Positions 1 through 64,000 of a DNA stretch of 64,000 nucleotides are shown piece by piece; the stretch's first letter is position 1; each line of letters starts with the position of its first letter. Location: NCBI GenBank assembly GCA_022813675.1, contig CP063375.1, positions 62,001 to 126,000 of the forward strand. The letters are read 5' to 3'. The DNA is from Deferribacteraceae bacterium V6Fe1. GTDB taxonomy: Bacteria > Chrysiogenota > Deferribacteres > Deferribacterales > Deferrivibrionaceae. The notes beneath the pieces are model-generated. The model did not search any database, was not told the origin of the DNA, and worked only from the letters and a program-made list of their open reading frames with translations. A program made the position numbers and the translations under genes.

Positions 1-1
1 A

Positions 2-616
2 AATATCGGCCTTATGAAAGCGGTTGAAAAGTTTGAGTATCAGAGAGGTTATAAATTTTCCACATATGCTACATGGTGGATAAGACAAGCTATCACAAGG
101 GCTATAGCAGATCAAGCAAGGACTATCAGAATACCGGTTCATATGATTGAAACCATCAATAAAATGCTTAAAATACAAAGACAGCTTCATATCGAGACAG
201 GTAGAGAACCAACCCCTGAAGAGATTGCAGAAAAGATGGAGATACCGGTTGATAAGGTTAAAAAAGTTTTAAAAATTGCTAAAGAACCTGTATCCCTTGA
301 AACCCCTATTGGTGAAGATGAAGATAGTAATCTTGGGGACTTTATTGAAGACAAAAAAGCAAAAAATCCTCTTGATGAAGTTACATACTTGAAACTAAAA
401 GAAAATACAAAACATATATTAGACACTCTGTCGCCAAGAGAAGCAAGTGTATTAAGGCTTAGATTTGGTATAGACTGCCCGTCTGACCACACTCTTGAAG
501 AGGTAGGAAAAAGATTTAACGTAACAAGGGAAAGGATAAGACAGATTGAGGCAAAGGCTCTTAGAAAGCTTAGACACCCTACAAGAAGCAGAATATTAAA
601 GACTTTCTTTGAGTAG
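2..616 (+). CDS. rpoD: RNA polymerase primary sigma factor, C-terminal part (partial at window start)
   Basis: This is the promoter-recognition half of the housekeeping sigma-70 factor. The reading frame is open to the left edge, where residues N-I-G-L precede the first methionine at 14, so the start lies outside the window. Region 2.3/2.4 is visible as [15 protein letters not shown] followed by the RTIRIPVHM stretch. Region 3 follows, and region 4.2 carries the helix-turn-helix [20 protein letters not shown], which contacts the -35 element. The ending with a short tail after KALRKLRHP is normal for RpoD. The next gene downstream is a tRNA with its own promoter. No clear hairpin terminator is seen in 617-669. 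Confidence 0.97.
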
Positions 617-669
617 AGTAAGTTTTTGTAATTTGGTTTAAAAAATGTTATAATTTAGAGAAAAATTAG

Positions 670-700
670 TTGACAATTATAAAAAAAATATTAATATAAC
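670..700 (+). promoter_or_regulatory. Sigma-70 promoter for the tRNA gene
   Basis: A perfect -35 box TTGACA lies at 670-675. A -10 candidate follows, either TAATAT at 692-697 (16-bp spacer) or TATAAC at 695-700 (19-bp spacer). The tRNA begins at 717, so a start site a few bases downstream of the -10 would give a short leader. The call rests on box quality and position only. Confidence 0.65.
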
Positions 701-716
701 ACTCCGTTTTTCGGAA

Positions 717-790
717 GGGCCAATAGCTCAGTTGGCTAGAGCCACCGGCTCATAACCGGTAGGTCCCAGGTTCGATTCCTGGTTGGCCCA
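717..790 (+). tRNA. tRNA-Met (anticodon CAT), probably elongator
   Basis: The sequence folds as a full cloverleaf. The acceptor stem pairs GGGCCAA (717-723) with TTGGCCC (783-789), with A790 as discriminator. The D stem is GCTC/GAGC, the anticodon stem is ACCGG/CCGGT around loop CTCATAA, and the T arm contains GGTTCGATTCC. The first acceptor pair is G-C, which argues against an initiator tRNA, whose 1-72 pair is mismatched. A CAT anticodon can also belong to tRNA-Ile2 after lysidine modification, and sequence alone does not fully separate these. The CCA end is not encoded. Confidence 0.95.
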
Positions 791-795
791 TTTTT

Positions 796-823
796 TGAGT
801 CACAATTAAAGTCGACTCATTTT
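796..823 (+). terminator. Possible weak hairpin terminator after the tRNA
   Basis: A 6-bp stem TGAGTC (796-801) / GACTCA (814-819) with a 12-base loop is followed by four T residues. The stem is short and the next gene starts at 832, so it may only attenuate transcription. Confidence 0.35.
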
Positions 824-831
824 GGATTGAT

Positions 832-1935
832 ATGTCAGTTGATATTATAAATATATTAAATTTCTTTGAAAAAAGTTTCTCGGATATTACAAGACAGTAT
901 GAATGGGATAACAGTAATCGACAGATTATTGTTGATTACGGCAAGGTCAAAAAAGTTGCTTTGGCTTTAGACCCTACTAAACAGGTAATTAAAAAAGCAA
1001 TAGATAAGGGGTGTGAGTTGCTTATAACTCATCACCCCCTTTTTTTTGGCAAAATCAACTCGATAACAAAAGGTAACTTACTTTCCGACAAAATAATTGT
1101 TGCCATTCAAAACAAGCTTAATATAGCCTCATACCATACAAACCTCGACTTGGCTGATTTCAGTCTAAACGATTATCTTGCAGAAAAACTGGATGCACAA
1201 GTGATAGATGGGTTTATAAAAGAAGGGAGTGAAAAATATTATAAATTTGTCGTTTATACTCCTGTAGGCTACGAAAATAGAATAATCGAAGCATTTGACT
1301 TATCAGGCGCAGGGCATATTGGGAATTATAAAAAATGTACATTTTCAACAATCGGCACTGGGACATTTGAGCCGGGTGATAATACAAAGCCTTTTATAGG
1401 GGAGCACGGTGTTTTTGAAGAGGTAAAGGAAGCACGAATTGAGACAATAGTCCCTGAAAAAAACTTAAGCAGACTTGTCAAAAACGTTATCAATGCCCAC
1501 CCTTACGAAGAAGTTGCATATGATATTTATCCTATAGAAATCAGTAAAACTTACAGCCTTGGAAGGGTATGCAAACTCAGCAATAAAACTGATTTGAAGA
1601 GCTTTATCGGTCATATTTCTCAAAAATTGGACTGTGAAATTAAATACAATTTTTTTGACGACAACTTAATTTTTGACGAATTTGCCGTAGTGACAGGTAG
1701 CGGAGCATCACTTTGGAAACATTGCAAACAAAAAGGTATAAAGGTATTTTTGACAGGAGATTTAAAGCACCATGATGCACTCGACGCAAAGGAGGAAGGG
1801 GTTGTAATACTTGATGCAGGGCACTATTCTACTGAAAAAATATTTATGGAATACATACAAAAGGTATTAGAAACGAAATTTGGAATAGAAGTTATAATAA
1901 TCGATGAAGAAGAAAGCATAAAAATTTGGAGGTAG
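832..1935 (+). CDS. Nif3-like dinuclear metal-centre protein (YqfO type)
   Basis: At 367 aa this is the long bacterial form of the Nif3/YbgI/YqfO family, with a PII-like domain inserted between the two halves of the Nif3 fold. The metal-binding residues expected for the family are visible: His67 and His68 in THHPLFF, Asp106 in HTNLD, and His331 and Glu335 in GHYSTE. The family binds two metal ions and forms toroidal hexamers. It is often annotated as GTP cyclohydrolase 1 type 2, but a physiological role is not settled, so no reaction is claimed here. It is followed at once by the zinc-ribbon gene, a pairing common in other bacteria, and probably forms an operon with it and RNase HI. No strong ribosome site precedes the ATG. 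Confidence 0.9.
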   Translation: MSVDIINILNFFEKSFSDITRQYEWDNSNRQIIVDYGKVKKVALALDPTKQVIKKAIDKGCELLITHHPLFFGKINSITKGNLLSDKIIVAIQNKLNIASYHTNLDLADFSLNDYLAEKLDAQVIDGFIKEGSEKYYKFVVYTPVGYENRIIEAFDLSGAGHIGNYKKCTFSTIGTGTFEPGDNTKPFIGEHGVFEEVKEARIETIVPEKNLSRLVKNVINAHPYEEVAYDIYPIEISKTYSLGRVCKLSNKTDLKSFIGHISQKLDCEIKYNFFDDNLIFDEFAVVTGSGASLWKHCKQKGIKVFLTGDLKHHDALDAKEEGVVILDAGHYSTEKIFMEYIQKVLETKFGIEVIIIDEEESIKIWR

Positions 1936-1937
1936 GT

Positions 1938-2651
1938 ATGCTACAAGAGCTTGAAAATTTAAGAATTTTACAAAAGATTGACAATCAAATCAATGATATA
2001 GAGGTATTTTTATCCGTTGTCCCTAAATCTATCCTTGATTTGCAACAAGCATTTGAAGAAAAAAACAGTAAGTTTGAAGAGATCAACAATCAGATGGTTT
2101 CTACAAAAGAGGAAAAATTGATATCAGAAAAGGAGTACGAAGAGAAAAAGAGTCTTCTCTCAAACGCTCAAAAAAAGCTCTCAACCGTAAAAAATAACAA
2201 GGAATATGAAGCTGTATTAAAAGAGCTTGATACCCTTAAAAAAGAGATAAACAATCTTGAGTATAAAGTATTGGAATTATCTGATAACCTTGAAAAATAT
2301 ACAAAAGAAACAGAAGAGCTAAAAGTAGAGGTATCCAAAATAGAAGAAGAGCTTAATAAACTAAAAACTGAAAAAGACGAAGCAAACAAAGACAAAATCA
2401 ATGAGCTGAGCAAACTCAAAGAAGAAAGGGATGAAGCGGCAGGAAAAATAAAGAAGCAACTTTTGTCAAAATATGAAACTATCAGAAAAGTAAGAAATAA
2501 CCTTGCAATCGTCCGTGTAGAAAATGAAACATGCACAGGATGTTACATGAAAGTACCACCTCAACTTTTTGTTGAAGTAAAGAAAAATACAAATATTCAA
2601 CAGTGTCCTAACTGTCAAAGATTTTTATATTATATTGAAGAAAGCGAATAA
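1938..2651 (+). CDS. Coiled-coil protein with C-terminal C4 zinc ribbon (COG1579 type)
   Basis: The protein is about 237 aa. Roughly residues 10-185 form a charged, Lys/Glu-rich coiled coil. A zinc ribbon closes the chain, with CTGC at about 199-202 and CPNC at 223-226 and the family signature MKVPPQ between them. Members are described as putative nucleic-acid-binding proteins, and a specific function is not known. The start is set at ATG 1938 because GGAGG (1928-1932) lies six bases before it; a longer TTG start at 1926 would bury that ribosome site. It sits between the Nif3-like gene and RNase HI with only a few bases between genes. Confidence 0.85.
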   Translation: MLQELENLRILQKIDNQINDIEVFLSVVPKSILDLQQAFEEKNSKFEEINNQMVSTKEEKLISEKEYEEKKSLLSNAQKKLSTVKNNKEYEAVLKELDTLKKEINNLEYKVLELSDNLEKYTKETEELKVEVSKIEEELNKLKTEKDEANKDKINELSKLKEERDEAAGKIKKQLLSKYETIRKVRNNLAIVRVENETCTGCYMKVPPQLFVEVKKNTNIQQCPNCQRFLYYIEESE

Positions 2652-2653
2652 TA

Positions 2654-3052
2654 GTGAAGTACAAAATTTTTTCTGACGGCGCATCAAGTGGCAACCCTGG
2701 GCCTGCGGGGTGCGGATACGTTATTTATGACGAAAATGGCAATATAGTTGTTGATGAATCAAGACCGCTTGGTATAGCCACGAATAATGTAGCCGAATAT
2801 TCAGGACTTTTATACGCTCTTCAAAAGGTATTGACATTTAACCCCGAATCTATTGAAATTTACCTTGACTCTGAGCTCATTGTTAAACAAATTAAAGGGG
2901 AATATAAAGTTAAAAACCTTGTACTAAAAGAGTATTACGATAAGGTAAATCATTTGCTAAAAAACCTGAAATATGAAATAAAACATATCCCAAGGGAAAT
3001 GAACAAGTATGCTGACAAACTTGCTAAAAATGCTTGCGAGGTAAGTATTTAA
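2654..3052 (+). CDS. rnhA: Ribonuclease HI family protein
   Basis: This 132-aa protein cleaves the RNA strand of RNA-DNA hybrids, acting in primer removal and R-loop clearance. All four acidic metal-binding residues of the fold are present: Asp8 in FSDGASSGNPG, Glu48 in NNVAEY, Asp72 in YLDSEL, and Asp121 in KYADKLAKNA. It lacks the N-terminal hybrid-binding domain and the long basic protrusion of the E. coli enzyme, so it resembles the short archaeal/Bacillus-like group. It starts with GTG three bases after the preceding stop codon, and the next gene starts immediately after its own stop. This indicates a tight operon. Confidence 0.9.
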   Translation: MKYKIFSDGASSGNPGPAGCGYVIYDENGNIVVDESRPLGIATNNVAEYSGLLYALQKVLTFNPESIEIYLDSELIVKQIKGEYKVKNLVLKEYYDKVNHLLKNLKYEIKHIPREMNKYADKLAKNACEVSI

Positions 3053-4333
3053 ATGATTCCCATTTTACTCTTGTCAAACAATATTGACGAGATAAAGACA
3101 GTTTCAAAGATATGTCAAAATAATGAGTTAATGTTTATCTTTGTTGATAATGAAGAACAATTTAGAAATATACTCTTAAATGAAAAAATTATAGTTTCTA
3201 TAGTCAGCTCTTCATTAAGTAAAGACCCTAAAAAATTAATTGAAGACTTGAGAGAATCAGGTTGTAACACTTCATTTATATACATTGGAGACAAATCATT
3301 TGAAAAAGCAAGACTGCTTTTGAAGGCCGGATATTATGATTATTTATCTCACGATTATGAAGAATATGAGCTTGAAAGCTCTATAAATGAGGCAGTGGAA
3401 AATGTATTCGCTTTTGAAAAGATTAAAAGTCTCAGTGAAAATCTTGAGCAAACCAACAAAGATTTGCTAAAAAAAACCGAAGAGCTTGAAAACGAAAAGA
3501 AAAATCTTGGACTACATATCGAAACATTAAACAAAATACAGCAGTTTGTTAAAGAAATCAGTATAAATAAAGACATTAATCAAATAGTTTCAATAACACT
3601 AAAATATCTAAACGAAAAATTCGGTGACAGAATAATATTTTTTACTCTAATTGAAGATTTCACTGAAACCATTGCCGGCACTTGTAATATTAGTAAAAGT
3701 GTGGTGGAAAATATTACATTCGACTTAAAAGACTTAAAGGCTTCACCATGGGCAACCATTATTTTAGAGCAAAAGTCAAACATTTATATTGAATCGCCTC
3801 TTGAGGATGAATGGTATAGAGAATCTAAAATAATCCCATTTTTTCCTTACGGGTTTGCGAAGTACCCACTTATTTCAAGAGGTAAGGTTTTTGGCACAAT
3901 TACAATTGCATTAAAAGCCGGAGATAAAAGAGAATTGGAGAAAGATGAGACATTCATTTTTTTCCTTTCGGAGCATGCTGCCATAGCAATTGATAACCTT
4001 AAATTGCATAAAGAGCTCCTTGATACCATTGACAATCTTCAAAAGACCCAAGAGCAGCTTATAGAGCAAGAAAAAATTACCACGCTGGGTAAATTTGCCG
4101 TCAGTGTAAATCATGAGATAAACAATCCTCTTTGCTCAATATCGCTAAATATTGAAATATTGAAAAGAAGTTTTTGCGATTTAAATAATGAACAAGTCAA
4201 AAAAATCTTTGAAGCGATAGAAAAAAATATAGACAAGATAAGTAGCATTACAAATAAGATTAATAATATGAAAAAAATTGTCACCAAAGAGTATCTCCCC
4301 GGCATAGAAATGTTGGATTTTGACAACAATTAA
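3053..4333 (+). CDS. Histidine-kinase-like protein without an ATPase domain
   Basis: The protein is 426 aa. The N-terminus (about 1-120) resembles a receiver fold, but the usual phosphoacceptor aspartate segment reads IVSIVSSSLS, so it is probably a pseudo-receiver. A coiled coil (about 125-165) leads into a GAF-like sensor domain (about 170-310). A HisKA dimerisation helix follows with the phosphoacceptor His at about 354 in VNHEINNPL. The chain stops about 73 residues later, with no N, G1, F or G2 boxes of the catalytic ATPase. There is no sign that the missing domain lies downstream, because the next gene is unrelated. It may act as a phosphotransfer or docking partner for another kinase, but its partners are unknown. 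Confidence 0.8.
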   Translation: MIPILLLSNNIDEIKTVSKICQNNELMFIFVDNEEQFRNILLNEKIIVSIVSSSLSKDPKKLIEDLRESGCNTSFIYIGDKSFEKARLLLKAGYYDYLSHDYEEYELESSINEAVENVFAFEKIKSLSENLEQTNKDLLKKTEELENEKKNLGLHIETLNKIQQFVKEISINKDINQIVSITLKYLNEKFGDRIIFFTLIEDFTETIAGTCNISKSVVENITFDLKDLKASPWATIILEQKSNIYIESPLEDEWYRESKIIPFFPYGFAKYPLISRGKVFGTITIALKAGDKRELEKDETFIFFLSEHAAIAIDNLKLHKELLDTIDNLQKTQEQLIEQEKITTLGKFAVSVNHEINNPLCSISLNIEILKRSFCDLNNEQVKKIFEAIEKNIDKISSITNKINNMKKIVTKEYLPGIEMLDFDNN

Positions 4334-4368
4334 CTAAATTTTTTAATTTTTCTGCCGAAAGGATAATT

Positions 4369-7107
4369 ATGAAAAAACTTTTACTTATACTTATATTGCT
4401 TGTTATATTACTAAGCTGTTCAGATAAAAAAGAGATTGCAAAGGACAACGTTTCCGAGCAAAAAAATATAGAATCAATCGTAATAGCAAAGACTCCCACT
4501 CTATCCAAAGGGAATGAATTATTTTTAAACGGCAAATATGATGAAGCCATTAAATACTTTGAACAAGGTTTACAAGAAAATAAGGCTGCCGCATTTTATA
4601 ACATGGGGGTCAGTTTTTTTCTTCTTGAAAACTATGAAGAGAGTAAGAAATATTTTCAGATGGCCTATGATTTGGATAACACCTTCAAAGAGGCATATAT
4701 CAATTTGGCAGCTTCCCTCATTCAACTGGAAAAGCTGGATGAGGCTGAAAAAATAATCAAAGAGCTTGAAAATGATACTGATTCCACAAAGCTTTTGATA
4801 AATGCAGCAAATATTTATCTAAAAACCGGTAATACCGCAAAAGCTTATTATTATCTTGATAAGGCTTCCAAAGTCGCTTCTGACACACAATTTTACAAAA
4901 GCTCTTACGGCGCATACCTGTTAAGCATAGGGGAATATTCAAAAAGCATACAAACAATTGAAGGTATAAAAAACAAAGGATATACTGATTATTTTAATCT
5001 TGCACTAAACTACTACAACTTGGATGACCACAACAAATCGATACTCAATGCCAAAAATGCACTGGAAATAAAAAATACGGTTGAAGCTTATGATATCCTT
5101 GCGAAAAATTTTGAAGCTATAAACGACTATATATTGGCCGCCGAAACATATCGAAACCTTTTAAAACTTACTGATGATATCGGTTATAAACATAAATATG
5201 CCCACGCACTATACAAAGGGGGAGATTACAACAGGGCAATAGGTATTTTAAATGCAATTATCAAAGATTATCCTACTGACAAAGCTTCTTATCTGCTTAA
5301 ATATAAAATCTACGACGAATTGGGAGACACCGAAAACAGCACCAAAACTATAAGTGATGCTTTCAAAAATATAAAAGATAACGAAGTAACTTACAAATAC
5401 GTATGGCATTACCTTGTAAGACTTGAAAAAATAGACTTTGCAAAAAAAATCATTTTTAATAACAATTTTGACAATAACCTTAAAAATCTTCTTATGGGTC
5501 TATATTACTTGAAAATCAACAACCTAAATAACGCCAAAACATATTTGGATAAAGTAAATAACATTAAAACAAAGGATTACTACCATCTTCTTACCTACTA
5601 TTATATGAAATCAAAAAATTACGAAATGGCACTTAATACTTTGACAAATATGGATGAAGACACACCTGAAAAATTATGGTACGAATTTATTGCCAATTGG
5701 AATATGAAAAATCAATCTAAAGTAATTGGTTTATCTGAAAAATTCCTTGATAACTTAAGAATATTCAAGAAAAAACCAAAAGTTTCCATTACAATCTCTC
5801 CGGTGTTAAACGATTTTGACCTCTCTTTTCCGTTTAATGGCTCATTTGAAGATATTTTAAGATTATCTCTTACACCGATTATTATAAATCCTGATGAGAT
5901 GCTTGACTTTATCGCCTTGGGATATAAACTTCTTCAAGAGAAAGAAAGTAAAAAGGCACTTGAAGAGCTTAAAAAATCTGTCAAGTTTGCAACTGCTATT
6001 GACGAAAACAATAAAGGTTTTAAAGCTTTTATAGATTACGATTTTTTAAGTGCCTTAAAACATTTTAAAAATGCAGAGGGAAATTTAAAAAACAACTCAA
6101 TCATACTTTACAATATAGGTCTTACTTATCTTAATTTAGGTGAAAAGCAACTTGCCTTTGACTATTTTGATAGAGCTACAATATTTAACAGATTTACTTT
6201 ACAGGCTTATCTTGGCAAAGCTATTTTATTAAAGATTGACGGGGATATTACCAGAAGCTCAAACCAATACGGCTTGCTGTTGACAAACTACGATATAATG
6301 CTTGCTAATGCGGAAAAACTTTTGCCTTATTTTGAATTTTCCAAATATTATGCTCAAATCGGACTTGGCAGATACGACATAGTACTTGACGATTTAATCA
6401 CTGCAGAAAACAAAGTGGAATTTTATAATTACATGATTAACCTAGCCTCTTACTTTAAGAATAAAGATACTAAATATTTAGACAAAATAAAAGGGCTTAA
6501 CACCTTTAGAAACAAAGAGATTTACAGTTTACTTAAGATTTTAAAAACAAACGACTATTCGGTTAAAATTCAATCAAACGATATAAGTTACAATACAATG
6601 CTGGCAAACATACACGCTACATACGGTCAAAAATATAAATTTGCACTTTTAGAAAATGCACCTTCTCTAAAAGAAGAAATCTATAGAAACATACTATTTA
6701 AAGATTATCAAAGTGCATTTAGGCAGCTTCAAGTATTTTCAAGAAAATATTTTAAAAATTTTGACCTTTACAAAACATCTATGTATTACTTTATGGCCAT
6801 AGACGATAAAACAAATGCCGAAGCATCTATGACAGCTTTAGAAAAGCTTGGCAAAAAGGACATATACACGGAATATTACAAAATTCTTTATTTTCTAAAA
6901 TACTTCAACGAAAAACGTTTAATAAAGCAGGTAAATAGCTTTATTGAAAGCTATCCATATGATTTTAGAGGGATAGCTGCCAATGCAATATTGTCTTTTA
7001 GAAATTCAAACTTTAAAAACTTGAGAAATGATATTATAAATATGTCAACCATTGAGCCGGAGTTTTTAAAGAAATTACCAGTGGAGATAGAAATTGAAGA
7101 TTTATAA
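4369..7107 (+). CDS. Large TPR-repeat lipoprotein
   Basis: The 912-aa product starts with a lipoprotein signal, a hydrophobic run ending in the lipobox LLSC with Cys at about residue 17, so it is probably anchored in the outer or inner membrane facing the periplasm. Repeated 34-residue helical pairs of the tetratricopeptide type fill much of the chain, for example around residues 45-115, where the segments NGKYDEAIKYFEQGL and NYEESKKYFQMAYDL are clear. The C-terminal third is more divergent but still helical. TPR lipoproteins commonly scaffold envelope complexes. Nothing in the sequence names the partner. The following membrane-protein gene overlaps its end by 14 bases, suggesting joint translation. 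Confidence 0.8.
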   Translation: MKKLLLILILLVILLSCSDKKEIAKDNVSEQKNIESIVIAKTPTLSKGNELFLNGKYDEAIKYFEQGLQENKAAAFYNMGVSFFLLENYEESKKYFQMAYDLDNTFKEAYINLAASLIQLEKLDEAEKIIKELENDTDSTKLLINAANIYLKTGNTAKAYYYLDKASKVASDTQFYKSSYGAYLLSIGEYSKSIQTIEGIKNKGYTDYFNLALNYYNLDDHNKSILNAKNALEIKNTVEAYDILAKNFEAINDYILAAETYRNLLKLTDDIGYKHKYAHALYKGGDYNRAIGILNAIIKDYPTDKASYLLKYKIYDELGDTENSTKTISDAFKNIKDNEVTYKYVWHYLVRLEKIDFAKKIIFNNNFDNNLKNLLMGLYYLKINNLNNAKTYLDKVNNIKTKDYYHLLTYYYMKSKNYEMALNTLTNMDEDTPEKLWYEFIANWNMKNQSKVIGLSEKFLDNLRIFKKKPKVSITISPVLNDFDLSFPFNGSFEDILRLSLTPIIINPDEMLDFIALGYKLLQEKESKKALEELKKSVKFATAIDENNKGFKAFIDYDFLSALKHFKNAEGNLKNNSIILYNIGLTYLNLGEKQLAFDYFDRATIFNRFTLQAYLGKAILLKIDGDITRSSNQYGLLLTNYDIMLANAEKLLPYFEFSKYYAQIGLGRYDIVLDDLITAENKVEFYNYMINLASYFKNKDTKYLDKIKGLNTFRNKEIYSLLKILKTNDYSVKIQSNDISYNTMLANIHATYGQKYKFALLENAPSLKEEIYRNILFKDYQSAFRQLQVFSRKYFKNFDLYKTSMYYFMAIDDKTNAEASMTALEKLGKKDIYTEYYKILYFLKYFNEKRLIKQVNSFIESYPYDFRGIAANAILSFRNSNFKNLRNDIINMSTIEPEFLKKLPVEIEIEDL

Positions 7108-7609
7108 AATTGATAAAATATACATTTTTTTGCTTGTATCACTTTTAGTTTTGTCATTTTTCTTCGGATATTCACACACTCTGATTGGTGGTAATAATAT
7201 TAAATATTTTATAATTGGATTTCTTATGCTGTTTATCATGTTCAACCTTATAAATCTCTTGGCAAAAGAAGTAGAAATTACAGATGAATTTATTAGTATC
7301 AAATCACTTACCGGCGTTCGTAAACTTAACTTCGAGGAAATTGAAGATATCACCCCGTTAAAACTTAAAGGTCGCTATATCTTTATAATAGCAGATAATG
7401 AGAAGTACGGATTTTTATCCTCAATGTTTGATAATTTTCAAGAAATATTTCAGATTATTAAAGAAAAAGCAAACAGTGAAATACAAGAAAAGTTGTCAAG
7501 CATCACCGAAAAAGATTTTAAATCAAAGAAATTGGTCTTTGTAATATTTATGCTGACGGCAAATATTTTTTTACTGTTGGCTTCAATTTATAACCTTTTT
7601 ACTCATTAG
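7094..7609 (+). CDS. Membrane protein with PH-like segment, function unknown
   Basis: This 171-aa protein has two N-terminal transmembrane helices (about 8-28 and 36-56), a soluble central stretch resembling a bacterial PH-like domain (about 60-120, EITDEFISIKSLTG), and a C-terminal helix (about 148-168). The TTG start at 7094 is chosen because GGAG (7083-7086) lies seven bases upstream. The gene overlaps the end of the TPR lipoprotein gene, which suggests the two work in the same envelope complex. Its 3' end overlaps the convergent rsmI gene by 11 bases. I do not recognise a characterised family. Confidence 0.7.
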   Translation: MKIYKIDKIYIFLLVSLLVLSFFFGYSHTLIGGNNIKYFIIGFLMLFIMFNLINLLAKEVEITDEFISIKSLTGVRKLNFEEIEDITPLKLKGRYIFIIADNEKYGFLSSMFDNFQEIFQIIKEKANSEIQEKLSSITEKDFKSKKLVFVIFMLTANIFLLLASIYNLFTH

Positions 7610-8417
7610 ATTTACTTAAGAGCGGGTATACCTCATTCCTCTTAAATCCTAATACCTTTAATATTTCCATAATCTGTTTACTGTTAAAATTCGTATTTTT
7701 TAATTTTTTTATCAAATCTTGAACCTCAGGTAACTTTTCAGATTCGTTTTTGTCAAAATTATTATCAATAACTATAACAAACTCCCCTTTCAATGTAATT
7801 TTTTCAATATCTTTAAGTGAGCTTATATAGATTTTTTCTTCAAAAATTTTCGTAAGCTCCCTAACAACACATATTTTTTCAAATTTACCAACCAATAAGC
7901 CAAGTGTCTCGATAATTCTGTGGGGGGATTCATATAAAATTATAGTTGAATTAATATCTTTTAACTTATTTATCTCTTTTGACTTTTCACCCTTTTTGTG
8001 ACTCAAAAAACCTTTAAAATAAAAATTATCAGCGGGAAAGCCTGACTTGATAAGTGCGACAACAGACGCTGTGGCACCTGGAAGCACCTGGAACTCTATC
8101 CCCTCGTCGCATAATCTTCTGACTAACATTGAGCCTGGGTCAGATATGCAAGGCATACCTGCCTCACTTACAACGGCAATATTTTTGCCTTCATAAAAAA
8201 GTTTTAAGACAGTATCAACACTCTTTTTCTCATTATCTTTATGAAAGGACTTGACCTGATTCTTAATACCGTAATGCGTCAACAGCTTAAGTGTTGAGCG
8301 GGTATCTTCGGAAAATATTACATCCGCTTCTTTAAGAACATCAAGCGCTCTTAAAGTTATATCCCCAAGGTTGCCTATAGGGGTTGGGACAAAATATATA
8401 TTACCTTTGTTTTCCAA
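7599..8417 (-). CDS. rsmI: 16S rRNA (cytidine-1402 2'-O)-methyltransferase
   Basis: RsmI methylates the 2'-hydroxyl of C1402 in the decoding centre of 16S rRNA using SAM. The 272-aa protein has the tetrapyrrole-methylase fold. Visible signatures include VPTPIGNLGDITLRAL near the N-terminus, the FSEDTRST segment, the SAM-site stretch SEAGMPCISDPG, and LPGATASVVAL. The C-terminal helical tail typical of RsmI is present. It lies downstream of the DUF2914 gene with an 8-base gap and is convergent with the membrane-protein gene on the other strand. Confidence 0.95.
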   Translation of the reverse strand: MENKGNIYFVPTPIGNLGDITLRALDVLKEADVIFSEDTRSTLKLLTHYGIKNQVKSFHKDNEKKSVDTVLKLFYEGKNIAVVSEAGMPCISDPGSMLVRRLCDEGIEFQVLPGATASVVALIKSGFPADNFYFKGFLSHKKGEKSKEINKLKDINSTIILYESPHRIIETLGLLVGKFEKICVVRELTKIFEEKIYISSLKDIEKITLKGEFVIVIDNNFDKNESEKLPEVQDLIKKLKNTNFNSKQIMEILKVLGFKRNEVYPLLSKSNE

Positions 8418-8424
8418 GCTGCTG

Positions 8425-8802
8425 CTACTTTACGGTAAAGCTTTTTGAACCTATCAATTTCCCATCTTCAGCATAAATCTCAACTTTCCAGTCCCCTTCC
8501 CAGTTAGGAAGAATTCTCTTGGAGCTGTAAGTCCTCCACTTGTTACTGTTTACCTCAAGCGGTACTTCTGCAATTATATTATTGTCATAAAGCCATATAT
8601 GGACAACCTTAGTAGGAAATTTATCTGTCTGAACTTCGGTAAAACAGTAAAGTTTACCAATATTTGCAGAAAAAGTTTCAGATACGCCAACAGGCTCCCT
8701 ATCAACTATATCGGTAGCAATAGCAATTCTGTTTATAGTAGTCTCTGCAAATAAATTTACCGCCGCAATAAGCATTAGTGCTATAAAAATTACTCTCTTC
8801 AT
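8425..8802 (-). CDS. Secreted DUF2914-domain protein
   Basis: This 125-aa protein has a cleavable signal peptide (about residues 1-19, ending NLFA). The rest is one DUF2914 domain, recognised by the REPVG segment, the YCFTEV strand, the HIWLYD turn, the WRTYSSKRI motif and the closing WKVEIY. DUF2914 is a beta-rich domain of unknown function found in exported proteins of many Gram-negatives. It is likely periplasmic. It sits between trxB and rsmI on the same strand with short gaps, which probably reflects co-transcription rather than shared function. Confidence 0.8.
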   Translation of the reverse strand: MKRVIFIALMLIAAVNLFAETTINRIAIATDIVDREPVGVSETFSANIGKLYCFTEVQTDKFPTKVVHIWLYDNNIIAEVPLEVNSNKWRTYSSKRILPNWEGDWKVEIYAEDGKLIGSKSFTVK

Positions 8803-8813
8803 ATATGCCCCCT

Positions 8814-9764
8814 CTAAAAATTATCTTCAATATATTTTTCAGCAGATTTTGCAGCAATGGCACCATCTGCAACCGCTGTAACAATCTGCCTTAATTCTTT
8901 CAATCTATTGTCACCCGCAGAAAATATCCCAGGGACATTTGTAGCCATATGTTCATCAGTCTTTATAAAACCGGAATCATCCATTTCAACAATCCCTTTT
9001 AAAAGCTCTGTATCAGCCGTCCAACCGATAAAGACAAACACTCCGTCAACAACCAAGTCAAACTCTTTATCCTCTGCCTTATTATATAGAGTAATTGCCT
9101 CTATCTTTTGTTCACCTTTAACTTCTTTTACTACACAATTATAAACAAACTCCATTTTTGGATTTGCAAACGCCCTATCCTGCAATATTTTTGCAGCTCT
9201 GAGCTTATCTCTTCTATGTACCACATAAACTTTTTTGGCAAATTTTGTTAAATAGTGCCCCTCTTCAACAGCAGAATCACCACCGCCGATAACAGCTACC
9301 ACTTTATCCTTATAAAAAGCACCATCACAAGTAGCACAAAATGATATCCCTCTACCCAAAAATTTATTTTCACCGGGGACATCTAAGTGTAAAGGTTTTG
9401 CACCACTAGCCATAATCACTGCTTTTGCTTTAATTTTCATATCGTTAAATGAAACTATCTTATACTTTCCATCAGTCTCAATCTTACTACAAATACCATT
9501 TTTAACCTGCACACCAAATTTTCTCGCATGTTGAAAAAACTTTTCAGATAGATCTCCACCCAAAATGCCGTCAGGAAAACCCGGATAATTTTCCACCATT
9601 TCTGTTATGCCAACCTGACCACCGGGAAAGTTTTTTTCTATGATTAACGTATCAAGATTATCACGAGCCGCATAAATACCCGCAGTAAGCCCTGCAGGCC
9701 CTCCACCTACAATAACTATATCATAAACTTCTTTTAAATCGTCATAATTGAAAAACTGCTCCAT
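8814..9764 (-). CDS. trxB: Thioredoxin reductase
   Basis: TrxB uses NADPH and FAD to reduce thioredoxin in the cytoplasm. The 316-aa protein has the low-molecular-weight bacterial layout: an FAD-binding GGGPAGLTAGIYAAR at about 20-34, the redox-active CATC at 143-146 inside the NADPH domain, the NADPH-binding GGGDSAVEEG, and the second FAD motif GIFSAGDNR near the end. The ATG at 9764 is preferred because GGAG lies six bases upstream. The start overlaps the stop of the preceding redoxin gene (TGATG), indicating translational coupling. Confidence 0.95.
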   Translation of the reverse strand: MEQFFNYDDLKEVYDIVIVGGGPAGLTAGIYAARDNLDTLIIEKNFPGGQVGITEMVENYPGFPDGILGGDLSEKFFQHARKFGVQVKNGICSKIETDGKYKIVSFNDMKIKAKAVIMASGAKPLHLDVPGENKFLGRGISFCATCDGAFYKDKVVAVIGGGDSAVEEGHYLTKFAKKVYVVHRRDKLRAAKILQDRAFANPKMEFVYNCVVKEVKGEQKIEAITLYNKAEDKEFDLVVDGVFVFIGWTADTELLKGIVEMDDSGFIKTDEHMATNVPGIFSAGDNRLKELRQIVTAVADGAIAAKSAEKYIEDNF

Positions 9765-10282
9765 CAAAATCTCCTTAAAATTTCATTAATCTTTCTTACC
9801 GAAGGGATTTTAGCCTCGTAAATCACTCTATTGGATGCATCAATCATATAAAAATGAGGCCAACTTCTTATCCCATAGTTTTTGGCAACCTCATTTATAT
9901 TAGCACTATAAGTTATATTTTCAAGTAATTTATATTTACTCTTTGTAAAAAGTTGTTTCAATTCTTTCACATTTTTAGGTTTCTTTACCAAAACAAACAT
10001 TTCAACATCCAGATGCTGAGCAATTAGCTTTAAGTCCGGGATAATTTTTAAATAATAAGGGGAATAAACACTCCCTTTGTCAAAAAAAACAAGAAATTTA
10101 TTATTTTTATAGTCGTTTAACAAAAACTCTTTCCCGTCCAAAGTGTAAAGTTTTGTTTCAGGGATAATAACAGATACCGGCAACGGGTTGTTTAGCCGGT
10201 AAGAATACAAAAAATAAAAAAGATATCCAACTATTAGATAAACAAGTAAGTTTTTCCCGCCAAAAAGTCTCGGTTTAGACAT
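9764..10282 (-). CDS. Membrane-anchored thioredoxin-fold protein lacking the CXXC motif
   Basis: About 172 aa. An N-terminal membrane anchor (about 12-30, LLVYLIVGYLFYFLYSY) precedes a TlpA/redoxin-like domain. Where such proteins carry WCXXC after the FLVFF strand, this one reads DKGSVYSPYY, with no cysteine at all. The cis-proline loop is present as IRSWPHFYMID. It is therefore unlikely to be a dithiol oxidoreductase and may act as a chaperone or docking protein. ATG 10282 is chosen over a TTG at 10291; neither has a strong ribosome site. Coupling to trxB by stop/start overlap is notable, given the missing cysteines. Confidence 0.75.
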   Translation of the reverse strand: MSKPRLFGGKNLLVYLIVGYLFYFLYSYRLNNPLPVSVIIPETKLYTLDGKEFLLNDYKNNKFLVFFDKGSVYSPYYLKIIPDLKLIAQHLDVEMFVLVKKPKNVKELKQLFTKSKYKLLENITYSANINEVAKNYGIRSWPHFYMIDASNRVIYEAKIPSVRKINEILRRF

Positions 10283-10291
10283 TGCAGTCAA

Positions 10292-10555
10292 TTACCATAT
10301 ATCCGATTCGATATCCTTGCAGTATTTAGCCACTAATATATCGTTTACGGTAATATCAAAAATTTTTGGTTTTATGACTGATGTATCAACCTTTTCCAAA
10401 AAAAGTTTTCTTCCGTTTTCTATCTCTTCCTCTAATACTTCAAAAAGATTATCGTTTGCTATCCCCTCTTTTACCTTTTCCTGATTATACAAAAAAATGT
10501 CGGTAGCTATAGTCCTTGCAAGTCTCTTGGCCCTTTCAATATCATTTATTTTCAT
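10292..10555 (-). CDS. Conserved small acidic protein, function unknown
   Basis: This is an 87-aa soluble protein, largely helical, with no membrane segment and no recognised motif. Start ATG 10555 is preferred because a GGGGG run lies just upstream; a further ATG at 10567 has none. It overlaps the end of nadC by 14 bases and is followed directly by the redoxin gene, so it is almost certainly translated within the nadC-to-trxB run. I do not recognise the family with certainty. Confidence 0.65.
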   Translation of the reverse strand: MKINDIERAKRLARTIATDIFLYNQEKVKEGIANDNLFEVLEEEIENGRKLFLEKVDTSVIKPKIFDITVNDILVAKYCKDIESDIW

Positions 10556-11393
10556 ATTTACCCCCATATTTAAGGCTTATATCAACACTTTTAATTCCAT
10601 GTGTAAGACTACCTACGGAAATATAATCAATATCATAATCTATATAGCTATCAATATTTTTAAGTGTCACTCCCCCTGATACCTCAAGCTTTATCTTTTT
10701 ACCTGCGATTTCCCTTGCTTTCGGAATATCAGCAATTTCAAAATTATCAAGCATAATAATATCTACTTCAGCTGCAGCCGCTTCAGCTACCTCTTTTAAA
10801 TTTCTTGTTTCAACCTCAATCTTTATGGTCGACGGAATTTTACTTCTGACGGTCTCAACGGCATTTTTAATCCCCCCTGCCGCGTCTATATGATTATCTT
10901 TAAGCATAACCCCGTCAAAAAGCCCAAACCTGTGGTTACCCCCACCTCCCGTCTTAACCGCATATTTTTCCAAAACCCTGTGCCCGGGAGTAGTTTTTCT
11001 CGTGTCCAAAATTTTAATTTTTGAGCTTTCAAGCTTTTTAACATATCTGTTTGTCTCGGTAGCTATAGCCGAAAGCCTTTGTAAAAAATTTAAAGAAACC
11101 CTTTCGCCTGACAAAATATATTTGGAATCACCCCTTACAAATCCAAACTTTTCCCCTTTTTTAACAAAGTCACCATCCTTCTTAACAAACTCTACTTCTA
11201 TATCTTGATTAAAATGCCAAAAAACCCTTTTGACAATTTCAGTACCGCAAAGGATAAAATTATCTTTTGCCAAAAAGTAGTATTCACCGTTACCCAAAAA
11301 CTCAGATATAGCTTCAGTGGTAATATCTCCATGCCCTAAGTCTTCCTTCAAAGCCAATCTTATCAAATCATCGAGTATCAAAAAATTTAGCAT
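10542..11393 (-). CDS. nadC: Nicotinate-nucleotide pyrophosphorylase (quinolinate phosphoribosyltransferase)
   Basis: NadC converts quinolinate and PRPP to nicotinate mononucleotide with release of CO2 in de novo NAD synthesis. The 283-aa protein shows the N-terminal EDLGHGDITTEA motif, the RVSLNFLQRLS segment, the DTRKTTPGHR active-site loop, GGGGNHRFGLFDGVMLKDNH, and the C-terminal EVSGGVTLKNI barrel strand. The length is normal. nadA and nadB are not in the window. The gene overlaps the end of valS by 7 bases. Confidence 0.95.
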   Translation of the reverse strand: MLNFLILDDLIRLALKEDLGHGDITTEAISEFLGNGEYYFLAKDNFILCGTEIVKRVFWHFNQDIEVEFVKKDGDFVKKGEKFGFVRGDSKYILSGERVSLNFLQRLSAIATETNRYVKKLESSKIKILDTRKTTPGHRVLEKYAVKTGGGGNHRFGLFDGVMLKDNHIDAAGGIKNAVETVRSKIPSTIKIEVETRNLKEVAEAAAAEVDIIMLDNFEIADIPKAREIAGKKIKLEVSGGVTLKNIDSYIDYDIDYISVGSLTHGIKSVDISLKYGGKYENK

Positions 11394-14020
11394 AACTTTT
11401 CCAATCTCTTTATTGAGTTTTCTACCTCTTTCAATTTTACCACAATTTCTTCAAATTTTTGTTTATCTTTTTCGACAACTTCTGCCGGAGCTTTTTTCAG
11501 ATAGTTTTCATTTTGCAGTTTACCGCCATAAATTTTATAATCTTTTTCCAAAGCAGCCTTTTCTTTTTCCAGCCTTTTAATCTCGGCAGAAATATCCACA
11601 AGGCCGCCAAGAGGTATAAATACAGTGTAATCTTTTGCAACATTCATTGCAGCATTATCCATATCATTTTCAATAAATTGAATATCAGTTACCCTGGCTA
11701 TCCTCTTTATCAGGTTTTTATTATCATCAAACAGTTTTTTTAGACTACCGTCAGTAACTTTAACAAACAAATCAAGCTCTTTTGACGGTGGGACATTGTA
11801 TTCCCCTCTAATATTTCTGACTTTTGAAATTAGCTCAATAACCTTCTCGATATTGTAATATTCATTTTCAAAGGCAAAACTAACTTCAGGATAATTCTCA
11901 ACCATAATACTCTCTTTTTTACCCACGAAATTGTAGATATATTCCGTGATAAACGGCATAAATGGATGAAGAATTATTAAAGATTTTTCCAAAACATACC
12001 TGGCAACCGCCACAGCAGCCTCTTTGTTGTTATCGTTAAAGATTCTGTCTTTTATAAACTCGATATACCAGTCACAAAATTTATTCCAAAAGAAATGATA
12101 AACGCTTCCCGCAGCTTCGTTAAAATCATAAGATTTAATAAATTTTTCAACATTTTCAGAAGTGTTGCGCAATTCTTGTAATATCCATTTGTCTTCATCT
12201 TCAAGATTGTAATCGCTGATATCTTTGTACTCTTTTTCTTCGGAATTTATCAAAATAAATCTTGATGCATTCCATATTTTATTAATAAATGTGTAATAAC
12301 CTTCTATTCTATCTTCAGATAATTTTATATCTCTCCCCTGTGCGGCAAACGCAGCCAAAGTAAACCTAAAGGCATCTGCACCATATTTATCAATGATAAT
12401 CAGAGGATCTATAACATTCCCTTTTGACTTGCTCATCTTTTGACCAAATTGGTCTCTGACAAGGGCATGAATATAAACATCTTCAAATGGAATATCATCC
12501 ATAAACTTCAAGCCCATCATTATCATCCTCGCCACCCAGAAAAACAAAATATCAAAACCTGTGACAAGGCAAGATGTAGGGTAAAATTTTTCCAAAGTTT
12601 TAGTTTTTTCAGGCCATCCCATAGTAGAAAATGGCCAAAGAGCAGATGAAAACCATGTATCAAGGACATCGGTCTCTTGAGTTAGCGACCTTGAGTGGCA
12701 TTTTTCACACTTAGTCGCGTCTTCAAAAGAAACGGTAATATGTTCGCAATCATTACAATACCAAGCAGGAATCCTATGCCCCCACCATATCTGTCTTGAA
12801 ATACACCAATCTCTGATATTGTACATCCATTCAAAGTATGTTTTTTCCCAATTTTCAGGTAATATTTTAATCCTTTTCTCTTTTACGGCTTCAATAGCCT
12901 TCTCTGCCAAAGGTTTTATCTTTACAAACCATTGCATAGATATTCTTGGCTCAACTACCGATTTACATCTGTAACAGCTCCCAACACTGTGCTTTAAAGG
13001 CTCTTGTTTTTCAAAAAGTCCGAGCTTAGTCAATTCTTCAACAATTTTCTTTCTCGCTTCAAACCTATCGAGTCCGTTGAACTTACCACCATTTTCATTT
13101 ATTTTCCCCGAATCGGTAAGCACATTTATCTCTTTAAGGTTGTGTTTCTTACCCAGCTCAAAGTCATTCGGGTCGTGAGCGGGGGTAACCTTAAGAGCAC
13201 CCGTCCCAAAATCCATTTGCACATACTCATCGGCAATTATTGGAATTTCTCTGTTTAAAATCGGTAATATTACTGTCTTGCCCACAAGATGTTTATACCT
13301 TTCATCTTCAGGATGAACAGCTACAGCAGTATCACCAAGCATAGTCTCAGGTCTGGTTGTAGCAATACATATCTTTTCGTCGGAGCCTTTTACCGGGTAA
13401 AGTATATGATAAAGGAAGCTATCCTTTTCTTCATGCTCCACTTCCAAATCGCTTAACGCAGTATGACACCTTGGGCACCAGTTTACTATATAATTAGACC
13501 TGTAGATAAGTCCTTCCTGATAAAGCTGAACAAAGACTTTTCTTACTGCCTTTGACAACCCCTCATCCATGGTAAACCTTTCTCTATCCCAATCACAACT
13601 TGCCCCAAGCCTTTTTAACTGATTTATTATCTGGCCGCCTGATTCTTCTCTCCACTGCCATACCCTTTCAATAAACGTTTCTCTTCCAAGGTCATGCCTG
13701 CTCAAACCCTCTTTTGCTAACATTTTCTCAACCACGTTTTGAGTGGCAATACCTGCATGGTCAGTCCCCGGCAACCAAAGCACCTCAAAACCTTTTAATC
13801 TGTGAAATCTTGCAAGTATATCCTGCAATGTATTGTTTAAGGCATGCCCCATATGAAGAGAGCCTGTAACATTTGGCGGTGGTATTACTATTGAATATTT
13901 TGGTTTTTTGGAATTCTCATCTGCGTGAAAATATTTTTTTTCAAGCCAGTTTGAGTAAATATCCTTTTCAAACTCCTTGGTATCGATTCTGGTAGGTATC
14001 TCCTTGTTACAATTGCACAT
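11387..14020 (-). CDS. valS: Valyl-tRNA synthetase
   Basis: This class I synthetase charges tRNA-Val. The 877-aa protein contains the HIGH-type signature HMGH at about 56-59 within PPPNVTGSLHMGHA, the editing domain with its CP1 insertion, the GWPEKTKTLEKFYP segment, the KMSKSKGNVIDP loop, a C-terminal anticodon-binding domain, and the final coiled coil typical of ValS (AEIKRLEKEKAALEKDY). It starts at ATG 14020 behind AGGAG. It heads the valS-nadC-redoxin-trxB run. Confidence 0.97.
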   Translation of the reverse strand: MCNCNKEIPTRIDTKEFEKDIYSNWLEKKYFHADENSKKPKYSIVIPPPNVTGSLHMGHALNNTLQDILARFHRLKGFEVLWLPGTDHAGIATQNVVEKMLAKEGLSRHDLGRETFIERVWQWREESGGQIINQLKRLGASCDWDRERFTMDEGLSKAVRKVFVQLYQEGLIYRSNYIVNWCPRCHTALSDLEVEHEEKDSFLYHILYPVKGSDEKICIATTRPETMLGDTAVAVHPEDERYKHLVGKTVILPILNREIPIIADEYVQMDFGTGALKVTPAHDPNDFELGKKHNLKEINVLTDSGKINENGGKFNGLDRFEARKKIVEELTKLGLFEKQEPLKHSVGSCYRCKSVVEPRISMQWFVKIKPLAEKAIEAVKEKRIKILPENWEKTYFEWMYNIRDWCISRQIWWGHRIPAWYCNDCEHITVSFEDATKCEKCHSRSLTQETDVLDTWFSSALWPFSTMGWPEKTKTLEKFYPTSCLVTGFDILFFWVARMIMMGLKFMDDIPFEDVYIHALVRDQFGQKMSKSKGNVIDPLIIIDKYGADAFRFTLAAFAAQGRDIKLSEDRIEGYYTFINKIWNASRFILINSEEKEYKDISDYNLEDEDKWILQELRNTSENVEKFIKSYDFNEAAGSVYHFFWNKFCDWYIEFIKDRIFNDNNKEAAVAVARYVLEKSLIILHPFMPFITEYIYNFVGKKESIMVENYPEVSFAFENEYYNIEKVIELISKVRNIRGEYNVPPSKELDLFVKVTDGSLKKLFDDNKNLIKRIARVTDIQFIENDMDNAAMNVAKDYTVFIPLGGLVDISAEIKRLEKEKAALEKDYKIYGGKLQNENYLKKAPAEVVEKDKQKFEEIVVKLKEVENSIKRLEKLC

Positions 14021-14032
14021 TTACTTACTCCT

Positions 14033-14275
14033 TTATGAAATTGTATTTTTACTTATATTTTCCAAGTTTAACGTATTTGACAGCAAATTATTAATTTCTG
14101 CCATTTTAAATTCAAGTACCTGTAATCTATATTGAAGCATCAAATATGTTTCGTCATCCACATCTTCACTAAGCTTTTCAATGGTATGCTCAAGCTCGGC
14201 CACAAATAGATTTATATCTTCAAGACTCTCTTTCAAAACCAAAGTTTTGAATTCGTCACTGTTATCCATTCTCAC
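14033..14275 (-). CDS. Small helical protein, function unknown
   Basis: An 80-aa, acidic, predicted all-helical protein with no cysteine or membrane segment. A GTG start at 14275 follows GGAG at a distance of about nine bases; an ATG two codons later is an alternative. It lies between a zinc-ribbon gene and valS on the same strand with gaps of about 5 and 12 bases. No family is recognised. Confidence 0.6.
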   Translation of the reverse strand: MRMDNSDEFKTLVLKESLEDINLFVAELEHTIEKLSEDVDDETYLMLQYRLQVLEFKMAEINNLLSNTLNLENISKNTIS

Positions 14276-14280
14276 TTATA

Positions 14281-14475
14281 CTAACTCCAAAACCCTTCAT
14301 CATCATTAATTTCATCTATATCTACGTCCTTCAAAAGTACTTTGTCAAACATTTCAGAGCACTCTTTGCACTCATAGTGCATAATATACCAAACATCATT
14401 ATCCACTATAAGCTCAGTAGGCTCAAGCTCTTCAAGACTCTGTTTCCCGCAATAAGGGCAAAAAATAGGCTCCAT
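14281..14475 (-). CDS. Small zinc-ribbon protein
   Basis: This 64-aa protein contains two CXXC pairs, CPYC near the N-terminus and CKEC in the middle, which would form a single zinc ribbon. The remainder is very acidic, ending EINDDEGFWS. No catalytic residues are visible. It could bind nucleic acid or protein, but nothing indicates which. It is located between tsaE and the small helical gene, all on one strand. Confidence 0.65.
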   Translation of the reverse strand: MEPIFCPYCGKQSLEELEPTELIVDNDVWYIMHYECKECSEMFDKVLLKDVDIDEINDDEGFWS

Positions 14476-14486
14476 CTCTACCTCAT

Positions 14487-14915
14487 TTAATATATTATGT
14501 TAAAAATTCTGGCGTTGCCATCTTTCTCTATTTTAATGTCAACTATATCGTCAAAATATTCTCTCAAGTCCAGTTTATCAGCCCATTCTATAACCGCAAT
14601 CGCATCATCTTCAATATATTCAAAAAAACCTGTCTGTTCCAACTCATCTATGCTTTCAATGCGATACAAATCAAAGTGCAAAAGTTTTCCCCCTTTTTTT
14701 GATTCGTAAGTATTTAATATTGTGAATGTCGGACTTGATGACTCATTCTCACAACCAAAATATTCTGCCAAAAAGTTCGTAAAAGTAGTCTTACCTGCAC
14801 CCATCTCCCCATTTAAAAAAACTACACGTCTCTGTTGTGAAGCCAAAAGGTCATAAACCCATTTTGCTATCTCTTTAGTATCTTCAATACTTAATGATTT
14901 TTTATAATAATTCAT
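14487..14915 (-). CDS. tsaE: tRNA threonylcarbamoyladenosine biosynthesis ATPase
   Basis: TsaE is the ATPase that works with TsaB and TsaD to form t6A37 in ANN-decoding tRNAs. The 142-aa protein has the Walker A GEMGAGKTTF, the SSPTFTILNTYE switch, HFDLYRIES and the VIEWADKL motif, all diagnostic. tsaB lies at 56659-57243 in the same window, far away. The start overlaps the end of nnrD by 14 bases, an arrangement seen in many bacteria. Confidence 0.95.
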   Translation of the reverse strand: MNYYKKSLSIEDTKEIAKWVYDLLASQQRRVVFLNGEMGAGKTTFTNFLAEYFGCENESSSPTFTILNTYESKKGGKLLHFDLYRIESIDELEQTGFFEYIEDDAIAVIEWADKLDLREYFDDIVDIKIEKDGNARIFNIIY

Positions 14916-16407
14916 TCATTGTCACCCACAGATTATCGCATAAATCAGAAGCTTTAGGAAACATACAGTTATATTTGGCCTCGATATATCTTCCTGTTTT
15001 TCCGTGAATATAAACGGCAATTTTACAAGCATCTTCAATACTATATCCTTGTGAAACAAATGAAGCAATCAGCCCTGTCAACACATCTCCGCTCCCCCCT
15101 TTGGCAAGAGCTGTGCTCCCCTCATTAAATATATAAGATTTACCATCAGGGGTAGTGATTATTGTATCGGCACTTTTTAATATTAAAAAAACTGAGTGTT
15201 TAACTGCAAAATCTTTGCAAATATTTAACCTGTCTTTTATTAACTCTTCCTTTGAAAGACAGGTCAGTCTGCAAAACTCACCGATATGAGGAGTTAATAC
15301 TGTTCTGAATGCCAAATATTCAAACCATTCAGGCTTAATCAGATTAATGCCATCTGCATCTATGACAAGCTTGTTTTTTGTCTTTTTAATTATATTTTCG
15401 ACAAACTCAGATGTTTCAGCTTTTGTGCCAAGACCCGGGCCTATTGCCAAGCAGCTTTTATCAGCTACAAACTCGATTACGGCATCCAAATCTTTCAAAG
15501 TTAAAAAATCTTCCGAATCAGTATTAAAACACATAGCTTCAGGCAAATGTCCGTGAAACGCATTAATAAAATTTTTGGGCGTCACAACGGTAGTAAGGCC
15601 GCTGCCTGAATTAATACAAGCCTTCGCAGATAAAATACCTGCACCTATTTTGCCAATTGAGCCGGCAACAATAACGGTATGCCCATAACTCCCCTTATGG
15701 GAGTCAGGCTTTCTCGGCAAAATCTTCGGCACTGTTTCTTTGTTTAACAAAAAATTATCAGGTTTTGTAAAAGTTACGGAGCTGTCTGGAATTGATATAT
15801 TTTTAACAATTACATATCCACAAAATAACTTTGCCGGGTACATCACATGCGGCAATTTGGGCCTGCAAAAAGTAATTGTTTTAAAAGCATTTATATTTGT
15901 ACCCAAGATTTCAGACGAGCTACCGCTAAGTCCGCTCGGGATATCTATGGCATAAATGTGCCTTCCTGAAATATTAATTTTCTGTATAAGAGTTTCAATT
16001 TCACCTTCTACTCGTCTATTAAGACCTGTGCCAAAAATAGCATCAATAATTGCATCGTAATTAGAAAAGTCTAAATTTAAAAAATTATCTTGGTAAATCC
16101 TCACCGGCAGCTTTAAAAGTATTTCATAATTTGTTTTTGCATCCCCTTTCAAATTATCCACATTTAATGCAACAACATCTACAAAATATCCTCTGTTTAC
16201 GAGCTGCCTTGCCACGGCAAAGCCGTCCCCGCCATTATTGCCAGAGCCGCACACTATGCATATTTTAGAACTATTATCCAAGTCTTTGGCAATCTCTTCT
16301 GTTACTGCAATGGCTGCATTTTCCATAAGCACAACAGAAGGAATCTTTAAAACTTCTATGGCGTGTTTATCGGCAGCTTCCATCTGCTTTGATAAAAGTA
16401 TTTCCAC
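14902..16407 (-). CDS. nnrD: Bifunctional NAD(P)HX epimerase / ADP-dependent NAD(P)HX dehydratase
   Basis: This is a 501-aa fusion that repairs hydrated NAD(P)H. The N-terminal epimerase domain (about 1-215) carries CGSGNNGGDGFAVAR and GTGLNR. The C-terminal ribokinase-like dehydratase (about 230-500) carries GSIGKIGAGILSA, GPGLGTK, LTPHIGEF and the active-site NEGSTALAKGGSGDVLTG. It abuts the heptose-kinase gene (stop and start adjacent) and overlaps tsaE. Confidence 0.94.
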   Translation of the reverse strand: MEILLSKQMEAADKHAIEVLKIPSVVLMENAAIAVTEEIAKDLDNSSKICIVCGSGNNGGDGFAVARQLVNRGYFVDVVALNVDNLKGDAKTNYEILLKLPVRIYQDNFLNLDFSNYDAIIDAIFGTGLNRRVEGEIETLIQKINISGRHIYAIDIPSGLSGSSSEILGTNINAFKTITFCRPKLPHVMYPAKLFCGYVIVKNISIPDSSVTFTKPDNFLLNKETVPKILPRKPDSHKGSYGHTVIVAGSIGKIGAGILSAKACINSGSGLTTVVTPKNFINAFHGHLPEAMCFNTDSEDFLTLKDLDAVIEFVADKSCLAIGPGLGTKAETSEFVENIIKKTKNKLVIDADGINLIKPEWFEYLAFRTVLTPHIGEFCRLTCLSKEELIKDRLNICKDFAVKHSVFLILKSADTIITTPDGKSYIFNEGSTALAKGGSGDVLTGLIASFVSQGYSIEDACKIAVYIHGKTGRYIEAKYNCMFPKASDLCDNLWVTMNELL

Positions 16408-17391
16408 CTATCTCTCCATCTCTGCCATAAGATTGAGCTTATCGGTCAGCTCATCGGGTGTTACGGTTGCAGTTCCCATTTTGCCTACAACAATAGAGCC
16501 TGCAAGATTAGACAGTTTCATAGCATCTATATAGCTTGCACCGGCAGCAATAGCAGCCGTAAATACTGAAATAACCGTATCCCCTGCCCCTGTGACGTCA
16601 AATACCTCTTTTGCAAGTGCAGGCACTTTTACCACATTGCCGTCTCTGTCAAAAAAAGCCATCCCTTTACTCCCCCTTGTTATTAAAAGGGTTTCGGGGT
16701 TAAGCCTACTCATGATTTTCTTTGCAGCCTTCAGCAAAGTAACATTATCTTTTATATTTACCCCTGAGCCTTCGGAAGCCTCTTTTGTATTTGGAGTAAT
16801 ACAGGTCACCCCTTTATAAAATTTGAAATTTTCAATCTTCGGATCAACTGTCAAAGGGATTTTATTCTCATTTGCCAGTTTACTTACCACTTCAATCAGC
16901 TTCTTTGTAACCACCCCTTTCCCGTAATCGGAGATTATAATTGCCCTAAATTCTTTGATTCTGTTTTTTAAAAAATTTTCAATCTCTTTTATATATCTGC
17001 CTGAAAGCTTTTTATTATCTTCCACGTCATATCTTACAACCTGCTGATTTGACGCAACGACTCTTGTCTTTATACTTGTGCGCCTGCCGTCATTAAGAAA
17101 AAAAGCATTTATATTTTGAGATGATATAATATGTTTAAACTTCTTACCGGTTTCATCATCCCCCACCACACCACACAATGTAACATCAGCACCAAGTGAT
17201 TTTAAATTTGAAGACACGTTGGCAGCTCCACCGGGGACATGAAGCATATTTGACACTTTTACCACAGGGACAGGCGCTTCAGGGGATATCCTTTCCACAT
17301 CTCCATAGAGAAACACATCGAGCATCAGATCCCCGATAACAAGAATTTTCAAGTTTTTAAAATTATTGATTATATCTGCATACTTTTTCAT
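16408..17391 (-). CDS. rfaE1: D-glycero-beta-D-manno-heptose-7-phosphate kinase
   Basis: This is the ribokinase-family kinase that makes heptose-1,7-bisphosphate for the ADP-heptose of lipopolysaccharide inner core. At 327 aa it matches the kinase half of E. coli HldE, without the adenylyltransferase half, so the second activity must be encoded separately and is not seen here. Motifs include GDLMLDVFLYGDVERISPEA, the PGGAANVSSNL loop, ISDYGKGV, and the catalytic VTGAGDTVISVF. Its presence implies a Gram-negative envelope. Confidence 0.92.
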   Translation of the reverse strand: MKKYADIINNFKNLKILVIGDLMLDVFLYGDVERISPEAPVPVVKVSNMLHVPGGAANVSSNLKSLGADVTLCGVVGDDETGKKFKHIISSQNINAFFLNDGRRTSIKTRVVASNQQVVRYDVEDNKKLSGRYIKEIENFLKNRIKEFRAIIISDYGKGVVTKKLIEVVSKLANENKIPLTVDPKIENFKFYKGVTCITPNTKEASEGSGVNIKDNVTLLKAAKKIMSRLNPETLLITRGSKGMAFFDRDGNVVKVPALAKEVFDVTGAGDTVISVFTAAIAAGASYIDAMKLSNLAGSIVVGKMGTATVTPDELTDKLNLMAEMER

Positions 17392-17393
17392 AA

Positions 17394-17579
17394 TTAATAC
17401 TGATTAGTATCCTCCACTTCTTTTGCCTCATCAATAAGCATAACAGGAATATCTTCCTTAATCTCATAGAGCAATTTACATGCATCACAAACAATATATT
17501 TTTCGTCTTTTGACAGTCTGATGTCCCCTTTGCACTTTGGACAAGCCAAAATATCCAACAATTCTTTTTTTATTGACAT
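17394..17579 (-). CDS. Trm112-family small zinc protein
   Basis: A 61-aa protein of the Trm112/YcaR family. The segment ILACPKCKGDI and the later CDACKLLYEI supply the paired cysteines, and the IPVM motif follows. In bacteria such proteins often sit beside lipid A or heptose genes, as here, but their role is unclear; in eukaryotes Trm112 activates methyltransferases. ATG 17579 is chosen because GGGGTG lies upstream at suitable spacing; longer starts would lack one. Confidence 0.85.
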   Translation of the reverse strand: MSIKKELLDILACPKCKGDIRLSKDEKYIVCDACKLLYEIKEDIPVMLIDEAKEVEDTNQY

Positions 17580-17706
17580 AAAACACCCCATTTTATTAAT
17601 GAACACTAAAATATATACTTTTTACTTATAAGTCAAACAGATAGTAAATGTAAATGCAGCATTCTCCACAAATAAGACTTAATTAACAGAGTTGTTGAAA
17701 TTGTAG

Positions 17707-17750
17707 TTGACATATTTACCTTCCTTGATTATGTAAGTACTTACTTACAT
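17707..17750 (-). promoter_or_regulatory. Efflux operon promoter with TetR operator (promoter reads on + strand)
   Basis: On the plus strand, TTGACA (17707-17712) is followed after 17 bp by TATGTA (17730-17735). A perfect inverted repeat, ATGTAAGT (17731-17738) / ACTTACAT (17743-17750) with a 4-bp spacer, covers the -10 box and start region. It lies just before tetR, whose ribosome site GGAGG is at 17752. This is the expected design for autorepression by the adjacent TetR protein, released when a pump substrate binds. The strand label should be read as plus for the promoter; the operator is symmetric. Confidence 0.8.
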
Positions 17751-17761
17751 TGGAGGACACA

Positions 17762-18331
17762 TTGAGTACAAAAGAGAAAATTATTAATGCGGCATTTGAG
17801 CTTTTTTCCACCAAGGGGTATATCGGCACTACTACCAAAGAGATAGCTCAACTTGCAAATGTTTCTGAAGTTACAATTTTTAGACATTTCAGTACAAAGG
17901 AAAACATTTTTGAAGCTGTAATTCAGACAAAATCATTTCTGCCAAGCCTTAAAAATCTAATCCCTAAAGTAAATTCGCTTAGTTTAAAAGATGCTCTCAT
18001 TGAAATTGCACTGCAATATACCAAAACCTTAATCTCTAAAAAAGGCGCCATCAAAATTTTCTTTTCAGAGGTTGACAGATATCCGGAGAGAGTAAGAGAA
18101 AGCCATAATGCCATGGTGGATGAAATGGACAGAATTTTGACCAAATTTTTAATGTCCAAACTGACAAAATATTCAGACAAAGATATGAAATTAATCACAA
18201 AAATGTTTTGGTATATAATTTTCGGCTATTTTCTTGAAAATGAAATAATTAAAAACGAAGTTTCAGACTTTGACCTATTAAGAAAAATTTTTGACAGAAA
18301 AATAGATTTTTTCCTAAATGGAATTTTATAA
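17762..18331 (+). CDS. TetR/AcrR-family transcriptional repressor
   Basis: A 189-aa regulator. The N-terminal helix-turn-helix spans about residues 5-50, with TTTKEIAQLANVSEVTIFRH being the recognition region. The C-terminal ligand-binding domain is divergent, as usual. The TTG start at 17762 is chosen because GGAGG (17752-17756) lies five bases upstream; a TTG at 17750 would overlap that site. It heads the RND efflux operon and probably represses it and itself through the palindrome at 17731-17750. Confidence 0.88.
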   Translation: MSTKEKIINAAFELFSTKGYIGTTTKEIAQLANVSEVTIFRHFSTKENIFEAVIQTKSFLPSLKNLIPKVNSLSLKDALIEIALQYTKTLISKKGAIKIFFSEVDRYPERVRESHNAMVDEMDRILTKFLMSKLTKYSDKDMKLITKMFWYIIFGYFLENEIIKNEVSDFDLLRKIFDRKIDFFLNGIL

Positions 18332-18344
18332 AAATGGAGGATAT

Positions 18345-19421
18345 ATGTTAAAAAAATTATTCATCACAAGCTTTTTACTACTTTTTTTAGTGGCTGCAAA
18401 CGCACAAGAGATGCCAGCACCACACGTGGATGTCTTTGAAATCAGCGGGTTTAAGCCATATGTTTTTGAGGCTACTTACCCCGCAAAAGTCAAAGCATAT
18501 AATGTGGCAACAGTCGTTGCAAAAGTATCAGGCACTATTTTAAATCAATCCTTCAAAGAGGGTGAATTTGTTGAAAAGGGTGCACCCCTTTTTAAAATCG
18601 ACGATGAAATTTACAAAAGTGATGTGGAAATTATCAAATCACAACTTGATGTTGCAAAAGTTCAGCTTGAAAAAGCAAAAGCAGATTTTGAAAGGGTAAG
18701 TCAATCTTTCAAAGAAAACGTTGTAAGCAAACAAGATTTTGACAATGCCAAATTTGCTCTTGAGCAGGCAAAATCAAATATAGCACTAATAAACAGCCAG
18801 CTTAAAAAAGCTCAAATTAACCTTGATTATACCAACATATTGGCTACCGAAAAAGGATATTTAGGGCTGAAAATGGTAAATATAGGCGACTTTGTCACAC
18901 CGGGGACACCTGTAGTAACCATTACGGACAGCACAAAGGTATATGTGGAATTTTCATTACCCGACAAAGATTTTTCCAACCTTAAAAATGACCTTGGGGA
19001 TTTTTCTAATGTTAATCTAACATTATCCGGGTTTGAAAACTTAAACGGTAAAATTACCTTTGTGGATTCAAAAGTCGACGAAGCTACATCTACGGTAAAA
19101 TTCAGAGGTTTGATTGACAACAAAGACAAATTATTAACTCCGGGTATATTTGTAAGGGTAAACTTTAAAAGTGTCACTTCCAAAAATCTTGTCAAAATCC
19201 CTCAAAAAGCAGTTTTGCAAAATCCTATGGGGACAATCTGCTTTGTGGTTGAAAATGATGTCGTAGGGGTAAGACCGCTTCAAATTGTAGAAAGTAAAGA
19301 CGATTTTTATTTCGTGCAAGGTCCTTTCAAACCGAATGACAAGGTAATTACAAATAACTTTTTCAAGGTAAAACCCGGAACAAAAGTCGTAATTGACAAA
19401 GTAATTAAAGAGGTTAACTAA
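18345..19421 (+). CDS. RND efflux periplasmic adaptor (membrane fusion protein)
   Basis: The 358-aa protein links the inner-membrane pump to the outer-membrane channel. A signal peptide (about 1-20, ending ANA) is followed by a lipoyl/barrel-sandwich half ([20 protein letters not shown]), an alpha-helical hairpin (about 85-145), the second lipoyl half, and a beta-barrel domain (RVNFKS region). There is no lipobox cysteine, so it is probably held by complex assembly. ATG 18345 follows GGAGG; an in-frame ATG at 18318 inside the tetR end is less likely. The pump gene starts two bases after its stop. Confidence 0.9.
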
Positions 19422-19423
19422 CT

Positions 19424-22400
19424 ATGTTTTCTAAATTTTTTATAGAAAGGCCAAGGTTTTCAACTGTTATTGCAATAACAATAATTTTGTTAGGGCTTAT
19501 AGCTTTGAAAAATCTACCGGTTAAAGAATATCCCACCCTGACCCCGCCACAGATAAATATTTCAGCAATTTATCCGGGAGCAGATGCGGATACTATTTCA
19601 AAAACAGTTGCAGCACCCCTTGAAGAGGCTATAAACGGTGTTAATGATTTAATTTATATGACAAGTACGGCTTCTTCAGGTATTTTAACCATCAGTGCTT
19701 ATTTTGAAATAGGGACTGACCCTGAAATTGCAAAAGTTGACATAAATAACAGGATTCAAACGGCGCTAAACCTTTTGCCTGAAGCTGTCAGAAGACAGGG
19801 GATACAGGTAAGAGAAAGGACTCCTGACCTTTTAAAGGTGTATGCTTTTGTGTCTGAAGGGGAAAAGAAAAGCGATACGGAGATAAGCAACTTTATTCAA
19901 ATAAATGTCCTTGATGATATTAAAAGGATTAAAGGGGTAGGAGATGCGGTAATATTCGGTGAAAAAAAATATGCCGTGAGAGTTTGGATAAAACCGGACA
20001 AACTTGCATCTTTAAACCTGACTCCAATTGACATCTATCAGGCGATTTCATCTCAAAATGCTGAAAATCCCGGCGGTGGTATATCTCAGGAGCCTTTATC
20101 CAAAGATTCGTCATTTAGCTACACAGTCAAAGGTGAGGGCAGACTTCAAACAGTAAAAGAGTTTGAAAATATCATAATCCGCTCAAACCCTAACGGCTCG
20201 GCTATCAGACTAAAAGATTTGGCGGATATCAGACTCGAATCTGAAAACTATTATGTAAACGCATATTACAATAACCAGCCTGCTATCCCAATGGGTATTT
20301 TCCTTGCACCTGGAGCAAATGCTTTGGAGGTTGCAAAGGCTGTAGATGAAAAGATTAATGAACTTTCAACATCGTTTCCAAAAGATATAAAATATCACAC
20401 TCCATATAACCCTACAATTTTTATCAATGAATCGATACATGAGGTTATTGTCACACTTCTTATAGCGGTCGCATTGGTAGTGTTTGTGATTTACATATTC
20501 TTAGGCTCATTCAGGGCAACATTTATTCCACTTCTTGCGATACCCGTTTCAATTATCGGGACATTTGCAGGGCTTTACGCTCTCGGATTTTCTATAAACC
20601 TGCTTACCCTCTTCGGACTTATCCTTGCCATTGGCCTTGTAGTGGATGATGCCATTGTTGTTATCGAAAACGTAGAGCGGGTTATGCGCGAAGAAAAATT
20701 GGGCAGAAAAGAGGCTACAATTAAAGCAATGGAACAAATCACTACACCTATAATCGCAATTGTGCTCGTCTTATCCGCTGTTTTTATCCCTGCCTCTTTT
20801 ATAAAAGGGTTTAGCGGTGAGATGTTTAAGCAATTTGCCATCACCATATCGATATCAATGATATTAAGCGGTATTGTCGCCTTGACGCTTACCCCTGCAC
20901 TTTGCGCAATGTTTTTGAGGGAAACAGAAAAGAAACCGATTTTACCAATCAGACTATTCCAGGCATTTTTTCAAAAAGCCACAACCGGGTTTACAAAAGG
21001 GGTAAAACTAATCATAAAAATGGCAATAATAAACGTGCTTGTCTTTGGAATTGTTATTTTTGCCTCTTACAAAATATACAAGCTTTTACCGACAGGTCTT
21101 GTCCCGATAGAAGATAAGGGCTCAATATTTACGCTAACTTATCTAATGCCAGGCTCTTCTCTTAAAAGGACAAGCGATGTAGTCAACAATGAAGTGGAAA
21201 AGCAGCTTTTGGCAAATAAACACGTAAACAAAGAGGTGTCTATTGTAGGGCTTGATTTGTCAGCATTCTCATACAAAACAGATTCAGCCATTACCTTTTC
21301 CCAATTAACAGATTGGAGCGAAAGGAAAAATAAAGATGAATCGTCAATGGCAATTGCGGCTAATTTTATGAGACAATTTTCCGCAAGCAAAGAAGCTCTG
21401 ATTTTTACGGTGAACCCGCCTCCAATAATGGGGATGAGTATGACAGGGGGGTTTGAGCTTTATATTCAGGATAGGACTGGTGCCGACATACAAGTATTAA
21501 ATAAATATGTTCAAGAAATTGTTGCAAAAGCCAATCAGAGACAAGAATTAATGGGGGTACGCTCCACACTTAATACAAACGTGCCTCAATACAAGATAGA
21601 AGTAGACAGGGAAAAGGCTAAAGCGCTCGGAGTGGCTATTTCAGATATTTATACCACAATTCAGCTGACTTTTGCCAAAGGGTATGTAAATGACTACAAC
21701 CTTTTCGGTAGGACATACCACGTAAATATTCAAGCAAGTGAAGAATTTAGAGATAATATAGATGATTACAGGAATATTTTTGTAAGATCAAACACCGGCA
21801 AACTTATCCCTATAAGCTCTCTTATTTCACTTAAAAGAATTGTGTCTGCATCTGTAATCGAAAGATTTAATATGTTTCCCGCTGCAAAAATTTTAGGTGA
21901 CCCAAAGCCCGGATTTTCTTCCGGTGATGCGATGAGAGCAATACAAGAGGTGGCAAAAGAGGTATTACCGGAAGGCTACACCACTGCTTGGGCGGGGACC
22001 TCTTTTCAGGAAGTGAGAGTCAAGCAATCAGGCAGCACCGCTTATGTATTTTCTATCATATTTGTGCTTTTGATCTTGGTAGCTCTTTATGAAAGTTGGA
22101 TGGCTCCTCTTTCCATTATACTGTCAATACCATTTGCCATATTTGGGGCACTGCTCGGTGTATTTGTGTTTAGATTGGAAAATGATATCTATCTTCAGGT
22201 AGGTATTATTACACTTATAGGGCTTGCAGCCAAAAATGCCATTCTAATTGTAGAGTTTGCGGAAGAAAGATACAAAATAAAAGGGATGAATATTTTAGAC
22301 GCCGTTATTGAGGCATCAAAAATCAGATTTAGACCTATCGTAATGACATCCTTTGCATTCATAGCCGGGACAGTGCCACTTATATTAAGTAGCGGTGCAG

Positions 22401-22534
22401 GTGCCAACAGCAGGCATATTATAGGGCATACGGTAGTATGGGGGATGGTTGCCGCCACATTTATCGGCACATTCTTTATCCCTTTGCTTTACTACATGGT
22501 AATCAGAATAAAAATGATATTTAAAAGGAAGTAG
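19424..22534 (+). CDS. RND multidrug efflux pump, AcrB/HAE1 type
   Basis: This 1036-aa inner-membrane proton antiporter matches the usual HAE1 length. Twelve transmembrane helices in two sets flank two large periplasmic loops. The N-terminus [14 protein letters not shown] is typical, and the proton-relay aspartate pair sits in [16 protein letters not shown] in helix 4. The second repeat shows [16 protein letters not shown]. Substrates cannot be read from sequence, but HAE1 members export hydrophobic drugs, bile acids and solvents rather than metals. It forms a tripartite system with the adaptor and NodT-type channel on either side. Confidence 0.94.
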
Positions 22535-22537
22535 CAT

Positions 22538-23908
22538 ATGAAAAAAATAGTGATTTCTTTAACTATAGGCTTACTTTTGACTTCATGCTCTTTTGCCCCG
22601 AAATATGTCAGACCCAATATCGAGCTGCCACAGTCAAAGATTGTCGATAACAAAACGGAAATTTCAATTCAGTGGTGGAAAGGGTACAATAATGAAAGGT
22701 TAAATCAACTTATCGACTATGCCTTAAAAAATAATGACAATCTCCTTATTGCCTTTGAAAAGATAAACGAAGCATCCGCAACATTCAATTTGGCAAAGGC
22801 AAACCTATACCCAAACACTTTTGCGGCAGGCAATGCATCAAGGACTAAAGTGAGCGAAGAGGTTTCATCGACAGGTCAAAGCTATACCACAAATAGTTTT
22901 TCAATTTCAGGCGGTGTTTCTTACGAAATAGACCTTTTCGGCAAACTTAAAAATCAGAAAAAAGCTCAGCTTGCCCTTTTGCTGTCCCAAAAAAGCTATG
23001 CGGATGCCGTAAGGATAAAACTGATTTCGGATGTAGCTGCAACTTATTTTGAACTTTGCGCCATAGATAAACAGATAGAAATCGAAAAAAAGCTTATAGA
23101 AAGATACGAGGAGAGCTACAATTATAGGCAAAAGCAATATAAATATGGCCTAATAAATGAGCTTGCCGTCCAGCAGGAGAAAGCCAACCTTGACGGCTCA
23201 AAACTTAGTCTTGAGGTATTGCAGGAAAACAGAAAACTCCTTGCAAATGTATTGTCACTGCTACTTGGGAAAAGCCCTTCCGAGATTTTTGGCAGCAGCT
23301 ACAACATATGTGAGAAGATGCCGGAACCAATCAGTATACCCCCATTTATACCGTCTGAAGTCGTAGAAAAAAGACCTGACATAATACAAGCTGAAGAAAA
23401 TTTAAAGGCCGCAAACTTTGCTATCGGCGTAGCAAAAGCTGCGTATTTCCCAAACATTTCCCTTACCGGTGCACTTGGACTACAAAGCACAGATTTGACA
23501 AACCTTTTTCAATCATCTGCTAACTTTTGGAATATTGGTGGCAGTATAACAACACCTATTTTTGACTTTGGCAGGATTAAGGCGAATGTAAAGATAACCG
23601 ATTCAAAACAGAAGCAGGCACTTTTAAATTATATTTTTACAGTAAAAAACGCATTCAAAGAGATACTTGACGCATTTATCAGCCTCGAGTCGATACAAAG
23701 GCAGATAGAGATTCAAAAAACTCAAATTGAAAACTTTGAAAGGATACTTGAAATAGCAGAAAAACAATATAAAAACGGTGTCATAGACTATATAACTGTC
23801 ATTGATGCCAAACGAAATCTCGAAAAAACGCATATCAATCTCGTTAATCTTAATAAAGAATATTTAAAACAGCTGGCACTTCTTTACAAAGCAATGGGGG
23901 AAAATTAA
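22538..23908 (+). CDS. Outer-membrane efflux channel lipoprotein (NodT/OprM type)
   Basis: The 456-aa protein is the TolC-like trimeric channel of the efflux system. It has a lipoprotein signal with lipobox LTSC (Cys at about 17), the family motif PKYVRPNIELP, and W-W-K in IQWWKGYNN. Two internal TolC repeats are rich in long helices, with ANLYPNTFAAG and AAYFPNISLTGALG marking equivalent positions. It is the last gene of the tetR-adaptor-pump-channel operon, beginning three bases after the pump stop codon. Confidence 0.92.
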   Translation: MKKIVISLTIGLLLTSCSFAPKYVRPNIELPQSKIVDNKTEISIQWWKGYNNERLNQLIDYALKNNDNLLIAFEKINEASATFNLAKANLYPNTFAAGNASRTKVSEEVSSTGQSYTTNSFSISGGVSYEIDLFGKLKNQKKAQLALLLSQKSYADAVRIKLISDVAATYFELCAIDKQIEIEKKLIERYEESYNYRQKQYKYGLINELAVQQEKANLDGSKLSLEVLQENRKLLANVLSLLLGKSPSEIFGSSYNICEKMPEPISIPPFIPSEVVEKRPDIIQAEENLKAANFAIGVAKAAYFPNISLTGALGLQSTDLTNLFQSSANFWNIGGSITTPIFDFGRIKANVKITDSKQKQALLNYIFTVKNAFKEILDAFISLESIQRQIEIQKTQIENFERILEIAEKQYKNGVIDYITVIDAKRNLEKTHINLVNLNKEYLKQLALLYKAMGEN

Positions 23909-23919
23909 AACATCCAATT

Positions 23920-24711
23920 ATGATTATAGATTTTCATACTCACATTTTTCCTGACAAGATTGCAAAGGATGCCATAACTTTTTTATCAGAAAAGGGTCAG
24001 GTAAAGCCCCGCACAAATGGGACTTTATCTGCCCTTGAAGATTCAATGGCTGAGTCAAATGTAGATATCTCTGTAGTATGTAATGTGGCTACAAGCCCAA
24101 AGCAGGTAGAAAGCATATTTGAGTTTAGCAAACATATAAAATCCAAAAAGATATTCCCACTCCCAAGTATTCACCCTGCTGCTGATAATATTGAATCATA
24201 TCTGCTGCAATTTAAGAACTTAGGTTTTGGCGGACTTAAAATGCATCCTGACTATCAAAAATTTTATATAGACGATAAAAAGCATTATAAAATTTATGAA
24301 ATATGCAGAGAGCTTGATATGTTTATCATATTTCATACGGGAGTTGATATCGGTTATCCCCCACCTTATCACGCTACACCTGAAAGGATAAAAAAAGTCA
24401 TGGACAATTTTCCAAAATTAAAAATTATTGCCGCACATATGGGAAGTTATCAGATGTATGATGAGGTAGAAAGGTATCTTTTTGGCAAAGATATTTATTT
24501 TGACACGGCGTATTGCCTTGATAAAATGCCACAAAATTTATTAAAAAAGTTTTTTAGCAAGCACCCTATCGAACGTTTTCTCTTTGCTACCGATTCGCCT
24601 TGGTGCAGCCAAAAAGAATATGTAGATATATTTACGTCTTTTAATTTTCTAACAGAAGAATACAAAGAAAAAATATTTTATAAGAATGCAAAAGAACTCT
24701 TAAAAATTTAA
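23920..24711 (+). CDS. TIM-barrel amidohydrolase (COG2159 type)
   Basis: This 263-aa protein of the amidohydrolase_2 superfamily has the metal-binding DFHTHIFP at the N-terminus, a HPDYQKF strand, FHTGVDIGYPPP, IIAAHMGSY and the closing FATDSPWCSQ aspartate. Family members include decarboxylases and hydrolases acting on aromatic or lactone substrates; the actual substrate here is unknown. It follows the efflux channel gene by 11 bases and may be co-transcribed. Its stop overlaps the convergent deacetylase gene. Confidence 0.85.
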   Translation: MIIDFHTHIFPDKIAKDAITFLSEKGQVKPRTNGTLSALEDSMAESNVDISVVCNVATSPKQVESIFEFSKHIKSKKIFPLPSIHPAADNIESYLLQFKNLGFGGLKMHPDYQKFYIDDKKHYKIYEICRELDMFIIFHTGVDIGYPPPYHATPERIKKVMDNFPKLKIIAAHMGSYQMYDEVERYLFGKDIYFDTAYCLDKMPQNLLKKFFSKHPIERFLFATDSPWCSQKEYVDIFTSFNFLTEEYKEKIFYKNAKELLKI

Positions 24712-25418
24712 TTTATTAACTCACTTAAGAGTGCAGGCCTTAAACCCTTACTTTTTAATGACTCATATATTTTAGGCAAGGCTTCATGCGTATTGTACCC
24801 TCTGCCATTTATGTGAAATATAATAATATCGCCGGGTCTTATTTTCTTTGATATATAGTTATACATCTTTTCAGCCGAAACATTTTTGTCAGGGTCGCCA
24901 CTAATCAAATTTGCATGGACTACTTTGTAGCCAAGGCTTTCCACAACCTTTAGACCCCTGACATCGTAATTAAAACCGGGAAATCTGAAATACTTTGTCT
25001 TTATTCCTAACATATCATAAAGATATTTTTCATTCTCTTTCACTTCATTTACGATAGTCTGATTATCAAGCCTTTGCATGTATTGATAATGATTTGCAGA
25101 ATGATTTTCTATTTCTATAAAATTATATTTGCTTATCTCTATTAGCCTTTCTATATTTCTTTCGGCAAATTTTTTATTTACAAAGATTGTAACGGGTATC
25201 TTATTTTTTACTATAAAATCTAAGATTTTTTCATCAAAAAAGACAGGGGTCTTGGTTTCACAGGCATCAAAAGTGAGTAAAACCGCATCTTTACTTTCAA
25301 CTTTATTTAAAACTTCCGCATTCAAAAAATGAGGCAAACCCACAATTAATATGAATGCAAAAACCGCAAGATAAAGGCTATTACGACACCTGTAATAGTG
25401 CCGTCCACAAACGCCCAA
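24708..25418 (-). CDS. Exported polysaccharide deacetylase (NodB fold)
   Basis: A 236-aa carbohydrate esterase 4-like protein. A signal or anchor segment (about 14-33) ends at LNAEV. Motif 1 reads LLTFDACET instead of the usual TFDDGP, so the first catalytic aspartate is present but the pair is altered. Motif 2 has the zinc ligands as ENHSANH, motif 3 is RFPGFNYD, and a later IIFHINGRG supplies the final histidine. The TTG start at 25418 has a GGGGG run upstream and overlaps the preceding gene by 73 bases. It likely acts on peptidoglycan or a surface polysaccharide, but the substrate is not certain. Confidence 0.8.
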   Translation of the reverse strand: MGVCGRHYYRCRNSLYLAVFAFILIVGLPHFLNAEVLNKVESKDAVLLTFDACETKTPVFFDEKILDFIVKNKIPVTIFVNKKFAERNIERLIEISKYNFIEIENHSANHYQYMQRLDNQTIVNEVKENEKYLYDMLGIKTKYFRFPGFNYDVRGLKVVESLGYKVVHANLISGDPDKNVSAEKMYNYISKKIRPGDIIIFHINGRGYNTHEALPKIYESLKSKGLRPALLSELIN

Positions 25419-25591
25419 GCTGCCCCCTTTAATATCCCTTTGACCGTGTAGTAGTCATAACCTTTATACACAATCGAGGCATATCTCAGTATCTTTTTAT
25501 ATTTTGTATTTCTTAAAAAAATAGTCAATATTGTGAAAAATACACTATAACAGATGGCGAAAATAAAAATAAATAAGTTGTAGTTAAACAA
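25346..25591 (-). CDS. Small membrane protein, function unknown
   Basis: An 81-aa protein with an N-terminal transmembrane helix (about 3-24) and a C-terminal one (about 58-76), and a basic segment between them. The TTG start is tentative. It overlaps the deacetylase gene in another frame by 73 bases, so the two are probably co-translated. No family is recognised. Confidence 0.5.
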   Translation of the reverse strand: MFNYNLFIFIFAICYSVFFTILTIFLRNTKYKKILRYASIVYKGYDYYTVKGILKGAAWAFVDGTITGVVIAFILRFLHSY

Positions 25592-25696
25592 GATGACTCC
25601 TCAGCATTTCATTCAATTTTAGCATTTACCCACAAAAGAAATTAAATTTCAATTACTTTTAGGTAATATGTTAGTAGTTCTACATTAATATTTTAT

Positions 25697-26596
25697 TCAC
25701 TTTATCATTTTAGAAAGCAGTAAGACAGATAGGGCATAATTGTCACTTGGATTATACTTTCTAAGCACGTCAAAATTTTTAAAAGTCGCCCAATAATCCT
25801 GACCGATTTTGTTTATTTTGGCCTCACCCCGTTTGATATTAAATGGAAAAATCACACCTCTTTTTCTTAAAAAAGATACTTTTGTATAAGTAGTAATAGA
25901 GCTGTTTACATTTTTCACCACAACAGCCGTAGGCTTGCCATAGTCCCAGCCATTTTTACTTAAAAAATTTGCCACACTGCCAATTGCATCACTCATACTG
26001 TTTACCAAATCTATTTTCTTATCTTTATTAAAATCAACAGCAAATTTGAAAATATTTGATGGCATAAATTGAGGAATCCCTACTGCACCCGCATATGAAG
26101 ACAAGACTTCAGACGGCTTTATTTTATGTTTGTAAGTATAGTCTAACAAACTTCCAAGCTCATTCGTAAAATATTCGCTCCTTCTATCAAACTTTTCTGC
26201 CAAAGTGTATAGAGAATCAAGAGCATTATATTTTGGTTTGTATTTGCCAAAATCACTTTCTATTCCAATAATCGCTGCAATTATTTCCGAAGGCACACGA
26301 TATTTTTTTTCGGCTTTCAACAGTAATTTTTTATATTTTTTATAAAAATGTTGGCCATTTTTAACCTTTTGAGGATTAAGAAATATTTTTTTATAATCTT
26401 CCCAATCTTTTTCCTCTGCCGGATTTTTTATCTTTTCCAGCACGGCAAAATCTATCTTTGCTTTTGCCAAAGCATTTTGGACGTAGTGAATCGGCAAGTT
26501 AAATCTTTTGGAAATATATTCGGTAAGATTATCGTAAGCAAATATCGGTTGAGCAATAAAAAAAGAAATGGCAGCAAGCAAGACAAAAAATCGCAT
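25697..26596 (-). CDS. mltB: Lytic murein transglycosylase B-like protein
   Basis: This 299-aa periplasmic enzyme of the MltB family (SLT_2) cleaves the MurNAc-GlcNAc bond with formation of 1,6-anhydro ends. A signal peptide (about 1-20, ending IFAY) has no lipobox cysteine. The catalytic Glu is in IIGIESDFGKY, and the family motif SYAGAVGIPQFMPS is intact. The start follows GGAG. It is upstream of the deacetylase and points the same way, which suggests a shared role in wall turnover. Confidence 0.9.
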   Translation of the reverse strand: MRFFVLLAAISFFIAQPIFAYDNLTEYISKRFNLPIHYVQNALAKAKIDFAVLEKIKNPAEEKDWEDYKKIFLNPQKVKNGQHFYKKYKKLLLKAEKKYRVPSEIIAAIIGIESDFGKYKPKYNALDSLYTLAEKFDRRSEYFTNELGSLLDYTYKHKIKPSEVLSSYAGAVGIPQFMPSNIFKFAVDFNKDKKIDLVNSMSDAIGSVANFLSKNGWDYGKPTAVVVKNVNSSITTYTKVSFLRKRGVIFPFNIKRGEAKINKIGQDYWATFKNFDVLRKYNPSDNYALSVLLLSKMIK

Positions 26597-26650
26597 AAAA
26601 TCTCCTTACTGCCATTATAAGCCAATTTTAAATTATTTCAAATTACTATT

Positions 26651-27001
26651 TTAATGGCAACTATCCCCTCCTGAGCAAAAGGCGTCAGATTTCTCTACTT
26701 TACCCGCAAGATAAGAATTAATAGCGTCAATAGGATTATTTTCAGTCACACCGGGAAAGACTTCAACATTTTTAGAGTTTAAAATCTCCACAGCCTTATG
26801 CCCTAACCCTTTGCAGAGAAGCACATTTACATCCATCGAAATAAGCCACATTGGAAATGAGCCAAATTCATGCGCCGGTGCATCATAATAATTTACACTT
26901 TCAATTTTATCCCCTTCAATTTCCGCTATCAAGAACATTTTACTGTGTCCGAAATGGTCACTGACCAAATCTTTACTTAACAATGGTAATGCAATTTTCA
27001 T
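26651..27001 (-). CDS. NifX/NafY-like Fe-Mo-cofactor-binding-domain protein (copy 2)
   Basis: A 116-aa protein of the dinitrogenase iron-molybdenum cofactor biosynthesis fold, an RNase H-like domain that binds metal-sulfur clusters. HFGHSKMFLI and the GLGHKAVEIL segment are typical. The C-terminus has two cysteines and a final histidine (FCSGGDSCH) that could add metal ligands. No nitrogenase genes are nearby. Together with two MinD/ferredoxin ATPases upstream it resembles the orange-protein (ORP) clusters of anaerobes. Confidence 0.8.
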   Translation of the reverse strand: MKIALPLLSKDLVSDHFGHSKMFLIAEIEGDKIESVNYYDAPAHEFGSFPMWLISMDVNVLLCKGLGHKAVEILNSKNVEVFPGVTENNPIDAINSYLAGKVEKSDAFCSGGDSCH

Positions 27002-27015
27002 ATCAAACCCCTTAT

Positions 27016-27357
27016 TTAATTTATTTGCTCTTCCAAGAGATTATTTTGATAGTCTCTTAAATTTTCCATTACACTCTTTTCAGGATTACCCCTATATACC
27101 TTAACACCTTTTCTTTTAATTATATCAAATGCTTTTGGCCCCACTGAACCCGTTATTATCACATCCACACCTTCATCTATAGCATTTGCGGCAGCCTGCA
27201 TCCCCGCACCATGCTCAAAATTTTCACTGAGGCTATTGTCAATAAAATATGACTCTTTTTTATCCGTCTCAAAAATATACCAATACAAAGCTCTACCAAA
27301 CCTTGCATCCATAAAGCCATTTTCATTTTTATCCATAGCCGTTACCAATATTTTCAT
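27016..27357 (-). CDS. NifX/NafY-like Fe-Mo-cofactor-binding-domain protein (copy 1)
   Basis: A 113-aa paralogue of the following gene. It shares the fold and shows MDARFGRALYWYIF, NSLSENFEHGAG and a GSVGPKAFDIIKRKGVKVYR strand-helix unit. It lacks the cysteine-rich tail of its neighbour. It overlaps the upstream ATPase gene by four bases and so is translationally coupled. A role in handling a metal-sulfur cluster is inferred from the family and context. Confidence 0.8.
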   Translation of the reverse strand: MKILVTAMDKNENGFMDARFGRALYWYIFETDKKESYFIDNSLSENFEHGAGMQAAANAIDEGVDVIITGSVGPKAFDIIKRKGVKVYRGNPEKSVMENLRDYQNNLLEEQIN

Positions 27358-28226
27358 TCTACCCCCTCAGTAAGTTTTTTATATAAACTTTCAAATATTT
27401 TTTTATATCCATCTTTAGCTTCCGAAATATTGACCTTCTTCTTTAAATATTGGGGAACATCCTGTGAATAATTTAAATATCCGACTATTTCTATCTTGTT
27501 ATTTTCAAACAAGTTGACAAGCTTTTCATCAATATCATGATTTAAGCCAAATTTATTTATAAACCCCAACCTTTTTACCTTGAAATTTTTGGATAGCCCA
27601 ATCAATCTCTCCATATCATGCAGCCCTGATATACTTGACTCTGCCACCAAAAGTACAATGTCACTTCCTGAAATGACTGAAATTGCACTGCATCCGATAC
27701 CGGGAGGCCCGTCCACAATTATTGTTGATGCTTTTTGCTCTGCAGCTAATTGTTTGGCAGTCTTTTTAATATCTGAAACCAATTTGCCAGAATTTTCTTC
27801 TGCGGGATTAAGCAATGCGTGTACCATCTTAAACCCGTATTTAGTCTTTGAAATGTATTTCTTGCCTGTAAGTTTGTCGGTTACAGAAATTGCGTTTGTA
27901 GGGCATATAAATTGACACAGTCCACACCCTTCACAGGCAATATCATCAATTACATAGTCAAATTTTATAATTTCAATAGCTTCAAAACTGCATTCATGAT
28001 AGCATCTTCCACACCTGATACAAAAATCTTGCTCTATCTTAAACTGCTTCCCAGAATAAAAATCTTTCTCTTCTACCGGCTCAGGCTCAAGCAATATTTT
28101 TAAATTAGGCGCATCTACATCCGCATCCACCAGCACATCATTTTTTTTCAAAAAATATGATAATCCTGCTGTAATTGTAGATTTTCCGGCTCCACCTTTT
28201 CCGCTGACTACAACTATCTCTTTCAA
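27354..28226 (-). CDS. MinD-superfamily P-loop ATPase with inserted ferredoxin domain (copy 1)
   Basis: The 290-aa protein has the deviant Walker A SGKGGAGKSTITAGL near the N-terminus and the Asp of DADVDAPN. A two [4Fe-4S] ferredoxin insertion (about 60-115) has CIRCGRCYHEC and CEGCGLCQFICP. The GPPGIGCS box then returns to the ATPase fold. This is the COG1149 architecture, found in Orp3/Orp4-type proteins, where it is thought to support Fe-S or Mo-Cu cluster assembly. It overlaps both neighbours by four bases, and its paralogue lies directly upstream. Confidence 0.88.
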   Translation of the reverse strand: MKEIVVVSGKGGAGKSTITAGLSYFLKKNDVLVDADVDAPNLKILLEPEPVEEKDFYSGKQFKIEQDFCIRCGRCYHECSFEAIEIIKFDYVIDDIACEGCGLCQFICPTNAISVTDKLTGKKYISKTKYGFKMVHALLNPAEENSGKLVSDIKKTAKQLAAEQKASTIIVDGPPGIGCSAISVISGSDIVLLVAESSISGLHDMERLIGLSKNFKVKRLGFINKFGLNHDIDEKLVNLFENNKIEIVGYLNYSQDVPQYLKKKVNISEAKDGYKKIFESLYKKLTEGVE

Positions 28227-29059
28227 CGTAATCCCTCTAACAATGTATTGTAGATGCTATCAAAATCTATCGACACACCCATATTATGACCACCTGAATA
28301 GCTTCTTGCCAGATTCATATCGTATGGAATTTTGCCCAATATCTTTACATTACTTTTAGCGGCAAAATCCAAATACTCTGCACCATCAATAAATTTATTT
28401 ATTATAAGGTAATAATCCTTACCTATCTCTTTTAACATATCATTTAAAACGACAAAGTCGCTAAATCCAAAAGGCGTATCCTCCGCGACTACGACTATTT
28501 TATCAGCTCCTTTTGAAGTCTCAATGACGGGGCAAGATGTCCCGGGGGGTGAATCCATAAGTATGATATCGTAATTATCTTTAATATTTGAAGATTTACG
28601 CATGACCTGTTTTATCAAGGCTGTTGTCAAAGATTCACCTATATTTAGTCTGCCTTCCAACAAATGTGGCACTTTATCAACTGATTGACCAATTTTGCCT
28701 ATCACCCTTTTGTCACCTTCAATGGCAGAATACTTGCAAGCATATTCACAAAGCTTGCAAGAATGGCACAATTCAGGCAAAACGATCCAAAAATCCTTTG
28801 CTACCACCAATGCTTTGAACAAACATTTTTCCGCACATTCTTTGCAGTAGGTGCAATTTTCTTTGACATGCCTTGGAACATATGTATAGACATCATCATA
28901 TTCCAACTTTTTATTCAGAAATAGATTTACATTTGGCTCTTCAACATCCAAATCATTGATGAGGACATTTACACCTTTATTAATCAAATAATTTGCAAAT
29001 AAAACGGTAAAGGTGGTCTTTCCTGCGCCACCTTTACCACTTACTATGGAAATCTTCAT
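28223..29059 (-). CDS. MinD-superfamily P-loop ATPase with inserted ferredoxin domain (copy 2)
   Basis: A 278-aa paralogue of the downstream gene with the same layout: SGKGGAGKTTFTVLF, DLDVEEPNVN, a ferredoxin insertion with CTYCKECAEKC and CHSCKLCEYAC, then DSPPGTSCPVIE. Such ATPases occur as adjacent pairs in ORP clusters and may form heterodimers; that is an inference. Transcription would come from the promoter near 29318, through the small Gly-rich gene, into this one. Confidence 0.88.
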   Translation of the reverse strand: MKISIVSGKGGAGKTTFTVLFANYLINKGVNVLINDLDVEEPNVNLFLNKKLEYDDVYTYVPRHVKENCTYCKECAEKCLFKALVVAKDFWIVLPELCHSCKLCEYACKYSAIEGDKRVIGKIGQSVDKVPHLLEGRLNIGESLTTALIKQVMRKSSNIKDNYDIILMDSPPGTSCPVIETSKGADKIVVVAEDTPFGFSDFVVLNDMLKEIGKDYYLIINKFIDGAEYLDFAAKSNVKILGKIPYDMNLARSYSGGHNMGVSIDFDSIYNTLLEGLR

Positions 29060-29068
29060 CTTTTTACC

Positions 29069-29263
29069 TTAATTTTGCCTGCACCGGCCTCTGCCACGAC
29101 CTTTGCCTTCTTGACCACAGCTGCCATCATGCAGATGTAGCCTTCTTCTTGGTCTATCCTGATTGCCAATTGCACTGTCTATATGGTTTCCACTGCATCT
29201 GCCTAACCCTCTACCTGTTTTTGGGCCTTCAGCATTTGGTCCTCTTCTGTCAAATCCCGGCAT
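29069..29263 (-). CDS. Small Gly/Arg-rich DUF5320-like protein
   Basis: This 64-aa protein opens with MPGFDRRGPNAEGPKTGRG, the typical start of the DUF5320 group, and contains three spaced cysteines plus several histidines. Such short proteins are frequent first genes of clusters with NifX-like and MinD/ferredoxin proteins, and their function is unknown. A GGAGG site precedes the ATG. A long palindrome and promoter lie upstream. Confidence 0.75.
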   Translation of the reverse strand: MPGFDRRGPNAEGPKTGRGLGRCSGNHIDSAIGNQDRPRRRLHLHDGSCGQEGKGRGRGRCRQN

Positions 29264-29282
29264 AATTACCTCCTATTTTTTA

Positions 29283-29323
29283 ATATATATTCATTAAGTT
29301 ATGAATATATATCAAAATGTCAA
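29283..29323 (-). promoter_or_regulatory. Promoter with 12-bp palindrome before the Fe-S ATPase cluster
   Basis: A perfect inverted repeat ATATATATTCAT (29283-29294) / ATGAATATATAT (29301-29312) with a 6-bp spacer lies just upstream of the small Gly-rich gene. On the minus strand TTGACA (29323-29318) would be the -35 box, and the palindrome covers the -10 area, where the match is weak. The arms share ATTCATATA-type sequence with the palindrome at 39047-39068, before the flavoprotein oxidoreductase gene. This suggests a common regulator, possibly of the ArsR/SmtB type. Confidence 0.6.
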
Positions 29324-29429
29324 GGGTTATTTATTTTTATTTGTGATTATTTATTGCAATTTGTAATGGTAATGACTTTCGGTTATCTTTAAAAAAAAAG
29401 AATGGCGCGGTAATGTCAAAAGCTAAGAG

Positions 29430-29993
29430 TTAGTTTCCAACTAAGATATGACCTAAAAGAGCAAAAATACCAATCATTATTCCTGTAAATAGTTGTGCAT
29501 GCACTAAATATGAAAGTTTTTTCAATTCACTCGGAGTATATCTAAATGCTATAAACATACCAAATAATCCCTGCCAAGCTATTAAAACTAATACCGCTGG
29601 AAAAAATAGTATACGCATTGGTATCCCCATTAATACAGCATGCAAGCTAATTGCAGCTAGCGCACTAACACCAAAATAAATATGCGTCCTATCCAAAAAA
29701 TGTATCAATTTTTTAAACTGAGTTGCATCAACAGGAGAAGAATACTCAGGCAAAAGTCTTTTTGCAACTGCCCCTTTGCCAAGCAAAAGTTTGATTAATG
29801 TCCTTGCATAAATAAACAAAATTAGCCACAAACCTATAGCCCCAAAAGTTTCACCTATTTTTGTCAAAAATGTTTTGCTTTCTTTTAAAGGTGCATAAAA
29901 AAACAGAGCATAAAGGTAATAACCAATCGATATTATTAAAATAACAGCCGTAAAAATTACGATTTTTTTAAGTTCTTTTGATATTGGTTTCAT
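29430..29993 (-). CDS. Integral membrane protein, possible b-type haem protein
   Basis: A 187-aa protein with about five transmembrane helices. Histidines fall in or near helices, for example in LDRTHIYFGVSALAA, LHAVLMG, LVHAQLF and LLGHIL, a pattern reminiscent of cytochrome b561 or ferric-reductase-like proteins. No cytochrome CXXCH motif is present. The haem suggestion is an inference from histidine placement only. It is a single gene with no tight partner. Confidence 0.6.
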   Translation of the reverse strand: MKPISKELKKIVIFTAVILIISIGYYLYALFFYAPLKESKTFLTKIGETFGAIGLWLILFIYARTLIKLLLGKGAVAKRLLPEYSSPVDATQFKKLIHFLDRTHIYFGVSALAAISLHAVLMGIPMRILFFPAVLVLIAWQGLFGMFIAFRYTPSELKKLSYLVHAQLFTGIMIGIFALLGHILVGN

Positions 29994-30428
29994 GCATCCT
30001 CATGTATATTAAACCTATGAAATATTCCCATCAACTCACTTTAATTATAAAAAATAAAAATGCAACAAAATCATCAAGATTTACTGCCAATGTCAATTAA
30101 AATCCCCACCTTATGAAACTTAAAATTTTTCAATTAGGTTTAGCTTATTTTTTACAACTTCTATCATTAAATTTTTACCTATTATTTTGTAGAAGCAAAA
30201 GGAACATCACTGAAGGTAGTTAAATGTTCAGCTAAAAGTGTATTAATTCGTTTATTTGTATGACACACAAATTGCAGTTTGGCCGAAGATAAAAGCCATA
30301 TCTGGACATGGAAACAGGTTTAACAAAATAGCAGCCAAAAAATGTATCCTAATGGGCAAGGGAATAATTAAACGTTATTTTTCAATTCTTTTTGGTGTAG
30401 TCAGCAATGCCAACTAGCACATAACTCC
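29994..30428. other. 435-bp non-coding stretch at the left edge of the accessory region
   Basis: I see no convincing gene, tRNA or terminator here. The sequence is AT-rich to about 30200 and then changes in texture. Just after the stop of the Rap1a-like gene, on the minus strand, a G/TTATGTGC core-like site occurs (about 30415-30423), which could be a decayed cassette end, but no matching hairpin is visible. Confidence 0.4.
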
Positions 30429-30788
30429 TCACCGACATGGATAGAAACGTTGCAGTACTGAGAGAACAGCATCATGAGCATTCATAGCTCGAAACCGGCT
30501 TGAAGCAGTAATTTCTTTCTCTGCAATGGTCACAAGATGGGTGCGTGAAGTACCATTTGGGATGCAAATTTTATCATCTTCACGAATACTATCAACAACC
30601 GCTTGGATGTAGCCGTTACAGAAACTGATCCAGCTCTCGTCAGCCTGCGTGCAGGCATTTGAAAAACTTGCTCCATTCATCTGTATTTTCGAATCAATTG
30701 CAAATGCAGGAATTGAAAATAATATTGTTGCCAAAATGACAACAGCCACCCACATACGAATAATCTTATCGAATGCTACGTTAAACAC
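30429..30788 (-). CDS. Rap1a/Tai-family immunity-like protein
   Basis: A 119-aa exported protein with a signal peptide (about 10-31, ending PAFA). The mature part has the Rap1a/Tai pattern: FSNACTQ, a CNGYIQAVVDS helix, the KICIPNGTSRTHLV stretch and the C-terminal RFYPC. Family members in Proteobacteria protect against peptidoglycan-targeting type VI effectors. Neither a matching effector nor secretion genes are in the window. It sits 45 bases downstream of a second attI-like core site and is probably a cassette gene. Start GTG 30788 follows GGAG. Confidence 0.75.
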   Translation of the reverse strand: MFNVAFDKIIRMWVAVVILATILFSIPAFAIDSKIQMNGASFSNACTQADESWISFCNGYIQAVVDSIREDDKICIPNGTSRTHLVTIAEKEITASSRFRAMNAHDAVLSVLQRFYPCR

Positions 30789-30832
30789 CTCTTACTCCTA
30801 TGTACAGTTTTATACATCGTTTAAAGCACCTA

Positions 30833-30888
30833 ACTATTTATTCTTTAACAAAATTTATCATAGCTAAAATTCTATGTCAACATTAATG
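30833..30888 (-). promoter_or_regulatory. attI-like site with cassette promoter, copy 1
   Basis: This segment matches 35495-35541 plus 37018-37025 almost base for base. On the minus strand it reads TTGACA (30880-30875), a 17-bp spacer and TAAATT (30857-30852), then a shared stretch AAAGAATAAATAG ending at the core G/TTAGGTGC (30834/30833). That order, promoter then recombination core then cassette gene, is the arrangement of an integron attI with its cassette promoter. No integrase gene lies beside this copy. Confidence 0.65.
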
Positions 30889-30929
30889 GAATTCTGCATT
30901 GTTCCAGTTTTTTCTGGATAGTAATCAAA

Positions 30930-30951
30930 ATCCCCGAGTCGCCCCGGGGAT
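30930..30951 (-). terminator. Intrinsic terminator, copy A
   Basis: The 7-bp stem ATCCCCG / CGGGGAT with an 8-base loop is followed on the minus strand by TTTT. It is the same hairpin as at 37668-37689 and lies just past the end of the truncated oxidoreductase copy. Confidence 0.8.
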
Positions 30952-30956
30952 AGTAG

Positions 30957-31497
30957 TTAGCCTTTTATCGCTTTATTTATAATATTTTCTGCTGCCATCA
31001 CTATTGCATTATTTGCCGGATAAAAGCTCTGAAATGGCTGAGCACAATAGCTGAAATTAAACAGATCCATAGCGGTATTATTATTTTGAATGGCAAGAGA
31101 AATTGTGTCTATTCTGCCAGGCACCCCTTCGCCTGCCACAACCTGCCCGCCTAAGATTTTCAATGTCTTTTTATCAGTAATAAGCTTTACTTTGACCTTT
31201 TTTGCTCCGGGAATTATCGGAAATCTGGTAGTAGTCTCACCATAGCCAACGATTACATCAAACCCTCTCTGCTTTGCCACTTCCTCGGTAAAGCCAGTGC
31301 CCCCCATCCTGTATTTCTCAACCTTTGTAATAGCACCGTTTATAAACCCTTGATATTTATAATCTCTACCCAATAAGTTATAGGCAAGTATTTTTGCCAT
31401 CGGCACAGCGTTTGTAGCAAGCTTGCCACCGATAGGCTTTTTATCAATGTAGGAAACAAAAGATGCCACATCACCTGCCGTATAGACATCTTTGATA
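30957..31497 (-). pseudogene. Truncated copy of the flavoprotein oxidoreductase (C-terminal third)
   Basis: The reading frame encodes the last ~180 residues of the same protein as 37695-39032, from I-K-D-V-Y-T-A-G-D onward. Only about six substitutions occur in the last 170 residues, and no gaps are present. The N-terminal FAD and NADH motifs are missing because the sequence switches abruptly at 31498 to the end of a gene cassette. A GTG or ATG within it could start a fragment at 31469, but no function is expected. Together with its terminator it forms a 576-bp direct repeat with 37660-38235. Confidence 0.9.
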
Positions 31498-31507
31498 GTT
31501 AGCCTGC
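31498..31507 (-). repeat. Cassette end box (R'') fused to the truncated gene
   Basis: Plus-strand GTTAGCCTGC here is the exact inverted partner of GCAGGCTAAC at 32573-32582. The pair brackets the DUF6884/GIY-YIG genes as start and end boxes of one cassette. The hairpin expected after the end box is absent; the sequence passes straight into the oxidoreductase fragment. The junction coincides with the G/TT crossover point of integron-type recombination. Confidence 0.65.
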
Positions 31508-32137
31508 TTCAATTGTCCTTTTCAAAATCTCCAAGTCTTCTTTAGAAAGTTGTTCCTTGAATAACCCATTCACAAGCCACAAGCCACTCTCGCGTACCTT
31601 GCGCTTTGGTGAACATATCCCTAACCAATTGGGAGACGGACGACATTCTTCGCACCATGATACTGTAGATATAATTCTCTCTTCCCACAGCAGGCGTTCT
31701 TCCTTGCCCTTTACAGCAAATACCACAAATGAAAAGTTTTGCTGGATGTATTCCGTTACTTTTCTCTCAACCTGATGTTGCTTTTCTTTATCAAGCAACA
31801 ATAAATAACGCTGATTCGCTTTCCTTGTCGTCAAATCCCAGTTCCATTGATCTAAAAACGGGTCTTTTGCCCTATGCAAAATTGCCCGCCCGATGTTTTT
31901 TCGAAAGATGCTTCGGTCTTTGTTCTCTTTTAAAAAGTGCTGTTTCAGCCGAGAACGCAATTGGTTTTCTCCCGTATGCGTTCCTACTCTCACTATCCGA
32001 TCTGCCCCGTGTGCAGATTCTCCTTTTTCAAAAAGAATGTAGATGCCATTGTAGGGTATTGCCTGCTCAACAAATGGAAACCGATGACGTGGTAGGCTGT
32101 TGAATAGGTCATGCAACCGCTGGCAAATTTCACTCAC
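31499..32137 (-). CDS. GIY-YIG-like nuclease-domain protein
   Basis: About 212 aa. The N-terminal part carries a GIY-YIG-like core: NGIYILFEKGE for the first strand, IVRVGTHTG for the second, the arginine of LRSRLKQHF, and a late LWEERIIS that can supply the metal-binding Glu. The C-terminal half is unassigned. The GTG start at 32137 overlaps the upstream stop (GTGA), so it is coupled to the DUF6884-like gene; a longer start at 32206 is less likely. Base composition is richer in GC than the surroundings. DNA cleavage or repair is plausible, and a defence role is only a guess. Confidence 0.7.
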   Translation of the reverse strand: MSEICQRLHDLFNSLPRHRFPFVEQAIPYNGIYILFEKGESAHGADRIVRVGTHTGENQLRSRLKQHFLKENKDRSIFRKNIGRAILHRAKDPFLDQWNWDLTTRKANQRYLLLLDKEKQHQVERKVTEYIQQNFSFVVFAVKGKEERLLWEERIISTVSWCEECRPSPNWLGICSPKRKVRESGLWLVNGLFKEQLSKEDLEILKRTIEAG

Positions 32138-32550
32138 GTTCCTGTTTTCTCCTTCAAAAATTGCAATTGTTTCCCAATAGGCAAACCGGCCAATGGCACT
32201 TGGCAAGATTGGAGATACGGCATCAGGTATTGCCGGTATTTTTTCCCAGCAAGTATGACAAAATGATCATTTTCCAAATCACAATACTCTCGAAGTTGCT
32301 CAATTACTTTCCTTGCCCAGTTTTTTCGTTCATGAGCAGACAAATTATTGAGCGTAACATCGTATGGCACTATTTCTTCATCCAAATCTATCAAACCGTA
32401 TTTCGCAGACAATATAAATATATTTTTGGGCGAAAACCGTTGGGCGTACTTCAGGTTCATTCGAAATAGCGGGCTGACGTACAAATCCCTAGCTCTTGCC
32501 CTATGCTGCAATTTCTTGCTCACACATGAAATCAGAACAACTGTGCTCAT
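32134..32550 (-). CDS. DUF6884/YaaA-like protein
   Basis: A 138-aa protein with LISCVSKK at the N-terminus, a DLYVSPLF motif, FILSAKYGLIDLDEEI and VPYDVTL. This pattern is that of the DUF6884 group, which resembles part of the YaaA fold. No activity is established for the group. It is coupled to the GIY-YIG-like gene and the pair occupies one cassette between the inverted boxes at 32573-32582 and 31498-31507. Confidence 0.65.
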   Translation of the reverse strand: MSTVVLISCVSKKLQHRARARDLYVSPLFRMNLKYAQRFSPKNIFILSAKYGLIDLDEEIVPYDVTLNNLSAHERKNWARKVIEQLREYCDLENDHFVILAGKKYRQYLMPYLQSCQVPLAGLPIGKQLQFLKEKTGT

Positions 32551-32572
32551 AATCTTAACTTAATCATTTAGT

Positions 32573-32633
32573 GCAGGCTAACGAAAAGCTCACCTGCCGC
32601 TATGAAGCTAAGCGGAAAAATGTCAGGTGCAAC
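32573..32633 (-). repeat. Gene-less 51-bp cassette-like segment with hairpin
   Basis: On the minus strand two core sites, G/TTGCACC (32633) and G/TTAGCC (32582), enclose about 51 bp and no gene. The interior folds through CACCTG (32591-32596) / CAGGTG (32624-32629) and CCGCT (32597-32601) / AGCGG (32611-32615). It may be a relic attC or an empty cassette. The 32573-32582 part is the start box of the next cassette. Confidence 0.5.
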
Positions 32634-32758
32634 GTTTGGGCTATGCGTAGTTTGGGATTTTGAAACGATTAACTTTCAATTTACAACTAATTTTATTTAA
32701 TGCTATAAACTTTAAAATTAACACTTTACCCAAATTACGTATAGCCTTTGTTGTGGTG
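32634..32758 (-). repeat. attC-like site of the protease cassette
   Basis: Arms GGCTATGCGTAGTTTGGG (32639-32656) and CCCAAATTACGTATAGCC (32729-32746) pair at 16 of 18 positions around a 72-base loop. Outside them, GTTGTGGTG (32750-32758) is the end box, inverted relative to CACCACAAC at 33618-33626, the start box of the same cassette. This box-arm-loop-arm-box order is the signature of an integron attC site. Confidence 0.7.
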
Positions 32759-32761
32759 TCG

Positions 32762-33595
32762 TTATTCCCTAAATAATTCTTCTAATTCGAGTATTCTTTC
32801 AGATTTTATAATCAGTCCCAAATTATTTGGGATACTTGAAAGAACCATAGGTTTTTGAAAATTTGGCGTCATAATTATTTCACCTTGAGCAGTTGCTTGT
32901 GGTCCAGCATACAACACTCCAAGAAATATTATTCTACTGGTTCCCATATAAGTATTTCCTTTTTTATCTCTATATCCACCTTCAATAAATATTAGCACTG
33001 GTGAGCCACTTGAACCAGGAAAAGCGGCAATATCAATCATAATTTCCTTTTTTCCGTTATAGTCAATTAAAGGATGTGTTGCTGTTGAGCCTTTACGTAA
33101 AATTGGCATATTATTAACTTCGTCCCAAATACCATTAGGATAACCAATCATTAAAACATCTTCAAGTGCTGACAGTTCTCCCTTATGCTTTTCTGTTAGT
33201 AATAAATCTTTTGTAAATGGAATGTAAAAGAGTTTCTCCCCTTTTTTATTCGCCTCATTTAGAAATGGGGCGATTGGCATTGCACATAAATCAACATCGT
33301 CATCAGGGTGTAATCTCCAAAATCTCTCAAAATTTTCAAATGATACAGAAAAGTGTTGAGTATCTAATGGTTCTCCTTTTTCATTTGCCTTAGTAATAAT
33401 TAGTTTTCCATTTTTTGAATTTCTGATAACGTGTTTATTTGTTATTACAACTGGAACGTGTGTTTTATTCTCTTTGTCTTCAAGAAAATTAAAAAAGAAG
33501 CCAGTTCCTGTAGATATTCCACCCGTTTTTAATTCACACTCAATTCTTACTGTTGAGTATGTTAATTGTTCTGATAATGATAAATTCATAGTCAT
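32762..33595 (-). CDS. Trypsin-like serine protease (cassette gene)
   Basis: A 277-aa protein with the chymotrypsin/trypsin-like fold and no signal peptide, so probably cytoplasmic. The catalytic triad is recognisable: His in VITNKHVIR, Asp in HPDDDVDLCAM, and Ser in AAFPGSSGSPVL. An N-terminal TGTGFFF strand fits the fold. The gene fills the cassette between boxes 33618-33626 and 32750-32758. An AAGGAA site precedes the ATG. Substrate and role are unknown; proteases of this type also occur in phage-defence modules, but nothing here proves such a role. Confidence 0.8.
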   Translation of the reverse strand: MTMNLSLSEQLTYSTVRIECELKTGGISTGTGFFFNFLEDKENKTHVPVVITNKHVIRNSKNGKLIITKANEKGEPLDTQHFSVSFENFERFWRLHPDDDVDLCAMPIAPFLNEANKKGEKLFYIPFTKDLLLTEKHKGELSALEDVLMIGYPNGIWDEVNNMPILRKGSTATHPLIDYNGKKEIMIDIAAFPGSSGSPVLIFIEGGYRDKKGNTYMGTSRIIFLGVLYAGPQATAQGEIIMTPNFQKPMVLSSIPNNLGLIIKSERILELEELFRE

Positions 33596-33617
33596 ATTAT
33601 TTCCTTTTTATTTAATG

Positions 33618-33685
33618 CACCACAACGTTTGTGTAAACGCTATTGTGTTTATCCCTCCAAATTGGCGGGCTAAACGCAATTGTGT
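33618..33685 (-). repeat. attC-like hairpin between recombinase and protease cassettes
   Basis: On the plus strand 33642-33680 is a near-palindrome with regularly spaced mismatches: ATTG, TTTA, CCC and CCAA pair with TTGG, GGG, TAAA and CAAT. The protease cassette's start box CACCACAAC (33618-33626) adjoins it. The end box expected for the recombinase cassette (complement of its start G/TTATGCG) is not recognisable, so this site may be decayed. Confidence 0.55.
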
Positions 33686-33716
33686 ATATTTTTCTTTTAT
33701 CATTTTAAAACTCTCC

Positions 33717-34553
33717 TTATTCGAAAAAATCATCAATAGGATTCCTGATTTTATCTATCGCCTTCTTTGAAACGTGTGTATAAATTTCAGTAGTCTTGGA
33801 ACTATTATGTCCCAACAACTCTTGAATATACCTTAAATCTGTACCTTGTTCAAGCAAGTGAGTTGCAAAACTATGTCGTAACATATGTGGGGTAACTTTT
33901 TTCTTGATCCCCGCATTTGATGCTGCTTTTTTGAGAATATTTGCAACACTTGTTGGAGAATATTTGCCACCTGTTTGGCCTTCAAAAAGATAAACCTTTG
34001 GTTTATAAGCTATATAATAATCACGTAATACTTTTAGCATATTTTCAGATAGCAGAGACATCCTATCTTTTTTCCCTTTTGCACCTTTAATATTTACAAT
34101 CATTCTTTCCGAATCTATATCAGATATTTTTAAGTTTATTAATTCACTACGCCTTAAACCTGCAGAATAAATCAACATTAAAATGCTTTGATGCTTAATG
34201 TTATTACAAGAATCAAAAAGCCTTTTAACTTCTTCTTTGCTAAGCACTTTTGGTAATTTATGTTCTTTCTTTGGCCTATATAATGTATAATATTGTTTTT
34301 CCCTACCCAGTACTTTTTCATAATAAAATTTAATAGCATTTATCCTTTGATTTTGCTGACTAATGGAAATATTTTTTGTTTTGATTAAATCAAGAATATA
34401 CTTATTTATTTCTTCTGTTTTAACATCTTCTAAATTTGAATTTTTGAAAAAATTATAAAAATCTTTAACATAATTACAATAAATATCTATTGTATTTTCA
34501 CTATATCTTTTTTGAGTTAGACGATTTTTATATTGTTCTAAAATTTCATTCAT
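33717..34553 (-). CDS. XerC/XerD-like tyrosine recombinase inside the array
   Basis: An intact 278-aa site-specific recombinase. The N-terminal SAM-like domain spans about 1-85. The catalytic set is complete: Arg in SAGLRRSEL, Lys in NIKGAKGKKDR, HMLRH, the His of LLGHNSS and the nucleophile in TEIYTHVS. It lacks the extra segment before the second Arg box that defines IntI proteins, so it is not the integron integrase. It follows the HNH cassette's attC, on the same strand as the cassettes, and may itself be cargo. Whether it acts on attC sites is unknown. Confidence 0.88.
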   Translation of the reverse strand: MNEILEQYKNRLTQKRYSENTIDIYCNYVKDFYNFFKNSNLEDVKTEEINKYILDLIKTKNISISQQNQRINAIKFYYEKVLGREKQYYTLYRPKKEHKLPKVLSKEEVKRLFDSCNNIKHQSILMLIYSAGLRRSELINLKISDIDSERMIVNIKGAKGKKDRMSLLSENMLKVLRDYYIAYKPKVYLFEGQTGGKYSPTSVANILKKAASNAGIKKKVTPHMLRHSFATHLLEQGTDLRYIQELLGHNSSKTTEIYTHVSKKAIDKIRNPIDDFFE

Positions 34554-34579
34554 ACAACTATGCTTTACCTGATTTTAAA

Positions 34580-34668
34580 CGCATAACACCTAGCATCACC
34601 AGCAGAAAAAAGCAGAGCGACGAAGGAGCGGCGCTTTTTGCTGTCCGAGTGCATGCGATTTTTATGCC
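34580..34668 (-). repeat. attC-like site of the HNH-WYL cassette
   Basis: Outer boxes CGCATAAC (34580-34587) and TTATGCC (34662-34668) pair over six bases, and an inner stem pairs CAGCA...AAAAAGC (34600-34613) with GCTTTTTGCTG (34633-34643). The end box TTATGCC is the inverted partner of GGCATAAC at 35489-35496, the start box of the same cassette. It overlaps the stop codon of the HNH gene, as is common in compact cassettes. Confidence 0.7.
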
Positions 34669-35480
34669 TATAATACTTTTAAGCCTCTCATTCGCTTTAA
34701 TGCAAATATACGCTCTGCTTTTCTGAGTTCACAATAACCACGAACACAAAGAGTTGAACCACTATCTCTTTGATGATCAACATTGATAAGTTCATATGGT
34801 TTAACAGTTCTTTGTTTGTAGCTTTTTTCGTTACACTTCTTGTAGCCAAAATTGATTCGCTTACCGTTTTCTATAGCATAGCGGATATTTGCTACACGTT
34901 TAGAAAAAGCTATTTCAGAACTGGTGAACTCACCAGAAAAATCTCGTCCTCCATGCTCCTTCGAGTGGCAATTCTCACACAGCAATATTAAGTTTGTTAT
35001 TTTGTTGCTACCGCCTTTAGATAATGGCTTAATGTGGTGCAAATGAAGATGCCCCCAGTTTCCGCACTTACTGCATTGTTCACCATCTCTTTCTACTACT
35101 TGACTTCTTCTCTCTTCCCAATCAGGGGGATATGTAAGAAAGTAATCGTATATTGGGGTGATTTTGGCACGTAAAGAAACTAAGCTATTGGACAACTGGG
35201 AAATATTTTCTTCAATTGCAGTAATTTCCCTTTCTATATCGAACGTATCAACAGCTGGCTTTGAAAATATAGAAATAATCTTAAATCCTAAACCTTCACG
35301 CTTTTCAATTTAACTCCTAAGTCTATTTAATTTCTCTTGCTGTGCATATATTTCGTTTTCAACATCCTCTTCCTTACCTTGAATAGAATTCAAACACGAT
35401 TCATGAATTATCCCGCCATCGGAAAGATGAATCCCATCGGAAGCCGCTTTTTTGCAAATTTTACAGGATGGCATTTTCAT
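34668..35480 (-). pseudogene. HNH endonuclease with WYL domain, interrupted by one stop codon
   Basis: Read from ATG 35480, the frame encodes a 57-residue segment with a zinc ribbon (CKIC and H-E-S-C), hits TAA at 35312-35310, then continues in the same frame to 34668. The downstream part holds a helical linker, an HNH nuclease (CSKCGNWGHLHLHHI, ILLCENCHSKEH) and a WYL-like ligand-binding domain (INFGYKKCNEKS to KRMRGLKVL). A restart at TTG 35195 would give a 175-aa HNH-WYL protein. Thus the gene is broken or yields a shortened product. The cassette starts eight bases before the ATG. Confidence 0.75.
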
Positions 35481-35490
35481 ACTCTTGTGG

Positions 35491-35541
35491 CATAACTATT
35501 TATTCTTTAACAAAATCTATCATAGTCAATATTCTATGTCA
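35491..35541 (-). promoter_or_regulatory. attI-like site with cassette promoter, copy 2 (left part, split by IS)
   Basis: Reading the minus strand toward the cassettes, this holds the -10 candidate TAGATT, the conserved AAAGAATAAATAG stretch and the core G/TTATGCC at 35496/35495. The -35 box TTGACA is complete at 37018-37013 on the other side of the insertion sequence. Because nine bases were duplicated, the left copy still has TGACA, with the element's terminal G replacing the first T. The promoter may therefore persist in weakened form. Confidence 0.65.
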
Positions 35542-37008
35542 CTGCCATCACCCCATTTTTTGCACCTTTAAGCTACAAGTAAACTTTTCTTTCTTTTCAT
35601 TTTTCCTAACTCATTAATCCGATGTCTTTTTTCCTTAATCTTAAAATAATAATCCAATTTAAAATAACACACTTTATCTGATTCATAAATCTTTTCCCTA
35701 AACCTAAAAAGTCGTTCTTTAGATGATAATAACAAGTTCATTAACCCATCTGAAATTCGATAATAAATAAATTTACATACAACCTTACCCTTACTATTAA
35801 ATTTCTCCCTTTTTGCCATATTCTCTAAAAGTTTTGAAACAATTGTATCTTTCTCTATTTGGCTTAATACATTCCAACAAAAGGATACTAACGATAATAT
35901 AGTCTTTAAAGATTCAAACTTCCTCACAAGACACTTTTCCAGCCCAAATTGCTGTTTCATAAATCTATAGCTTTCTTCTATTTTCCATCTCTTAAAATAA
36001 GATTTAATCCTAAAGTAAGCCTCCTTACTGCTACTTATGTGGCCTTCACATAAAAAATAAAGTTTATTCTTATTACCATGAAAGCTCACACTAATAACTG
36101 TAACTGCTCGATTGTTGTAGTAACATTTTGCATAACCATAAGAAATACCACCCTTCTTGTAACGCCTGTTTATTATACCATTGCAAATTTTATATACTGA
36201 CATCTTCTCGCCCTTATATTCTAAATGCCTCTTACCTGTGCTCCTAATAACAAAATTTAAATCTTCTCGAAGAAGATATCTTAAAATTACTCCCCTGTCA
36301 TAACCCCTATCAAATACAAATAAACCCTTATTTCGAAACTTATCTTTTAATTTATCCAGCATATTTAAGGTCTCTGTATTCTCACTTTTAAAGTCTTGAG
36401 ATTTAGAACTATAAGCATCTAAATATAATGAAAATAAACGTTTGCTACTGGGGCTATAACACACTGCATGATTTAAATGGAAGCCATTAGCAATACGACC
36501 ACTACTACCATCGTGGACTTTACCAATAAGCTCAAAGTTTCTACCATAATTGTGAACCAAATCTCCACCATCAATTGATATTATTAACCTGGAATCTGAT
36601 TCTGTTTCTTTAAGTGCGTAATCAATATTATATGCATTTGAAATAGCAAGTAGATGTGAATAATTAAATGTATTTCTTTGCAACCGCTTTAATGTGTGTT
36701 TAATTCCACACTTCTCATTTAAATAACCAGATATGGCAGTAAGATTTAAACTGCGAGTAGCAAAACAACCTGAAATAATCTCAAGAATATACTTTTGTTG
36801 CGGCTTTGTGAGATAATCATGAAGGTTTCTTGTAGTGTTTAACATTTTTCCCTTCACATTTTTAGTAATTTCACCTATCATAAACTGCCTCCATTTTGTT
36901 GTTATTGTTGCTTTTTTCGTTAAAATCATAATACAACATCTTGGAGGCATTATCAATTATAAATACCTGTCAAATAACATTTCTTATGTAAAAATGGGGT
37001 GATGCCAG
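35542..37008 (-). mobile_element. IS4-type insertion sequence, 1467 bp
   Basis: The ends are inverted repeats: left CTGCCATCACCCCATTTTT, and the right end read inward CTGGCATCACCCCATTTTT, one mismatch over 19 bases. The 9-bp sequence TCTATGTCA flanks both sides (35533-35541 and 37009-37017) as a target-site duplication. It holds one transposase gene and nothing else. The second attI-like copy at 30833-30888 shows the uninterrupted target, confirming the insertion point. Confidence 0.93.
35568..36881 (-). CDS. IS4-type transposase
   Basis: A 437-aa DDE transposase. The first Asp is in IISIDGGDLVHNYG, the second in LFVFDRGYDRG, and the Glu in KRWKIEESYRFMKQQFG, whose Y-R/E spacing resembles the IS4 signature. 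ATG 36881 is chosen since GGAGG lies seven bases upstream; longer starts would lack it. The frame appears intact, so the element may be active. Confidence 0.9.
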   Translation of the reverse strand: MIGEITKNVKGKMLNTTRNLHDYLTKPQQKYILEIISGCFATRSLNLTAISGYLNEKCGIKHTLKRLQRNTFNYSHLLAISNAYNIDYALKETESDSRLIISIDGGDLVHNYGRNFELIGKVHDGSSGRIANGFHLNHAVCYSPSSKRLFSLYLDAYSSKSQDFKSENTETLNMLDKLKDKFRNKGLFVFDRGYDRGVILRYLLREDLNFVIRSTGKRHLEYKGEKMSVYKICNGIINRRYKKGGISYGYAKCYYNNRAVTVISVSFHGNKNKLYFLCEGHISSSKEAYFRIKSYFKRWKIEESYRFMKQQFGLEKCLVRKFESLKTILSLVSFCWNVLSQIEKDTIVSKLLENMAKREKFNSKGKVVCKFIYYRISDGLMNLLLSSKERLFRFREKIYESDKVCYFKLDYYFKIKEKRHRINELGKMKRKKSLLVA

Positions 37009-37030
37009 TCTATGTCAATATTAATCAAAG
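37009..37030 (-). promoter_or_regulatory. Right part of the split attI-like site (-35 side)
   Basis: It begins with the target-site duplication TCTATGTCA and carries on as ATATTAATC, matching the sequence next to copy 1 (30872-30888). It contains minus-strand TTGACA at 37018-37013, the original -35 box of the cassette promoter. Confidence 0.6.
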
Positions 37031-37126
37031 GACATGAATCAAAACTCACCTAATTTATGATTAAACATTGCTTTTATAATTTTGAAATATAAATTGTGAT
37101 ATTATTACACGCAAAAAGGTTCTAAT

Positions 37127-37572
37127 ATGGAAAAAGAGAAAAAATTATTAGACATTGTGAGAGAAAAAATACGTGTTAGACAATATAGTTTTCAAACTGA
37201 AAAAACATATATTGGATGGACAAAAAGATATATTTATTTCATAACAAAAAGCATCCTAGCAAATCAAGAAAAAAAGATATAGAAGCATTTTTAACTCATC
37301 TTGCTGTCGATAAAAACGTTTCTGCAACAACTTAAAACCAAGCTTTTAATGGTATCTTATTTTTATACGAAAATGTCTTAGATATATCTTTAAAAGAATC
37401 TAACATAAATACTCTGCGTGCCAAAAGAAGAGAACATATGCTACAAAGTGGGATAGATATAAGGACTATACAAGAGCTTTTAGGCCATAAAGACATAAGT
37501 ACTACAATGATATATGTCCATATTCTAAAAGATTTAAACAAAAATATGATAAAAAGTCCTTTGGACTTCTAA
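37127..37572 (+). pseudogene. intI: Decayed integron integrase (intI)
   Basis: The N-terminal frame reads LLDIVREKIRVRQYSFQTEK and TYIGWTKRYIY, then a one-base loss in a T run near 37240 shifts the frame to FHNKKHPSKSRKKDIEAFLT and HLAVDKNVSATT. A CAA-to-TAA-type stop follows, then NQAFNGILFLYENVLD. At about 37434 the text jumps from LRAKRRE to HMLQSGIDIRTIQELLGHKD and ends at SPLDF. These are IntI family signatures. The central catalytic region, with the first Arg box and the IntI-specific insert, is deleted. It diverges from the cassette array as in canonical integrons. Confidence 0.88.
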
Positions 37573-37659
37573 ATTTTTTTAAAATGGAACCAATACTTTT
37601 TAGCTTACCAGAGTAATAAGTAAATTAGCAAATATTCAATGCTATATAAACGAAAACGA

Positions 37660-38235
37660 TAATCAAAATCCCCGAGCTACCCCGGGGATAATATTTACTT
37701 TTTTAGTACCTTATTTAAAATATTTTCCGCTGCCATCACTATTGCATTATTTGCCGGATAAAAGCTCTGAAATGGCTGAGCACAATAGCTAAAATTAAAC
37801 AAATCCATAGCGGTATTATTATTTTGAATGGCAAGAGAAATTGTGTCTATTCTGCCAGGCACCCCTTCGCCTGCCACAACCTGCCCGCCTAAGATTTTCA
37901 ATGTCTTTTTATCAGCAATAAGCTTTACTTTGACCTTTTTTGCTCCGGGAATTATCGGAAATCTGGTAGTAGTCTCACCATAACCGGCTATTACATCAAA
38001 CCCTCTCTGCTTTGCCACTTCCTCGGTAAAGCCAGTGCCCCCCATCCTGTATTTCTCAACCTTTGTAATAGCACCATTTATAAACCCTTGATATTTATAA
38101 TCTCTGCCCAATAAATTATAGGCAAGTATTTTTGCCATCGGCACAGCGTTTGTAGCAAGCTTGCCACCGATAGGCTTTTTATCAATGTAGGAAACAAAAG
38201 ATGCCACATCACCTGCTGCATATACATCCTTGATA
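37660..38235. repeat. 576-bp direct repeat, partner of 30922-31497
   Basis: The two segments align at a constant offset of 6738 bp with no gaps seen, differing only by scattered substitutions. They include the terminator and the last third of the oxidoreductase gene. Recombination between them would remove the integron array and leave an intact gene. Confidence 0.88.
37668..37689 (-). terminator. Intrinsic terminator of the oxidoreductase gene, copy B
   Basis: Stem ATCCCCG (37668-37674) / CGGGGAT (37683-37689) with an 8-base loop; on the minus strand TTTT follows. It lies 5 bases past the stop codon of the full oxidoreductase gene. Confidence 0.85.
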
Positions 38236-39032
38236 TTTGTTTCCATCTTTTCATTGACCACTATCCCATAATTGTCAATTTTAAGTGCAGTATCCTTAAA
38301 TATTTCCACATTAGCCTTTACGCCCACAGAAAAAATTATCAAATCATTTTCTCCAAGCTCAATATGGCTACCGTCAGATAAATTTACCTTTTGGACAAAT
38401 TTTTCTCCATCAAGACTTTCTACCTTTGTATTAAGTAGCAATTTGACACCAATCCCACCTATCTCCTCTTCCGGCAGTTCAGTCATATCTTTATCAAGCA
38501 GATTGGGCAATACCCTATCTTGCATCTCTACAAGATAAGTCTGCAAACCTTTTCTAAAAAGTGCCACAGCCATCTCAATGCCTATATTTCCGGCACCGAC
38601 TACCACTGCCTTTTTGGCACCGCTATTTATACACCCGAGAATCTGCTCCAAATCGCTTTCGGTCTTTACTGTCGCTATATTTTCCAAATGGCTCCCTTTT
38701 ATTGGTGGTACAAATGGTGAAGCTCCTGTAGCAATAATAAGTTTGTCATATTCAAAGCTGCCATTATTTTCCGTAAATACGTTTTTTTTATCAAAATCAA
38801 CCTTTACAACTTTATCTTTTACAAGCTTTGCACCGACATCAAGCACAAGGCTATCTTGCTTTCTAATCTTTTCCTTCTCTACCAAATCTTCTACTACGTA
38901 AGGCAAAGCACAGTAAATGACACTGTAAGGTTCTGGTCTTACCATTGTGATGTCAATCTGATCATTATGTGCCTTAAGTGTCCTTGTCGCCTGTATCCCT
39001 GCCGGTCCACCACCAATAACCACTACTCTCAT
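37695..39032 (-). CDS. FAD-dependent pyridine-nucleotide oxidoreductase (NADH oxidase / CoA-disulfide reductase family)
   Basis: A 445-aa flavoenzyme. FAD-binding GGGPAGIQATRTL opens the chain. A single conserved Cys lies in YSVIYCALPYVVE (about residue 45), the position of the redox Cys in NADH oxidase, CoA-disulfide and related sulfur reductases. The NAD(P)H motif is GAGNIGIEMAVAL, the second FAD motif is DVYAAGDVASF, and a C-terminal dimerisation domain follows. The substrate could be CoA-disulfide, polysulfide or oxygen; sequence cannot decide. It is transcribed alone from a promoter overlapped by a palindrome, and its 3' third is duplicated at 30957-31497. Confidence 0.88.
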   Translation of the reverse strand: MRVVVIGGGPAGIQATRTLKAHNDQIDITMVRPEPYSVIYCALPYVVEDLVEKEKIRKQDSLVLDVGAKLVKDKVVKVDFDKKNVFTENNGSFEYDKLIIATGASPFVPPIKGSHLENIATVKTESDLEQILGCINSGAKKAVVVGAGNIGIEMAVALFRKGLQTYLVEMQDRVLPNLLDKDMTELPEEEIGGIGVKLLLNTKVESLDGEKFVQKVNLSDGSHIELGENDLIIFSVGVKANVEIFKDTALKIDNYGIVVNEKMETNIKDVYAAGDVASFVSYIDKKPIGGKLATNAVPMAKILAYNLLGRDYKYQGFINGAITKVEKYRMGGTGFTEEVAKQRGFDVIAGYGETTTRFPIIPGAKKVKVKLIADKKTLKILGGQVVAGEGVPGRIDTISLAIQNNNTAMDLFNFSYCAQPFQSFYPANNAIVMAAENILNKVLKK

Positions 39033-39046
39033 AATCTTCCTCCTTC

Positions 39047-39094
39047 ATTCATATAGCAATATATGAATATATGTATTTACAGATATATAGTCAA
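39047..39094 (-). promoter_or_regulatory. Promoter and operator of the flavoprotein oxidoreductase
   Basis: On the minus strand TTGACT (39094-39089), a 17-bp spacer and TATATT (39071-39066) form a good promoter. The inverted repeat ATTCATATA (39047-39055) / TATATGAAT (39060-39068) overlaps its -10 and start region, a position suited to repression. The arm sequence resembles the palindrome at 29283-29312. Confidence 0.7.
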
Positions 39095-39212
39095 CGACTT
39101 TTTTGAATATTTACCCGTTTATTGTCCGGCAACCTGTCAAATATAACAATATTCAATTTCTCTTCATTGCAAAATTTATTGCTCTAAATTAACCTCCTTG
39201 ATATTATTGATT

Positions 39213-40892
39213 ATGAAAATTAGGCTACCAAAAATTTATTACTTGATGTTTGCATCTATCTGCGTGGGGCTGCTCTCCAAATTTTTCTTAATAATTGCGT
39301 ATCTGCTAAGTATCATATTGATAATATTATTTTTTGAAAAAAGGCTAAGGCAGATTTTACTATTTTTGTTATGTGGGATATTTTTAATTAGCAACTTTGC
39401 AACGGTAATTCTTGATAAAAAAAGCTATGGTAAAAAGGCTACAACATATTACTCAATCACAAAAAATTTCAAATCATATGAAAATTTTGATATAGGCGAC
39501 ATCATAATCGGCAAAAAAGAGTCTATAAATCAATATTCTATTAACATTAAGCCGCTCTTGACTTTAAAAATTCCAGTTGTGTCTTCAATAATCTCATTCA
39601 GAAAGAATTTAAGCGAAAGACTATATCTAAAATCAGGGGAAAAGCTAACTTTAATTCAAGGATTGATTCTCGGAGATAAAAGTAAGATAAGCGGAGCCAC
39701 AAAGGATAAATTTACCTATCTCGGCCTAAATCACTATCTTGCAATTTCGGGGCTTCATATAGGAATAATTGCAGTAGTCCTGATAACTCTAATACCAAAA
39801 ATACCTTTAAAACCGAAGCTTTTGATTGTATCTATCATCTTACTATTCTTCACGATACTGACAGGCTTTAAAATACCTGTCATACGCTCTGTAATATTTT
39901 TTGCAATCTTAACTATAACCTACATTATGAATGTAAAAGTCGATTTCAAAAATTTTGTTATACTTATAGGCTCTATTTTTACACTTATCTCCCCTCCCAC
40001 TATTTTTAATTTATCATTTATATTGTCATTTTCCGCCATTTTAGGAATCGCATTTATTATTGAGGAGGAAAAACATTTTTTATTTAACATTTTTATAACT
40101 TCAATAGCTGCAACAATTTTTACTCTACCTTTTGTGCTCTACTTTTTCAAAATGTATAATTTTTTGGCTGTTATAAATACGATAGTAGTTTTTCCGATAA
40201 TCTATCTGCATATTGTATGCGGCGTTTTTACGCTACTATATGAAAATATTTTTATAAGGCCGCTTATTGTAAATGAAAATATTTTAAATCAGATGCTTGA
40301 TCTTTTGATAAAATATGAATCTCATTTTTTTACAACAAATAAAATCCCACTCATTATATTTGTAGTGATGCTCTTAACCATACTTATTTCTCTAATAACA
40401 AGAAAGAAAATACTACTTGTCATTATTCCTATTTTGGCTTTGATACCTTATTATACTCCTGATAAAAATATCTACTTTCCAAACTTTATAAGAAGTAAAG
40501 CCGTAATCGATATGACTTCAAATGAGATTTATTACCAGGGGTTTTATTCAGATTACAGATACAAACTACTCCCCTATCTGCTCGACAAAAATATCAGTTT
40601 AAAATTTAATCGCGGCTATTTTAGAATATATGACGGAGAAAATATCTTTATAAAACATAATGAAGAAATTAAATCACTGACAAATATTTGCATAAATAGC
40701 ACTAACGACAACTGTCTATTTGAATATTTTACAAACAAAGGCTATTTTAAAGGGATAACGTATAGACAAGACAAAATTTACATTGTATATGATACGGACT
40801 TGGAAAAGGGGAATATTTTTACTCTAAAAAACAAAAAAGAGCTTATTTTTAGTCCAAAGGGAGCATTAATAGATGAAAATTTTCCTAAATGA
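39213..40892 (+). CDS. comEC: ComEC/Rec2-family competence membrane protein (short form)
   Basis: About 559 aa, with many transmembrane helices. The Competence domain is recognisable by the segment GLILGDKSKISGATKDKF and then HYLAISGLHIGIIAVV, the most conserved ComEC signature. ComEC forms the inner-membrane channel for single-stranded DNA in natural transformation. The C-terminal metallo-beta-lactamase-like domain of longer homologues is absent. ATG 39213 is favoured over an earlier TTG at 39198, but neither has a clear ribosome site. It overlaps thiF by 20 bases. Uptake of DNA would be one route for the array's foreign cassettes. Confidence 0.85.
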   Translation: MKIRLPKIYYLMFASICVGLLSKFFLIIAYLLSIILIILFFEKRLRQILLFLLCGIFLISNFATVILDKKSYGKKATTYYSITKNFKSYENFDIGDIIIGKKESINQYSINIKPLLTLKIPVVSSIISFRKNLSERLYLKSGEKLTLIQGLILGDKSKISGATKDKFTYLGLNHYLAISGLHIGIIAVVLITLIPKIPLKPKLLIVSIILLFFTILTGFKIPVIRSVIFFAILTITYIMNVKVDFKNFVILIGSIFTLISPPTIFNLSFILSFSAILGIAFIIEEEKHFLFNIFITSIAATIFTLPFVLYFFKMYNFLAVINTIVVFPIIYLHIVCGVFTLLYENIFIRPLIVNENILNQMLDLLIKYESHFFTTNKIPLIIFVVMLLTILISLITRKKILLVIIPILALIPYYTPDKNIYFPNFIRSKAVIDMTSNEIYYQGFYSDYRYKLLPYLLDKNISLKFNRGYFRIYDGENIFIKHNEEIKSLTNICINSTNDNCLFEYFTNKGYFKGITYRQDKIYIVYDTDLEKGNIFTLKNKKELIFSPKGALIDENFPK

Positions 40893-41673
40893 AAAGGAAA
40901 TTGATTTAAACAAACAAACAACAATTGAAGAATTGAAAAATTCTTTTAAACCTGACGCGGATGTCATAATCTATAACGGTCATATGACTAACGAAAATAT
41001 CTCGCTTAAGGATGGCGATTCTGTATTTTTCATAAAAAAAGGTGAAATGCCAAATAGTGAAGAGCTTGAATACCTAATGGCTGCAAGGCACACTCCGGGT
41101 GTGCATAAAAAACTAAAAAAAGCAAGAGTAGCCATCGCCGGGCTTGGGGGCTTAGGCTCAAATATTGCAATAAATCTTGCAAGGATGGGGATAGGATATA
41201 TCAAGCTGATTGACTTTGATATTGTCGAGCCTTCCAACCTTAACAGGCAACAATATTTTATTGACCAAATCGGGATGTTTAAGACTGATGCGATGCTCGA
41301 CACTTTAAAAAAGATAAACCCATATATTCACTACGAAGCCATAAATATTTACGTGAAAAAGGATAATGTAGAAAAACTTTTCGGGGATGTAGATGTCATA
41401 ATAGAAGCCTTTGACAAGGCTGAAAACAAAGCTATGCTGATATCCGCAGCATCAATGCTGTTTAAAGATAAATGTATAATTGGTGCTTCAGGTGTTGCAG
41501 GGCTTTACGATACATCACTTTTTAAGGTCAAAAAACTTGGGGAAAAGATTTATATCGTGGGCGATTTTGAAAATGAGGCAAAGCCCGGTCAAGGACTTAT
41601 GGCAACAAGAGTCGCCGTTGCAGCCAACATTCAGGCAAACTTGGCTGTAAACTATATTTTGGAGGAGCTATGA
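40873..41673 (+). CDS. thiF: ThiF-family sulfur-carrier adenylyltransferase with N-terminal ThiS-like domain
   Basis: This 266-aa E1-like enzyme activates the C-terminus of a sulfur carrier with ATP. Residues 1-60 resemble a ubiquitin-like/ThiS fold without a Gly-Gly end. The nucleotide-binding loop is AIAGLGGLGSNIAINL, followed by DFDIVEPSNLNRQQYF. The layout matches the ThiF family 2 type. It overlaps thiS by four bases (ATGA), so the two are coupled. thiG and thiH are not nearby. Confidence 0.88.
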   Translation: MKIFLNEKEIDLNKQTTIEELKNSFKPDADVIIYNGHMTNENISLKDGDSVFFIKKGEMPNSEELEYLMAARHTPGVHKKLKKARVAIAGLGGLGSNIAINLARMGIGYIKLIDFDIVEPSNLNRQQYFIDQIGMFKTDAMLDTLKKINPYIHYEAINIYVKKDNVEKLFGDVDVIIEAFDKAENKAMLISAASMLFKDKCIIGASGVAGLYDTSLFKVKKLGEKIYIVGDFENEAKPGQGLMATRVAVAANIQANLAVNYILEEL

Positions 41674-41870
41674 AGATAACACTAAACGGAAAAGATACAG
41701 AATTAGAAAAAAATATAACTGTAAGTGAACTATTGCAAAACCTAAAAATCCATAGTAAAGTGGTAGTTGTTGAAATTAATGGAAACATTGTCGAAAAAGA
41801 CAACTTTGACAATACGTTTATTAAAGAAAATGACAAAGTGGAGGTCGTCCGTTTTGTCGGTGGAGGATAA
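41670..41870 (+). CDS. thiS: Sulfur carrier protein ThiS
   Basis: A 66-aa ubiquitin-like protein ending in Gly-Gly-Gly (VVRFVGGG), the site of adenylation and thiocarboxylate formation. It donates sulfur for the thiazole ring of thiamine. The fold is typical: ITLNGKDTELEKNITVSELL at the start. It is coupled to thiF upstream and followed by a thioredoxin-like gene one base after the stop codon. Confidence 0.9.
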   Translation: MKITLNGKDTELEKNITVSELLQNLKIHSKVVVVEINGNIVEKDNFDNTFIKENDKVEVVRFVGGG

Positions 41871-41871
41871 C

Positions 41872-42300
41872 TTGAGATTTATTTTTATTCTTTTATTTTT
41901 TATTTCATCGATATCTTATGCTGATATTAAAACATTTGACTTAAAAAATTTGTCCGAAGTTACCAAAGGGCAAGATTACACAGTGCTCGTATTTTGGGCG
42001 ACTTACTGCCCTTTCTGCAAAAAAGAATTGAAAGATATCAACAACGAGTACAATAAATTTACGGGAAAAAATATCAAAGTAATTGCTCTGTCAACTGACC
42101 TGCTAAAATCCACCGTGGAAAATTTTCTTAAAACGGTAGACTACAAATTTGAAACGTATATAGCCGCAGATGATATCAAAAAACAATTTAATGTTCATTA
42201 TGTCCCTGTCACCGTAATTATTGATAAAGATGGGGATTTGCACGATATTTCCCCCGGCAGAAAGAGTGTAAAAGATATCTTTGAAATGATGGAAGAGTGA
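41872..42300 (+). CDS. Exported TlpA-like thioredoxin-fold protein
   Basis: A 142-aa protein with a signal peptide (about 1-17, ending SYA) and a single thioredoxin-like domain. The active site is WATYCPFCKKEL, with an intact CPFC, and the cis-proline is in VHYVPVTVIID. It probably reduces or oxidises disulfides in the periplasm. The TTG at 41872 is chosen because GGAGG (41862-41866) precedes it by five bases; the longer frame inside thiS has no such site. Confidence 0.85.
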   Translation: MRFIFILLFFISSISYADIKTFDLKNLSEVTKGQDYTVLVFWATYCPFCKKELKDINNEYNKFTGKNIKVIALSTDLLKSTVENFLKTVDYKFETYIAADDIKKQFNVHYVPVTVIIDKDGDLHDISPGRKSVKDIFEMMEE

Positions 42301-42302
42301 TA

Positions 42303-42929
42303 TTACTTTTCCAAAGAAAGTTTCAAACCGAAAATTATAAAAACTAAGCCGGTTAATTTATTGAAGTAAAAGGATACTTTGCGATTGCTTCTAAATTTAT
42401 AGCTGAGCTTAGCAGAAGAAAATACCAAAAGCATGCACCAAATAAAGCTCGTGGATACAAAGGTAAGACCTAAAACCATAAAACTTAAGATGTGTGACTG
42501 ACTGTCTTGAGCAACAAACTGAGGTAAAAAAGCGAGGAAAAAAATTGCAACTTTTGGATTTAATGCATTGGTCAAAAAACCTTGCCTGAAAATTTTCCAT
42601 ATATTTTTTATTAAATTATGCTCTGCACTTTCTTTGGCTATCTTTCCTTCAAAAGCCATTTTAAACCCTAAATATATAAGGTAAATAGATCCGATAATTT
42701 TAACAAAAGAGTAAACAGCTGCGGATTTAGCAATCAATGTTGAAAGCCCCAAAGATGCCATAAACGTGTGAAACAATATCCCCGATAATATACCAAGGGC
42801 TGCCCAAAAACCTGCTTTTTTGCCTTGAATAGCGCTATGCCTTAAAATGTAAAAATTATCAACCCCGGGCGTAAGGTTGAGTAAGATACTGGCAATAATA
42901 AATGTCTCAAAATTATAAATTCCTAACAT
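42303..42929 (-). CDS. LysE/RhtB-family amino-acid exporter
   Basis: A 208-aa inner-membrane protein with about six transmembrane helices. The LysE signature LNLTPGVDNFYILRHSAIQG occurs in helix 1-2, and GSIYLIYLGFKMAF is also typical. The family exports amino acids or related compounds; the substrate is not clear. It follows ubiD on the same strand with an 8-base gap. Confidence 0.88.
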   Translation of the reverse strand: MLGIYNFETFIIASILLNLTPGVDNFYILRHSAIQGKKAGFWAALGILSGILFHTFMASLGLSTLIAKSAAVYSFVKIIGSIYLIYLGFKMAFEGKIAKESAEHNLIKNIWKIFRQGFLTNALNPKVAIFFLAFLPQFVAQDSQSHILSFMVLGLTFVSTSFIWCMLLVFSSAKLSYKFRSNRKVSFYFNKLTGLVFIIFGLKLSLEK

Positions 42930-42937
42930 TGTTTACT

Positions 42938-44755
42938 CTACAAAAGCCCCCACTTTTTTACAAACTCATCATCTATATCCGTCAACCCTCTATTTTTAAG
43001 GCTATCAATGGTACTTTTTGTACACAATACATCACCGGGCCACCTTCTTGGAAAATTATCAATCTCCCCCTTGTTTGTACCATCTATCCCTAAGGTGTCA
43101 TCATAAATAAAAATATCTCTATTGCTATCAATATTATTGACAACACGCCACACAAGCATATAAGGATTATCTATGTCGTTAATGTCACAATCTACTATTA
43201 CAAGGATTTTAATATATTTAAAGATTCCCTTCAAATCTTCAAAAAGATACTGCATCTTTCTTTTTTTCTTAACTGCAATTACGCAAATGGGATTTTTTGT
43301 ATCGGTATAATATTGCCGCAAATCAACCACATCTTTTGCAATCTCTTTAATCTTATCCATTAAAATTTCATCGCTTAATATTTCAATCTTGTCATCACTG
43401 ACCTCTTCCCCAGTGCAATCAATCCCTAATTTGCCACCAACTGCAAATTCATCCGAACTGTGGTCAAGAGCATCTACAACCCCTTTTGAAATGAGCATAT
43501 TTTTAATTTCAAATCTATTTAAAATATAAGGGATAATCTCTTTGCTTCGTAAATCTGGAGCGTCTTCACCCACAAAAATTGCATGCTTTACAAAGCTCAT
43601 CTGCCCTACCCCCCAAAAAGCATGCATCACCTGCTGAGCATGCCCGGGATAAAGTGTCTTTATCTTTGCAATTATCAAATTGTGAAACACACCGTTTTCA
43701 GGCATGTAATAATCTATCAAATCCGGCGTAGTTGTCTTTAACAGCGGCAAAAAGATTCTTTCGGTAGCATAGCCCATATATTTATCTTCCAAAGGGGGCT
43801 TCCCTACTACTGTGGCTGCAAATACAGGATTTTTCCTTTGTGTAATTGCTGAGACTTCCAAAAAGGGATATTCCTCTTCAAGAGTGTAATATCCGGTATG
43901 ATCACCAAAAGGTCCTTCGATTCTCATTTGCGTCGGGTCAACAAACCCTTCAATTACATAATCCACGTCATAAGGCACGTAAATATCGTTTGTAAGCGAT
44001 TTGACAAGCCTTGCACTTTTCTTTTTTATAAACCCGTAAAGCATAAGCTCAAATACACCTATAGGAAGAGGAGCTTGACCGCACCAAATATATAAAGGGT
44101 CTCCCCCTATTGCTATCGATACTGGCATCTTTTTGCCGGCTTTTTTGTATTCGTGAAAAAAGTGATTGCTATCCTTATGAATCTGCCAATGCATCCCCAA
44201 TGTATAATCATCATACACCTGCAAGCGATACATTCCGAGATTATTCATTTTGCCGTCAAGACTTTTCGTATATACCTGCCCCATTGTTATAAACGGGCCA
44301 CCGTCTTTTTCCCAAGTAGTTAAAATAGGCAAGTCACCTAATTTGGCATCTTTGCCCAATTTTACTATCTCCTGACATTCCCCTTTTTTGTTTAACCTTT
44401 TTGGGAAAACGGATTTAAGAGAAAAAAGGTCATTGATCATGGATATTTTATCTGTAAATTTTAAAGGTGGTCTCATTTTTATCAGCTTTTCAATATTTTC
44501 AGCTATCTTTTCCACATCACCGATAAAAAGCTCAACCGCCTTATAATTGCAAAATACGTTCATCAAGACAGGCTCACCAAATTTCTTCCCTCGTTTTCTA
44601 TCAACAACATTTGTAAACAAAAGAGCCTTGCTATCCCTTTTTTTCACTTCAATATATGCAAGATGCGCCGCCTCAAGATATATATCCACTTCGTTGTCTA
44701 TTATTTTCAGCAAATTATGTCTTTTTAGCTTTTCAATAACTTCAATGCTATTCAT
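42938..44755 (-). CDS. UbiD-family decarboxylase, menaquinone biosynthesis type
   Basis: A 605-aa prenylated-FMN-dependent decarboxylase. It shows the QIHKDSNHFF and IAIGGDP segments, the IEGPFGDHTGYY motif with the catalytic Glu region, and HNLIIAKIKTLYPGHAQQVM. The length and C-terminal extension fit the menaquinone-associated UbiD group, and menaquinone would suit an anaerobic respirer. A UbiX partner is not in the window. Confidence 0.88.
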   Translation of the reverse strand: MNSIEVIEKLKRHNLLKIIDNEVDIYLEAAHLAYIEVKKRDSKALLFTNVVDRKRGKKFGEPVLMNVFCNYKAVELFIGDVEKIAENIEKLIKMRPPLKFTDKISMINDLFSLKSVFPKRLNKKGECQEIVKLGKDAKLGDLPILTTWEKDGGPFITMGQVYTKSLDGKMNNLGMYRLQVYDDYTLGMHWQIHKDSNHFFHEYKKAGKKMPVSIAIGGDPLYIWCGQAPLPIGVFELMLYGFIKKKSARLVKSLTNDIYVPYDVDYVIEGFVDPTQMRIEGPFGDHTGYYTLEEEYPFLEVSAITQRKNPVFAATVVGKPPLEDKYMGYATERIFLPLLKTTTPDLIDYYMPENGVFHNLIIAKIKTLYPGHAQQVMHAFWGVGQMSFVKHAIFVGEDAPDLRSKEIIPYILNRFEIKNMLISKGVVDALDHSSDEFAVGGKLGIDCTGEEVSDDKIEILSDEILMDKIKEIAKDVVDLRQYYTDTKNPICVIAVKKKRKMQYLFEDLKGIFKYIKILVIVDCDINDIDNPYMLVWRVVNNIDSNRDIFIYDDTLGIDGTNKGEIDNFPRRWPGDVLCTKSTIDSLKNRGLTDIDDEFVKKWGLL

Positions 44756-44767
44756 AAATATTCTCCG

Positions 44768-45361
44768 CTAACTATTTATCTTTGAATTCCAACTTTCCCC
44801 GTCAGAAAAATACTCCACACTTTCATAAAACTTGTCAACGCAACCCTGCCAAAATTCAAAATATACAGGCTCAATAACATAACACCTAATGTCTTGCATA
44901 AAAATATTCTTAATTCCGTTTATATTAAGTCGCATATCATCAAATTTAGACTCGACTACCCTTCTAAAAGTAATAATATCGCTTTTGACCGAAATCCATT
45001 CCCCTTTTTTAAGCCCCGAACCCCTTTTAAAGAAATTCTTTATTAATTCGGTCATCGGCATACTTTTAACAATCCCCTCAATCCTGACCTGCCTCTCAAG
45101 CTCAAGCCATGCAAAATGGGCTGAAACAAAACTGTTTTCATTAATCTGCCTGACTTTTTTGGTATCGACATTGGTAAAAAATAAAAATCCTTGTTCATCA
45201 TAACTTTTAAGTAAGACGACCCTCTGGGACGGCCTTAAGTTATTCCCCACTGTGGCAAGGGTAAAGCTATTTGGCTCAAGTATTTTATTACTTACTGCAT
45301 CTAAAAACCAACTTTCAAACAAGCTAAAAGGGCTGTCAGGTAAATTTTGTAAATTTGCCAT
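44768..45361 (-). CDS. pdxH: Pyridoxamine/pyridoxine 5'-phosphate oxidase-like
   Basis: A 197-aa FMN-binding split-barrel protein. RVVLLKSYDEQGFLFFTN and VDTKKVRQINEN are the FMN-site segments of PdxH, and the C-terminal YFEFWQGCVDKFYE corresponds to the family's EFWQG motif. It makes pyridoxal phosphate from PNP or PMP. It is somewhat short compared with E. coli PdxH (218 aa) and lacks the usual C-terminal RLxP, so some caution is needed. Confidence 0.82.
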   Translation of the reverse strand: MANLQNLPDSPFSLFESWFLDAVSNKILEPNSFTLATVGNNLRPSQRVVLLKSYDEQGFLFFTNVDTKKVRQINENSFVSAHFAWLELERQVRIEGIVKSMPMTELIKNFFKRGSGLKKGEWISVKSDIITFRRVVESKFDDMRLNINGIKNIFMQDIRCYVIEPVYFEFWQGCVDKFYESVEYFSDGESWNSKINS

Positions 45362-45469
45362 TTTTCCTCGTGGAGTTTTTATCGTTATTTTGATATGATA
45401 AAAAAAAGAAAGATTTGTAGCAATAACTTTGTTTGATAAAAGATATATTTGTCAATTGGAGACAATAAA

Positions 45470-47431
45470 TTGGGCATAGTAACCGACATATCGATAATAC
45501 TTATTGTGGGATTAATCGGCGGAATAATAGCTCAGCAGCTCAGACAACCTTTGATATTGGGCTACATTTTAGCTGGGATTATTGTTGGGCCTTCAACTAC
45601 TTGGCTAACCATAACTGATACACATAATATCGAGCTTCTTGCTGAAATTGGAGTCGCACTGCTGCTTTTTGCCCTCGGTATTGAATTCTCTCTAAAAGAA
45701 CTAAAACCGGTGAAAAAGATTGCACTCATCGGCACACCCATTCAAGTTGCCTTGACCACCCTGTTTGGCTATTATTTGGGTCGATTTTTCGGATTTGACA
45801 AGATAAATTCTATTTGGTTTGGAGCGACAATTTCCGTTTCAAGCACAATGGTTGTGCTAAAAACGCTAATGCGTCAAGAAAGGCTCGGCACACTTTCAAG
45901 CAGAGTAATGATAGGCATGCTTCTGGTGCAAGATTTGGCAGTCGTCCCGATGCTGATAATACTTCCTCAGCTTAGCAATCCCCAGGACGCTTTGAGTATA
46001 TTAGGTTATGCCGGTATTAAGGCAGCTATATTTTTGATATCTATGTTTTTCATGGGCACAAAAATTGTTCCTAAAATTATAAAGTATGTTGCCAGTTGGA
46101 ATTCAAGAGAGTTATTTCTACTTTCAATTACTGCTATGGGGCTTGGCATAGGTTATATTTCATACATTTTTGGGCTATCTTACGCCTTTGGAGCTTTTGC
46201 GGCAGGTATGGTTTTAAGTGAATCCGATTATGGTCACCAGGCATTAAATGATATTATCCCTTTGCGTGACCTATTTGTGTTGCTGTTTTTTGTTTCCGCT
46301 GGTATGCTTTTTGACCCAAGTTTCCTTATCAAACATTGGAAAATGGTGATTGCTGCAGCTATCCTTATATCTATCATTAAAGGAACAATATTTTCAAGCT
46401 TGGCGCTTTTATTTAAGTATCATAATGTTGTCCCTTTTGCACTCGGGCTTGGACTTTTTCAAGTAGGGGAATTTTCTTTTGTGCTGGCAAGAGCAGGTAT
46501 CAGCACCAATTCGATATCACAAGAGCTATATTATCTTATTTTAAACACTGCGATTATCACAATGGTATTGACACCCGTCATCTCTAACTTTACCGCACCC
46601 TTATACGCTTGGAGAAGAAAATCGAGTAAAAAAGAGCCTTTACACACAATTAGCATACCTAATGATGAAATTTCAGGACACGTCATTATTGCAGGAGCAG
46701 GGAGGCTTGGGAACTATATCGCAGAAATCTTATTTAAGTTTGGAATAGAATTTATTATTATAGAGATGGATTATAGAAAATATCAAAACGCCAAAGACAA
46801 AAATTACCCAATTATATATGGAGACGCATCGCAAGAAGTTATTTTAAAGGCTGCTAAGGTTGAAAATGCAAATTTAATGCTTATTACCATCCCAAATATT
46901 ATCATAGGCAAAACAATAGTTGAGCAAGTAAAAAATCTTAACAATTCGCTTCACATTGTGGCAAGAGCAAGCAGCATAGAGCATTTAAAACTTTTAAATG
47001 AGCTGGGAATCTACGAAGCCGTCCAGCCTGAGTTTGAAGCAAGTCTTGAAATTGCAAGACAGGCACTTGTTCATTACGACATTCCAAGGTCTGAAATTCA
47101 AAAATTTACTGATTTGGTAAGAAGAGATTTATATTCTTCACTATATGAAAATAAAGATAATTACGAAGAGCTGGCAAAGCTTCAGCTAGCTTCAAAACTA
47201 TTTGATTTGACCTGGCTCAAAATCCCTGACAACAGCTCTCTTGCAGGTAAATCCATCAATGAGCTCAACATTCGTAACCTGACAGGGGTGTCAATAATTG
47301 GAGTTTTGAGAAAAGGGGCACTTATTTCAAACCCAGATAAAGATTTTATCTTCTCTGTTGGAGACAATATTGCAATTATTGGCAACAGCAAACAGATAAG
47401 CAACTTTAAAAGACTATTTGAAGTGGATTAA
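45470..47431 (+). CDS. CPA2-family cation/proton antiporter with TrkA domains (KefB/YbaL type)
   Basis: A 653-aa membrane protein. The first ~385 residues form about twelve helices, with [16 protein letters not shown] and [15 protein letters not shown] typical of CPA2. A TrkA-N domain follows ([14 protein letters not shown], about 410-530) and then a TrkA-C domain (about 565-650). The RCK parts bind nucleotides and gate ion flux, often of potassium. TTG 45470 follows GGAGA; an earlier in-frame TTG has no ribosome site. Confidence 0.88.
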
Positions 47432-47459
47432 ACAAATTAAGGTGTACTGATATTTAAAG

Positions 47460-48197
47460 TCAGTCTATATTTTCATCTCTATAAATTCTAAACGCATTCC
47501 ATGTCTGATAAACACTCATAAGCTCTACGGAGTTAACATTAACATGCTCAGGAAGTGTGGCACACCAATAAACCGCTTCGGCTATATCTTCAGAAGTCAA
47601 AGGCTTTGTATTCTCATAAACTTTGTCAGCCCTACCTTTATCCCCTTTAAATCTTACTGTAGAAAACTCTGTATTTGCCATACCCGGCTCAATGTTTGTA
47701 CATCTGACCTTTGTACCGAATAGGTCATTTCTTAAATTCCTTGAAAATTGTGCAACAAATGCCTTTGTGCTTCCGTAAACATTACCCCCCGGATATGGCC
47801 AGCTTCCTGCTACCGAGCCGATATTAATAATATGACCACTATTTCTTTTTACCATGTATGGCAATATTGCTCTTGTGCAGTAAACTACACCTTTAATATT
47901 TGTATCTATCATTCTTTCCCAATCCTCAATATCTGTTTCATGGGCAGGCTCAAGCCCCAAAGCAAGACCTGCATTATTTACCAAAATATCAATGTCACTA
48001 TGCTTTTCAAACACTTTAAAGACATCTTCTTTATTTGTCACATCCAGCACTTCAAACAAACAACCGGTTTTTTTGGAAATGTCATTCAAACGTTCCTCTC
48101 TTCTTCCGGATATAATCACATTATGACCATTATTGATAAATTTATACGCTATAGCTTCTCCAAAACCGGAAGTGCTGCCTGTAACAAAAACTTTCAT
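47460..48197 (-). CDS. Short-chain dehydrogenase/reductase (YdfG-like)
   Basis: A 245-aa Rossmann-fold enzyme with the NAD(P)-binding GSTSGFGEAIAY, the NNAG motif in ILVNNAGLALGLEP, and the Ser-Tyr-Lys set in IGSVAGSWPYPGGNVYGSTK. It is closest in pattern to the NADP-dependent serine/3-hydroxy-acid dehydrogenases of the YdfG type; the substrate is an inference. ATG 48197 follows a strong GGAGGGAG site. Confidence 0.88.
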   Translation of the reverse strand: MKVFVTGSTSGFGEAIAYKFINNGHNVIISGRREERLNDISKKTGCLFEVLDVTNKEDVFKVFEKHSDIDILVNNAGLALGLEPAHETDIEDWERMIDTNIKGVVYCTRAILPYMVKRNSGHIINIGSVAGSWPYPGGNVYGSTKAFVAQFSRNLRNDLFGTKVRCTNIEPGMANTEFSTVRFKGDKGRADKVYENTKPLTSEDIAEAVYWCATLPEHVNVNSVELMSVYQTWNAFRIYRDENID

Positions 48198-48224
48198 TTC
48201 TCCCTCCAATCTGAAAATAGATAC

Positions 48225-48254
48225 AATAAAAGCCGGCTTAAGCCGGCTTTTATT
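48225..48254 (-). terminator. Strong palindromic terminator after the LysM gene
   Basis: A 30-bp perfect palindrome, each half reading AATAAAAGCCGGCTT, lies just past the stop codon of the LysM lipoprotein gene. Its GC-rich core with flanking A and T runs works in both directions. It separates that transcript from the SDR gene. Confidence 0.9.
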
Positions 48255-49076
48255 TATTTACCATCAAAGAGTGACCATGGTCCTCTGTTTTTTGAAAACT
48301 TAATAGCATCATCCTTTTCAGTCCCGGTATAATCGTTTCTTACTTTGAAAATCTGACCGGGGAATATCAAATCAGGGTCTTTGATTGTGTCTTTGTTAGC
48401 CCAGTAAATAAGTGGCCACATAAAAGGATTCATATATTTTTTATCAGAAATCTTCCAAAGACTGTCACCTTTTGCAACTGTATACATTGTAGGCTCGTTC
48501 TTTTTAGCCTCTTCCATAGCTTTCTTAACTTCTTCAGCCTTAGCAGCGGAAATAGCCTCTTTGTTTTGCCTTAACAATGCCTCGATTTCAGCCATCAAGG
48601 CCTTTGCTTCTTCAGGCTTACATTCATCAACATAAGCTTTAGCTTTTGCGTACTTTTCTTTTAGTTGGGTGTAAGTAACTGAAGAATATTTTACAGCATC
48701 ACCTTGGATAGCATCAATCTCTTTACCATACTCCTCAAGCTTTACAGCCACCTTATCATTTTCAGTTTTTCTTTCTTTAGCTACCTTCTCTGCCTCAGCT
48801 GCCTTAGCCTTAGCTTCAGCTAAGCTTGCTTCAGCTTCATCATAATATTTGCCCTTAAATGTATAATTTTTAGCTTCTTCCATTTTTTCTTCAGCATTTT
48901 TAAACGCTTTATTAGCCTCAGCATACTCAGCAGGAGCACACTTCTCGGCATTATACCCTTGAGCCCCTTTTAATGCAGCCTGTGCATCATCATAAGCCTT
49001 CATTGGTGGCTTAGCACATGAAACCATAACAGCAGCAACTGAAACAGCTAATGTAAATTTTATAACTCTCTTCATA
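48254..49076 (-). CDS. LysM-domain lipoprotein with helical repeats
   Basis: A 273-aa lipoprotein. The signal ends at lipobox MVSCAK. The central part (about 30-200) is Ala/Glu/Lys-rich and helical, with TolA-like or DUF4398-like repeats. A LysM domain closes the chain (YTVAKGDSLWKISDKKY to PGQIFKV), which binds peptidoglycan. It probably ties the outer membrane to the wall. ATG 49076 follows GGAGG and avoids a longer start. A strong terminator follows, fitting an abundant single-gene transcript. Confidence 0.85.
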
Positions 49077-49137
49077 ATGACCTCCTTAATATTATTTAAA
49101 CATACCATACATATTAATACTTGTCAAACCGTTAATA

Positions 49138-50928
49138 TTATTCTTTTTCTATAATATCAAGCTTAATATACAGCTCTTTGAGCTGCTTTTCATCAACATA
49201 GTTTGGTGCATCTGACATCATATCTGTAGCCTTCTGAGTCTTTGGAAATGCAATTACATCCCTTATAGAATCAGCCTTGCATATAATAGACGCTATCCTA
49301 TCCACTCCAAAAGCAATCCCGCCGTGAGGAGGTGTACCGTATTTCAGTGCATCTATAAAAAATCCAAACTTTTGCTCACATTCCTCTTTAGTCAGGCCTA
49401 ATGTATCAAACATTTTTTGCTGGATGTCACTACGATGTATCCTTATACTTCCTCCGCCGATTTCTGAGCCATTCAACACAAGGTCATAAGCCTTTGCCCT
49501 AATTTTACCTGGGTCAGTATCAAACAACTCTAAATCTTCATCAAGCGGTGCTGTAAACGGGTGGTGAACTGCTGCATATCTCTTTTCTTCTTCATCCCAT
49601 TCAAGAAGAGGGAAATCAACCACCCAAACAAAAGAGTACTTATCTTTGTCTATCAATCCAAGCCTTTTACCAAGCTCAAGTCTCAGCTTTGACATATACA
49701 AGTTAACTGTTTTCTTATCGCCAGCCCCAAAGAAGATAATATCATTTGGCTTGCCATCCATTATTTCAATTATCTTATTCACTGTCTCTTCACCTAAAAA
49801 TTTCAAAATAGGCGAATTCATACCATCTTCGGTAATTTTAATATATGCAAGCCCTTTTGCACCAAGTGAAGTAACAAAACTTGTAAGGTCATCAATATCT
49901 TTTCTTGAAAAACTGCCTGCGCCTTTAGCATTTACCGCTTTTACGACACCGCCGGATTTTATAACATCTCTAAATACTTTAAACTCTGTATTTTCAAAAA
50001 GCTCAGTTATTGTTTTCAAATATAACTCGAATCTTGTATCAGGAGCATCATGTCCATACTTTTCCATTGCCTCAGCATAGCTCATTACAGGAAATGGGGT
50101 CTGAATCTTCATACCAACGACTTTATCGAAGATTTCTACAAAAAGCCCTTCAATAAGTTTCATCAAATCTTCTTTGTCGATAAAAGACATCTCCATATCA
50201 AGCTGAGTAAATTCAGGCTGTCTGTCGGCTCTTAAATCCTCGTCTCTAAAACATCTTACAATTTGGAAATATCTCTCAAAACCCGAAACCATCAAAAGCT
50301 GTTTAAACATCTGCGGAGATTGAGGCAATGCATAAAATTTGCCGGGATTAACTCTACTTGGGACCAAATAGTCTCTTGCACCCTCAGGCGTACTTTTTGT
50401 CAAAAATGGAGTTTCAATATCTAAAAAACCTTTATTATACAGATACTCTCTGATTGTTCTCGTAAGATTGTGTCTTGTAATTATGTTGTTTTTTAAAGTA
50501 GGTCTTCTTAAGTCAAGATACCTGTACTTTAGTCTGATATCCTCACCGATATTTACAGTGTCTTCTATCATAAACGGAAGAGGAAGAGATTTGTTTAATA
50601 TTTTAAGCTCAGAAACAATAATTTCTATCTCCCCTGTTTTGAGCTTTTCGTTAACTGTCCCTTCGGGTCTGTGCTCAACAACACCCTTAACAGCAATAAC
50701 ATACTCACTCCTGATATTCTCCCCTAAGCTATGCACTTCACTGTTTATTTCAGGATTTAAAACAACTTGTGTAATACCTTCCTTATCCCTGAGGTCAATA
50801 AATATTACACCGCCATGGTCTCTTCTTCTTTGAACCCAACCCATTAAAATAACTTCTTTACCAACATCTTTACCGCATAACTCACCGCAACTATGCGTTC
50901 TTCTCCAATTACCCATTTGTGTAAGCAC
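49138..50928 (-). CDS. aspS: Aspartyl-tRNA synthetase (bacterial type)
   Basis: This class II synthetase of 596 aa has an N-terminal OB-fold anticodon domain (WVQRRRDHGGVIFIDLRD), motif 2 at FRDEDLRADRQPEFTQLD, the bacterial GAD insertion domain (about 300-420), and motif 3 GIAFGVDRIASI. The PQSPQMFKQLLM segment is conserved. The GTG start at 50928 follows AGGAGG at good spacing. hisS lies 12 bases upstream, a common pairing. Confidence 0.97.
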   Translation of the reverse strand: MLTQMGNWRRTHSCGELCGKDVGKEVILMGWVQRRRDHGGVIFIDLRDKEGITQVVLNPEINSEVHSLGENIRSEYVIAVKGVVEHRPEGTVNEKLKTGEIEIIVSELKILNKSLPLPFMIEDTVNIGEDIRLKYRYLDLRRPTLKNNIITRHNLTRTIREYLYNKGFLDIETPFLTKSTPEGARDYLVPSRVNPGKFYALPQSPQMFKQLLMVSGFERYFQIVRCFRDEDLRADRQPEFTQLDMEMSFIDKEDLMKLIEGLFVEIFDKVVGMKIQTPFPVMSYAEAMEKYGHDAPDTRFELYLKTITELFENTEFKVFRDVIKSGGVVKAVNAKGAGSFSRKDIDDLTSFVTSLGAKGLAYIKITEDGMNSPILKFLGEETVNKIIEIMDGKPNDIIFFGAGDKKTVNLYMSKLRLELGKRLGLIDKDKYSFVWVVDFPLLEWDEEEKRYAAVHHPFTAPLDEDLELFDTDPGKIRAKAYDLVLNGSEIGGGSIRIHRSDIQQKMFDTLGLTKEECEQKFGFFIDALKYGTPPHGGIAFGVDRIASIICKADSIRDVIAFPKTQKATDMMSDAPNYVDEKQLKELYIKLDIIEKE

Positions 50929-50940
50929 GGCCTTCCTCCT

Positions 50941-52197
50941 TTATGCCAATTCACCCTTTATGAATTCTGCCAGATTTTCTATTTTAACTTCACACTGAGT
51001 TGAAGTTTTCATATTCTTTACGGTAACAACCCCTTTATTTAACTCATCTTCACCGAAAAATAATGCAAATGACGCATTTGACTTATCAGCCTTTTTAATC
51101 TGTGATTTGACAGATGCAAGCTCATAATCGAACTCAACCGATAAACTATTTCTCCTAAGATCATTAATTACTGGGAGTATATCCTTTAATCTCTCCCTGT
51201 CAAAAATAATGCAATAAGCATCAATGGATTCATTTATGTTAAAATCTTTTTGCATCATTATATTTACAAGCCTATCAACCCCTATCGCAAACCCGATACC
51301 CGGAATATCAGGTCCGCCAAGAGTTTTTATAAGGCCGTCATATCTACCTCCGGCACCGACTGCACTGCTTGCCCCAAGGGCAGTAGTAGTCATCTCAAAA
51401 GCCGTCCTCACATAATAGTCAAGCCCTCTTACTATTTTAGGGTTGACAACGTATTCAATCCCCATGTCATCCAAATATTTTTTTGTTTCGCCAAAATGTT
51501 CGTTACATGAACCACAAAGGTAATCTATCATGAGAGGAGCATTTTTCGTGATACTTTTGCATGTCTCAATTTTACAATCCAATATTCTTAAGGGATTGGT
51601 ATCGAGCCTTCTCTTACAATCAGCACAAAGCTCATCTTTTTTATCCTTCAAAAATGCGATAAGATTTTCCCTATATATAGGTCTGCATTCCGGACAGCCT
51701 ACACTGTTTATTTCAAGGGTAAGAAAATCTTGTATTTTGCACTTGAGAAAAAAAGTATAAAGAAGATTTATAACATCAGCATCTGTCAAAGGGGAAGAGC
51801 TCCCGAAAACTTCGATACCAAGTTGATAAAATTGTCTGAATCTGCCTTTTTGTGGTCTTTCTCTTCGAAACATCGGGCCATAATAGTAATATTTTTTTAC
51901 TCCCGGAGGGTTTTGCAGATTATTCTCTATGAAAGCACGCACCAACGAAGCAGTCCCCTCCGGCCTTAAGGCGAGTATTTCGTCATTTCTATCTTTAAAT
52001 ACAAACATCTCTTTTTCAACTATATCTGTTGAAGCTCCAATACCTCTGTCAAAGACTTCAACTTTCTCCAATATGGGCAGTTTAAATTCGTTGAAACCAA
52101 AACTTCCAAAAGTATCTTTTGCGATGGTCTCAACCAACTCCCAATATTTAACTTCCACTCCGAAAATATCCCTAAAACCCTTAACTTTTCTAAACAA
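50941..52197 (-). CDS. hisS: Histidyl-tRNA synthetase
   Basis: A 418-aa class II synthetase. It shows RPEGTASLVRAF, motif 2 RRERPQKGRFRQFYQLG, the histidine-A motif VRGLDYYVRTAFE, motif 3 GIGFAIGVDRLV, and a C-terminal anticodon-binding domain. It begins with TTG at 52197 behind GGAGG. aspS follows. Confidence 0.97.
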   Translation of the reverse strand: MFRKVKGFRDIFGVEVKYWELVETIAKDTFGSFGFNEFKLPILEKVEVFDRGIGASTDIVEKEMFVFKDRNDEILALRPEGTASLVRAFIENNLQNPPGVKKYYYYGPMFRRERPQKGRFRQFYQLGIEVFGSSSPLTDADVINLLYTFFLKCKIQDFLTLEINSVGCPECRPIYRENLIAFLKDKKDELCADCKRRLDTNPLRILDCKIETCKSITKNAPLMIDYLCGSCNEHFGETKKYLDDMGIEYVVNPKIVRGLDYYVRTAFEMTTTALGASSAVGAGGRYDGLIKTLGGPDIPGIGFAIGVDRLVNIMMQKDFNINESIDAYCIIFDRERLKDILPVINDLRRNSLSVEFDYELASVKSQIKKADKSNASFALFFGEDELNKGVVTVKNMKTSTQCEVKIENLAEFIKGELA

Positions 52198-52283
52198 AAT
52201 TCCTCCAAGTTAACAATTTTAAAATCACAACAGCTTACCAATTAATACACTTTAAAATAACTGTCAATTGAAACATTAAAATA

Positions 52284-52979
52284 CTACACAGCAAATCTTT
52301 CCTTTATCATGGCGACTATCATTTTGCTCACTTCATCTATATCCGATTTACTAAGATTTATTGCCAAATGATAATGGTTTAAATCTGTCACGTCCTCATT
52401 GTAATAATGCATAATATAATTATATCGTTTCTTCTCAATCTCTTGAATTTTCTGCTCTGCAGTCTTTTCGTCAATTTTTTCTCTCTTTGAAACCCACTGT
52501 ATCTTTGATTTTTTATCTGCATAAAGTCTTATATGAATTGCATTGGGGTAGCCTTTGAGAATAAACTGTCCCCCCCTGCCTACAATTACCACATTATCCT
52601 TCTGCGCTAATTTATGAATTATTTTTTCTACAGTGTTTTGATATTTTTCGCTGTCAAAAGATAGATCTTGGTTTATATTTTCCTGAAAAAGCCCCTCATC
52701 ATCGTCAAGTTTTAATCTGCAATACTTCAATTCTTCATCTTTTAAATTAAAAATATCTTTAAATATTGAAAAATCGACATATTTAGATAATGTCGCCTTA
52801 AAATTTGAATGCCTCTCTTCATCATAGTCCTTGACTATTTCCCTGTCAGTATCGGTAAGAATCGAAACATATTCGATAATCTCTTTGTTAATAATCTTAT
52901 AATTCAGCTTTTTAGCAACCCTTTCGGCAACATAGTCACCTGCACATCCAAACTCTTTTGAAATTGTAATTATCGCCAT
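52284..52979 (-). CDS. Cytidylate-kinase-like P-loop protein
   Basis: A 231-aa member of the cytidylate_kin2 group. The P-loop position reads ISKEFGCAGDYVAERVAKKL, altered from the usual GxxGxGK. VVIVGRGGQFIL and HIRLYADKKSKIQWV correspond to later NMP-kinase segments. The true substrate is unknown, and it is unlikely to be the essential CMP kinase. It overlaps folK by 10 bases. Confidence 0.78.
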   Translation of the reverse strand: MAIITISKEFGCAGDYVAERVAKKLNYKIINKEIIEYVSILTDTDREIVKDYDEERHSNFKATLSKYVDFSIFKDIFNLKDEELKYCRLKLDDDEGLFQENINQDLSFDSEKYQNTVEKIIHKLAQKDNVVIVGRGGQFILKGYPNAIHIRLYADKKSKIQWVSKREKIDEKTAEQKIQEIEKKRYNYIMHYYNEDVTDLNHYHLAINLSKSDIDEVSKMIVAMIKERFAV

Positions 52980-53470
52980 TTTAACTCTCCGATTACCGTA
53001 ATATCATAATCATATTTAATACCTTTAATTATATCATCAATTTTACTTTTAGTAACCGGGTGAACATAACCCGGGCAAATCTCTTGTAATGGGATTAGAA
53101 AAAAGCTTCTATTTTCAAGATCATAATGAGGAATCTCCAAATTTTCTTCCTTTAATATTTCACCACTAAAATCTACTATATCAATATCAATTACCCTTTC
53201 TCTCCAAAATCCCAATTTCTCTTTCCCCATCCTTTTTTCAACAGATTGCAGGGCTTCAAGTAAATCAAAAGGGGAAAGTGCAGTAGATACAACTGCAGAG
53301 ACGTTAAAATACCTGTCCTGATTATCCATCAACATAGATTTTGAGGCATAAACTCTTGAAACTTTTTCAACTTGGGAGATTTTTGATATGTGCTTTAATG
53401 CTCTTGATAGATTTGAAGATTTGTCACCTAAATTTGACCCCAAATTTAATATAACTTTTTTCTGACTCAT
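52970..53470 (-). CDS. folK: 2-amino-4-hydroxy-6-hydroxymethyldihydropteridine pyrophosphokinase
   Basis: FolK transfers pyrophosphate from ATP to the pterin in folate synthesis. The 166-aa protein has LNLGSNLGDKSSNL at the N-terminus, ALQSVEKRMGKEKLGFWRER, RVIDIDIVDFSG with the metal-binding aspartates, and the IPHYDLENRSFFLIPL stretch. Other fol genes are not in the window. Confidence 0.93.
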   Translation of the reverse strand: MSQKKVILNLGSNLGDKSSNLSRALKHISKISQVEKVSRVYASKSMLMDNQDRYFNVSAVVSTALSPFDLLEALQSVEKRMGKEKLGFWRERVIDIDIVDFSGEILKEENLEIPHYDLENRSFFLIPLQEICPGYVHPVTKSKIDDIIKGIKYDYDITVIGELKWR

Positions 53471-53472
53471 TA

Positions 53473-54840
53473 TTAGTTTTTAGACTTCGCCTTACTCCCT
53501 ATTTCCGTTAAGACTTCCGCAAATGTAGGGTGATTGAAAATAAATTCAGAAATTTGATCTATCTTTATCTCAGCCTGTATTATCATAGTAAACATCGAAA
53601 TCAGCTCAGCTGCCCCTTTACCGATAATGTGCGCCCCAAGAACACGTTTGAGATTCTTATCATATATAATCTTTGCAAAACCTTTGCTGTAGCCCATAAT
53701 TAACGATTTCTCAAGGTTGCTGTATGTATACTTTAGCGAAGCAGGGTCAAAACCTACAGCAGATGCTTCCTCATCCGTATAGCCTACTGAGGCAATCTCA
53801 GGATCTAAATAAGCAACTTTTGGTAAAATATTTGTATTTTTATATATAGGACGGTTTAATATACTCGAAGAAACTATTTCGGATGAAAGATGCGCCCAGT
53901 TTACAAGCATATCGCCGCCGGTAGCATCCCCTACAACGTAAATATTTTTGTTGGTTGTTCTAAGTTCGGAGTCCAAAACAGGTCTGTCGTCTTCACACTT
54001 TACCCCGATAGTTTCAAGATTTAACTTTTCAAGGTTAGGTTTTCGTCCAATAGCCACAAAAACAGCTTCAGACTCAATCTTTTCATCCCCTTCAGTAAAC
54101 AAAATTGTTTTATTCCCTATCTTCTCAATATTATGCACATTCTTATTATAAAAAATCTTTATCCCATCTTTTTTGAATGAATCTTCCAAACGTTTTACGA
54201 TTTGTTCATCAAAGCTTTTCAAAAGTCGGCTGTCCTTTTCTATAATTTTAACTTCACAACCAAGTCGTTTGAAAAATGTGGCATATTCGCATCCAATAAA
54301 ACCGCCACCTAAAATAGCAATGGACTTAGGTATCTCTTCAAGATTAAATATGTTTGAGGCATAGTACATCTTACTGCAATTAATGTTTTTTAATGTTTTT
54401 TCCACAGAGCCTGTAGCTATAACTGCTTTGTGAAATTTGATCTCTTTTTTCTCTCCATTAAAGTTAAATTCCACCTTATTTTCGCCGGTAAAAAATGCCT
54501 TCCCTTCAATTAACTTAACATTAGCCTCTTCCAAGTCTTCCTTATAAGATTTTATCAGTTTGTTTCTGATTGCATCTATATTCTTTTTAACCTTCTTAAA
54601 GTCTATGTCATAATCTTTCTCATTTTTTGTGTTTAAAATTGGCAATACTCTCTCTTTAAAGCTGTGAAAAAGATAGCTTTGATAAAGAAAAGCATTTGAA
54701 ACAACGCTGCCAGAATATGAATAGTTACCCCCCGGCTTTTCATCTACAAGGTAAACATCATAACCTTTTCCTGAGAGTGAAAGAGCAGTGCTGACCCCTG
54801 CTGGGCCAGCACCTATGATTACAATATTTTTTTGAGCCAT
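53473..54840 (-). CDS. Dihydrolipoamide-dehydrogenase-like flavoprotein lacking the redox disulfide
   Basis: A 455-aa class I disulfide-reductase fold with FAD motif GAGPAGVSTALSL, NAD motif LGGGFIGCEYATFF, second FAD motif NIYVVGDATGGDM, and a dimerisation domain ending FNHPTFAEVLTE. Where such enzymes have a CxxxxC pair (GGTCxNxGCxP), this one reads PGGNYSYSGSVVSNAF with no cysteine. It may be a transhydrogenase-like or diaphorase enzyme. The His-Glu pair is present but its partner disulfide is not. It sits between metK and folK. Confidence 0.82.
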   Translation of the reverse strand: MAQKNIVIIGAGPAGVSTALSLSGKGYDVYLVDEKPGGNYSYSGSVVSNAFLYQSYLFHSFKERVLPILNTKNEKDYDIDFKKVKKNIDAIRNKLIKSYKEDLEEANVKLIEGKAFFTGENKVEFNFNGEKKEIKFHKAVIATGSVEKTLKNINCSKMYYASNIFNLEEIPKSIAILGGGFIGCEYATFFKRLGCEVKIIEKDSRLLKSFDEQIVKRLEDSFKKDGIKIFYNKNVHNIEKIGNKTILFTEGDEKIESEAVFVAIGRKPNLEKLNLETIGVKCEDDRPVLDSELRTTNKNIYVVGDATGGDMLVNWAHLSSEIVSSSILNRPIYKNTNILPKVAYLDPEIASVGYTDEEASAVGFDPASLKYTYSNLEKSLIMGYSKGFAKIIYDKNLKRVLGAHIIGKGAAELISMFTMIIQAEIKIDQISEFIFNHPTFAEVLTEIGSKAKSKN

Positions 54841-54846
54841 TTTATG

Positions 54847-56001
54847 TTATGCACCCAGTTTCCCGGCCAAACTCTTTATTTCATCAGCCTTATTCGTCTT
54901 TTCCCAAGGGAAAATTTCTCTGCCAAAATGTCCATATGCAGCAGTTTGTTTATAAATAGGCCTTCTCAAATCAAGTGCATCCATAATCCCTTTTGGTGTA
55001 AGATCAAATAATTGCTTTACAATTTTCTCAATTTCAACATCTGGAATTATAGCGGTATCAAAAGTATTTACCAATATAGATACAGGACGGGCGACACCTA
55101 TAGCATACGCAAGCTGAATCTCACATCTTTTTGCAATACCTGAAGCTACTATATTTTTTGCTACCCACCTTGCAGCATAAGCTGCACTTCTATCAACCTT
55201 TGATGGATCTTTTCCACTGAAACATCCGCCTCCATGCCTTCCACTTCCGCCGTAAGTATCAACGATTATCTTCCTCCCGGTAAGACCACAATCCCCCATA
55301 GGACCACCTATTACGAAACGTCCAGTGGGATTTATATGATAAGTAATATTTTCTGCATCTAACAAATGTGAAGGGATTACCTCCTTTATAACCTTTTCAA
55401 TCACATCTTCTTTAAGGTCTTTCAACTTAACATCAGGAGAGTGTTGAGTAGAAACAACCACAGTGTCCACTCTCAAAGGTTTATTCCCTTCATACTCAAT
55501 TGTTACCTGAGATTTTCCGTCAGGTCTTAGATAAGGCAATATATCTTTTTTTCTGACTTCGGCCAGTTTCATACATATTTTATGGGCAAGCATTATAGGC
55601 AAAGGCATTAACTCCTCTGTCTCATCACATGCAAAACCAAACATCAAACCCTGATCTCCTGCTCCGCCTGTATCAACGCCCATAGCAATATCTGGAGACT
55701 GCTTGTCAATCGTTGTAATCACACCGCATGTTTCGTAATCAAACCCATACTTAGCCCTTGTATACCCAATCTCTTTTACCGTTTCTCTTACTAACTCAGG
55801 TATATCCACATAAGTCCTCGTAGTAACTTCCCCCGCAACTATAGCTAACCCGGTAGTAACCATTGTCTCACAAGCAACCCTTGAATAAGGATCATCTTTT
55901 AACATCGCATCCAATATGGCATCACTTATCTGGTCAGCAACCTTGTCAGGATGACCTTCGGTAACCGATTCTGAAGTAAATACAAATTTTCTTTCGCTCA
56001 C
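54847..56001 (-). CDS. metK: S-adenosylmethionine synthase
   Basis: MetK makes SAM from methionine and ATP. The 384-aa protein has [49 protein letters not shown] and [20 protein letters not shown], which cover the ATP and metal sites. The length is normal. No SAM riboswitch is visible in the 34-base gap upstream. Several SAM-dependent enzymes, such as RsmI, occur in the window. Confidence 0.98.
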
Positions 56002-56035
56002 TTTTCGCTCCTTGTATATTATTACACTTAATTTT

Positions 56036-56254
56036 TTAACCTAATTCTGCTGCAATCTGCTCCATTCTATCTTTACATTTTAATTTTCTTTTTTTCATCT
56101 CTTTAATTTTTACTTCAACTTCGGGGGGAAAATATTTTAGGCTGTACAATGCTTCCAAGTCCTGCTCCAAAGATATGTGCTCGTAATACAATTCTTTAAA
56201 TTCTTCATTCTCATTCAAGAGCTTCTGAACTAATTCTTCATTAACTTTAAGCAT
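56036..56254 (-). CDS. DUF465 (YdcH-like) small protein
   Basis: A 72-aa, highly charged helical-hairpin protein of the DUF465/YdcH type, with the [20 protein letters not shown] segment including the conserved turn before the second helix. Function is unknown. It overlaps rimI by eight bases. Confidence 0.75.
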
Positions 56255-56684
56255 AATTCACCCCTAAGTTATTTAATTTCATTAAAATTGCATTTATTCC
56301 TCGTCCATAATAATCTTTTCGCATAGAATAACTCTTAAAGCCAAACTTTTCATAAAGAGCAATGGCTTTCTCATTATCCTCTCTTACTTCAAGATAAAAT
56401 TTGTATCCTATATGTTTATTTAAAACAAATTCCATCAGCTTACTGCCAATCTTGCGTCCTTGATACTCTTTTTTAACAGAAATATTCGCAATATCGATTT
56501 CATCAAATAATATATATAACACCACATATCCTGCTATCTGCCTTTCAAACTCGTATACATATATGGTGCTTTTATCTGAGTATAGTTCATTTAAAAAAGA
56601 CTCATAGCTCCATGGTGTAACATAATTTTCATTCTCAATTTTTACTATCTCGTCCAAATCAGTTAAGGTTGCAACCCTTATCAA
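56247..56684 (-). CDS. rimI: Ribosomal-protein-alanine N-acetyltransferase
   Basis: A 145-aa GNAT enzyme. The acetyl-CoA-binding motif A is in EYQGRKIGSKLMEFVL, and the downstream VREDNEKAIALYEKFGF is characteristic of RimI. It acetylates the N-terminal Ala of ribosomal protein S18 in E. coli, though related forms act more broadly. It overlaps tsaB by 26 bases, the usual neighbour. Confidence 0.9.
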   Translation of the reverse strand: MIRVATLTDLDEIVKIENENYVTPWSYESFLNELYSDKSTIYVYEFERQIAGYVVLYILFDEIDIANISVKKEYQGRKIGSKLMEFVLNKHIGYKFYLEVREDNEKAIALYEKFGFKSYSMRKDYYGRGINAILMKLNNLGVNYA

Positions 56685-57243
56685 AATTTATCTCCGCTTC
56701 AGATTTTCTCATATAAAATGGAATAGCTTCAGTAATAAATTCATTAAGTTTAGGCGAACTCATCCCTACCAAAGGGTTTAAACTCTCATCAAGGGTATAA
56801 AGCTCACTAAAACTGTTCAGCTCATCTTTTGTTACATTCATACATTCACTATATTTTCCATTTGCAAAGTCAAACTCTTTAACACCATAATATTTACCAA
56901 TGAGCTTTATCGCAACAACTACCTGTTGCCTGCCAAGACTCAAAGCCGCCACATCAAAAGCAGTTATCCCGTAACAGGGTTTACCAAGCCCCACGCAAAC
57001 ACCTTGCAAAAAGGAGACACCTATCCTTACCCCGGTAAAAGAGCCAGGGCCTATATTTACCAAAAAACTATCCACATTATTCAAATCTATATTAATATTA
57101 TTCAGCATAAAGTCGAAGTTTTCAACCAATTTTTCATTGATATCCTTAAAAGATGGAATAATTACACTCCCTATGAGTTTAAAATTTTCATAATAACCAA
57201 GTACTAAGCGCTTTCCGGAAGTATCAATATAAAAATAATTCAC
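56659..57243 (-). CDS. tsaB: tRNA threonylcarbamoyladenosine biosynthesis protein TsaB
   Basis: TsaB is the ASKHA-fold scaffold protein for t6A37 formation with TsaD and TsaE. The 194-aa product shows NIGPGSFTGVRIGV, the conserved TsaB/TsaD motif, and GLGKPCYGITAFD. It is shorter than E. coli TsaB (231 aa), with a compact C-terminus. tsaE is at 14487-14915. tsaD is not seen. Confidence 0.9.
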   Translation of the reverse strand: MNYFYIDTSGKRLVLGYYENFKLIGSVIIPSFKDINEKLVENFDFMLNNINIDLNNVDSFLVNIGPGSFTGVRIGVSFLQGVCVGLGKPCYGITAFDVAALSLGRQQVVVAIKLIGKYYGVKEFDFANGKYSECMNVTKDELNSFSELYTLDESLNPLVGMSSPKLNEFITEAIPFYMRKSEAEINFDKGCNLN

Positions 57244-57245
57244 AA

Positions 57246-57680
57246 CTATACCCCTGTGTGACCAAATCCACCCGCACCCCTTGCCGTGGAATTTATTTGC
57301 TCTGCAGTCTCAAATTTAGCTTTTATCACTTTAGAAAATACTAACTGCGCTATTCTATCCCCTTTTTTGTAGCTAAAATTTTCTTTACCATGGTTTATCA
57401 ATATTACACCGACTTCGCCCCTGTAATCGCTATCAATTGTTCCTGGTGAGTTTAAAACCGTGACACCAAATTTTAAAGCCAGTCCGCTTCTTGGCCTTAC
57501 CTGTCCTTCATACCCGTCAGGGATTTCCAAAAATAGCCCGGTTTTGACTAACTTTACTTCTCCCGGCTTAATCACACCATCCTCAGCTGACTTTAAGTCG
57601 GCACCTGCAGCACCATCCGTTGCATATTCGGGTATAAGTAAATTATCCAAAGCTTTTACCTTAACTATAATGTCCTGCAT
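57246..57680 (-). CDS. dut: dUTPase
   Basis: Trimeric dUTP pyrophosphatase that keeps uracil out of DNA. All five motifs are present in the 144-aa protein: [37 protein letters not shown], and the C-terminal [12 protein letters not shown] arm that closes over the active site. It overlaps the M16 peptidase gene by 16 bases. Confidence 0.97.
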
Positions 57681-58867
57681 TTGGTTATCCCGTAATCATA
57701 TATTTTTTTGTATATAATATTTAAATCTTGCAAGCTGTAATCTTGTATTTTTCTTTCAATTTCACTTGGTGCAACAAGCCTATTCTCATTTATAAACTGC
57801 TTTGTGTTTATCTCAAACCTGTTTGAAAGGCTTTCATAACCAGACCTCAAACTTAAAATAATCTGATTTTTTGCCGCGTTTAATTCCTTTTCTTTAAAAC
57901 CTCTTTTATAAATCAGCTCAAGCTCTTTAACAAGATTTTTATTAAATTTTTCATATTTTCTACCGTCAATTTCAGCATCAATACTCAGATATCCCCCAAT
58001 TTTATATAAAGTCACATCGCTGTTTATATTATAACACAACCCCAAATCTTCCCGCAACTTTTGAAATAACCTTGATGACATAGATTCGCAAAGCATGTGG
58101 CTAATAAGATGATAAGCATATTTATCTTTTGAGTAAATATCTTCAAGGTTTAAAAAATAAGATAAATAGGTCTGCTCATACTTCAAATCAAATTCTTTTT
58201 CAAAAATCTTAATGTTTTCTTTTGCATATTTTTTGGTTACAAACTGTTTTTCAGGTATTTTTGATGCCAAAAAATTCAGTTTTTTATCATCAAAGTTACC
58301 CGAAATCACGCCAAAGTAGCCGTATTTGCCAAAATATTCATTCCAATAGCCGGTTAATGTTTCATATTTAATATTTTCAAGAGTTTCAAGGCTCCCTGCT
58401 ATGGGTAGACAATACCCGGCATTGGAAAAAAGATAACTTTCAGATATTTCGGAAAAGTATTCTTGCGGGTTATCTTTAATCGAAACTATTTCAGAAGAAA
58501 TTACATCTTTTTCCTTATAAAACTCATCTTCACTAAAAACCGCATTAAAGCAAACATCGAGAAATATATCAACAAGTTTACTGAAGTTATTCTTAATCAT
58601 TTTGATATAAAAACAGGTGTATTCCTTAGTGGTAAAAGCATTGATATATCCCCCCAACGATTCAACTTTAAAAGAGATATCTTTTGCCGAATATTTCTTT
58701 GTCCCTTTAAAAACCATGTGTTCAATTAGATGAGTAATCCCATTGTTAAGCGTATTTTCATCCGAACTTCCGTTTAAAAAGACAACACCAAGGATAATTA
58801 ATTCGGAGTTTTTATCTCTGTCACAAATAATAGGTATGGGATATTCGTTATATACAAATCTATCCAT
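57665..58867 (-). CDS. M16-family zinc peptidase
   Basis: A 400-aa pitrilysin/processing-peptidase-like protein. The inverted zinc motif HxxEH is present as [11 protein letters not shown], with the remaining Glu in a downstream helix. The C-terminal half repeats the fold without the motif, as usual in M16B members. The position after pnp and before dut is common in bacteria. The ATG at 58867 comes directly after the pnp terminator's T run. Confidence 0.92.
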
Positions 58868-58869
58868 AA

Positions 58870-58900
58870 AAAAGAAAAGGTGCCTTTTCAGACACCTTTT
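58870..58900 (-). terminator. Intrinsic terminator at the end of pnp
   Basis: Stem AAAAGGTG (58875-58882) / CACCTTTT (58893-58900) spans the pnp stop codon, and on the minus strand a CTTTTTT run follows it. Its proximity to the M16 start suggests partial read-through. Confidence 0.75.
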
Positions 58901-60996
58901 AACAGTTCTTTTCTAGATACTTTCAATCGCCCTTTTTCATCTTTTCCAAGATACTTAACTTCAACTTCGTCACCTACTTTCAGGTGGTCACCAATGTTTT
59001 TAGTCCTTTCAAGAGCATATTCTGAGACATGAAGAAGTGCTTCAACGCCTGGAATCAACTCAACAAAAGCGCCAAAATCGGCTATTTTTTTAACCTTTGC
59101 CTTGTATGTCTTCCCTGCTTCCAATTCCTGAACAAGAGCAGCTATCTTGTCTTTGGCCTTTTCAATAGCCTCTTTGTTGCTTCCAAAAATATTAAGGATA
59201 CCGTCATCCATTATATCTATAGAAACACCCGTTTCTTCAATAATAGCCTTTATTGTTTTTCCTCCAGGCCCGATTACGAGACCAACCTTATCAGGTTTGA
59301 TACTCATAACTTCAAAACGCGGAGCGTTAGGAGATAAATCACCCCTCGGAGCATCGATAATTTCATTCATTTTAGAAAGGATATGAAGTCTGCCCTCTTT
59401 TGCCTGTGCCAAAGCTTTTTCAAGGATATCTCTCGATAGACCTTCTATCTTGATATCCATCTGCAAAGCAGTAATACCGTCTTTAGTACCTGCGACTTTA
59501 AAATCCATATCGCCAAGATGGTCTTCTATCCCCATTATATCACTCAATACAACATACTTATCTTTTTCATAAATCAAGCCCATTGCGATTCCAGCAACAG
59601 CATCCTTGACAGGAACACCGGCATCCATAAGAGAAAGTGAACCACCACATACAGTCGCCATTGAGGATGAACCGTTAGACTCTAATATTTCTGACACTAC
59701 CCTTATAGTGTACGGGAAATCCTTTTCATCGGGAATCATAAATGAAAGTGCCCTTTCAGCCAAGGCACCGTGCCCAATCTCTCTTCTACCCGGAGCTCTC
59801 AAAAATCCAACCTCGCCGACACAAAAAGGTGGGAAATTATAATGGAGCATAAATCTCTTGCTCCCTTCACCTTCTATATCATCAAGCATCTGACTGTCCA
59901 TTTTTGTGCCAAGTGTAGTAGTAACAAGAGCCTGAGTCTCACCCCTTGTAAAAAGGGCTGAGCCATGAGCCTTTGGAAGAAGGTTAATTTCTATATCTAT
60001 AGGCCTGACTTCGGTATATCCTCTGCCGTCAACCCTGTGCCCTGAATTTAATGTAATATCTCTAAACACATCTTTTTCTACCAGCCCATAGGCTTCCTTG
60101 TAGGCACTCTCAACTTCAGCAAACTCATCACCCAACTCTTCCTTCAACTTAGCAAAATATTCCTCTTTTACATTATCAATAGCGGCATACTTTTCCTGTT
60201 TCCCAGGGATTAGAACTGCTTCTTTCAATTTTTCAGCAAGCTCACTATGCACTTTTTGATATATATCCGCAGGAACAGTAAAATCTTTATATTCCATTTT
60301 TGGTTTGCCAATCTCAGCAACCATTTTCTCCTGAACAGCAACAATTTTCTTTATATATGCATGTCCAAACTCTAAAGCCTCGACAACTTCTTCCTCACTA
60401 ACATTGTTCATCCCGGCTTCAACCATAACAATGGCATCTTTAGTCCCTGCAAGAACAATATTCATATCAAGACTGTCATAAGTATCCGCAGACGGATTTA
60501 TAATCAAATTTCCATCCTTTTTACCAACCCTGACTCCACATACTGGGCCATTAAAAGGGATGTCCGATATCATAAGTGCGGCACTTGCAGCGTTAAGTGC
60601 AAGGATATCAGGAGAATGCTTTGAATCACTTGAAACTACGGTTGCAATAACCTGTGTTTCATTCCTAAACCCTTCCGGAAATAGTGGCCTCAAAGGCCTG
60701 TCTATAAGCCTTGATACTAATGTTTCCCTGTCTGAAGGACGACTTTCCCTCTTGATAAAGCCACCAGGAATCTTACCCACAGCGTAAAACTTTTCGATAT
60801 AATTTACAGTTAGCGGGAAAAAGTCTATTTTTTCAGGAGATTTTTTGCTTGCAACAGCAGTAACCAAGACAATTGTATCACCTTGCCTTGCCCAAATACT
60901 GGCGTTGGTCTGCTTTGCTTTGAACCCTGTCTCGAAAATAATAGGCTCGACACTATCATCGAGCCTTACTTCAAATTCTTTCACGTCTTTTTTCAT
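58888..60996 (-). CDS. pnp: Polynucleotide phosphorylase
   Basis: PNPase degrades RNA 3'-to-5' phosphorolytically. The 702-aa chain has two RNase PH domains, with the first at about 10-225 (RPSDRETLVSRLIDRPLRPL) and the second at about 310-540 (SSMATVCGGSLSLMDAGVP). A KH domain (GPGGKTIKAIIEETG) and an S1 domain (FGAFVELIPGVEALLHVSE) end it. rpsO lies just upstream, the standard arrangement, and pnp probably cotranscribes from it. Confidence 0.98.
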   Translation of the reverse strand: MKKDVKEFEVRLDDSVEPIIFETGFKAKQTNASIWARQGDTIVLVTAVASKKSPEKIDFFPLTVNYIEKFYAVGKIPGGFIKRESRPSDRETLVSRLIDRPLRPLFPEGFRNETQVIATVVSSDSKHSPDILALNAASAALMISDIPFNGPVCGVRVGKKDGNLIINPSADTYDSLDMNIVLAGTKDAIVMVEAGMNNVSEEEVVEALEFGHAYIKKIVAVQEKMVAEIGKPKMEYKDFTVPADIYQKVHSELAEKLKEAVLIPGKQEKYAAIDNVKEEYFAKLKEELGDEFAEVESAYKEAYGLVEKDVFRDITLNSGHRVDGRGYTEVRPIDIEINLLPKAHGSALFTRGETQALVTTTLGTKMDSQMLDDIEGEGSKRFMLHYNFPPFCVGEVGFLRAPGRREIGHGALAERALSFMIPDEKDFPYTIRVVSEILESNGSSSMATVCGGSLSLMDAGVPVKDAVAGIAMGLIYEKDKYVVLSDIMGIEDHLGDMDFKVAGTKDGITALQMDIKIEGLSRDILEKALAQAKEGRLHILSKMNEIIDAPRGDLSPNAPRFEVMSIKPDKVGLVIGPGGKTIKAIIEETGVSIDIMDDGILNIFGSNKEAIEKAKDKIAALVQELEAGKTYKAKVKKIADFGAFVELIPGVEALLHVSEYALERTKNIGDHLKVGDEVEVKYLGKDEKGRLKVSRKELLKGV

Positions 60997-61004
60997 TACT
61001 TACC

Positions 61005-61274
61005 CTATTTCCTTAACCCTAACGTATCGATAAGAGTTTTGTACCTGTTGTAGTCCTTCTTTTTGAGGTAATCAAGAAGCTTCCTTCTCTTACCAACCAA
61101 CATAAGAAGACCTTTTCTTGAGTGAAAGTCCTTTTTGTGTGTTGCAAAATGTTCGGTAAGCTGCTTTATTCTTTCGGTTAAAAGCGCTACCTGAACTTCA
61201 GGAGAACCGGTATCCCCTTCGCATGTCTTAAACTTCTCGATAATTTCGTTTTTCAACGCTTTTTCTAATGCCAT
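61005..61274 (-). CDS. rpsO: Ribosomal protein S15
   Basis: An 89-aa 16S rRNA-binding protein. The helical core shows [33 protein letters not shown] and [15 protein letters not shown], which carry the rRNA-contacting residues. It lies between truB and pnp in the normal order. GGAGG occurs just before its start. Confidence 0.98.
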
Positions 61275-61351
61275 TAAACACCTCCAATTTCAAACGCATA
61301 ATATATTATTATTTTTCTTACTTTACAAGTTTTTTTTGACTTTTTTAACTT

Positions 61352-62245
61352 TTAATCTTTAAATATTTTAATAACTTTAAGAGGTATATCCTTCCCTTCG
61401 TTCTTTTTTGCAAAACCTAAAACATTTTTAAGTCTATCTGTTATCCAAAAAAAATCCGACTCCTCTTCAATAGGCAACTTAATGTAACCATTTTTCGGTA
61501 TCTGAACTCCGTTTAAAAATCTTTCCATATACTCATCTTTAAGCACACAATTTGGCCAGTCGATAACTTTCTCCATAGGTATAACAAAACTTAGGTCACC
61601 CTGTTTAACCATTTCGGCTATCTCGGATAGTTTATAAGAATTCTTTATGTCAAAAGCACCATTTCTTGTCCGTATAAGATTCTGCATTGTCCCGTAAGAA
61701 CCAAGACTATCACCCAAAAAATCTATAAGGCTCCTTATATATGTCCCTTTTTCGCAAAAAACTCTTACCATAAGTTCAGGGTAGCTGTAGCTTAAAATTT
61801 CCGTTTCATACACTGTCATTATCCTCGTGCCGGCATCATCAATAAGCCCTTTTCTTGCCAGCTTATATGCCCTTTGACCGGATATTTTAACGGCAGAAAA
61901 AGCAGGAATCTTGTACTCCCTCTCACCTATCATCATACTCAAGACTTCTTTAATAACCTGCAACTCAGGCACTTTATTTGACTCACCCAAAATCTTCCCT
62001 GTAATATCCATTGTATCCGTTTTAATCCCTAACCTGACTGAGGCTATATACTCTTTATCCTTAGCCATCAGGTAATCTGACAATTTAGTTGCCTGATTGA
62101 TACATACAGGGAGCACCCCTTCTGCAATAGGATCAAGTGTCCCAATATGCCCACACTTCTTTGTTTTGAGGATTTTTTTCAACGATTCGACTACACTAAA
62201 GGATGAACATCCACTCTCTTTATTGACGTTTACAATTCCGTTCAT
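61352..62245 (-). CDS. truB: tRNA pseudouridine-55 synthase
   Basis: TruB makes the near-universal pseudouridine in the T loop. The 297-aa protein has the catalytic Asp in HIGTLDPIAEGVLPVCI and the GTYIRSLIDFLG motif; KIPAFSAVKISGQRAY is conserved. It overlaps rbfA by four bases. The 77-base gap before rpsO has only AT-rich spacer. Confidence 0.96.
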   Translation of the reverse strand: MNGIVNVNKESGCSSFSVVESLKKILKTKKCGHIGTLDPIAEGVLPVCINQATKLSDYLMAKDKEYIASVRLGIKTDTMDITGKILGESNKVPELQVIKEVLSMMIGEREYKIPAFSAVKISGQRAYKLARKGLIDDAGTRIMTVYETEILSYSYPELMVRVFCEKGTYIRSLIDFLGDSLGSYGTMQNLIRTRNGAFDIKNSYKLSEIAEMVKQGDLSFVIPMEKVIDWPNCVLKDEYMERFLNGVQIPKNGYIKLPIEEESDFFWITDRLKNVLGFAKKNEGKDIPLKVIKIFKD

Positions 62246-62595
62246 TTATCTTTGGAAACTTCCCTAATAAGGGACTCAATCTTCAGGGCATTATCAAGGG
62301 TATCATCATAAAAAAACTCAAGATGGGGCACCTTCTTAAGCCTTAAAACTTTCATTAATTTCCCTCTGATAAAATTGGCACTATTGTTAAGGCCAATGAC
62401 ACAACCATCCTTATCGCCATCAAGAAGAGTTCTCACATACACCTTAGCAACACTAAAGTCTTTAGCCACAACAATATCCGTAATCGAAACATTAACTACT
62501 CTCGGATCTTTAAGCTCTTTAAATATTATATTCATAATTTCATGTTTAAGAAGCTCTCCAACCCTTTTATCTCTAAAACTTCCGCTATTTTGCAT
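62242..62595 (-). CDS. rbfA: 30S ribosome-binding factor A
   Basis: A 117-aa KH-fold cold-shock factor for 16S maturation. R-V-G-E-L-L-K-H-E near the N-terminus and DPRVVNVSITDIVVAKD are diagnostic, as is VPHLEFFYDDTLD. It is flanked by DUF503 and truB in the infB operon order. Confidence 0.95.
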   Translation of the reverse strand: MQNSGSFRDKRVGELLKHEIMNIIFKELKDPRVVNVSITDIVVAKDFSVAKVYVRTLLDGDKDGCVIGLNNSANFIRGKLMKVLRLKKVPHLEFFYDDTLDNALKIESLIREVSKDK

Positions 62596-62877
62596 CTATA
62601 AAATCTCCTGATTTATCTCCAACACGACCACATCATGTTGATTGTCGACAAAATCTACGACTTTGCCCAGCTGTTCATTACAAAAAGAGGTGTCATCGCT
62701 TACAAGTACAACACCTATTTCCGCCCTATTCCAAATATCCTTCTCACCAATTTCAGCAACGGAAATATTGAATTTGCTCTTTAATTTTGCCTTGAGGCTA
62801 TTTAAAACCCTTCTTTTCTCCTTTAAGGAAAACGCAGAAGGTATTTCAAGCAAAATATTCAATACACCTATAATCAT
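62596..62877 (-). CDS. DUF503 family protein (YlxP-like)
   Basis: A 93-aa protein with a ferredoxin-like fold. The segments SLKEKRRVLNSLKAKLK and AEIGEKDIWNRAEIG are typical of DUF503/YlxP. It is regularly located between infB and rbfA, as here, and may assist RbfA or the ribosome, but the role is unproven. Confidence 0.88.
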   Translation of the reverse strand: MIIGVLNILLEIPSAFSLKEKRRVLNSLKAKLKSKFNISVAEIGEKDIWNRAEIGVVLVSDDTSFCNEQLGKVVDFVDNQHDVVVLEINQEIL

Positions 62878-62882
62878 CTATA

Positions 62883-64000
62883 TTATTTAAGCTCTTTCAG
62901 CTCCCTCTTCCTCTCTACCATTTCATAAACTTCAAATATATCGCCCTCTTTAATATCATTAAATCTGTCAATACCTACACCACACTCATAACCGGCAACG
63001 ACTTCTTTTGCATCATCTTGAAAACGCTTTAAAGAACCAACAGTACCGTCATAAACAACGATATTGTCACGAATAACTCTAACTTTAGCGTTTCTTGTAA
63101 TTTTACCTTCCAAAACATACGCACCGGCAATTTTGCCTATTTTAGGAACTGAAAATACCTGCCTTACCTCAACTCTGCCAATTACACTTTCATTAACTTC
63201 CGGCGACAACATACCTTCGATAGCACTTTTAATGTTATCTATTGCCTCATATATAACCGAATATAAGTTAATTTCCACATCTTCGCGCTCGGCAACTGCT
63301 CTTGCATTATTGTCAGGTCTTACGTTAAATCCTATAATAACCGCATTTGAAGCGGCAGCCAAAAGAACGTCAGATTCATTTATACCACCAACACCATCAT
63401 GAATAATATTTACTTTAACTTCCTGGTTTGACAACTTTAGCAAACTTGTCTTCAATGCTTCAACAGAGCCCTGAACATCTGCTTTTATGACTATATTAAG
63501 CTCCTGAATCTCACCTTCCTTAATTCTATCAAACAGATCATTAAGACTCACTTTGCTCTTCTCTCTTAACTCAGCCTCTTTCTGTTTTGCCATTCTAATC
63601 TCGGCAACTTGTCTTGCCACCTTTTCATTCGGCACTACAATAAAGGTTTGGCCTGACTCAGGAACAGAAGAAAACCCCATTACCTCAACAGGTACAGATG
63701 GGCCGGCAGTCTTTACTGACCTTCCCACTGAGTTAAACATGGCTCTTACTTTACCAAATGTTGGCCCTACCACAAAAAAATCTCCGTTTTTCAAAGTACC
63801 CTTTCTAACCAAAACGGTACCAACCGGGCCCCTCTGCTTATCAAGTTTTGATTCTATTATTATACCTTCGGCTAATCTGTCATAATCAGCCTTGAGCTCC
63901 AACATATCCGCTTCAAGGAGAACTCTTTCAAGCAAATCCTCAATGCCTATCCTGTTTTTAGCTGAAATCTCCTGAAACTGGTTTTCACCACCCCACTCTT
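62883..64000 (-). CDS. infB: Translation initiation factor IF-2, C-terminal part (partial at window end)
   Basis: The reading frame runs off the right edge. It covers the end of the G domain (about the last 20 residues of the NRIGIEDLLERVLLEADMLE part), domain II (GPVGTVLVRKGTLKNGDFFV), domain III (ADVQGSVEALKTSLLKL) and domain IV (RVEVRQVFSVPKIGKIAGAY), which binds fMet-tRNA. The GTPase motifs lie outside the window. It is the first gene seen of the infB-rbfA-truB-rpsO-pnp run. Confidence 0.97.
   Translation of the reverse strand, partial: EWGGENQFQEISAKNRIGIEDLLERVLLEADMLELKADYDRLAEGIIIESKLDKQRGPVGTVLVRKGTLKNGDFFVVGPTFGKVRAMFNSVGRSVKTAGPSVPVEVMGFSSVPESGQTFIVVPNEKVARQVAEIRMAKQKEAELREKSKVSLNDLFDRIKEGEIQELNIVIKADVQGSVEALKTSLLKLSNQEVKVNIIHDGVGGINESDVLLAAASNAVIIGFNVRPDNNARAVAEREDVEINLYSVIYEAIDNIKSAIEGMLSPEVNESVIGRVEVRQVFSVPKIGKIAGAYVLEGKITRNAKVRVIRDNIVVYDGTVGSLKRFQDDAKEVVAGYECGVGIDRFNDIKEGDIFEVYEMVERKRELKELK

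Follow-up and report, generated by a model that had tools for sequence, protein, structure and literature searches.

A probable chromosomal integron with a decayed intI in the thermophilic iron reducer Deferrivibrio metallireducens

Introduction

In the heat-loving bacterium Deferrivibrio metallireducens V6Fe1T, a recombinase-like gene remnant stands beside a divergent gene array on the chromosome. Is this locus an integron, and if so, is it a complete and active one? An earlier note on this DNA had proposed a chromosomal integron with a decayed integrase gene (intI) in a Deferribacterota host. We analysed the window, meaning the whole stretch of 64,000 nucleotides, taken from positions 62001-126000 of a genome that consists of one contig of 2,358,333 bp. 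Deferrivibrio belongs to the phylum Deferribacterota, class Deferribacteres, and the main text of the description of V6Fe1T does not mention integrons (PMC11896075). We found no described integron in Deferribacteres or Deferribacterota in the literature searched, most subscription papers lying outside its coverage. The intI tree, the homology of an attC site and the cognate cassette boxes bear the proposal out, and we put the probability at about 95% that the locus is a now fossil chromosomal integron, either ancestral to the genus Deferrivibrio or taken up by it.

Results

A remnant of intI

The plus-strand IntI-like remnant of the earlier note is present, split over reading frames, and was identified by its TIGR02249 match, alignment, tree position and reading frames:

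37127 to 37572, plus strand: intI pseudogene

The alignment revealed that ~105 residues from the N-terminus and ~44 from the C-terminus of an integron integrase are left; a large stretch between them is deleted, and the remnant also has one frameshift and one internal stop. Lost with the deleted middle are the arginine-lysine-HxxR catalytic region and the stretch in which the IntI-specific insert would lie, and from this loss of the catalytic core we infer that the integrase of V6Fe1T is dead. Since intI carries a frameshift, a stop and a deletion, we read the locus as a decayed integron and not as a complete, active one.

Against TIGR02249, the integron integrase model, the remnant scored 139.9 bits (1.2e-40), compared to 51 bits (1e-13) against XerD. 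In a tree of 30 proteins, of which it occupies 45% of the columns, it clustered with 16 IntI proteins (support 100/99.9), and a tree forcing it beside Xer was rejected (p-AU 0.005). A match to XerC/D in a phylogeny, which the earlier note had offered as grounds for giving up its reading, was thus not found. The alignment also showed a C-terminal SPLD motif common to the remnant and IntI. Its nearest IntI in the tree, with moderate support (84/94), comes from a genome of another class in the same GTDB-style phylum (G002), and its identity to the IntI proteins compared does not exceed 53%. A scan of genome contigs with the remnant returned six loci, none of them a close relative.

A minus-strand array of cassettes

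The divergent minus-strand array is also present, and it is composed of cassettes:

34587 to 35495, minus strand: cassette 1, an HNH-WYL pseudogene (Pfam HNH and WYL), boxes TTATGCC and GGCATAA
33626 to 34586, minus strand: tyrosine recombinase segment with an intact, XerA-like gene (33717-34553), boxes non-cognate
32633 to 33625, minus strand: protease cassette (Trypsin_2; PDC-S45, 1.2e-115), boxes TTGTGGTG and CACCACAA
32582 to 32632, minus strand: remnant ("mini") cassette of 51 nt without an ORF, by sequence and fold essentially an attC half, its fold non-significant
31498 to 32581, minus strand: cassette with a DUF6884 gene (32134-32550) and a GIY-type gene (31499-32206), boxes TTAGCCTGC and GCAGGCTAA
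30429 to 30833, minus strand: remnant of a Rap1a-family cassette (gene 30429-30788, Pfam Rap1a, 7e-13), joined to the left attI core at G|TTAGGTGC

The bases at the start of a cassette are expected to be complementary to the end box of the same cassette. We found that cognate boxes match over 7 nt in the HNH cassette, 8 nt in the protease cassette and 9 nt in the DUF6884/GIY cassette, and non-cognate pairs over no more than 6 nt, which supports the inverted boxes described earlier; the cassettes of a sister species (G012, below) match over 9 and 8 nt. The remaining attC of the DUF6884/GIY cassette was lost at its junction with a duplicated oxidoreductase fragment, and the HNH-WYL gene is interrupted by an in-frame TAA. 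The array runs on further to the left than the earlier note had it, into the Rap1a-family cassette, for which a box search recognised no distal attC.

Since the start and end boxes of the tyrosine recombinase segment are non-cognate, its structure suggests a fusion of two cassettes. The recombinase itself scores above the cut-off of NF040815 and below that of TIGR02249, and its relatives are phage, Bacteroidota and TnpF-type recombinases. We considered whether it might serve as a replacement IntI and rejected this, as it is without the IntI-specific insert, falls outside the IntI clade and below the TIGR02249 cut-off, has its relatives among phage and TnpF recombinases, and does not occur in the sister integrons.

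The DUF6884 protein matched the PADLOC model PDC-M57A (1e-60) and its GIY-type partner PDC-M57B (2e-99). The suggestion that the cargo may include unrecognised defence systems therefore has to be dropped for this pair and for the protease (PDC-S45), which are already catalogued as defence candidates.

attC sites

Three sites at cassette ends were delimited:

34580 to 34667, minus strand: attC of cassette 1 (HNH), by homology to plasmid and sister-species attCs
33622 to 33705, minus strand: attC-like hairpin at the tyrosine recombinase/protease boundary (bottom-strand fold z -4.0)
32625 to 32757, minus strand: attC of the protease cassette (bottom-strand fold z -3.4; long stem, AT-rich loop of ~80 nt)

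The HNH attC, in which the AAC of R'' has become AAA with loss of the C, matches the attC of an erythromycin-esterase cassette of plasmid integrons with ~81% identity across 84 nt (E 4e-13). On a Providencia plasmid the matching site directly follows the erythromycin-esterase gene, and an annotated integron integrase stands at the head of the array; in the class 1 integron of plasmid pALTS31 a similar match separates the erythromycin-esterase gene from aadA1. The HNH attC is also 85% identical over 60 nt to a sister-species attC, and its family takes in the G012 site as well as sites on Desulfosarcina and Nitrosococcus plasmids. A database search found no homologues of the protease, mini and recombinase attC regions.

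Measured against dinucleotide shuffles, the attC-like hairpins of the earlier note stand at the protease and recombinase ends, but not, by energy alone, at the HNH and mini sites, whose fold energies are unexceptional (z about -1.2). Two generic covariance models (R1 and R2), which we built from known attCs, detected control and G012 attCs but gave no significant match on the window, where attCs scored at or below chance (HNH attC, 34581-34667, with R2: 14 bits, E 1.4). A strict RYYYAAC...GTTRRRY scan of the window likewise matched no array boundary and picked up coding sequence instead. A lack of attC model hits had been named in advance as evidence against an integron; generic models do give that result, but it is outweighed by homology to the attCs of real integrons, on which, and not on covariance models, we base the identity of the attCs in the window. 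Together, this homology, the boxes, the hairpins and the canonical G012 sites describe an integron array, in which attC sites with R''/R' boxes and folded stems separate the cassettes. Fossil arrays can hence escape generic attC models, and surveys of host range that use such models may undercount fossil integrons.

Two attI copies, one split by an insertion sequence

The attI-like core with a putative TTGACA-type promoter, as described earlier, was found in two copies in the window, at 30833/34 and 35495/96, the right one being split:

35496 to 35541, minus strand: right attI, cassette-proximal half, core AAATA|G|TTATGCC
35542 to 37008, minus strand: IS4-like insertion sequence in attI and the putative cassette promoter (Pc), DDE transposase at 35568-36956
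37009 to 37060, minus strand: right attI, intI-proximal half beyond the insertion sequence, compared with the left copy and the sister species (outer end approximate)
30834 to 30890, minus strand: left attI, putative Pc TTGACA-17-TAAATT, its own intI deleted

The core AAATA|G|TTA is identical in three attI copies, two in the window and one in G012, which are joined to three different cassettes, such that attI carries different cassettes at the identical base in the window and in the sister species. The attI next to intI has the G|TT recombination point that marks membership among integrons. The promoter-like TTGACA-17-TA-rich pattern occurs in all three copies as a consensus match only and is about equally frequent in shuffles. 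In the right copy the -35 box now reads GTGACA because of the insertion, and the -10 box reads TAGATT.

The IS4-like element, which the earlier note did not mention, is 1467 bp long, with terminal inverted repeats of ~19 nt and a 9-nt target duplication, TCTATGTCA, at 35533-35541 and 37009-37017.

Orthologous integrons in two relatives

The platform, with intI, attI and minus-strand cassettes following in that order, adjoins the same oxidoreductase gene in three Deferrivibrio genomes, namely V6Fe1T, G012 (probably D. essentukiensis) and G013. The orthologous locus of G012 has this gene and the same left flank, and holds an intI stub of ~42 codons, one attI and two cassettes encoding DUF2059 and a small multidrug-resistance (SMR) efflux pump, with two canonical attCs whose R''/R' boxes match and whose bottom strands fold strongly; the array of G013 is the same. 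intI is broken in all three genomes sampled, and differently in the window than in the G012 stub. The insertion sequence in attI/Pc, a partial duplication and the cassette-borne tyrosine recombinase are found in the window only, the recombinase being missing from the orthologous integrons of both relatives. Within one genus, intI is thus degraded in three genomes while the cassettes differ between species.

The flanking gene and its duplicated end

The oxidoreductase gene and its partial copy frame the locus:

37695 to 39032, minus strand: CoA-disulfide-reductase-like (pyridine-nucleotide) oxidoreductase, full length, flanking the platform
30957 to 31497, minus strand: duplicated oxidoreductase 3' end, a truncated copy 96.3% identical to 37695-38207

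The repeat at 30834-31497, which is missing from the earlier note, consists of the oxidoreductase 3' end, its terminator and attI, and its junction with the DUF6884/GIY cassette coincides exactly with the outer edge of that cassette's R'' box. The two gene copies share 96.3% identity, whereas the divergence of the window from G012 across the duplicated region amounts to 15%; the duplication therefore looks younger than the split between window and G012.

A tract of ~2.44 kb, covering the integron and the oxidoreductase 3' end, is 100% identical between G012 and G013, compared to about 70-80% beyond this tract and in the flank compared, and the identity breaks at most ~10 bp from the truncation point of the extra gene copy in the window. 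It is conceivable, though rather unlikely, that the whole integron moves between Deferrivibrio species, anchored by ~540 bp of the oxidoreductase gene; if so, a dead integron could still spread its array by way of a fixed junction within a housekeeping gene. Alternatively, the pattern may stem from a chimeric contig in G013, a genome that resembles a MAG. A third coincident breakpoint, sought in the rise of window/G012 identity past the 3' end of the gene, was rejected, as the near-identical tract begins near 38500 and not 38230.

Discussion

While the integron was alive, IntI would have recombined the folded bottom-strand attCs of circular cassettes with attI at G|TT, placing new cassettes beside attI and under Pc. 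Cassette capture would have preceded the decay of intI, and the array would have been eroded later as the IS inserted, a partial duplication arose, cassettes fused and attC boxes were lost. The kind of integron is already known; its mode of operation, now or in the past, would be that of other sedentary chromosomal integrons.

How far could the same features arise otherwise? Tyrosine recombinases have common folds, and given that the remnant fills just 45% of the tree columns, 37127-37572 might be what is left of a Xer-type recombinase beside an array of unrelated repeats; the profile scores, the tree with its AU test (p 0.005) and the IntI-like SPLD motif make this barely credible. If, instead, the recombinase at 33717-34553 had moved a defence or genomic island in which chance repeats mimic an integron, this would fit an intact enzyme akin to phage, Bacteroidota and TnpF-type recombinases, a defence-like cargo and an oxidoreductase 3' end duplicated as after integration at a gene end. 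However, this recombinase lies within the array, the orthologous integrons in both relatives lack it, and G012 has cassette boundaries at G|TT points without it. Only an integron accounts for the IntI pseudogene, attI core, cognate boxes and attC homology, and we consider such an island very improbable.

The HNH attC is closest to plasmid sites of Gammaproteobacteria and Thermodesulfobacteriota, which is what one would see if a cassette island with attI and intI remains had been imported as one block from a proteobacterium and the integron had never been active in Deferrivibrio. On the other hand, the same attI base carries different cassettes in both window copies and in G012, and the remnant reaches no more than 53% identity to any IntI compared, so we hold a block import to be improbable. 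Because different cassettes sit at the same attI base, cassettes were captured at this platform, unless all captures took place in donors before transfer. A fossil chromosomal integron remains our preferred reading.

The phylum as used here is a GTDB-style grouping that also takes in family f10, probably the Chrysiogenaceae. Among 51 genomes of this phylum, a profile search found IntI above the TIGR02249 cut-off in two, G002 and G003, both of f10, and no full intI in any genome of class Deferribacteres; the Deferrivibrio genomes examined hold no intact IntI. The IntI of G003 belongs to a class 1 integron and shares 99% identity with plasmid IntI1. An earlier publication reports a class 1 integron host from the Chrysiogenetes (PMC6054849), which is one reason to take f10 as probably the Chrysiogenaceae. 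Because of these f10 genes and that report, the added host lineage claimed earlier narrows from the whole GTDB phylum to class Deferribacteres and genus Deferrivibrio. As far as the literature searched shows, the known hosts of chromosomal integrons are thereby extended to class Deferribacteres.

In the sedentary chromosomal integrons of Xanthomonas, intI was inactivated by frameshift, stop or deletion and the arrays were fossilised (PMC12444791), and by comparison the Deferrivibrio integron is closest in fate to these. Both have a fixed chromosomal locus by one housekeeping gene, genus-level inheritance and a lost intI, whereas the integron described here lies in another phylum beside another neighbour gene, is broken in 3/3 genomes, and has very short arrays and a partly duplicated platform. 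With the plasmid integrons that carry the erythromycin-esterase cassette (NZ_KX832927, MN366359), the locus has the attC in common (~81% over 84 nt), but in Deferrivibrio another gene precedes it, the AAC of R'' is lost, and the integron is chromosomal and without a functional integrase. The cassette proteins match the models of PADLOC PDC-M57A/B and PDC-S45, which are catalogued as candidate defence families, and the locus thus places candidate phage-defence genes (PDC-M57, PDC-S45) in the integron cassettes of a thermophilic iron reducer.

We found that the two other Deferrivibrio genomes with the same integron platform share a tract of ~2.44 kb at 100% identity (L099, the G013:C21 locus, 112-2553, vs L057, the G012:C2 locus, 3667-6107), which spans the integron and the 3' end of the oxidoreductase gene. 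At L099 2554-2569, identity to L057 falls to ~72%, at most ~10 bp from the position that corresponds by homology to where the extra oxidoreductase copy in the window is truncated (31497). Judged from the alignment, this tract and its identity break would reflect either a recent transfer or a chimeric contig. Between the window and G012, identity reaches 92-100% at window 38500-40250 (L057 6376-8128) compared to ~84-89% in the surroundings, and this difference suggests that the stretch was exchanged between these species by homologous recombination.

In family f10, G001 possesses attC-like sites and cassette-like ORFs (L056, the G001:C8 locus, 10864-14085), adjoined by a broken IntI piece at G001:C8:152713-152886; on sequence grounds, this locus is a further decayed integron within the GTDB-style phylum. 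G002, from the same family, encodes a full-length IntI (G002:C4:191629-192570; 367 bits), and the strict scan detected no attC in the surrounding 19 kb.

Close to the distal end of the array lies a repeat of ~45-86 bp with a GGGGATTTTTAATTGAC motif (window 30082-30157; L057 3767-3852). Further copies occur at several other sites in G000 (the window's genome), G012, and G013, and these repeats are possibly the ends of an IS family.

Follow-up and report, generated by a model that had tools for sequence, protein, structure and literature searches.

Within the window, the whole 64-kb stretch of V6Fe1 DNA that was analysed, lie the parts of a decayed canonical integron: an intI pseudogene, an attI leader and an HNH cassette. 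These remains are common to the genus and occupy the same chromosomal site. The pseudogene of the canonical integron integrase (37127-37566, plus strand) starts with MEKEKKLLDIVREKIRVRQYSFQTEKTYIGW, has its middle deleted and is frameshifted; it was recognised through a PF00589 fragment and by tblastn with IntI1 and another IntI, with up to 52% identity in pieces. An intI-like remnant stands at the same place in the sister species. The attI leader L1 (35496-35541, minus strand, as are all features that follow in V6Fe1) has the crossover AAATAG^TTATGCC. Inside the leader sits an IS4-like insertion sequence (35542-37008; DDE_Tnp_1 and IS4 family models), flanked by the 9-bp target duplication TCTATGTCA (35533-35541 and 37009-37017). 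A second copy of L1, 92% identical, is found by self-blast at 30831-30879 and gives a second attI leader, L2 (30834-30879), with the crossover AAATAG^TTAGGTG. The Rap1a-like immunity protein encoded directly after it (30429-30788; Rap1a, 49 bits) is probably the first cassette of L2. Two sister species keep the leader end AAATAG^TTA at the same chromosomal place, and the cassette behind it is another one, delimited by an exact 10-nt box pair that belongs to it. An Rfam scan of the window returned one tRNA only.

Cassette 1 (34587-35495), delimited by its boxes, encodes an HNH-WYL protein (ORF 34668-35195; Pfam HNH and WYL), whose upstream part is apparently broken. Its attC (34580-34668) forms a stem with canonical one-base bulges, and 60 bp of it are found at 83-85% identity in related genomes.

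The second unit comprises a tyrosine recombinase that lacks the I2 insertion specific to IntI, an attI of its own directly 3′ and one trypsin-like cassette with a bulge-less attC. The recombinase, an integron-type enzyme of 278 aa (33717-34553, in the cassette orientation), scores 245 bits with the XerA-like model NF040815, above the curated cut-off of 220, and 223 bits with TIGR02249, below the cut-off of 265 and in two pieces. Its I2 segment counts 15 residues against 45 in IntI, so that the IntI-specific additional domain near patch III is missing; the segment measures 15-16 residues in 81 relatives, versus 45 in 18 IntI, and is as short as in XerC/D. The predicted structure (pLDDT 85.6) has XerA (5hxy) and IntI (2a3v) as its best fold matches. 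One phylum sample queried with this integrase gave no relative.

Directly 3′ of the gene, the attI of the I2-less integrase (33626-33716) folds as a hairpin (z -3.0), with the crossover AAACG^TTGTGGTG. It is conserved with three related loci (L170, L028 and L017) up to ACGTT and unrelated to them beyond. An attI with a G^TT crossover adjoining an integrase is thus seen in L1 and L2, which belong to the dead IntI, and at 33626-33716. The integrase segment itself (34586-33626) was considered as an ordinary cassette and rejected, since no end box corresponds to its start box, TTATGCG.

Cassette 2 (32633-33625), bounded by exact 9-nt boxes, encodes a trypsin-like peptidase (ORF 32762-33595; phrog_7688, Trypsin_2). 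Its attC of about 132 nt (32626-32758; fold z -3.1) is matched by the attC model with 87.3 bits (E 2.7e-18), the site having been held out of the model; the HNH attC gave no match with this bulge-less model. The sequence and a hairpin then reveal an attC remnant between two crossover points (32582-32632), with no ORF. Cassette 3 (31498-32581), with exact 10-nt boxes, carries a DUF6884 protein (32134-32550; 168 bits) and an overlapping unknown ORF (31499-32206). It ends with its R″ box (31498), having lost the remainder of its attC, and is fused to a duplicated C-terminal piece of a CoA-disulfide-reductase-like gene (30922-31497), 95% identical to 37660-38235 by self-blast.

A sequence-only reading of this DNA had proposed that three cassettes are each delimited by a start box complementary to their own end box. 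All six boxes are present where they had been placed. The pairing is exact for cassette 3, over 10 nt (GCAGGCTAAC at 32573-32582 and GTTAGCCTGC at 31498-31507, found nowhere else in the 64 kb), and for cassette 2, over 9 nt (CACCACAAC at 33618-33626 and GTTGTGGTG at 32750-32758, with one extra copy in the 64 kb, at 25916). For cassette 1 it extends over 7 nt only (GGCATAAC at 35489-35496 and TTATGCC at 34662-34668); since this 7-mer occurs 12 times in the 64 kb, the pair is weak by itself. Boxes that match within a cassette and differ between cassettes are the pattern expected of attC-bounded cassettes inserted via circles, and the proposal was right in kind. Matched start and end boxes are nonetheless the normal signature of integron cassettes, and as such well known, hence not novel by themselves. 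The attC bulges proposed as a check are found in the HNH site and are entirely lacking in the trypsin site. None of 59 other genomes searched has the cassettes, and no instance of their genes with flanks running past the boxes was seen, near-identical copies of these genes not having been found. Viral scans with the trypsin protein and with a 235-aa protein of unknown kind gave no match, and the trypsin protein has plasmid relatives of at most 44% identity, too distant for comparing boundaries.

The matching of boxes goes beyond chance. Among 43 related loci, picked by integrase similarity and themselves related to each other, 29 have the exact 9-nt complement of their own box downstream, against a mean of 2.3 (maximum 7) in 500 permutations of boxes between loci, and against 2 loci when the upstream flank serves as a control. 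Chains of up to 7 cassettes can be followed by matched boxes. The anatomy of the locus and its matched boxes are established, and so is the conservation of attI exactly as far as the crossover.

The bulge-less attC sites form a family with a covarying stem. In 96 cassettes from 36 related loci, their lengths are mostly 130-137 or 189-204 nt, and 89 of 91 cassette ORFs lie on the integrase strand. Compensatory double changes occur in 15 of 18 stem pairs. Oriented stem positions, A.C on the top strand and T.G on the bottom one, are present in 81 of 89 sites, with a bias of 166 versus 15, and the bottom strand folds better than the top in 57/69 sites. An extrahelical bulge is found in all nine class 1 attCs and in 20 of the 89 sites of the bulge-less class (p 6e-6). 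All 86 hits of model R1 in related loci share the strand of the integrase and lie 3′ of it. Across a 237-kb control set of IntI, Xer and other loci, significant matches are limited to the site in the window itself and to a single plasmid locus of the I2-less kind.

Integrases related to that of the window, most of them from Bacteroidota, stand at the head of integron arrays in which as many as 47 attC sites share one strand: 47 such R1 sites follow one Flavobacteria-type integrase, and the 18 kb preceding it contain none. These one-sided arrays are established, as is the co-occurrence of integrase and sites: attC sites are present in 45 of 48 genomes with the integrase versus 40 of 100 without it at threshold (p 9e-11), adding up to 85 of 148 sampled genomes. 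Canonical IntI above cut-off is absent from 17 of the 18 array genomes tested. Because those 40 integrase-less genomes carry bulge-less attCs, 9 of them together with a canonical IntI, IntI or another recombinase might also move such sites. Viral-labelled contigs have these arrays too, at least one being clearly a tailed phage, and model R1 matches sites of Polaribacter phage P12002L. The tet(X3) gene was examined as a clean cassette and rejected, as its start box TTATGTGCC does not match the R″ half after the gene, GGCTACTAAC; only a loose link ties it to such arrays.

Altogether, the region is probably a canonical chromosomal integron in decay that has received a second integron unit of a different kind. 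This unit would have entered the old array as something other than a standard cassette. We infer that the enzyme without I2 is itself responsible for inserting circular cassettes at G^TT of attI, by recombining the folded bottom strand of attC. Instead of extrahelical bases, T.G pairs, which become A.C mismatches in the top strand, may determine the choice of strand. The enzyme would also be, or recently have been, active in V6Fe1, whose genome holds a single attC of the bulge-less class.

It is unlikely that these are remains of an ordinary integron whose now-dead IntI moved all cassettes, the tyrosine recombinase being a XerA-like passenger gene. The intI pseudogene, the two canonical leaders and the bulged HNH attC fit such a history, and IntI enzymes accept many attC sites: of two attC sites taken from phage P12002L, which has R1-type sites, IntI1 integrated one (PMC9892861), which may or may not be among these. 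However, the recombinase adjoins a conserved attI of its own that runs to the crossover, and no matched boxes bound it. Its relatives head arrays in genomes of which 17 of 18 lack IntI above cut-off, and the trypsin site is of the bulge-less kind rather than of the class 1 type. Much less probable still is a Xer-type double-strand recombinase acting on attI-like sites only, for instance by resolving or inverting them, with cassettes dispersed otherwise: the XerA fold and NCBIfam model and the short I2 segment would suit it, but one-sided, co-oriented arrays of long folded attC sites start at the enzyme's attI, and the strand polarity of their stems points to single-strand use. Inverted-repeat hairpins also serve as terminators between genes; that the boxes are ends of such terminators, or of small repeats of another mobile element, is nevertheless hardly credible given boxes that differ between yet match within cassettes, chains of up to 7, attI conserved to the same G^TT and stem covariation with strand polarity.

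Beyond an integron unit that joined an older one in V6Fe1, we lean towards a separate and large lineage of integrons that is common among Bacteroidota and also occurs in phages, with I2-less integrases, attC without extrahelical bases and strand choice written as oriented T.G/A.C stem positions. Integron integrases have been reported to need the I2 domain for activity (Messier and Roy 2001, as cited in PMC2426708), and the co-evolution of I2 with attC extrahelical bases was called a chicken-egg paradox (PMC4792948). Such a lineage, if real, would offer a present-day case of attC recombination that does without this pair, either as an intermediate toward IntI or as a parallel invention, and would make the question of their origin directly testable; the known rules of cassette capture by bacteria would look incomplete. 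Tools keyed to the IntI-specific domain could then miss arrays in Bacteroidota: only one complete integron was named by IntegronFinder 2.0 in Bacteroidetes proper (PMC9024848), while such attC sites occur in 85 of the 148 genomes sampled here. The arrays may also offer a mobilisation route for Bacteroidota genes, among them those for immunity in gut species and perhaps tet(X).

Like canonical IntI integrons (class 1, Vibrio and other chromosomal ones), the system has attI at the integrase, matched R″/R′ boxes, attC folding as a single strand and co-oriented arrays. Contrary to them, the window integrase is without the I2 insertion, stems of the bulge-less class have A.C/T.G positions and no bulge pattern, and the bacterial I2-less loci have their attI 3′ of the integrase. 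Archaeal XerA recombinases, known from chromosome-dimer type roles, provide the best family model and the best structural match of the window integrase, but have no cassettes. In Treponema-type integrons, described as IntI integrons, intI is transcribed toward attI (PMC3607928): integrase and cassettes run in the same direction with attI at the integrase 3′ end, a likeness of described layout. In phages, attC-type sites were likewise reported, as clusters without integrase in virulent phages, with IntegronFinder and attC models; the available text of that study has no mention of I2-less integrases (PMC9892861). Finally, recombinase-associated acquired interbacterial defence (rAID) arrays of gut Bacteroidales, defined by immunity genes in a paper where the word "integron" is absent (PMC12247911), follow a definition quoted there as a recombinase homolog upstream of at least two co-directional genes under 41% GC. 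The likeness is one of layout: there too, short genes in one orientation, separated by conserved intergenic motifs, come after a tyrosine recombinase. Unlike ours, their intergenic sites are shorter and unmatched by model R1. In the P. distasonis plasmid array L133, start boxes match end boxes, and the recombinase shares 56% identity with the window integrase.

The 278-aa tyrosine recombinase encoded in the window (33717-34553, minus strand) lacks I2, the insertion specific to integron integrases (IntI). In profile searches it passes the cut-off of NF040815, the XerA-like family, and falls short of that for integron integrases, whose model matches it in two pieces; the break between these pieces is at chain residues 207-244 when the protein is aligned with IntI4 (2a3v). 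Among 115 aligned recombinases, including 18 IntI, XerC/D and 81 relatives of the window integrase, the IntI-specific segment spans 45 residues in 18/18 IntI and 15 in XerC/D; each of the 81 relatives has 15-16. IntI forms a single clade in the tree (100/100) and the I2-less enzymes lie apart from it, their unity as one group being weakly supported (71/80); both split from XerC/D with full support, under a long-branch warning from the tool. The best solved folds for the AlphaFold model of the window integrase (mean pLDDT 85.6) are XerA and IntI4. Its nearest relatives (73-77%) sit in Desulfurellales, Fermentibacterota and one genome of the Bacteroidota sample, a distribution that suggests lateral movement of the integrase.

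Past the integrase stop codon, the DNA is conserved between the window and three comparison loci (L170, L028 and L017) up to ACG^TT, beyond which the first cassettes are unrelated. The window integrase is transcribed toward this attI and hence in the same direction as the cassettes; integrase and cassettes likewise share one direction in Treponema integrons (PMC3607928). A short ORF starting MIKEKY (33610-33703) overlaps the attI and runs into the first cassette, and is partly conserved in relatives.

Related loci were searched for the downstream exact complement of a start box read 3′ of the integrase; 29 of 43 loci have a 9-nt complement, against 2.3 with permuted boxes. Moving from one attC to the following one by way of its fold-defined R′ box yielded chains of up to seven cassettes and 96 cassettes overall, with attC lengths mostly of 130-137 or 189-204 nt; 89 of 91 cassette ORFs lie on the integrase strand. 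Over 25 sites, RNAalifold found 18 pairs, 15 of them with compensatory double changes. A covariance model built on the same 25, which do not include the window site, recovers the attC of the window's trypsin-like cassette at 87 bits (E 2.7e-18), the only site of its class in the host genome. In 80 related loci it recovers 86 sites, every one 3′ of the integrase gene and sharing its strand; one genome has 47 sites over ~43 kb past the integrase and none in the preceding 18 kb. Among control loci with IntI or Xer, class 1 integrons included, the model matched significantly at two places only: the window's own site and a plasmid of Chryseobacterium whose integrase lacks I2.

In the window itself, all six boxes named by the sequence-only reading are present: 35489 and 34662 (HNH-WYL cassette), 33618 and 32750 (trypsin-like), 32573 and 31498 (DUF6884). 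The within-cassette match that it described is exact for two pairs (9 and 10 nt) and extends over only 7 nt in the first, a 7-mer with 12 copies in 64 kb and of little meaning alone. In 64 kb the 10-mer has no copy outside its pair, and the 9-mer has one. Such matched pairs are the usual mark of integron cassettes, and the boundary rule is already known: the start core is complementary to the R″ box at the cassette end because it is the R′ half of the cassette's own attC.

Unpaired extrahelical bases in canonical attC stems are the main director of strand choice; when they are deleted, recombination continues and strand specificity is partly lost (PMC2727003). Since recombination survives this deletion, an attC could plausibly do without bulges and draw its polarity from elsewhere. 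The bulges that the earlier reading proposed looking for are present in the HNH attC and absent from the trypsin attC (32626-32758), so that both kinds are neighbours in the window. One-base bulges occur in 9/9 distinct class 1 attCs, six pairs apart in 8/9; in the bulge-less class, 20/89 sites have a bulge of any kind within stem positions 1-14 (p = 6e-6). At least one position with A opposite C on the top strand and T opposite G on the bottom strand is found in 81/89 sites of this class, with an orientation bias of 166 vs 15; the commonest stem has six pairs, one A/C position, four pairs, one A/C position and four pairs. The bottom strand folds better in 57/69 sites. These positions may take the place of bulges as the source of strand choice.

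Among 148 Bacteroidota genomes, the integrase (E <= 1e-65) is found in 48 and the bulge-less attC class in 85; 45 of the 48 integrase genomes have such sites, compared with 40 of the 100 others (p = 9e-11). Some of these 40 hold 10-15 sites, and some arrays without integrase may depend on other enzymes. Where I2-less arrays are present, 17 of 18 genomes lack an IntI above the cut-off. The phylum houses both systems, as canonical IntI is not rare there (70/248 genomes). That the I2-less enzyme is active is the likeliest reading.

The surroundings in the window are those of a canonical integron. A CoA-disulfide-reductase-like gene (39032-37695, minus) lies upstream of an intI pseudogene (37127-37566, plus) with recognisable N- and C-terminus and the middle deleted. 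The leader (35541-35496, minus), ending AAATAG^TTATGCC, is interrupted by an IS4-like element, which is flanked by a duplicated 9-bp target. Next on the minus strand are the HNH-WYL cassette, the integrase of 278 aa with the attI-like hairpin after it, the trypsin-like cassette, a remnant of an attC and the DUF6884 cassette, which stops at its own R″ box, joined to a repeated copy of the 3′ portion of the reductase gene. Beyond this copy lie a second leader (30834-30879), 92% identical to the first, and a Rap1a-type gene. Both this portion (30922-31497 and 37660-38235) and the attI leader are present twice, with the junction exactly at the R″ box of the third cassette; integrase error or illegitimate recombination may have produced it. 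Two sister species have, at the same chromosomal place, a remnant resembling intI and a leader with the end AAATAG^TTA; the cassette that follows is a different one, has a related attC and is bounded by boxes that pair exactly over 10 nt. On this comparison, the genus has an old canonical integron with a dead integrase at this locus, and its cassettes vary.

IMG/VR integrases with 43-54% identity are also without I2 (14-16 residues). Many of them, on viral-labelled contigs (L206-L285, e.g. L281:123-4067, L255:291-5404, L271:1361-5510), have attC sites of the bulge-less class, all on the opposite strand and almost all on the 5′ side. In seven of these loci studied in detail, boxes match in 46/52 neighbouring pairs against 4.6 when permuted, and ORFs are opposite to the attC strand in 36/39 cassettes. 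The cassettes on these contigs are short and their ORFs run toward the integrase. The contig of L271 encodes large proteins of tail type as well as the large subunit of a terminase (301 bits); 7 of 32 contigs have a terminase match above the cut-off. The isolated lytic Polaribacter phage P12002L, with no annotated integrase, has several sites of the class (14498-14629, 31113-31318, 32219-32285, 38875-39249), some adjoining methyltransferase genes. Phage integrons and attC clusters were known before, and the accessible part of that report (PMC9892861) does not mention the I2-less integrase type.

On tet(X3) plasmids of Acinetobacter and pHH1107 (L129:5700-8200, L130:8000-10260), the "recombinase/TnpF" is a shortened I2-less integrase; an attI-like core CACTTG^TTATGTGCC precedes tet(X3) and half an attC follows it. 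The tet(X3) cassette reads as hybrid or rearranged, because its boxes do not match. In the searchable literature we found no earlier description of an integron lineage that lacks both I2 and the extrahelical-base pattern; the integron-like nature of such arrays may have been noticed earlier. A Parabacteroides distasonis plasmid (L133:6815-12450) carries a rAID-like immunity-gene array with matched start and end boxes, short intergenic hairpins and the core ATT, not GTT. The nearest report is that of rAID (PMC12247911), described as a tyrosine recombinase accompanied by immunity genes of one orientation, with conserved motifs between the genes; judged by its box pairs, it appears to be an array of this same kind.
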